Shown here piece after piece: positions 1 to 25,323 of a stretch of DNA of 25,323 nucleotides (positions are counted from its first letter, which is position 1; every line of letters begins with the position of its first letter). The position numbers and the translations under genes are program-made. The notes below the pieces were generated by a model. That model saw only the letters and a program-made list of their open reading frames with translations. It was not told where the DNA came from and did not search any database. The stretch is from positions 1-25,323 of IMG/VR virus record IMGVR_UViG_3300006928_000072; one strand, written 5' to 3'. The DNA is from a virus.

Positions 1-2
1 AA

Positions 3-341
3 AAAAGGGAGAAGTTCAGACCATTTGCTCCTGCTATCCTTGAAGAGCATTGCCACGATTGGTTTGATATGCCTGACCATTCTCGGTATATGTCTTATAC
101 TTATCAATGTACTCGTCCAGACGATATACCTGCCTGTATACATTATGATAAGTCGGCAAGGGTACAAACAGTCCCGAAAGACTCTGAAAGCATCCTGAGA
201 CCGATTCTAGAGGCATGGTATGAAGAAACTGGTTGTCCTGTACTATTGAATACTTCTTTGAATATCAAGGGAAAACCAATGGTAAACAACTGGGATGATG
301 CCCTAGACTTTTCTAAAATGTACTCAGTTGACGTGTTCTAA
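3..341 (+). CDS. Carbamoyltransferase, NodU/CmcH family, C-terminal end only (partial)
   Basis: The open frame enters from the left edge and gives 112 residues before TAA. It matches the C-terminal domain of NodU/CmcH-type O-carbamoyltransferases: an opening FRPFAPAILEE block, then IPACIHYDKSARVQTV, and PVLLNTSLNIKGKPMV near the end, with the family's usual order and spacing. Family members transfer a carbamoyl group from carbamoyl phosphate to a sugar or antibiotic hydroxyl; the catalytic N-terminal part lies outside the window, so activity cannot be judged. The Met at position 69 is internal, because the conserved block begins well upstream of it. The next gene is a glycosyltransferase, which fits a carbohydrate-modification cassette. 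Such genes are known as accessory genes in T4-like cyanophages. The substrate is unknown. Confidence 0.9.
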   Translation, partial: KREKFRPFAPAILEEHCHDWFDMPDHSRYMSYTYQCTRPDDIPACIHYDKSARVQTVPKDSESILRPILEAWYEETGCPVLLNTSLNIKGKPMVNNWDDALDFSKMYSVDVF

Positions 342-356
342 ATAATCGCATATAAT
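328..356 (+). promoter_or_regulatory. Sigma70-type promoter upstream of the glycosyltransferase
   Basis: TTGACG at 328-333 and a perfect TATAAT at 351-356 are separated by 17 bp, the optimal spacing. Transcription would start near 363, about 16 nt before the ATG at 379. The -35 box lies inside the last codons of the carbamoyltransferase. In T4-like cyanophages promoters of this kind are read by host RNA polymerase early or mid infection, so this gene could be expressed independently of the upstream one. Confidence 0.65.
337..344 (+). promoter_or_regulatory. T4-late-like motif (TCTAAATA) overlapping the carbamoyltransferase stop
   Basis: TCTAAATA differs from the T4 late -10 element TATAAATA at one position and contains the stop codon TAA (339-341). 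It lies within the spacer of the sigma70-type promoter. The same CTAAATA core recurs before gp25, and CATAAATA before gp8, each time on a stop codon. It may provide late expression of the downstream gene, but a chance match in AT-rich DNA is possible. Confidence 0.4.
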
Positions 357-378
357 GAATTGAAAAAGTATTTCCGTA

Positions 379-1143
379 ATGGCAAAAGGATTCAAGGTGG
401 TGACCACCCCTCCACCTACTAGTGGTGGTGGAGACACAACAGAATTTTCTGTAGAAGAAGCAAGAAAATTGATCAAAGGTAAAGCAATTGTATTTTGCTT
501 ACCTGGCAGACAAGTCTCTTATACTTACTTAAAGAATTTCGTATCACTCTGTTTTGAGTTGGTACAGCAGGGAGCAACCATCCAGATCTCCCAAGACTAT
601 TCCTCAATGGTCAACTTTGCACGTTGTAAGTGCTTAGGTGCAAATGTCTTACGAGGAGCAGATCAACTTCCTTGGGATGGTAAACTAGAATATGATTATC
701 AGTTATGGATTGATAGTGATATTGTATTCAACCTAGAAGCATTCTACAAACTTGTATGGATGGACAAGGAGATTGCTGCTGGATGGTATGTAACTGAAGA
801 TGGACGTACTACATCTGTTGCTCACTGGTTAGAAGAGGATGACTTCGCAGAGAATGGTGGAGTTATGAATCATGAGATGGTTGATGGTATTACAAAACGT
901 CGTAAACCATTTACCGTTGACTACACTGGATTTGGATGGGTTATGATCAAAAAAGGTGTGTTTGAACATCCTGATATGAAGTACCCTTGGTTTGCTCCTC
1001 AAATGCAGGTATTTGAATCAGGAAAAGTTCAGGATATGTGTGGTGAAGACGTTTCTTTCTGTCTTGATGCTATCAAAGCAGGGTTCGAGATTTGGTGTGA
1101 TCCAACTATCCGTGTAGGACACGAGAAGATGCGAGTTATATAA
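379..1143 (+). CDS. GT-A-like glycosyltransferase
   Basis: A 254-residue protein that reads as a nucleotide-sugar glycosyltransferase of the GT-A type. After a Pro/Gly-rich start (PPP at 11-13, SGGG at 15-18) comes a strand VFCLPGR (38-44). A DSD motif at 112-114, preceded by the hydrophobic YQLWI stretch, is the expected metal/nucleotide-binding DxD. GEDVSFCLDAIKAGF (222-236) resembles the C-terminal (G/E)ED-plus-helix block where these enzymes place the catalytic base, and RVGHEK (245-250) supplies a late His that often completes the metal site. There is no signal peptide or membrane segment, so it should act in the cytoplasm. The start has no clear Shine-Dalgarno sequence, but a sigma70-type promoter sits just upstream. 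Following a carbamoyltransferase, it may modify host glycans or phage components; acceptor and sugar donor are unknown. Confidence 0.75.
   Translation: MAKGFKVVTTPPPTSGGGDTTEFSVEEARKLIKGKAIVFCLPGRQVSYTYLKNFVSLCFELVQQGATIQISQDYSSMVNFARCKCLGANVLRGADQLPWDGKLEYDYQLWIDSDIVFNLEAFYKLVWMDKEIAAGWYVTEDGRTTSVAHWLEEDDFAENGGVMNHEMVDGITKRRKPFTVDYTGFGWVMIKKGVFEHPDMKYPWFAPQMQVFESGKVQDMCGEDVSFCLDAIKAGFEIWCDPTIRVGHEKMRVI
396..428 (+). other. Two adjacent GC-rich hairpins at the start of the glycosyltransferase gene
   Basis: GGTGG (396-400) pairs with CCACC (404-408) across a TGA loop. A second CCACC (412-416) pairs with GGTGG (424-428) across a 7-nt loop. Cross-pairing of the outer arms is also possible. The segment encodes the VVTTPPPTSGGG stretch, 17 to 50 nt after the start codon, and is unusually GC-rich for this window. 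It could modulate early translation, but may only reflect Pro (CCN) and Gly (GGN) codons. Confidence 0.4.
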
Positions 1144-1177
1144 GTAATGTTGTGTAGTCCAGACAATACAACTTACA

Positions 1178-1339
1178 ATGGAAAAATACGATATATACTT
1201 GCAGGGTGAGAAAACCCATTCCAACATCAATGAAGAGGAAATGCTCGATGTGACGCAAGATCTAGCGGCACAATTCTATGAATGTGGAACACCACACCCT
1301 GACGATGTAGAAGTCAAATACTTAGGTATAGAAGATTAA
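1178..1339 (+). CDS. Small acidic hypothetical protein
   Basis: A 53-residue frame from ATG 1178 to TAA 1337-1339, starting MEKYDIYLQGEKTH and ending VEVKYLGIED. It is acidic (many Glu and Asp) and has no membrane segment or recognisable motif. It lies 34 nt after the glycosyltransferase and ends directly before a strong terminator, so it is the last gene of that transcription unit. The perfect fit between its stop codon and the terminator, and its position in an otherwise empty gap, support it being real. I do not recognise a function. No good Shine-Dalgarno sequence precedes it. Confidence 0.65.
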   Translation: MEKYDIYLQGEKTHSNINEEEMLDVTQDLAAQFYECGTPHPDDVEVKYLGIED

Positions 1340-1340
1340 G

Positions 1341-1366
1341 GGAGCAGTGCACTGCTCCTTTTTTTT
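1341..1366 (+). terminator. Rho-independent terminator
   Basis: GGAGCAGTGCACTGCTCC (1341-1358) is a perfect 18-nt palindrome, giving a 7-bp GC-rich stem with a TGCA loop, followed by eight T residues (1359-1366). It begins 1 nt after the stop of the small gene. No A tract precedes it, so it should work only on the + strand. It is the only convincing terminator in the window and separates the accessory cassette from the next cluster. Confidence 0.9.
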
Positions 1367-1369
1367 GTG

Positions 1370-1375
1370 TATAAT
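1370..1375 (+). promoter_or_regulatory. Possible -10 element after the terminator
   Basis: A TATAAT hexamer lies between the terminator and the ATG at 1383. No recognisable -35 box is at the right distance, since that stretch is the terminator palindrome. Transcription from it would start at or beside the ATG and give a nearly leaderless message. Its placement suggests restart after termination, but the support is weak. Confidence 0.25.
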
Positions 1376-1382
1376 TAGTAGT

Positions 1383-1529
1383 ATGACACTTAAAGATCAT
1401 CTAGGACCAAGAAAAGATTGGACTAATGAGCAGTGGTTACAACATGCCCATGTCCAGAAACATAATCCTTGGATAACTGATGAAGACCGTCAGTACTGGA
1501 AAGACAAAATTACCGAACTTACATCATGA
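1383..1529 (+). CDS. Small hypothetical protein (48 residues)
   Basis: Starting at ATG 1383 it reads MTLKDHLGPRKDWTNEQW and ends DKITELTS. The start at 1383 is preferred over an in-frame GTG at 1347 because that GTG lies inside the terminator palindrome and would translate the T tract. The protein is rich in Trp, His and charged residues with no membrane segment, and is probably a short alpha-helical cytoplasmic protein. Its stop overlaps the next start as ATGA, suggesting translational coupling with the following genes. I do not recognise a family. It is the first gene after the terminator. Confidence 0.6.
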   Translation: MTLKDHLGPRKDWTNEQWLQHAHVQKHNPWITDEDRQYWKDKITELTS

Positions 1530-1828
1530 GTAAGATAGACACACAGGGCATGAGTGGCCCTGTTGATCCTAACTACAAAGGCCCAGTAAGGATGCAACCA
1601 CATAAACCTTGGGTTGTTAAACCTAATAGGTTGTTTACTGAGACTTATGCCAGAGAACTGAAGATCCTCATTAATGAAGTATTGGATGAAAGAGAGCATA
1701 AGAGGAGATTAGCAGGTCCATACGATAATGTGGAACCATTACCACCATCGTATTTTGATACAGAAAACTTTAAATATTATGTTGGTGAAGAAGAACCAGA
1801 ATATAAAGATTGGAGTCAAAATGAGTAA
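1526..1828 (+). CDS. Hypothetical protein (100 residues)
   Basis: Starts with an ATGA overlap with the preceding gene. The N-terminal third is Pro/Gly-rich and probably extended (GPVDPNYKGPVRMQPHKPW). A charged helix follows at about 40-63 (ARELKILINEVLDEREHKRR), then an acidic, Tyr/Pro-rich tail ending YKDWSQNE. There is no membrane segment or known catalytic motif. The mix of a short helix and extended arms would suit a small binding or scaffold protein, but that is only a guess. It belongs to a compact four-gene cluster and overlaps the next gene by 8 nt. Confidence 0.65.
   Translation: MSKIDTQGMSGPVDPNYKGPVRMQPHKPWVVKPNRLFTETYARELKILINEVLDEREHKRRLAGPYDNVEPLPPSYFDTENFKYYVGEEEPEYKDWSQNE
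1812..1815 (+). promoter_or_regulatory. Shine-Dalgarno sequence (GGAG) for the gene at 1821
   Basis: GGAG lies 5 nt before ATG 1821. It supports this start over the in-frame ATG at 1728, which would overlap the previous gene by about 100 nt. Confidence 0.55.
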
Positions 1829-2087
1829 GACACATAATTACAAGAACCCTTCCGAGGCACAAGACCTTGGACACGTAGAGGCATCTGTTACTAAAGGTAA
1901 GAAGTATTACGATGACCAAGGGTGGGAGATTTCTCCACCTATAAGTGATAGGGAATGTATCTATCGGTGCTTAGAAAACTGTCAAAACCTTGCTGGTCTT
2001 GATAGGAAACAAGTGATGAGGTTGATGGAAGACTTTGAGACTATGAAAACTGAATTTGTGAGAAACGAGGAGTATCCCGTATTATGA
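1821..2087 (+). CDS. Hypothetical protein (88 residues)
   Basis: Starting at ATG 1821 it reads MSKTHNYKNPSEAQDLGHVE and ends NEEYPVL. Visible features are two Cys in ECIYRCLENC-like context at about residues 51-59, and a C-terminal charged helix (RKQVMRLMEDFETMKTEF). There is no membrane segment or signal peptide. Its first ten bases (ATGAGTAAGA) are the same as those of the previous gene, and its stop overlaps the following start as ATGA. I do not recognise a family. Gene order suggests co-expression with the SGNH-like gene. The start is supported by a GGAG 5 nt upstream. Confidence 0.65.
   Translation: MSKTHNYKNPSEAQDLGHVEASVTKGKKYYDDQGWEISPPISDRECIYRCLENCQNLAGLDRKQVMRLMEDFETMKTEFVRNEEYPVL
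2067..2072 (+). promoter_or_regulatory. Shine-Dalgarno sequence (GAGGAG) for the SGNH-like gene
   Basis: GAGGAG ends 11 nt before ATG 2084, a little further than ideal. It lies inside the upstream gene. It is the strongest ribosome-binding site in this AT-rich window and supports the short start at 2084. Confidence 0.5.
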
Positions 2088-2650
2088 TTTTTAGTGGATG
2101 TAGCATCACATGGGGTGATGAACTTGAAAACAGGGAAGAAGATAGATTTAGTAAGATTGTGTCAGATACACTAGATGTCCCTGAGAATAACATATCACTC
2201 TGTGGTATTAGTAATGATGCCATTGTAAGAAGGGTAGTATCTTCACAACCAATTCAACCTATAATATTACAGTTGACTGTTCCTAGTCGTATTGAATACT
2301 TTACAAAGGATGGTCCTCAGAAGTTTTCATTGCAGAGACAGATGAAGATAGTCTCTTATCGTAGACAGATGAGGAGTTATTATGGTGAGGTAAATAATGA
2401 GCAGCATCAAATGGAAAACCTTTTCAAAAATGTTTTTATCTTTGAGCAGTTTTGTTATCTCAATAATCTAAAGCATATAATTCTTTTCGCTGACTGCGAT
2501 ATTGAGTTACATAAAGGACATTGGAGTTCTTTGTGTAGATCAAAAATTACATGCATTTGGGAGGATATACTAGGTTATAAACATAGGGGTGGACATCCAA
2601 ATAAAGAAGAACATAGTAAGATTGCCGATTACCTTCTCAAAGTTATCTAA
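2084..2650 (+). CDS. SGNH/GDSL-hydrolase-like protein
   Basis: A 188-residue protein with the order of blocks seen in SGNH/GDSL esterases. Block I is FSGCSITWGDE with the candidate nucleophile Ser7. CGISNDAIVRRV (40-51) matches the G/S-N block that supplies oxyanion-hole residues. ILQLTVPSRIEYF (61-73) follows as a central beta strand with the Pro-Ser-Arg pattern found in phage relatives. The C-terminal block is GGHPNKEEHSKIADYLL (169-185) with candidate catalytic His171. The Asp normally two or three residues before this His is absent (Arg168, Gly169, Gly170), so it may use a Ser-His dyad, another acid, or be inactive. No signal peptide is present. It ends the small-gene cluster, and the CTAAATA motif of the baseplate module covers its stop codon. 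Ester-linked acetyl groups on sugars are plausible substrates, but none is visible. Confidence 0.65.
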   Translation: MIFSGCSITWGDELENREEDRFSKIVSDTLDVPENNISLCGISNDAIVRRVVSSQPIQPIILQLTVPSRIEYFTKDGPQKFSLQRQMKIVSYRRQMRSYYGEVNNEQHQMENLFKNVFIFEQFCYLNNLKHIILFADCDIELHKGHWSSLCRSKITCIWEDILGYKHRGGHPNKEEHSKIADYLLKVI

Positions 2651-2663
2651 ATAGCACTAAATA
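2647..2663 (+). promoter_or_regulatory. Tandem T4-late-like motifs (CTAAATA x2) upstream of gp25
   Basis: CTAAATA occurs at 2647-2653 and again at 2657-2663, exactly 10 bp apart, one helical turn. The first includes the stop codon of the upstream gene. Both resemble the T4 late -10 box TATAAATA. A start about 6 nt after the second copy would give a leader of roughly 13 nt before the GTG at 2683. This is the expected place for a late promoter driving the baseplate genes. Confidence 0.55.
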
Positions 2664-2682
2664 CACGAGTATTATATAAAAA

Positions 2683-3087
2683 GTGCCTCTCAAACCGTTA
2701 TCAAGGGGTTTCAAGGATATTTCATTATCCTTCAAACGTCATCCAATAACAAATGATCTTGTTCTACTAAACAACACTGATGCAATCAAGCGTGCAGTAC
2801 AGAATTTAGTAAGAACAAGAGTAGGAGAAGTGTTTTTCAATGATACTATTGGCACTAGAATTACTGGATCCTTGTTTGAGTTGGCAACTGATGATTTAGT
2901 TGAACCAATTCAAACAGAAATTGAAACTGTAATAACCAATTATGAACCCAGAGTAGATCTGAAAGATGTGAGAGTAGAATCCATAGCAGATCTAAACACT
3001 CTAAATATTGAGATTCATTATAATATCGTTGGTTTGTCCTTGCCTACACAAGCCATCAATTTCATCTTAGAACCGACTAGACTATAA
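2683..3087 (+). CDS. 25: Baseplate wedge subunit gp25
   Basis: A 134-residue protein close in length to T4 gp25 (132). The GPW/gp25 family signature is visible: RVGEVFFNDTIGTRI at 46-60 corresponds to the T4 stretch around RPFDPEFGCDL, and NYEPRVD at 86-92 nearly repeats the T4 NYEPRID. gp25 joins the sheath/baseplate wedge and helps nucleate the contractile sheath. The start is GTG, chosen because it gives a PLKPLSRGFKDISLSF N terminus typical of marine relatives, and no ATG lies upstream in frame. There is no obvious Shine-Dalgarno sequence; a tandem late-promoter-like motif lies just upstream. Its TAA overlaps the gp6 ATG by 1 nt (TAATG). Confidence 0.92.
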   Translation: MPLKPLSRGFKDISLSFKRHPITNDLVLLNNTDAIKRAVQNLVRTRVGEVFFNDTIGTRITGSLFELATDDLVEPIQTEIETVITNYEPRVDLKDVRVESIADLNTLNIEIHYNIVGLSLPTQAINFILEPTRL

Positions 3088-5012
3088 TGGCTCTAACTCA
3101 ATTCACAAATCTGAATTTTGAGGACATAAAAACCTCGATTAAGGATTATTTACGAGAAAATTCTAATTTTTCTGATTTTGACTTTGAAGGGTCAAATCTT
3201 TCAGTACTTATCAATACGTTAGCATATAATTCTTATATTACAGCATATAATACAAATATGGTTGCAAATGAATCTTTTATAGATTCTGCGACTCTAAGAG
3301 AAAATATAGTTTCGTTAGCAAGAAATATTGGTTATGTACCTAGATCTAAAAGAGCAGCAAGGGCATTAGTAGAGTATGAAATTACAGGTATATCAACAAC
3401 AAACGCATCTATTACTCTTCAACCTGGTGTAATAGCGAATGCAGGTATAAACAATAGTAATTACATATATTCATTACCAGAAAAGATTGTATCAGTATCT
3501 GATTATGGAATATCTTCGGGTGTAATAGAAATATTTCAGGGTCAATACTTAGAAAAACTATGGTCTGTAAACACTTCTCAACCAAATCAGCGTTATGTTT
3601 TACCAAATGATGATATTGATACATCCACTTTACGAATTCGTATTCAAGATAGTGCAAGTTCTACTACTTCAACCGAATATAACTTGGTTGATAGTATCGT
3701 TGGAGTTACCTCAGAGTCTAATATCTACTTACTTCAAGAGACTAGTGATGAAAAATATGAGATATTGTTTGGAGATGGTATCTTTGGTAAAAAATTGGAA
3801 TCTGGGAATGTAATAAATGCATCATATATTGTTACAGACGGTGCTGATGGTAATGGAGCAGATAATTTTAACTTCTCAGGTTTGGTGAAAGATGAGAATG
3901 GAGCAGACGTTACATCATATAGAGCGAATTTGTATTGTAGAATCCCTGCTGAGAATGGTGATAGCATAGAAGATGTTCAAAGTATAAGAAATTACGCTCC
4001 AAGAAGGTATGCTTCACAGAATCGTGCGGTAACTGCAACGGATTATGAGGCAATTTTACCTTCATTATACCCAAATATAGAATCTGTGAGTGCTTTTGGT
4101 GGTGAAGATCTAAATCCACCTCAATTTGGGCGTGTTTTTATCGCTGCAAAACCCAGAAATGGTAATTTTTTAGCAGATTCCACTAAAAAGCAACTTTTGA
4201 ACTCGCTGAAGAGTTATTCTGTTGCTGGAATTGTCCCATCTTTCATAGATTTGAAGTTTTTATATGTTGAATTGGATAGTTACATTTATTATAACACTAA
4301 TTTTACGGGAAATCCCCTAAATCTCAAAGCAAGTGTTGTAAATGCGATTACCGAGTACTCTTCTTCTGCAGAATTGAACAAATTTGGCGGTAGATTTAAG
4401 TATTCTAAGATGCTTTCGTTGATTGATGGAGTTGATACCTCAATTACATCAAATATTACGACTGTAAAAATTAGAAGAAACCTAAAATCACGTATAAACA
4501 CCTTTGCACAGTATGAATTATGCTTTGATAATGAATTTTATCGTGAATTAGACTCTTACAACATCAAAAGTACTGGATTTAGTGTTTTTGGCGTACAAGG
4601 AACAGTATATCTTGCTGATAAGACTGTAGAAGGGTCGGATATTGGAAATCTCTTCTTATTCAAGATTACTTCTGATACAGAAGTTGAAATAGTTTCTTCA
4701 TCGTTTGGAACTGTCAATTATAAGAAGGGTGAGGTCTTGATAAACACTGTAAATATAACATCTACACTGTTACCTGAAAATATTATTGAAATTGAAGCAA
4801 CTCCAACATCAAACGATGTTCTTGCAAGAAAAGAATTATTTTTGCAACTAAGTTTGCCTAAAAGTGACTTCACTATGAGACAAGATGTTATTGCTTCGGG
4901 TGCAAATATCTCAGGAACAAGATTTGCTCCTCAATCAAGTTATGCAAACGGAAATAAAGTCCGTGGTGCTGTTATAACTAGCACAAGTGAAATATCTTCA
5001 TCATCATCGTAG
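3087..5012 (+). CDS. 6: Baseplate wedge subunit gp6
   Basis: A 641-residue protein, close to T4 gp6 (660), directly after gp25 as expected. The N terminus has the conserved gp6 pattern: helix DIKTSIKDYL, then FDFEGSNLSVLINTLAYNSY at 31-50, followed by ESFIDSATLRENIVSLARNIGYVPR. Around residues 301-323 is the NYAPRRYASQNRAVTATDYE block shared with baseplate J-like proteins. gp6 dimers form the inner ring linking wedges in the T4 baseplate. The protein ends in a serine-rich tail (SSSSS). The start is coupled to gp25 through TAATG, and 15 nt separate its stop from the next gene. No frameshift or truncation is seen. Confidence 0.93.
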   Translation: MALTQFTNLNFEDIKTSIKDYLRENSNFSDFDFEGSNLSVLINTLAYNSYITAYNTNMVANESFIDSATLRENIVSLARNIGYVPRSKRAARALVEYEITGISTTNASITLQPGVIANAGINNSNYIYSLPEKIVSVSDYGISSGVIEIFQGQYLEKLWSVNTSQPNQRYVLPNDDIDTSTLRIRIQDSASSTTSTEYNLVDSIVGVTSESNIYLLQETSDEKYEILFGDGIFGKKLESGNVINASYIVTDGADGNGADNFNFSGLVKDENGADVTSYRANLYCRIPAENGDSIEDVQSIRNYAPRRYASQNRAVTATDYEAILPSLYPNIESVSAFGGEDLNPPQFGRVFIAAKPRNGNFLADSTKKQLLNSLKSYSVAGIVPSFIDLKFLYVELDSYIYYNTNFTGNPLNLKASVVNAITEYSSSAELNKFGGRFKYSKMLSLIDGVDTSITSNITTVKIRRNLKSRINTFAQYELCFDNEFYRELDSYNIKSTGFSVFGVQGTVYLADKTVEGSDIGNLFLFKITSDTEVEIVSSSFGTVNYKKGEVLINTVNITSTLLPENIIEIEATPTSNDVLARKELFLQLSLPKSDFTMRQDVIASGANISGTRFAPQSSYANGNKVRGAVITSTSEISSSSS

Positions 5013-5027
5013 TAGCTCTTATAATAA

Positions 5028-8000
5028 ATGATCGGAACTTCACTTTCTAGAGTAAAAATACACGAGGTAGTACAGAGTCAAATCCCAGAAGCGATTGATT
5101 CTGATAATCCTTTATTTGGAGAATTTCTAAAGCAATACTACATTTCTCAAGAGTACCAAGGTGGTACAATTGATATTGCTGAAAACCTTTCTGACTATAA
5201 GAGTCTAGATTTTCTCACACCTGACAATCTAACAGGTGTTACTTCTACTGCAAGTTTTGTTTATGGTCGTGATAAAACAATATACGTTGATTCTACCAAA
5301 GGTTGGCCGCAGAAATGGGGTTTACTCAAGATTGATGATGAAATAATAACATATACGGGTATTGGAACTACATCATTCAACGGATGTGTTCGTGGTTTTA
5401 GTGGAATTGAAAATAATCAAAAAACTAATGCTCCAGAGCATCTTACCTTTACAAATACAGGCATTGCTACTCATGCTGTAGATACTCAAGTAAAAAATCT
5501 AAGTAATACTTTCCTACAGTCCTTTTTCAAGAAACTTAAGAATCAGATAAGTCCTGGTTTTGAAGATAGGTCATTTACTGGAAATCTAAACACATCAAAT
5601 TTCCTTAGACAGGTCAAGGATTTCTATTCTTCAAAAGGTACTGAAGAAGCATTCAGAATATTGTTCAGAACTTTATATGATGAAAATGTTGTGATGTTTA
5701 GACCACAGGAATACCTGTTCAAACCATCTGACGCAGAATATATTGTAAATGACGTTTTAGTATGTGAAAAAATATCAGGTAGACCTGAAGATATTGTATC
5801 ACAACCTATTACACAAGGTGATGCGAGTGCATCTGTGTATCAGGTAGAAAAAATAATTCTCAATAATAACACATATTATAAAATTCGTCTGTCTACTGAT
5901 ACTATTGATGGAACATTCAAAGTAACTAATAGATCTTATACAACTCAACCTGTATCACTTGCTGCTACTACTGTAACTGTAGATTCTACAGTAGGATTTG
6001 CTAAATCTGGAGATTTTGTAATTGGTCGTAGTAAATTTACATACACAGACAAATCTCTGACAGAATTTATAAATGTCGTAGGTTATACTTCTGCTCCTAT
6101 TGGTTCAGTAGTCGATTCTAGTGTAGATGTAATATCTTATGGGGATGGTGATCTAAGAAAAACCGTAAAACTAAGAATATTGAATTCTATTACTGGTTTT
6201 GAGGGAGATGCTATTTCTCAGCAGAAAGGTAGTGAATATAAGATAAAATCTATCGGTACAGAAGAGATTGGAGTTAGATATACCGAATGGTTAGAAAATA
6301 TATCTACCAAACACGTAGTTAATGATTGGAAACAACTTTCAGCGAATAGTTTTGAATTAATTCTTACCGAAAAGCATAATTATATTGCATCTGACGAGAT
6401 ATATGTTGTAGATGAAGATGGTGTTGCTTTTGACGGTTCAATTACTGGTGTATTGAATGATACTACAGTTTTTGTTATTTCACCAACACTTATTGCAGGT
6501 AAAAAGTATTTTATTCGTCAAAAAATCAAAACTAAGTATGGATCTGTAGCAAACGTTCAAAATACTTATAAACTTGACGATACTGTTGTTATAGCAACAA
6601 ATAGTTTACCTCATTGGAATATTGACCCTCAGAAACGTATAAGATCCTTCAATACTTCGGGTATATCTACCAGAACTCAAGATGTACAGATACCTGAACA
6701 TAATTTACATCATGGTGATGTTGTAGTATACAATCCTGTAACTTCAGGATCCCCTGTAGTCGGTTTGAACACGGGTCAATCATATTATGTGACCAAACTG
6801 AACTCTTCGTCATTTTACCTCTCCTTATCGGCAGAGAACGCCCGTAGAGGGAATTATATCTACGTATTTGATAGTGCTGATATAGGATCCAATACCGAAC
6901 ATACACTTACACCATATGCTGTTGGTTTTGGGACTATTGGTTCACAAAGACTACTTCGTAAGTTTGATAACCCAGAATTTTCTGAAACTAAGGATCCTGT
7001 AGCATCTGGAGCTGGTGTAGGTCTTTTTGTTAACGGTGTAGAAAGTTATTCATACAAATCATCAGATAAAGTTTTTTATGGTGATCTACAAAGCGTAGAT
7101 GTCTTGAATACTGGATCTTCATATGATCTAGTCAACCCACCTCGTTTATCCGTCCAGCAAGCAGGTCATAGTGGAGTTGGTGCATCTATCGTTGCTCACG
7201 TTTCAGGCACCTTTGAAGAGATCCTAGTGGACTCTCCAGGTATTGATTATAGTATCACTCCTGCGGTAAAGATAGAAGGTGGAAATGGAAGAGCTTCTGC
7301 TGAAGCAAAAATGAAACTTGCTCCAAGGGAAGTTTCATTCGATAGTACTACTGTTGGTGGTATTTTGAATACATCTACCAACAAATTCACATTCCCTGAA
7401 GCACATGGATTCAAACATGGTGAAGAAATCATTTACGGAACAGATGGTTCAACAACCATTGGTATTGGCACTACTCCAGGAAATCTTATTGACAGATCAA
7501 ACTATTTTGTCATTAAGAATGATGACTATACCATATCACTTGCCAAAACCCGTAACGATGCATTGGTCGGTGTCACAACACTTCCTATCACAACTAATGG
7601 AGGTGGACTTCATAAATTTGAGACGAAACTTTCTAGACTAACAGTCGATAAGATTGAAATCTTATCTGCTACTACATTCTCCAATAGGGAGAATACTATG
7701 GATGCGGTTGGTATCAATACATGGACAAGTGTTATTACTGCACCCAATCATCATTATTCATCTGGTGATATTATCAGATATGGTGGATCTGATCAAACAG
7801 GTGTTACTGGTCTTACATCTGGAAATGATTACTATGTTGTAAAGATTACTGATAATTCGTTTAGGGTTTCTATATCAACATCTCTTGTAGATTATGTAAG
7901 AATTACTAATGAAGGTTCTGGAACACATTCATTCAATTATCCTCCAATTTCAGTAACAATTGATGGAGCACAAGGAATTTCAACAGCAAATGCAACTGCT

Positions 8001-11000
8001 ACTCCAATAGTAAGAGGAAAAGTTGATAATGTTCATGTGAAGAGTAAAGGTAGTCGTTTTGGATCAGTTATAATCAATGATAATTATAGACCAGATGTAG
8101 TTGTAGTCGAAGGTTCAAAAGCATCGTTTGATCCAATTATTCTCAATGGTAGAATTGATTCTGTTATAATCAAGAGTGGTGGTAAGGACTTCTTTAGTAT
8201 TCCTAACATCATTGTCAATGGTGATGGTGTTGGTGCGAAACTAAAAGCGAGAATTTCTAATGGAAAGGTTATAGCAGTTGATGTAATTACTGCAGGTGGA
8301 GGATATACTGAAAATGGAACTACTGTAACTGCAGAAACACCAGGTGAAGGTGCCATATTATCCGCTAATCTAAATCAATGGACAATAAATGATGTAGAAA
8401 GATACGCTAAATTTGGTGATGTAAAGGATGATGATGGTTTTTATGGCGAGTTTAAAGACTCTGATAACGGATATCCGTATGTAAATTACTATGCTTCTAG
8501 AAAATTACGTGAATATGTGGGAGATGATGGCACCAAGCACTCTCCAATACTAGGATGGGCGTATGATGGTCATCCAATATATGGTCCTTATGCGACAGAA
8601 AATCCAAGTGGAATAGGTCCATTAAAATATCTTGAACCAAGTTACGCTAAAATTACAGGTTCTAGAACAAATGGTCCAGATCTAAATGAATTTGGAGCAG
8701 GTTTCTTTATAGAAGACTTTGAGTTTATAGAAGGGTTTGGCGACTTAGATGAGCATAATGGTAGATTTGCTGCTACACCAGAGTATCCAAATGGTGTATA
8801 TGCATACTACATTACAGAATCTTCTTCAGTAATAACTTCACCACTAAGTCCTTTCTATAATAGAAGGGAACCATTATTCCCATATATTGTCGGTGATACT
8901 TATCATTCTAAAGTAAATTCTTATAATAATGAATATGCGTCTACACAAGACACATTACCTAGTGGATTAGTTAGAAATACTAACAAATATAATATTACAG
9001 ACTATGAGTTTATCGCTCAAGATTCTAAAGTTAAGACAAGTGTTGCTCAGATAAAAAATACTAAGAAAGGAACTATCGATAATGTAAAAATTCTAGAAGG
9101 TGGTAGTGAATATAATATAGGTGATAAATTAACATTTGACAATAGTAATACCAATGGTTTTGGAGCATTTGGTAAAGTCTCTGAACTTGTTGGTGCTGCT
9201 GCTACTGTTCTTACATCAACAATAAGAACAAATGAAAGAATAGAACTCTTTGCTAAAGGTAAAACTGTAACTGGTATTGTTACCACAGGATTGCATGATT
9301 ATCCTGATGGAATACCTGTACAAATTAGTGGTATATCTTCAACCATCTATTCTGGGTTGGAGGGATCTTTCAATATTTCTGTTGACTTTGTTAGAAGTGG
9401 ATTAGGAACTTCATTGCTTGCTACAGGATTGACAACATCTATTCCATTACGTGATCGTATTGATATCTTTGAAGTACAGGATATTGTTCAGGTTGATGAT
9501 GAAAAGATGAGAGTGATTGCACATGATCATCTCAATCAAAAGATTACTCTACATCGTGCAATAGACGGAACTACGGGTGCTGCCCATACCGACAGAGCAG
9601 AAATTTATAGAAGAGAGAATAAATTTACTTATGAATTAGATAATCCATTAGATGTAGCGACTCCAATAAACGAAAGGGTATATTTTGACGCACAAACAAA
9701 TATTGGTGTTGGATTGACTGGTGGAGTTGGTATTGGTACAACTGTATCAAATATAGGTGCTGGTAATACGCCTGTAAGCACATATATTCCAATAAAGTCA
9801 ATTAGGATACCTAGTCATCCATTTGTTCATGGAGATCCTATTACATATACTCCTTCTGGTGGTTCTAATCTATTATATTCATTCAATGGATCTAATACTC
9901 AGTTATTACCTACAAGTGGATTATTTGTACAAAAAATCAGCAATGATCTAATTGGTATCGTAACACAAGCGTCTCAGATTGATAATCAGTATGATAGGAT
10001 ATATTTCAACGGTACTATTGGTGTAGGAAATAGTCATTCATTTAGAAGTGATAGAGCAGTACCTCGTGCAAACGCAACTATATTTGAAGTAACAGTATCA
10101 ACTGCAACAACTCATCATCTTGACAGATTTGATGAAGTCAAGTTTGACGTTGTGTCTGCTGGATCGAGTATACTCAATATGGAGTATAACTCTGGTACGA
10201 GATATATCAGCATTGGTTCATCTAATAACCCACCAATTTATAGTACTATTGGTGAAAAACTCATATTTGATACTTCAGACCCTGATCTTACCAATACTAG
10301 ATTAGACTTATTCTTAGATCAAGAATATGAGAAGAAATTTGTAGGTAGTGGTATATCTACGATGGAAAGAGTAGATAATCTAGTTCCTGGTATAACTTCT
10401 GCTAGAACTACATTACATTTGACTAGAAATATTCCAGATGTATTGTATTACAAGTTTACATCTACATCTCCATCAAAAACTGTATATGTTGATGAAGATA
10501 TTACTGATTATGGTAAGATAATCATTCAAGAGAGTGAGTTCTCTGGAACACATTCACTAACTACATCAACAGGGAGAACATTCAAGTTCTTTACAGGTGG
10601 TATACCAGAAAAAGTTGGATATACAAGTGAATCTTATATCAATTACACAACATCATCTAAAACCGCACGAGGAGCAGTATCTAAAGTTGCTTTGACTGAA
10701 GGTGGTGTTAGATATGATGAATTACCAAAAGTTTCTATTGCTAGTACCACAGGTCAATCTGCGGTTCTTCTTGCAGAGACAGAAAGTGCTGGTCAACTCC
10801 TTACAACTGATATTCTTGAGTTTGGGTATGATCATCCTTCTGATCCCACTTTAGTACCTTACGCAGCAGTTCCAAATATTGTATCTCTTCGAGATAATTT
10901 TAGTATTGATAATGTTGCTATCACATCTACAGGTTCTAAGTATCTCAGTGCTCCTGATATTGTAGTTTACAATAGCATCACCGATTCTTTGAATACTAGT

Positions 11001-13214
11001 GTAGAACTAGTAGCAAACTTAGAAGGTACATCTGTCAATAGTGTAAGAATTATTAATTCTGGAGGAAATCTAAAGAGTACAGATAATCAAGTACTTGCAA
11101 TCAATAACTCAAACGGTGTTGGTATTATTAGTGCAACATATTCAGATCCTACAGTAACACTTAGATTAAAAACTCCTTCAGGTGGATTTACAACAGCATT
11201 ACCTCTACCATTTACTATTGGTGATGAAATTTTCGTTGAGAACGTTGGTGTATCAACTGGTAATGGATATAACTCTTCTGATTATGGATATAATTTCTTT
11301 AGCGTTACTGGTGTGAATACCAACCCTGGTTTAGTTGATCAGGCTACAGTTACATATAAAATAAACCAAAATCCAGGATTCCATGATCGTTTAGGATTTG
11401 GTGTTGTTACTAAGAAGAGTGATCTAGCACAATTCAAATTAGAACTAAAGGAAGGTGTATTCTTTGCTGGAGAAGAAATCTATACTGATGATGCTTCTAC
11501 AAATATTTCTGAAGGAAGAGATAGTTCTACTAATATCATTAGAGTTGATTCTCTTGTAGGGTTCAATACAGGTGATTTAGTTAGAGGTAGACAATCTCGT
11601 GCATCTGGTGTTGTTGAAGATATGAATTCCAATACTGGAAAATTCACAGTAGGTCCTATGCTCAAACGTTCATTCGGTTGGGAAAAGGATACTGGTAAGA
11701 CAAGTGAGTATTTCCAAAGGATTCAAGATAATGATTATTATCAGAATTTTGCATATTCTCTCAAATCTTTAGTTGGAATATCAAGTTGGGGTGAACCAGT
11801 TGATTCATTAGCACATCCTGCAGGATTCAAGAAGCATTCTGACTTATTAGTTCCTTCTGTTGGTGCAGTAGGATTGGGAGCTTCTTCTCACGTAAAGGCA
11901 TTAGATCAAAGTATATCTTCACTTGTTCTTATTGACAATTCTTCAAAGGTATACTGTAAACATGACTTTGACTTGGTAAGAGAACTTACAGATGAAACAC
12001 AAACTAAGAGTGATAAGGTTATATTCCAATCTAATAAGTTTGGTAATGCTCTTATATGTAAGACTAATAGAGTTCTAGAAATTGATGATATTAGTCCACA
12101 ATTCTACTCAGATCCTGATATAAACAGAAAAGTTGATCTTGATGTTTGGAATATAGATCAAGTAAATGCAGTCAAATATTATGCTCAAGTAGTTCTTGAT
12201 GTAACATCAGGAATAGCTTATAACGAGACTCAATACAGTGAATTTGTGGTATCTCACAATGGAACTGTTGCCATGGTGAACCAATATTCAGATTTATCGG
12301 ATTCGTTTGATTTAGGTGATTTCAATGCCGATCTAAACGTAGGAGGTCAGGTTACAGTTTCCTTTACTCCTTATAATAGTACTTTCATCTATGATATTAC
12401 CTTCTATAAGGAATCAATAGATCAAGGTATAGGTATTGGAACAACATCTTATGGTGGAATCAAGAAAGTGGGTGTTTCTTCATACGTAGCACCTTCAGGA
12501 TCACCATCATCACAAATTATTCAATCCATAGATGCGGAGCAATTCAAGTCTGGAACAGTTCTTGTTGCTGTTGATTCTCCTAATGAAAAAGAAGTTTTAG
12601 AAGCAAGTTTCGTTGGCTTTGGGTCTACTGCTCATTATGTTGAGTTTGGTAAGATGAAGGAAGATATGGATCTTGGTACATTTGATATTGGTATGACTGG
12701 AACCAATGACCTACAGTTGAAATTCACACCAGTAGCAGGTGTGGGCGTAACTATTGCAACACTTGCTACATTGGTTGGTGTTGCTACAACTGCTGTTGGT
12801 ACAGGAATACCAGCAGGTAGTTATGAAGTTGGTGACGCACAACTACAATCTAGTAGAACTGAAATTGCAGCATCGGGAACTCCTTCTGCTACTAATATAT
12901 CAAATTTAACATACAACAATTATACAAGCATTAAATACTATGTGGAGATACAGAACGTTACTAACAACGAATATTCTGCATTCCACGTTGCTGCCAATGC
13001 TTATGGAGGTGATTCCAACTCTGTCAAGTGGGGTAATGTCTCAACTGGTCTTACTGCTACGAGAGATATAAACAATACAGATATAACTATATCTGCACCA
13101 AACGTTCTTCTACAATTTACCCCAATGGAAAATAGAACTTACATTGTTAGGGTATCGGAGATACGAATTGACAAACCTGATGATGTTGCCAACGACACCA
13201 CGATAAAATACTAA
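5028..13214 (+). CDS. Giant YHYH-domain virion protein at the gp7 (baseplate wedge) position
   Basis: A 2728-residue structural protein in the place of gp7, between gp6 and gp8. T4 gp7 is 1032 residues, so this is about 2.6 times longer. Residues 1-230 form a baseplate-like N terminus (helical LFGEFLKQYY and LSNTFLQSFFKKL) with an IDDEIITYTG module at 102. The middle and C-terminal parts are beta-rich repeats: HG-GD-YYV modules (encoded at 6345-6530, 6690-6915, 7390-7620, 7735-7945, 9800-10050), GY modules (7080-7310, 8013-8350, 9067-9190, 10666-10790, 10895-11110) and a second IDDEI-type module at 1489. A YHYH-type domain spans about 1166-1265. There is no signal peptide or membrane segment. 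It probably builds the wedge arm and carries peripheral domains. The gp7 assignment rests on position and on marine-phage precedent, not on clear T4 similarity. There is no good Shine-Dalgarno sequence. Confidence 0.75.
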   Translation: MIGTSLSRVKIHEVVQSQIPEAIDSDNPLFGEFLKQYYISQEYQGGTIDIAENLSDYKSLDFLTPDNLTGVTSTASFVYGRDKTIYVDSTKGWPQKWGLLKIDDEIITYTGIGTTSFNGCVRGFSGIENNQKTNAPEHLTFTNTGIATHAVDTQVKNLSNTFLQSFFKKLKNQISPGFEDRSFTGNLNTSNFLRQVKDFYSSKGTEEAFRILFRTLYDENVVMFRPQEYLFKPSDAEYIVNDVLVCEKISGRPEDIVSQPITQGDASASVYQVEKIILNNNTYYKIRLSTDTIDGTFKVTNRSYTTQPVSLAATTVTVDSTVGFAKSGDFVIGRSKFTYTDKSLTEFINVVGYTSAPIGSVVDSSVDVISYGDGDLRKTVKLRILNSITGFEGDAISQQKGSEYKIKSIGTEEIGVRYTEWLENISTKHVVNDWKQLSANSFELILTEKHNYIASDEIYVVDEDGVAFDGSITGVLNDTTVFVISPTLIAGKKYFIRQKIKTKYGSVANVQNTYKLDDTVVIATNSLPHWNIDPQKRIRSFNTSGISTRTQDVQIPEHNLHHGDVVVYNPVTSGSPVVGLNTGQSYYVTKLNSSSFYLSLSAENARRGNYIYVFDSADIGSNTEHTLTPYAVGFGTIGSQRLLRKFDNPEFSETKDPVASGAGVGLFVNGVESYSYKSSDKVFYGDLQSVDVLNTGSSYDLVNPPRLSVQQAGHSGVGASIVAHVSGTFEEILVDSPGIDYSITPAVKIEGGNGRASAEAKMKLAPREVSFDSTTVGGILNTSTNKFTFPEAHGFKHGEEIIYGTDGSTTIGIGTTPGNLIDRSNYFVIKNDDYTISLAKTRNDALVGVTTLPITTNGGGLHKFETKLSRLTVDKIEILSATTFSNRENTMDAVGINTWTSVITAPNHHYSSGDIIRYGGSDQTGVTGLTSGNDYYVVKITDNSFRVSISTSLVDYVRITNEGSGTHSFNYPPISVTIDGAQGISTANATATPIVRGKVDNVHVKSKGSRFGSVIINDNYRPDVVVVEGSKASFDPIILNGRIDSVIIKSGGKDFFSIPNIIVNGDGVGAKLKARISNGKVIAVDVITAGGGYTENGTTVTAETPGEGAILSANLNQWTINDVERYAKFGDVKDDDGFYGEFKDSDNGYPYVNYYASRKLREYVGDDGTKHSPILGWAYDGHPIYGPYATENPSGIGPLKYLEPSYAKITGSRTNGPDLNEFGAGFFIEDFEFIEGFGDLDEHNGRFAATPEYPNGVYAYYITESSSVITSPLSPFYNRREPLFPYIVGDTYHSKVNSYNNEYASTQDTLPSGLVRNTNKYNITDYEFIAQDSKVKTSVAQIKNTKKGTIDNVKILEGGSEYNIGDKLTFDNSNTNGFGAFGKVSELVGAAATVLTSTIRTNERIELFAKGKTVTGIVTTGLHDYPDGIPVQISGISSTIYSGLEGSFNISVDFVRSGLGTSLLATGLTTSIPLRDRIDIFEVQDIVQVDDEKMRVIAHDHLNQKITLHRAIDGTTGAAHTDRAEIYRRENKFTYELDNPLDVATPINERVYFDAQTNIGVGLTGGVGIGTTVSNIGAGNTPVSTYIPIKSIRIPSHPFVHGDPITYTPSGGSNLLYSFNGSNTQLLPTSGLFVQKISNDLIGIVTQASQIDNQYDRIYFNGTIGVGNSHSFRSDRAVPRANATIFEVTVSTATTHHLDRFDEVKFDVVSAGSSILNMEYNSGTRYISIGSSNNPPIYSTIGEKLIFDTSDPDLTNTRLDLFLDQEYEKKFVGSGISTMERVDNLVPGITSARTTLHLTRNIPDVLYYKFTSTSPSKTVYVDEDITDYGKIIIQESEFSGTHSLTTSTGRTFKFFTGGIPEKVGYTSESYINYTTSSKTARGAVSKVALTEGGVRYDELPKVSIASTTGQSAVLLAETESAGQLLTTDILEFGYDHPSDPTLVPYAAVPNIVSLRDNFSIDNVAITSTGSKYLSAPDIVVYNSITDSLNTSVELVANLEGTSVNSVRIINSGGNLKSTDNQVLAINNSNGVGIISATYSDPTVTLRLKTPSGGFTTALPLPFTIGDEIFVENVGVSTGNGYNSSDYGYNFFSVTGVNTNPGLVDQATVTYKINQNPGFHDRLGFGVVTKKSDLAQFKLELKEGVFFAGEEIYTDDASTNISEGRDSSTNIIRVDSLVGFNTGDLVRGRQSRASGVVEDMNSNTGKFTVGPMLKRSFGWEKDTGKTSEYFQRIQDNDYYQNFAYSLKSLVGISSWGEPVDSLAHPAGFKKHSDLLVPSVGAVGLGASSHVKALDQSISSLVLIDNSSKVYCKHDFDLVRELTDETQTKSDKVIFQSNKFGNALICKTNRVLEIDDISPQFYSDPDINRKVDLDVWNIDQVNAVKYYAQVVLDVTSGIAYNETQYSEFVVSHNGTVAMVNQYSDLSDSFDLGDFNADLNVGGQVTVSFTPYNSTFIYDITFYKESIDQGIGIGTTSYGGIKKVGVSSYVAPSGSPSSQIIQSIDAEQFKSGTVLVAVDSPNEKEVLEASFVGFGSTAHYVEFGKMKEDMDLGTFDIGMTGTNDLQLKFTPVAGVGVTIATLATLVGVATTAVGTGIPAGSYEVGDAQLQSSRTEIAASGTPSATNISNLTYNNYTSIKYYVEIQNVTNNEYSAFHVAANAYGGDSNSVKWGNVSTGLTATRDINNTDITISAPNVLLQFTPMENRTYIVRVSEIRIDKPDDVANDTTIKY
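5277..5412 (+). repeat. IDDEI module, copy 1 (in gp7-position protein)
   Basis: Encodes IDDEIITYTG starting at residue 102, then G-C-x-RG about 20 residues later, preceded by a short V-D-S-T-x-G strand. Related units occur in the same gene near 9490 and in two other virion genes near 13768 and 24389. Confidence 0.6.
8013..8350 (+). repeat. Run of GY-type modules in the gp7-position protein
   Basis: Three successive units: GKVDNVHVKSKGSRFG, GRIDSVIIKSGGKDFFS and GKVIAVDVITAGGGYTENG, each followed by a strand and a G-x-G-A turn. The regular spacing of about 35-45 residues suggests a stacked beta structure. Further units lie at 7080-7310, 9067-9190, 10666-10790 and 10895-11110. Confidence 0.65.
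8523..8816 (+). other. YHYH-type domain inside the giant baseplate protein
   Basis: The segment encodes GWAYDGHPIYGPY (1176-1188) and DLDEHNGR (1239-1246), two hallmark blocks of the YHYH domain family. The usual terminal YHYH is replaced by GVYAYYIT (1256-1263), so its second and fourth residues (normally His) are Ala and Tyr. His1182 and His1243 remain. The domain sits between repeat regions, as if inserted as a peripheral module. Confidence 0.7.
9471..9590 (+). repeat. IDDEI-like module, copy 2 (in gp7-position protein)
   Basis: Encodes VDDEKMRVI starting at residue 1489, followed by the HRAIDGTTGAAH stretch. It matches the layout of copy 1 (acidic turn, strand, then R-x-x-x-G-T) but the sequence is diverged. 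Confidence 0.5.
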
Positions 13215-13215
13215 A

Positions 13216-16200
13216 ATGTTTCAGATCGGGTCAATAAATCGAAAATTTAATAGGGAAACAGAAACCTTTAGGTATTCTTTTCACCTAACGCATCAAGGCG
13301 ATCCAATCTTTTTGAAATCGTTTGATGGTGCAAATCCTGATAAGGTTTTATTGGGATCAGATACTATTGTATTGAAGAATCACTTCTACGTTACAGGTGA
13401 AGAGTTAGAATACTATGCAAATGATACTGCTATTGGAATAGATCATACTAGTACTGGTGTTGGTGCTGCTACCACAATACCCCAAACAGTTTATGCTATA
13501 AAAGTAGATGAAGATAAGATAAAACTTGCAGCAACTCCTGCATTAGCAAAAGCAGGAACTCATATTGGTTTGACTACAGTTGGTATTGGTAATAGCCATT
13601 ACTTTACAGCAAATAAACAGAATAGTAAAGTTATAATGGCATTGGATAATGTAATCCAATCTCCATTAACTGAGGAAGTAGGTGCTGCTACTACATTATC
13701 AGGTATGTTGAATAAGGTTATAAGTTTTTGGGATATAAGTGGTTTCAAGTCATATGATCTTATCAAGATTGATGATGAGATTATGCGTATACAAGTGGTT
13801 GGTTATAATGGTACTGCAAATGACGCTTTAGTTGATCGTGAATGGTTAGGTACAAAACCAACATTGCATATCAATGGATCTACTATAAAAAAAGTAAAGG
13901 GTGATTATAATATTGTAAAGGATAAGGTAACATTTGTTGATGTTCCCTTTGGTGGTATAAAAGTAACTGTTGGTGTTAGTTCAGATCAGGTTAATGTACA
14001 AAGAAATAGTTTTAGAGCAATTTCAGATTATCTTGAGACAGGATCAGAAGTTCTAGTAAGAAGTATAAATCCACCTGTACCACTAAAAGGTAATGAGACA
14101 TATTTCCTAATCAAAGAAGCAAATAATGAATTTTCTTTTGCCGAAACCAAAGGAAATGCTTTAACAGGTGTTGGTATAACTCTTACAACTGCTGGTATAG
14201 GAACTCATAATTTCATATTTGTAGATACCTCAAATGGAAGTTCATTCCAAGGTAGATCATTCATTAGATCGGATTATACAGGAAACCTTGTTATAGATGA
14301 TATATCAGATAGTTTTACTGGTATAGCAAAAACATTTACTATCAAGAGTGGAGGTTCCGATACCACTGGTATAACTAGTGATTTTGGTTCACTACTTATA
14401 AATAATATATTCCAAAAACCAGAAATTGATTATGACTTTATAGGTGGATCGTCCACTGGTATTACATCTATAAGATTTACTAATAATAGTTCAAATACAA
14501 CAAATCTAAGTGATGTTAATGCAAATAGGGTTCCTAGAAAGGGATTGATTGTATCATTAGCAAGTTCAGAAGGATTTGGATATCAGGAACGACTAGTTGG
14601 AACAGGAACCGCAGTTGTAGCAAGTACAGGTGTTATATCAAGTGTAGGATTGGCATTTAGCGGAACTGGATATAGAAATCCACCAACCACATATAGATTT
14701 AATATTATAGGTGGTGGATCAGCTGTAGGTGCTAGTGGTACTTTCTCTGTTGCTAATGGAAATATATCTGCTGTAGATCTTACTAATGCTGGATCTGGGT
14801 TCTATTATAAGGATGTGTCAAATGTAGCATATAATCATCTAACTGGTATAACCACTGTTACTACAGGTAGTGCCCATGGTTTAACTAGTGGCAATACTGT
14901 CAAATTATCTGGTATAGCATTCACATGTACTTATTCAGCATCTAAGGCTGTTTCTAACGCAGTCTATGATAATGTTTCAGGTATTATGACTGTTACTACT
15001 ACTGCTAATCATGGATTGTCAGTAGGTCAGGGAGTTATATTATCTGGTATTGGCATGACTTGTCAATTAGATGGAGGTGCTTCTACTAAGACATATCCTA
15101 GAACTACTGATCCTTATTATGCTGGTTCTATTATTGCTGCAGTTCCAGGTGTTAAAAAACTTACAGTTCAAGTTGGTCCATCTACTGTACCAACTTTCTA
15201 TAAGACTGGTGGTAGACTTCAAGGTGCTCTTATTGGACCTAGATTTGGAGATTTGAATGCAGAAGGTGCTTCAGTAACAGTTGTAGATAATACTACGTTT
15301 GAATATCAAGCTGGTGTAACTACAGCACATCATTGGTATGCAAGAGGTGGTTCTGTAACTAAACCAATTATAGTAGATTTTGATTCTCCTATTGGATATG
15401 ATGATATACAACTTATAAGTGCATCAACAGGTGTTGGTGCTTCTGTATCACTAAATGTTGGTACTGGTCTAAGTATAACAACATTCAATCTCAATAATAT
15501 TGGTTATGGATTTACTGTAGGTGAGCAACTAAGGATTGCAGGAATACCAACAAATACAAGTATTGGATCTACCTTTAGAAATGCTATATTTACCGTCAAA
15601 GAGACTAGGGATGATGAATTTGCTGGATGGGTATTTGGTAAGGTTCAAGTATTAGATAATTTCTCAGATCAATTTGATGGAAGAAAGAGGGTGTTCACTA
15701 TTACTGAAAATAGTGAACCATTGAGTATTGAAAAGAATCCTGGTACTCTTATTAATTTACAGGATAACTTATTAGTATTCTTGAATGATATTATTCAGCA
15801 TCCTGGAGTTTCTTATGTATTCAATGGCGGTACTCAAATAGAGTTTACTGAACCTCCAATAGAAGGAACTACCCTTCAAATAATGCTTTATCGTGGAACT
15901 GATTCTGATGTTGCTATTGAAGGTGCATTACAAACAGTCAAGGTTGGTGATTCTATCAAGATTGATAAAAATAATAATATAACACCAGTAGCACAGAATG
16001 AAAGAATTGTTGATGCTATTACAGCAAGAGATACTCTTAGAACCACTGTTTATACTAAGCAGGGTATATCTAATCAATTATCCCCACTAAGACCTGTTGT
16101 TTGGTGTAAGCAGCAAGATGACTTGATTGTTGAAGGTGCTCCTGTAAGTAAAGCAAGAGATATGTATGCTGCTAAAATAAAACCCGCAGCAAGAATTATA

Positions 16201-16893
16201 CAAAGTGCTTCTACAACTGATAATACTTTCTATACAGGAAGTGGTGCTCTAGTATTCAGTAAAACTGAGCAACCTGATGTTTCTACATTTGGTATTCAGA
16301 TTGTAGATACTGATAAAAATAACACTGGATTTGGAACTACCACATTCATAAATCCTGTTGAAACTATCTCTGGTGTGAGTGTCAGTGGTGATGACGGTAT
16401 TATTACTGGAATTGGAACTACTGCTCAAGGTATACAGTTCAATTTCCATATACCTTTGAACTCAACTTGGAGAGATAATACTTTGGGTGGACTTACTAAG
16501 ACAGGAATTACTACAGGTGACTTCTTCTTAGTATCTAGATCAAATGTTGGAAATGGTGTGACTGCACTATTGAAAGATAGGACAGTTGCTATTTCGTCAT
16601 GCTCTGACCTTATAGATACTGTGTTCCAAGTATCTCATATTGAAGATATTACCCCTGTGGGTACAGCATCTTCAGTAAGAGTGCACGTAAATGTTGAAAC
16701 TGGTCACGGTCTCAACTTTACAGGTCTTGGTTCAGGGGTCGGAAACTACTATGGAAACTTTAGTTGGGCAAAGTTCAGCTCCTCTAGAAGTGTTGGTCTA
16801 GCGTTTACTTGTAACAGTTCTGATGGTCTATCTGGTCTATCAACTGCTCCTACAATAATCCGCACTACTAAGCTTTCCCTAGATTACTCATAA
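13216..16893 (+). CDS. Large repeat-rich virion structural protein between gp7-position protein and gp8
   Basis: A 1225-residue protein whose ATG follows the previous stop by 1 nt (TAAAATG), implying translational coupling. It is nearly all beta-rich modules shared with its neighbours: HG-GD-type units at about 55-132 and 263-333, an IDDEI-type unit at 185, a GY unit at about 470-535, a tandem pair of HGL-LSGI-TC units at about 535-616, and two paralogous FSDxFxG units at about 359-425 and 812-895. There is no membrane segment, catalytic motif or signal peptide. I do not recognise a T4 counterpart. The location and shared modules make a baseplate or tail-fibre-proximal role likely, perhaps as a partner or split-off portion of the gp7-position protein. 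Its TAA is embedded in a late-promoter-like motif for gp8. Confidence 0.75.
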   Translation: MFQIGSINRKFNRETETFRYSFHLTHQGDPIFLKSFDGANPDKVLLGSDTIVLKNHFYVTGEELEYYANDTAIGIDHTSTGVGAATTIPQTVYAIKVDEDKIKLAATPALAKAGTHIGLTTVGIGNSHYFTANKQNSKVIMALDNVIQSPLTEEVGAATTLSGMLNKVISFWDISGFKSYDLIKIDDEIMRIQVVGYNGTANDALVDREWLGTKPTLHINGSTIKKVKGDYNIVKDKVTFVDVPFGGIKVTVGVSSDQVNVQRNSFRAISDYLETGSEVLVRSINPPVPLKGNETYFLIKEANNEFSFAETKGNALTGVGITLTTAGIGTHNFIFVDTSNGSSFQGRSFIRSDYTGNLVIDDISDSFTGIAKTFTIKSGGSDTTGITSDFGSLLINNIFQKPEIDYDFIGGSSTGITSIRFTNNSSNTTNLSDVNANRVPRKGLIVSLASSEGFGYQERLVGTGTAVVASTGVISSVGLAFSGTGYRNPPTTYRFNIIGGGSAVGASGTFSVANGNISAVDLTNAGSGFYYKDVSNVAYNHLTGITTVTTGSAHGLTSGNTVKLSGIAFTCTYSASKAVSNAVYDNVSGIMTVTTTANHGLSVGQGVILSGIGMTCQLDGGASTKTYPRTTDPYYAGSIIAAVPGVKKLTVQVGPSTVPTFYKTGGRLQGALIGPRFGDLNAEGASVTVVDNTTFEYQAGVTTAHHWYARGGSVTKPIIVDFDSPIGYDDIQLISASTGVGASVSLNVGTGLSITTFNLNNIGYGFTVGEQLRIAGIPTNTSIGSTFRNAIFTVKETRDDEFAGWVFGKVQVLDNFSDQFDGRKRVFTITENSEPLSIEKNPGTLINLQDNLLVFLNDIIQHPGVSYVFNGGTQIEFTEPPIEGTTLQIMLYRGTDSDVAIEGALQTVKVGDSIKIDKNNNITPVAQNERIVDAITARDTLRTTVYTKQGISNQLSPLRPVVWCKQQDDLIVEGAPVSKARDMYAAKIKPAARIIQSASTTDNTFYTGSGALVFSKTEQPDVSTFGIQIVDTDKNNTGFGTTTFINPVETISGVSVSGDDGIITGIGTTAQGIQFNFHIPLNSTWRDNTLGGLTKTGITTGDFFLVSRSNVGNGVTALLKDRTVAISSCSDLIDTVFQVSHIEDITPVGTASSVRVHVNVETGHGLNFTGLGSGVGNYYGNFSWAKFSSSRSVGLAFTCNSSDGLSGLSTAPTIIRTTKLSLDYS
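13720..13860 (+). repeat. IDDEI module, copy 3
   Basis: Encodes KIDDEIMRIQVV at residue 184 onward, then VDREWLGT. It has the same arrangement as the copies in the preceding gene. Confidence 0.55.
14290..14490 (+). repeat. FSDxFxG module, first copy
   Basis: Encodes IDDISDSFTGIAKTFTI, then a strand containing LLINNIFQKP and DYDFIGG. It aligns with the later segment at 15649-15890 (VLDNFSDQFDG..., LLVFLNDIIQHPG, YVFNGG). The pair looks like an internal duplication inside the 1225-residue protein. Confidence 0.6.
14814..15063 (+). repeat. Tandem HGL-LSGI-TC repeat pair
   Basis: Two consecutive units: NVAYNHLTGITTVTT...HGLTSGNTVKLSGIAFTC (to about 14929) and NAVYDNVSGIMTVTT...HGLSVGQGVILSGIGMTC (to about 15063). 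By my alignment 19 of 36 positions are identical, and each unit ends in Cys. The two start 135 nt apart. Confidence 0.7.
15649..15890 (+). repeat. FSDxFxG module, second copy
   Basis: Encodes VLDNFSDQFDGRKRVFTI, LLVFLNDIIQHPG and YVFNGGTQIEFTEPP. It is the fuller of the two copies in this gene; the first is at 14290-14490. Confidence 0.6.
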
Positions 16894-16896
16894 ATA
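16889..16896 (+). promoter_or_regulatory. T4-late-like promoter motif (CATAAATA) upstream of gp8
   Basis: CATAAATA matches the T4 late box TATAAATA at 7 of 8 positions and contains the stop codon TAA (16891-16893) of the upstream gene. It ends 21 nt before the gp8 ATG, giving room for a short leader with a purine-rich AGAAGAG just before the start. A separate late transcript for gp8 and the following gene is likely. Confidence 0.55.
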
Positions 16897-16917
16897 ACAC
16901 TAAAAGTCCAGAAGAGA

Positions 16918-18456
16918 ATGCCAGCGATCATAACTGATCAAATCAGAGTATTGTATGCGTCTAACTTTGTTGGTGGAATTTCAACCACCGCAAATAGTTA
17001 TTACGTGTTCATTGGGCTGCCGAATGCAACTGACACTAATTCAGATTGGAACACCAATACGCCAGCACCTATTGACAACTTTGATGATCACGACGACATA
17101 TATGATAGTCTAATATCCGCTAAGAAGATCAATTCTAGCGATGTATTGCAAGTAATCCGAAAGATTAGTTGGACTACAGGTACGATATACGAGATGTATC
17201 GTCACGATTATGATATTAATAATACTACCCCACAGACAAACTCTTCCAGTCTTTACAATTCTAACTTCTATGTGGTAAACTCAGATTATAGAGTTTATGA
17301 ATGCATATATAACGGAGCAGATCCAACTAATAGTGGTAAAGGACTTGCATCGTTAGAAGAACCAACTCACACAGACCTCCAACCAAGACTTGAATCCGAT
17401 GGCTACCTCTGGAAATACCTCTACACGATCAAACCGAGCGATATCGTTAAGTTTGACAGTGTTGAATACGTTCCAGTCCCAACTGACTGGTTGGAAAGTG
17501 CCGACAGTCTCGATGTTCGCAATGCTGCTGTTGGTGGTAAGATAGAAACAGTTGTAATAGAAAATACAACAAGTGCATCATATCAGTTTAGTGGAACTAA
17601 GAACAACGTTCCTATTAGTGGAGATGGACAAGATGGTTTAGCATCAGTCACTTTTGTGAATGGTAAACCAACTGCTGTTCAGGTAACTAATGGTGGAACA
17701 GGATATACTTTTGGAACTTTAGATTTAGATTCGGTAGTAACAGGTTCTGGTGCCGAATTTTCAGTTATAATTCCACCTCCAGGTGGACATGGTGCAGATA
17801 TAAACAAAGAATTGGGTGCAAATAAGGTTCTTGTATATTCTAGAATAGAAAATAGTGATACTACAAACCCTGATTTCCCAACAGGAAACCAGTTTGCTCG
17901 TATAGGAATAATAAAAAATCCACAAGTAACAGGTACTACAAATCTACTTACATCAGCAAGTGCGAGTGCTGTTTATGGATTACGTTTGACAGGTATAGCA
18001 GCAAGCACTATGAGTGCTTCTATTGATGGTCAGATTACCCAAACCATCGGAATTGGATCCACTGCAGTGGGTAAAATTATATCATATGACCCAGTAACAA
18101 AATTCTTGAGATATTGGCAAGATCGGGATCTAGCAACAGATAACTCTACGGGGGCAAGTCCCACCTATGGTTACCGTCTAAATAGGTTCACGAGCACTCC
18201 TGGAACTGGAGGTAGTATCAATGTAGTTGTAACAACAACTACAGGCAGTGAGACTGTAGGAATCGAAACAACCTTTACGGGGGTTTCTACATCAATCAAC
18301 GCTAAAACATACTACTTTGGTCAGTCTATAAACAACGGTTTATCATCACCAGAAATCAAAAAGTATTCTGGAGACATTATATACGTTGACAATAGACCAG
18401 AAGTTACAAGAGCTGCCAATCAAAGAGAAGATATTAAAATCGTCTTAGAATTCTGA
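16918..18456 (+). CDS. 8: Baseplate wedge subunit gp8
   Basis: A 512-residue homologue of T4 gp8 (334 residues). The strongest match is the C terminus, SGDIIYVDNRPEVTRAANQ (484 onward), against T4 SGEMIYMENRPPIIMAMDQ. DGYLWKYLY (161-169) also corresponds to T4 DGYVWEYLF, and RVYECIYNG to T4 LVYRCLDVP. gp8 is a wedge protein that binds gp7 and gp10 in the baseplate. The extra length comes largely from a Gly-rich insertion at about 205-300 that carries a GY module (VQVTNGGTGYTFG at 254-266) like those in the neighbouring giant proteins. The start is supported by the upstream late-like motif, the 24-nt gap and purine-rich bases before the ATG. A gap of only 4 nt separates it from the next gene. 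Confidence 0.9.
   Translation: MPAIITDQIRVLYASNFVGGISTTANSYYVFIGLPNATDTNSDWNTNTPAPIDNFDDHDDIYDSLISAKKINSSDVLQVIRKISWTTGTIYEMYRHDYDINNTTPQTNSSSLYNSNFYVVNSDYRVYECIYNGADPTNSGKGLASLEEPTHTDLQPRLESDGYLWKYLYTIKPSDIVKFDSVEYVPVPTDWLESADSLDVRNAAVGGKIETVVIENTTSASYQFSGTKNNVPISGDGQDGLASVTFVNGKPTAVQVTNGGTGYTFGTLDLDSVVTGSGAEFSVIIPPPGGHGADINKELGANKVLVYSRIENSDTTNPDFPTGNQFARIGIIKNPQVTGTTNLLTSASASAVYGLRLTGIAASTMSASIDGQITQTIGIGSTAVGKIISYDPVTKFLRYWQDRDLATDNSTGASPTYGYRLNRFTSTPGTGGSINVVVTTTTGSETVGIETTFTGVSTSINAKTYYFGQSINNGLSSPEIKKYSGDIIYVDNRPEVTRAANQREDIKIVLEF
17646..17770 (+). repeat. GY module inside the gp8 insertion
   Basis: Encodes NGKPTAVQVTNGGTGYTFGT and GSGAEFSV, the same G-x-I/P-x-x-V-x-V-x-N-x-G-x-GY pattern seen repeatedly in the gp7-position protein, the 1225-residue protein and the DUF4815 protein. 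Confidence 0.6.
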
Positions 18457-18460
18457 TCCG

Positions 18461-21400
18461 ATGCCACAGAACACCAACCTAAACGTCAATCCATATTTTG
18501 ATGATTTTGATGAGAATAAAAACTATACAAAAGTTTTATTCAAACCTGGTACTCCAGTTCAAGCGAGGGAACTGACTACACTTCAATCTATCCTACAAGA
18601 TCAGATTGAAAAATTTGGACAACATTTCTTCAAAGAGGGCACGGTAGTAATACCTGGTTCGGTAGCGTATGATGATGCCTATTATGCTGTCAAAGTAGAA
18701 TCTACATTTTTTGGTGTTCCTGTAGAATCATACTTTGATAAGTTGATTGGATTATCAATTCGTGGTAAGCAATCTGGAGTAACTGCTATAGTAAAGAGTG
18801 TTCTAAAAGCATCCAAATCAACTGAAAACGCAACAACATTATATGTAAAATATAGAAATACAAATAAAAACGATCAAACAACTCAAGTATTTGCAGATGG
18901 TGAAAATTTAGTTACTGAGTCTGATTTTACTTTTGGATCTACTACAACGTCTAATGGATCGGATTTTGCTACTTGTGTTCTAAGCAATGCGACTGCAACA
19001 GGTTCAGCATTTACTGTAACTGAAGGTGTATTCTTTGCTCGTGGTGCATTCGTAAAGGTAGGTACAGAAACACTTGTATTAGATCAGTATTCTAACTCTC
19101 CTTCATTCAGAGTTGGTTTCAAAGTTATAGAAGAAATTATAACTGCTGTAGAAGATGATACATTATATGATAATGCTTCTGGTTTCAGTAATTATACTGC
19201 TCCAGGTTCTGATAGATTCAAGATTAGTCTACAACTTACTAAGAAAGATCTTGATGATTATCAGGATGAAAACTTTATTGAGTTATTCAGAACTAATAAA
19301 GGCGAAATTAAAAAGATTATCAAGAGAACTGTATATAATGAATTAGCAAAAGAATTTGCTCGTAGAACATATGATGAAAGTGGTGATTATTTTGTAGATT
19401 CATTTAGTTTTGATAGTAAAGAAACCCTAAACGATAGGTATTCTCAGTTTGGTGTTTTCTTCCCAGAGGATACTACAGATAGTGGTAATGTACCATCTAA
19501 AGACTCATTAAGTATAAAGGTTAGTCCAGGTAAAGCATATGTCAAGGGATATGAAGTACAGACTTATGGAACTACATTTATTGATAGTAATAAACCAAGA
19601 ACTACTGGATTAGTTGAGTCTTCTTCTGTACCATTCCAAGCAGGAAATCTAATCAGAGTAAACAATGTCTATGGTGGTGCCAGTGTTGGTATTGCTACCA
19701 CAGGTTATGTTGATTTACGTAGTAATAGACTAAGTACTGATTTAGATGCTCTTGCAGGTCAATCTGTTGGTAGAGCAAGAGTATATGATTATAAACTGTC
19801 TGCAGGTGGATACGAAGATGCTTCATCTTCATTCGATTTATTCTTATTTGATATACAAACTGATACTGAGATAACACTTAACAGTGCACTTGCTATAGAT
19901 GCACCAGCATTGATTGAAGGTAAAAGATCTGGTGCAAGAGGATTCCTAAGATCTAGAACAGGTAATATTATTAATCTTCATCAAACAGCAGGTCAATTTT
20001 TAGTTGATGAAGCAATTGCTGTAGATGGAGTTGATAATGGTAGAATTATTACTAAAGTAACTGAATTTGGTATCAATGATATACATTCTATTAGACAGGA
20101 AGTAGGTGTACAAACTTTTAGTGGTGATACTATCTTAGAACCAAGATTACGTTTTGGTGGGCAGTCATTCAGCTTTACTGCTGCTTCAGGAAGTAAATCT
20201 ACAGTTAGTTCATCTACTAATGGATGGACTGTTGGTATACAGACTGGTGATATTATTAGTTACGCTAGATCTGGTGTTAGTGGACCAGTTTATAATAGAG
20301 TAAAAACTGTTTCTCCTTTAGGAACAAGTGTAGAAGTTGAAGCAGTTGCTAATGTAACTAATGTTGCAACTGGAACTATTCCTTCTGCTGCAACTAATGT
20401 TTCTGGTATATCTGTTGTATCTACAAGAATAAGAAATTCAAATAGTGGATTCTTATTTGCAGAATTACCAAATTCTGATGTTGAATCAGTTGATCTAACA
20501 CGATCAGATATTTTCATAAGAAATGAACTAAGGGGTAGAACAATCAACTCTTTAGGAACTCTTGCCTTACCATCACTTACTGGTACTGATTTTGTATATG
20601 CACCATTTGATGAAGAAAGATATACTGTATTATACGAAGATGGAACTGTAGAACCACTTACTTCAGATCAATTCGCATTGACTGGTGGAGGTAAAGGAGT
20701 TACTTTGAGTGGTCTTAGTGCAAGTAAAAATAATGTTGTAGTACATTCTACAAGGCAAAAGTCTAAAGTTACTGCTAAAAATAAAGTACTGAATCGTTGT
20801 GAAACTTTCGTTGTAAATAAGTCAAAATATACTTACTCTGGTATTACAACTTCTGTTGGTGATGGACTTACTTATAATATTGCTTATGGTACAAGGGTTC
20901 AAGATAGGGAAGTATCTTTAAATACTGCAGATGTAGTTAGAATTAATGCGATATTTGAATCATCTACAAGCGGTGATCCTTCAATTCCAACTGCAACATT
21001 TAGTGGACTAAACGGACCTAATTCAAATAACTCAGATCTTATAAGGGGTGAATCAGTTATTGGTAAAGTTTCTGGTGCATCTGCTCTTATTTTAGGTACA
21101 ACTGGAACTCAATCTGCATTTATTGTAAGTAGAAATAGTGAAAACTTTATTGATGGGGAAGAAATAACTTTCACTGAAAGTAATGTGTTAGGAAAAATAA
21201 CTGCACTTACACTAGGTGATAAAGAAGTTACTACTAACTTTACTTTAGATAATGGTCAAAGACAAGAGTTTTATGATTTTTCTAGACTTATAAGAAATCA
21301 AGGTTCTCCTGAACCATCAGGTAGAATAAAGGTATTCTTTGATAAGTTTACAATTGCTTCTGATGATAGTGGTGAAATTTTAACTGCAGGTAGTTATGAG

Positions 21401-24400
21401 TCTGATGTTTATGATATAGTTCCTTCTTTCAATGGAGTAAGAAATACAGACGTTGTTGATATAAGACCTAGGGTTGCAGATTATAATTCGACACTATCAC
21501 CATTTGAGTGGGGTGCAAGAGTATTCTCTGGATCGGGTCAAAATACAAACATATTAGTATCAGATGAAAATATTACTTTTGATTATAAGCATTATTTGGG
21601 TAGAATTGATAGATTATTCCTGAATAGTGATTCTACATTTACACTTGTAGAAGGAACTCCTGCTATACAACCTCAACCACCAGAAGCGATTGATAGTTCT
21701 TTTGAACTAGCACGGATTACATATGCACCTTATGTTTACAATGTTGGTGATGATGTTACTATAGAAACAAGGGCAAATAGAAGATACACCATGCAAGACA
21801 TTGGTGGTATCGAGAAGAGAATAGAAAATGTAGAATTTTCTACATCACTATCATTGCTTGAGAATAAGACTGAAGCATTAGTTGTAAAGGATCCTGATAC
21901 TGGTTTGGACAGTTTCAAAACTGGTTTTGCTGTAGATAATTTTACTTCATATGCATTAGCAGAAACTACTGCACCTATCAATTATGATGTTGAAGATGGT
22001 CACGCAGTAGCAAGAACTAGTTACGATACAGTTGATCTATTGGTTGGATCTGAGGCAGTAATTGGTTTAACGGGTGTGCCAAATAATGCAGTTGATGTTA
22101 GATATGCAACTGATTTAGGTTCTCAGAACATAACAAGAAAAGGATCAAAGGTTCTTCTAAACTATAGTGAAGTTGAGGATTTCAATCAACCGTTTGCAAG
22201 TAGGGTTGAGAATGTAAACCCATTTGATGTGGTTACATGGGGTGGTAATCTAAGAATATCTCCAACAGAAGATATCTGGGTAGAAAGAGAATCTGTAAGT
22301 GTAGATGGAGGTATAGGTAAGGTACATAGAGGATTTGATATAGTTGACGTTGTTGTAACTGAAGAGAAGATAAAAAATATGAGATCTCAGAATATAGAAT
22401 TTACAGGAACTAGACTAAAACCTGGTACTAAAATGTACAGTACCTTTGCAAGGACTGACATGGTTGATCAGAGAAGTTTGACAGTTCCAAAACTTCTCGA
22501 AGTTACTCCTGTAAAAGGTGCTTTCCAAATAGGTGAAACTGTAACAGGTAAATTACTTACTAATCAGAATAATAATAGGGTTCCTGAAATAAGATTCCGT
22601 GTTGCTTCACCTAACCATAAAGATGGTCCTTATAATGCACCAACTTTAACTTATGCTACTAGTCCTTATTCTAATGTTGGTTTAACATCTGCATATAGTG
22701 ATACTACTACAATATTGAATATTGATACTGCTAGTTTGAATCAAAAATCTGATGAAAGATTCTTTGGAACTGTTGTAAAAGATATGAGACTTGTTGGTGA
22801 AACAAGTAATGCAGAAGCACAGGTAAATGAAGTTAGATTAGTTACTGATGTTGTGGGTGCCTTACAAGGATCCATTCATATTCCAGAGGATAATCCTGAC
22901 TTTGCAAATGGTCAGAATATGTTAGAAGTAAGTGCTATAAAGTCGAATGATAATCCCCCACCAGGTGTACATGTAAGTAAAGCAAGTGCTCCTTTCTACT
23001 CTGATGGAACTTTTATTACTACGACTACGACAATAACAAAAGATCCACCACCACCTCCACCACCAGAGCCTAATGATCCATTAGCACAAACATTCTTTGT
23101 TACGGAGAATCCTGGTATCTACATGACTTCTGTAGATCTATTCTTCTTCACGAAGAGTGCTAATATCCCAGTTGAAGTTAGAATAGTTGATGTTGTAAAT
23201 GGAACACCAACAGGTAATGTTTTAGTAAGTAAGGTTCTTGAACCTAGTCAAGTTTTCACATCTGATGATGGTACAGTTCCAACTAAGTTCACATTTGATT
23301 TCCCATGTTATCTAACCACAGGAGAATATGCTTATGTTATCCTAGCAAGTACTGATGAGTATTATGTATGGATTTCTCGTGTAGGTGAGGAGGATATTTC
23401 AACTAAGGATCTTCCAGAAATACAAAAGGTTATAATCAATAAGCAACCATCTTTAGGTTCATTATTCAAATCTCAGAATGCGTCTACTTGGACTCCTTCT
23501 CAGTTAGAAGATCTAAAGTATAAGGCATATAAAGCGAAGTTTATAACAGGTCAGGGTACATTCAAGATGTACAATCCTGAAATGTCAGTATGGAATACCC
23601 GAAATCAATTACCTTCTAATCCAATAGAAGTATTTGATAAGAAGGTTACTGTTGGTCTATCTTCTGATCTCAAGAATCCAAACATTGTTGTTGGAACAGA
23701 AATCAAACAGAATAATAGAACTGCAAGTGGTTTCGTTGAAGCAAGATTAGGTGCAGTTGGTGCTGCAAATACAGGACTTACTGTTACTAATGTTGGTGTA
23801 GGTTATTCAAACACGACATATGGTAGCGTAAGTTTCGCAACTCTAACTGGTTCAGGTTCTGGTGCTACTGGAATTGTAACAGTATCTTCTGGAACAATTG
23901 ATAACGTATGTGTTCTCAATACTGGTTCTGGATATGCAGTTGGAGATACTTTAACTGCAACATTAGGAAATAATGATTTAGGTAGAAACCTAATATTTAC
24001 TGTAGGTGTTGTTACTTCAACAAACAGTTTACAGTTGACAGGAGTTACTGGTCAAGACTTCAATACATCTGAATTGATTCAATATGTTCCTGGTTCTGGA
24101 GGAGGTGTAGGTGTAGGATCAACCCTAGCATCAATCGTTCCTTCAAGTGTCACTATAAATGGTGATGAATTTGATGGTAAGCATATAAGAGTATCGCATC
24201 CTAATCATGGTATGCACGCTTTCAATAACAAGGTCGAAATTATTAGAGTTCATGGTGATACAGTTCCAACTAATATAACTGTTGGATATGGTGCAAGTTC
24301 TATTGCAAATATTAGTGTTGCTAGTTCAACTAACTTCAATTTATTTGAGGGTAGTCAGGTTACAACAACTAACCCAGGATTCGCAGTAATTGGTGATGAG

Positions 24401-25323
24401 ATTCTTGCTTACACTGGTGTAGGTAATAATATATTGACTGGTATTACAACACGAGGTGTTGATGGTACATCTTCTCAATCATTCTTACCTGGAACACCTA
24501 TCCAGAAATATGAATTCAAGGGAGTATCATTGAGAGAAATCAATAAGACTCATGATTTCGCAGATGTTACAAATAACATTACTGAAAAAATTGGATTAGA
24601 TCATTATTATTTGAAGATGGGTGGTTCTAAGACATTCACATCTCATTCATTGGGTGGTGGTGTAAATGCTAGAGCATCTAGGAATGTTCAGTTTGAAACT
24701 ATGAGACCAAATATAACTCAGATTCTTCCTGATGGAACTACAGTTTCTGCAAGTGTTAGAACAACTTCTGGTACTAGTATAAGTGGTAATGAAATATCAT
24801 TCCAAGATCGTGGTTTCCAACCTGTATCTCTTACTGGAACTACTGTATTCAGTGATCCTAGAATCATCGCATCTAGAGTGAATGAGAATGTAAAGATACC
24901 AACATTACCTGGTGCAAAATCCTTTACATTTGATGTTACTCTAAGTACAACTAATGAAGATCTATCTCCAATAGTTGATGTAGAAGATAGTAACATTACA
25001 CTAAAAACAAATAGAGTAAATGCTCCTATTACAAATTACATTACTGACAGAAGATCTAATACACTATTAGAAGATCCTCATACATTCTCATATGTGACTC
25101 AGGTTATAAGTCTTGAGAATCCTGCAACATCACTAAAAGTTATTCTTGCAGCATTCAAACCAGGAACATCTGATGTTAGAGTATTGTATAGATTGAGAAG
25201 ATCAGATGGTTCTGAAACTGATAGAGTATTTGAACTAATGCCTGGATTCAATAACTTTGATATCAATGGTAAGGTTATTGATGGTAAGAATAATGATGGG
25301 CAATCTGATAGAAGGATAAGTAA
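18461..25323 (+). CDS. Giant DUF4815-type virion structural protein (partial, open at right edge)
   Basis: The frame starts at ATG 18461, 4 nt after gp8, and remains open for 2287 codons to the window end; the TAA in the last three bases is out of frame. The N terminus (KVLFKPGTPVQARELTTLQ) and the LAKEFARRTYDESGDYFV block at 295-312 are typical of the cyanophage DUF4815 virion protein. Further matches are TLDNGQRQEFYDFSRL (about 928-943), a helical IEKRIENVEFSTSLSLLE segment (about 1117-1134, possible coiled coil) and DPLAQTFFVTENPG (1539-1552). A Thr/Pro linker splits the protein at 1520-1537. The C-terminal third contains a GY module pair (about 1765-1845) and an IDDEI-type module at 1977. 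Its position after gp8 suggests a peripheral baseplate or fibre-attachment role (inference). The missing C terminus is probably short, since the FELMPGFNNF block typical of the family's end is present. Confidence 0.8.
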   Translation, partial: MPQNTNLNVNPYFDDFDENKNYTKVLFKPGTPVQARELTTLQSILQDQIEKFGQHFFKEGTVVIPGSVAYDDAYYAVKVESTFFGVPVESYFDKLIGLSIRGKQSGVTAIVKSVLKASKSTENATTLYVKYRNTNKNDQTTQVFADGENLVTESDFTFGSTTTSNGSDFATCVLSNATATGSAFTVTEGVFFARGAFVKVGTETLVLDQYSNSPSFRVGFKVIEEIITAVEDDTLYDNASGFSNYTAPGSDRFKISLQLTKKDLDDYQDENFIELFRTNKGEIKKIIKRTVYNELAKEFARRTYDESGDYFVDSFSFDSKETLNDRYSQFGVFFPEDTTDSGNVPSKDSLSIKVSPGKAYVKGYEVQTYGTTFIDSNKPRTTGLVESSSVPFQAGNLIRVNNVYGGASVGIATTGYVDLRSNRLSTDLDALAGQSVGRARVYDYKLSAGGYEDASSSFDLFLFDIQTDTEITLNSALAIDAPALIEGKRSGARGFLRSRTGNIINLHQTAGQFLVDEAIAVDGVDNGRIITKVTEFGINDIHSIRQEVGVQTFSGDTILEPRLRFGGQSFSFTAASGSKSTVSSSTNGWTVGIQTGDIISYARSGVSGPVYNRVKTVSPLGTSVEVEAVANVTNVATGTIPSAATNVSGISVVSTRIRNSNSGFLFAELPNSDVESVDLTRSDIFIRNELRGRTINSLGTLALPSLTGTDFVYAPFDEERYTVLYEDGTVEPLTSDQFALTGGGKGVTLSGLSASKNNVVVHSTRQKSKVTAKNKVLNRCETFVVNKSKYTYSGITTSVGDGLTYNIAYGTRVQDREVSLNTADVVRINAIFESSTSGDPSIPTATFSGLNGPNSNNSDLIRGESVIGKVSGASALILGTTGTQSAFIVSRNSENFIDGEEITFTESNVLGKITALTLGDKEVTTNFTLDNGQRQEFYDFSRLIRNQGSPEPSGRIKVFFDKFTIASDDSGEILTAGSYESDVYDIVPSFNGVRNTDVVDIRPRVADYNSTLSPFEWGARVFSGSGQNTNILVSDENITFDYKHYLGRIDRLFLNSDSTFTLVEGTPAIQPQPPEAIDSSFELARITYAPYVYNVGDDVTIETRANRRYTMQDIGGIEKRIENVEFSTSLSLLENKTEALVVKDPDTGLDSFKTGFAVDNFTSYALAETTAPINYDVEDGHAVARTSYDTVDLLVGSEAVIGLTGVPNNAVDVRYATDLGSQNITRKGSKVLLNYSEVEDFNQPFASRVENVNPFDVVTWGGNLRISPTEDIWVERESVSVDGGIGKVHRGFDIVDVVVTEEKIKNMRSQNIEFTGTRLKPGTKMYSTFARTDMVDQRSLTVPKLLEVTPVKGAFQIGETVTGKLLTNQNNNRVPEIRFRVASPNHKDGPYNAPTLTYATSPYSNVGLTSAYSDTTTILNIDTASLNQKSDERFFGTVVKDMRLVGETSNAEAQVNEVRLVTDVVGALQGSIHIPEDNPDFANGQNMLEVSAIKSNDNPPPGVHVSKASAPFYSDGTFITTTTTITKDPPPPPPPEPNDPLAQTFFVTENPGIYMTSVDLFFFTKSANIPVEVRIVDVVNGTPTGNVLVSKVLEPSQVFTSDDGTVPTKFTFDFPCYLTTGEYAYVILASTDEYYVWISRVGEEDISTKDLPEIQKVIINKQPSLGSLFKSQNASTWTPSQLEDLKYKAYKAKFITGQGTFKMYNPEMSVWNTRNQLPSNPIEVFDKKVTVGLSSDLKNPNIVVGTEIKQNNRTASGFVEARLGAVGAANTGLTVTNVGVGYSNTTYGSVSFATLTGSGSGATGIVTVSSGTIDNVCVLNTGSGYAVGDTLTATLGNNDLGRNLIFTVGVVTSTNSLQLTGVTGQDFNTSELIQYVPGSGGGVGVGSTLASIVPSSVTINGDEFDGKHIRVSHPNHGMHAFNNKVEIIRVHGDTVPTNITVGYGASSIANISVASSTNFNLFEGSQVTTTNPGFAVIGDEILAYTGVGNNILTGITTRGVDGTSSQSFLPGTPIQKYEFKGVSLREINKTHDFADVTNNITEKIGLDHYYLKMGGSKTFTSHSLGGGVNARASRNVQFETMRPNITQILPDGTTVSASVRTTSGTSISGNEISFQDRGFQPVSLTGTTVFSDPRIIASRVNENVKIPTLPGAKSFTFDVTLSTTNEDLSPIVDVEDSNITLKTNRVNAPITNYITDRRSNTLLEDPHTFSYVTQVISLENPATSLKVILAAFKPGTSDVRVLYRLRRSDGSETDRVFELMPGFNNFDINGKVIDGKNNDGQSDRRIS
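23018..23071 (+). other. Thr/Pro-rich hinge in the DUF4815 protein
   Basis: Encodes TTTTTITKDPPPPPPPEP (residues 1520-1537), five consecutive Thr and seven consecutive Pro. It separates the DUF4815-like part from the DPLAQTFFV domain, and reads as a stiff linker between two globular halves. The proline run would also slow ribosomes. Confidence 0.7.
23755..23990 (+). repeat. GY module pair in the DUF4815 protein
   Basis: Encodes VTNVGVGYSNTTYG, then GSGSGATGIVTVSSGTIDNV, CVLNTGSGYAVGDTL. Two successive V-x-N-x-G-x-GY units with an intervening G-x-GA strand, as in the gp7-position protein at 8013-8350. Confidence 0.65.
24350..24480 (+). repeat. IDDEI module, copy 4 (in DUF4815 protein)
   Basis: Encodes VIGDEILAYTGVG at residue 1976 onward and then TGITTRGVDGT. 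It is most like copy 1 in the gp7-position protein (IDDEIITYTGIG ... GCVRGFSG). Confidence 0.6.

Follow-up and report, generated by a model that had tools for sequence, protein, structure and literature searches.

A YHYH domain without the family's histidine triad in a predicted gp7-type baseplate wedge protein of a marine T4-like phage

Introduction

In T4, the gene for gp7 lies between those for gp6 and gp8, and we know of no YHYH domain in T4 gp7. The YHYH family (Pfam PF14240) otherwise occurs in cellular proteins that probably bind metal.

For phages, YHYH domains are predicted in the accessible text of PMC7824862 to be tail-associated metal-dependent hydrolases that help to breach the cell wall and possess a conserved histidine triad plus an aspartate; AOO14285.1 is named there. 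The accessible text of PMC7029224 groups YHYH with carbohydrate-binding domains and describes these phages as lacking T4 gp7, with VrlC as its substitute.

The window studied here is the whole 25,323-nucleotide stretch of the virus record IMGVR_UViG_3300006928_000072. Like the window, S-RIM14 (AOO14285.1), P-HM1, P-SSM2 and S-SM2 possess a gp7 gene with an embedded YHYH domain devoid of the histidine triad, and in S-RIM14, P-HM1 and P-SSM2 this gene directly follows gp6, as it does in the window. These four gp7 genes form longer single frames (4,159-6,200 aa), whereas the window's clade has a separate 1,225-aa ORF resembling the C-terminal part. Proteins of the same family from the baseplate clusters of S-RIM14 (AOO14286.1), P-TIM40 (AJK27527.1) and ACG-2014d (AIX18876.1), assigned to PHROG 2576 or 25852, differ from the window domain in that their triad is intact and they are located outside gp7. 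Cellular triad-bearing PF14240 domains (e.g., L103 and L129) share the profile and the blocks GxAxDGxPIYGP and LDxxNG with the window domain, L103 also TPEFPNGTYAYY. The cellular frames of L103, L109, L117 and L119 start, as judged by eye, like those of secreted proteins or lipoproteins.

Results and discussion

The gp7-type gene and its baseplate cluster

The following genes of the window encode the baseplate cluster:
2683..3087 (+), gp25-like wedge protein (PF04965, E 2.4e-13)
3087..5012 (+), gp6 wedge protein (phmmer against PDB gp6, E 1.1e-42 and 4.4e-39; PF21379)
5028..13214 (+), gp7-type giant baseplate wedge protein (P0002), host of the YHYH domain; 2,728 aa in one ORF (PHROG 2885 'baseplate wedge subunit', E 0)
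13216..16893 (+), P0003, 1,225 aa; aligns to the C-terminal portion of PHROG 2885 (best stretch 3560-3896)
16918..18456 (+), gp8 wedge protein (PF09215, E 2.9e-10; PHROG 438)
18461..25321 (+), large DUF4815 protein adjoining gp8 and running off the window edge (PHROG 358)

The order gp25-gp6-gp7-gp8 is T4-like, except for the 1,225-aa ORF between gp7 and gp8. A profile built from the first 1,074 residues of the window gp7 and 23 viral relatives (24 sequences, alignment over 5028-8250) matched PDB gp7 5hx2_A (E 2.8e-5, 33 residues) and 9f4a, likewise a PDB gp7 (E 7.5e-5). The former, which we take to be T4's gp7, shares the 33-residue stretch (FYS.KG....K.LFKVLY) with the window gp7 and differs, at 1,032 residues, from the 2,728-aa protein. 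In the profile search no counterpart to the bulk of the protein was detected in PDB gp7 beyond these 33 residues, and a single-sequence search of the PDB with the whole protein yielded no match at 0.1. On the strength of PHROG 2885, the PDB gp7 profile match and the position between gp6 and gp8, the ORF at 5028-13214 is assigned as a gp7-type wedge protein of a marine T4-like phage. Its best 40 matches in phage records belong to cyanophages and marine single-cell viruses, nearly all of them at ~29-34 % identity and ~79-89 % coverage; these 40 include the fragment AG-345-D19 with 44 % identity over 61 % of the window gp7.

Several further observations were made in this region. The gp7 gene appears to be split at 13214-13216, as P0003 resembles the C-terminal part of PHROG 2885: open frames of 2,653-2,778 aa were found in 31 relatives of the window's clade, as compared to a single frame of 2,846-7,352 aa in 18 of 22 phage records. 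P0007 (379-1143) belongs to PHROG 1574 and weakly matches a glycosyltransferase (phrog_34859, E 3.1e-6). The N-terminus of P0008 (2084-2650) reads MIFSGCSITWGDE, a start that we take to be reminiscent of SGNH hydrolases; Pfam gave no hydrolase support. The DUF4815 gene (18461-25321) occupies the place after gp8 that is held by the VrlC-annotated gene in S-RIM14. The match of the gp7 N-terminal profile to PDB gp7 (33 residues, E 2.8e-5) contrasts with the statement on gp7 absence in the accessible text of PMC7029224.

Extent and conserved blocks of the YHYH domain

The Pfam scan revealed a single YHYH match in the window gp7 (residues 1166-1270, profile 88-188 of 193), which is also the sole Pfam domain of this protein. 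At 87.3 bits (cut-off 25; E 1.7e-24), the match is not due to chance, and the claim of the first-pass annotation that a YHYH-type domain resides inside a baseplate protein is thus borne out. The same holds for the two blocks named there: translation of 8523-8816 (+), in frame with the 2,728-aa ORF, reads DDGTKHSPILGWAYDGHPIYGPY...DLDEHNGR...YAYYIT. The whole domain starts ~150 bases 5' of position 8523 and comprises the following features:
~8373..8918 (+), whole YHYH domain, residues ~1116-1297 (AlphaFold2 ten-residue blocks with mean pLDDT 80-98; alignment to cellular members of the family)
8478..8489 (+), position corresponding to the YHYH motif that gave the family its name, occupied by YVNY (Tyr1151-Val1152-Asn1153-Tyr1154); by alignment, V stands in the H59 column and Y in the H61 column
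8538..8540 (+), His1171 of HSP; His in 67 of 72 viral and 43 of 71 cellular rows; no other His column is retained by the majority of viral copies
8553..8591 (+), block GWAYDGHPIYGPY, conserved across the 71 cellular and the 72 viral domains and partly identical to the residues used to select most loci
8742..8765 (+), block DLDEHNGR (by alignment), with His1243 inside, which is not family-conserved
8799..8810 (+), YAYY, residues 1258-1261, an ordinary C-terminal state in the YHYH family

Both core blocks, GxAxDGxPIYGP and LDxxNG, are present in the window domain according to the alignment, including the Asp of DGxPIYGP. Since the pattern used for fetching loci covers GxAxDGxPIYGP and is blind to histidines, conservation of this block is by choice. 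The columns D105, D179 and D190 show no variation across the 72 viral domains (alignment, among the matches listed). Similar domains were found by tblastn in 456 of 50,697 phage records; the record names begin with Synechococcus (366), Cyanophage (61), Prochlorococcus (24) or Marine virus (5).

Identity of the YAYY sequence

In the first-pass annotation, the terminal YAYY was regarded as an altered YHYH. When L103, a Bryobacteraceae protein, was cut at the motif and the fragments were scanned, YHYH corresponded to profile positions 74-77, which precede the start (88) of the window's Pfam match and place the motif outside the interval 8523-8816. Among the matches listed, the C-terminal place in 128 non-redundant cellular domains is occupied by YAYF (44), YYYV (14), YHYH (13), YHYV (12) and YAYY (6), other states being fewer and 15 domains not called; YAYF or YAYY is thus the commonest state (50/128). 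L103 itself combines an upstream YHYH with a C-terminal YAYY. From these cellular counts and from L103, YAYY emerges as ordinary for the family, and its interpretation as a damaged YHYH was discarded. YAYY also occurs in all 55 non-redundant near relatives, one of the six fetching patterns having itself been NGVYAYYI. A true YHYH position elsewhere in the domain, which the annotation had considered as a refutation, does exist upstream; in the window it reads YVNY.

The histidine triad in cellular and viral members

The histidines conserved in the family correspond to H51, H59 and H61 of L103 (GH...YHxH), present in 63, 63 and 66 of 71 cellular domains, respectively, with all three in 63 of 71 (among the matches listed), as opposed to none of the three in the window. 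By alignment, these columns lie upstream of GxAxDGxPIYGP and of the interval 8523-8816. The window domain has YVNY at the motif place and no aligned GH. The notion that part of the family's histidine site is lost therefore stands in that family histidines are missing, albeit at a different place and with different residues than had been proposed.

The cellular alignment contains 71 rows, derived from 75 of 116 domains kept by a k-mer filter that admitted at most 75 and was filled (loci up to L161), with omission of L113, L134, L155 and one of three L158 stretches. The viral alignment contains 72 rows, derived from 75 of 156 domains kept by the same kind of filter (loci up to L280); L001, which is the window, was replaced by the window, and L204, L272 and L274 were omitted. 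Among the matches listed, none of the 72 viral domains has all three triad histidines (a count that excludes one triad-bearing row, since L272 stands outside this alignment), two have one and 70 have none. In the motif region, one His occurs in 27 and two in 2 of the 72 viral rows. No replacement set of histidines was found in these rows: there are just three columns in which His exceeds a quarter of the rows (67, 36 and 25). Hence, whichever residues are meant in the accessible text of PMC7824862, three conserved His columns were not found in the 72 viral domains. The possibility of a triad hidden elsewhere in the window's domain was dismissed on the basis of His-column counts and alignment. 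With the looser pattern Y[HNQ]xH, the upstream motif was recovered in 105 of the 128 non-redundant cellular domains, in 4 of the 118 viral ones and in none of the 55 from near relatives (among the matches listed).

His1182 and His1243 are located where the first-pass annotation had put them; neither column is family-conserved. Among the matches listed, the 71 cellular rows have F 35, Y 31, H 2, N 2 and W 1 in the former column, and C 24, Y 23, F 11, H 6, S 3 and four others in the latter. In the viral rows, the 1243 column holds His in 36, Asn in 18 and Tyr in 13 of 72, and the 1182 column His in 12 of 72. Within the window's clade (55 non-redundant relatives), His1171 is found in 55 and His1243 in 54.

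Of the eight cellular domains without the full triad, seven are acidobacterial (L150, one of the seven, presumably so) and the eighth is L154. The latter (L154:1543-2322) represents a gp7-like triad-less YHYH on a contig binned as Planctomycetaceae and counted as cellular; the contig is probably that of a phage that ended up in the bacterial bin. The acidobacterial contigs of L099, L100 and L158 carry adjoining triad-bearing and triad-less YHYH genes, a parallel loss in cells.

Seven of 34 further viral domains possess the triad (L325, L326, L355, L272, L282, L295 and L316), the last four having been added to this set because the upstream motif had already been seen in them. L325, L326 and L355 are the separate YHYH proteins of S-RIM14, P-TIM40 and ACG-2014d. 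L282:486-8291 (-) encodes a 2,602-aa giant virion protein (PHROGs virion structural, FG-GAP repeats) with YHYH profile 2-184 and an intact triad. According to the alignments, the window domain is a member of the triad-less branch of the YHYH superfamily rather than a triad-bearing YHYH protein.

Embedded and separate YHYH proteins of phages

In a search of 78 loci, the N-terminal 1,000 residues of the window gp7 were matched by 64 of the 71 other loci of the viral alignment, with gp6 being matched by 30 and gp25 by 22 of all loci searched. With gp6, gp25 and the two pieces of gp7 used as queries, the seven triad-bearing viral loci gave no match. Two of them, L272 and L326, match P0003, this match being located upstream of their own YHYH frame and thus in a neighbouring gene. 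The gp7-embedded copies that were read lack the triad, which separate phage YHYH proteins retain.

All 22 phage records contain a YHYH match; they had been chosen as hits, so that this is not a frequency. In 3 of the 22 records, a triad-bearing gene immediately follows gp7 and is itself followed by a gene with the annotation gp9, tail fiber connector or gp10-like, where the triad reading omits the S-CAM7 and ACG-2014f copies, in which the search motif was not found. S-RIM14 has both forms side by side: AOO14285.1, encoded right after gp6, has N, A and L at the triad columns, and the next gene product, AOO14286.1, contains a triad-bearing YHYH domain. In 31 fragments of the window's clade, which are incomplete contigs, no second YHYH match was found, each having one. 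Another baseplate-cluster protein (L331, L332 and L378; AOO14288.1, AIX18878.1) harbours an interrupted YHYH, the halves of which (profile 11-137 or 18-137, and 141-185 or 134-184) are separated by hundreds of bases of other sequence.

Predicted structure

The AlphaFold2 model of the window domain, calculated with 72 sequences, has a mean pLDDT of 80.8 (ten-residue block means of 78-98 for residues 1106-1305). The model of a bacterial triad-bearing domain (77.3) displays helices and strands in an order similar to that of the window's. Foldseek against BFVD, which holds predicted models only, retrieved the YHYH proteins of S-RIM14 (E 5.5e-12) and P-TIM40 (E 1.2e-10) with the window model. The models thus agree in a predicted fold common to the window domain and triad-bearing members. 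In the PDB copies searched by Foldseek and VIA-align with the window and bacterial models, nothing was found at E 0.001 or Z 2, and a PDB sequence search with the cellular YHYH profile gave no match. Fold prediction, as proposed in the first-pass annotation, has therefore delivered a confident model that matches viral YHYH proteins, and no PDB match. Two PrsA chains from a PDB sequence search with the domain (E 0.027 and 0.49) were judged to be chance matches.

History and selection

The phylogenetic tree comprises 29 of the 72 rows of the viral alignment, 40 of the 71 rows of the cellular alignment and 27 of the 34 further viral rows. It is based on 133 columns after the triad, which are few for 96 rows, and 49 of 93 inner branches are open. 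The seven acidobacterial triad-less copies cluster together (support 99), six of the seven triad-bearing viral rows group with one triad-less row (support 95), and 44 triad-less rows, most gp7 copies included, are on one side of a branch (support 89). Six changes of triad state occur in the tree. The gp7 copy of P-HM1 is positioned outside the main triad-less group in the free tree. Constraining 45 triad-less rows together was not rejected and yielded a higher likelihood (AU p 0.643), the group having been named after inspection of the tree. This group omits the triad-less viral L202, L246, L265, L285 and L318, the first two of which have no gp7 match, the other three being outside the 78-locus gp7 search. 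One ancient loss of the triad in gp7 is compatible with these results, which do not prove it.

For window relatives at least 80 % alike, the median pairwise dN/dS is 0.096 and the maximum 0.305 (237 pairs, not independent, ungapped); in the 39 codons holding the replaced motif, the ratio of sums is 0.083. Judged from these ratios, the gp7 YHYH domain is under purifying selection, including the segment of the replaced motif. With dN/dS far below 1, the domain is not decaying.

Possible function of the gp7 domain

In intact YHYH members, the triad presumably binds metal. We consider it somewhat probable (about 0.6) that the gp7 YHYH domain represents a fold without metal that the wedge has retained for structural or contact purposes, and is not a metal-dependent hydrolase. 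The domain sits far downstream of the T4-gp7-like stretch in the wedge initiator gp7; without the triad, it may act as a rigid wedge module making protein or ligand contacts in the baseplate. The peripheral enzymatic role envisaged in the first-pass annotation is less likely, because the triad is lost. In S-RIM14, P-TIM40 and ACG-2014d, any metal-dependent step would fall to the separate triad-bearing YHYH protein adjoining gp7; where such a protein is encoded, sequence comparison marks it as the better enzyme candidate than the gp7 copy. It counts against a metal-less domain that the His of HSP is kept in most copies and His1243 in 54 of 55 of the window's clade, and that the motif region still has one His in 27 and two in 2 of the 72 viral rows. 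A different ligand site in the gp7 domain is conceivable, and the invariant D105, D179 and D190 would likewise be consistent with a different type of catalysis.

Binding of a host glycan or receptor at the baseplate rim, for which loss of the metal site would be irrelevant, is possible but unlikely. Host contact is the view taken for YHYH domains of pelagi- and cyanomyophages in the accessible text of PMC7029224, fusions of YHYH to lectin domains are noted in that of PMC7824862, and the viral YHYH protein of L246 has a putative Ig domain (PF05345) as well as a CBM_5_12 match below cut-off; however, a receptor-contact surface might be expected to diversify, whereas near relatives are under strong purifying selection, and the window gp7 has no Pfam domain other than YHYH. 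A further-reaching reading, which we hold to be rather doubtful, is that marine T4-like phages have permanently built a metal-less pseudoenzyme version of a metalloprotein fold into the wedge initiator gp7, and that some retain the triad-bearing version as a separate baseplate protein next to it; the two would then form an enzyme-pseudoenzyme pair, the gp7 copy docking or regulating the active one.

The near-complete retention of His1171 (55/55) and His1243 (54/55) in the window's clade and the invariance of D105, D179 and D190 in 72 viral domains could be taken to mean that the domain is still a metalloenzyme, its ligands having been relocated to a new site formed by His1171, His1243 and invariant Asp. 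Yet a metal site should be kept, and the 1243 column has His in only 36 and the 1182 column in only 12 of 72 viral rows; moreover, the His of HSP is also common in cells (43/71) and is thus not a replacement for the triad, which renders such relocation improbable. That the domain is a functionless, passive relic of an old fusion would agree with the loss of the family's most conserved histidines; given dN/dS far below 1, conserved core blocks and a YHYH match in 22 of 22 phage records (chosen as hits), this is very improbable. A metal-less fold retained as a module of the wedge is therefore the reading that we prefer.

Implications

We infer that the triad referred to in the accessible text of PMC7824862 is the GH...YHxH triad. 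By the alignments, the hydrolase prediction given there does not hold for the gp7 copy; it may well hold for the neighbour AOO14286.1. The distinction between triad-less gp7 and a triad-bearing neighbour was not found in the accessible parts of PMC7824862, PMC7029224 and PMC11992049, within a literature search covering few subscription journals, and the accessible parts of the cyanophage baseplate-structure papers PMC3037559 and PMC10966104 have no bearing on the triad question.

YHYH domains are found in the baseplates of many marine cyanophages, and the PDB copies searched contain no solved structure that matches them. The sole published mechanism found, that in the accessible text of PMC7824862, was illustrated with a triad-less gp7 copy. 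Separating triad-less gp7 from its triad-bearing neighbours tells which protein to test as an enzyme and which as a structural component.
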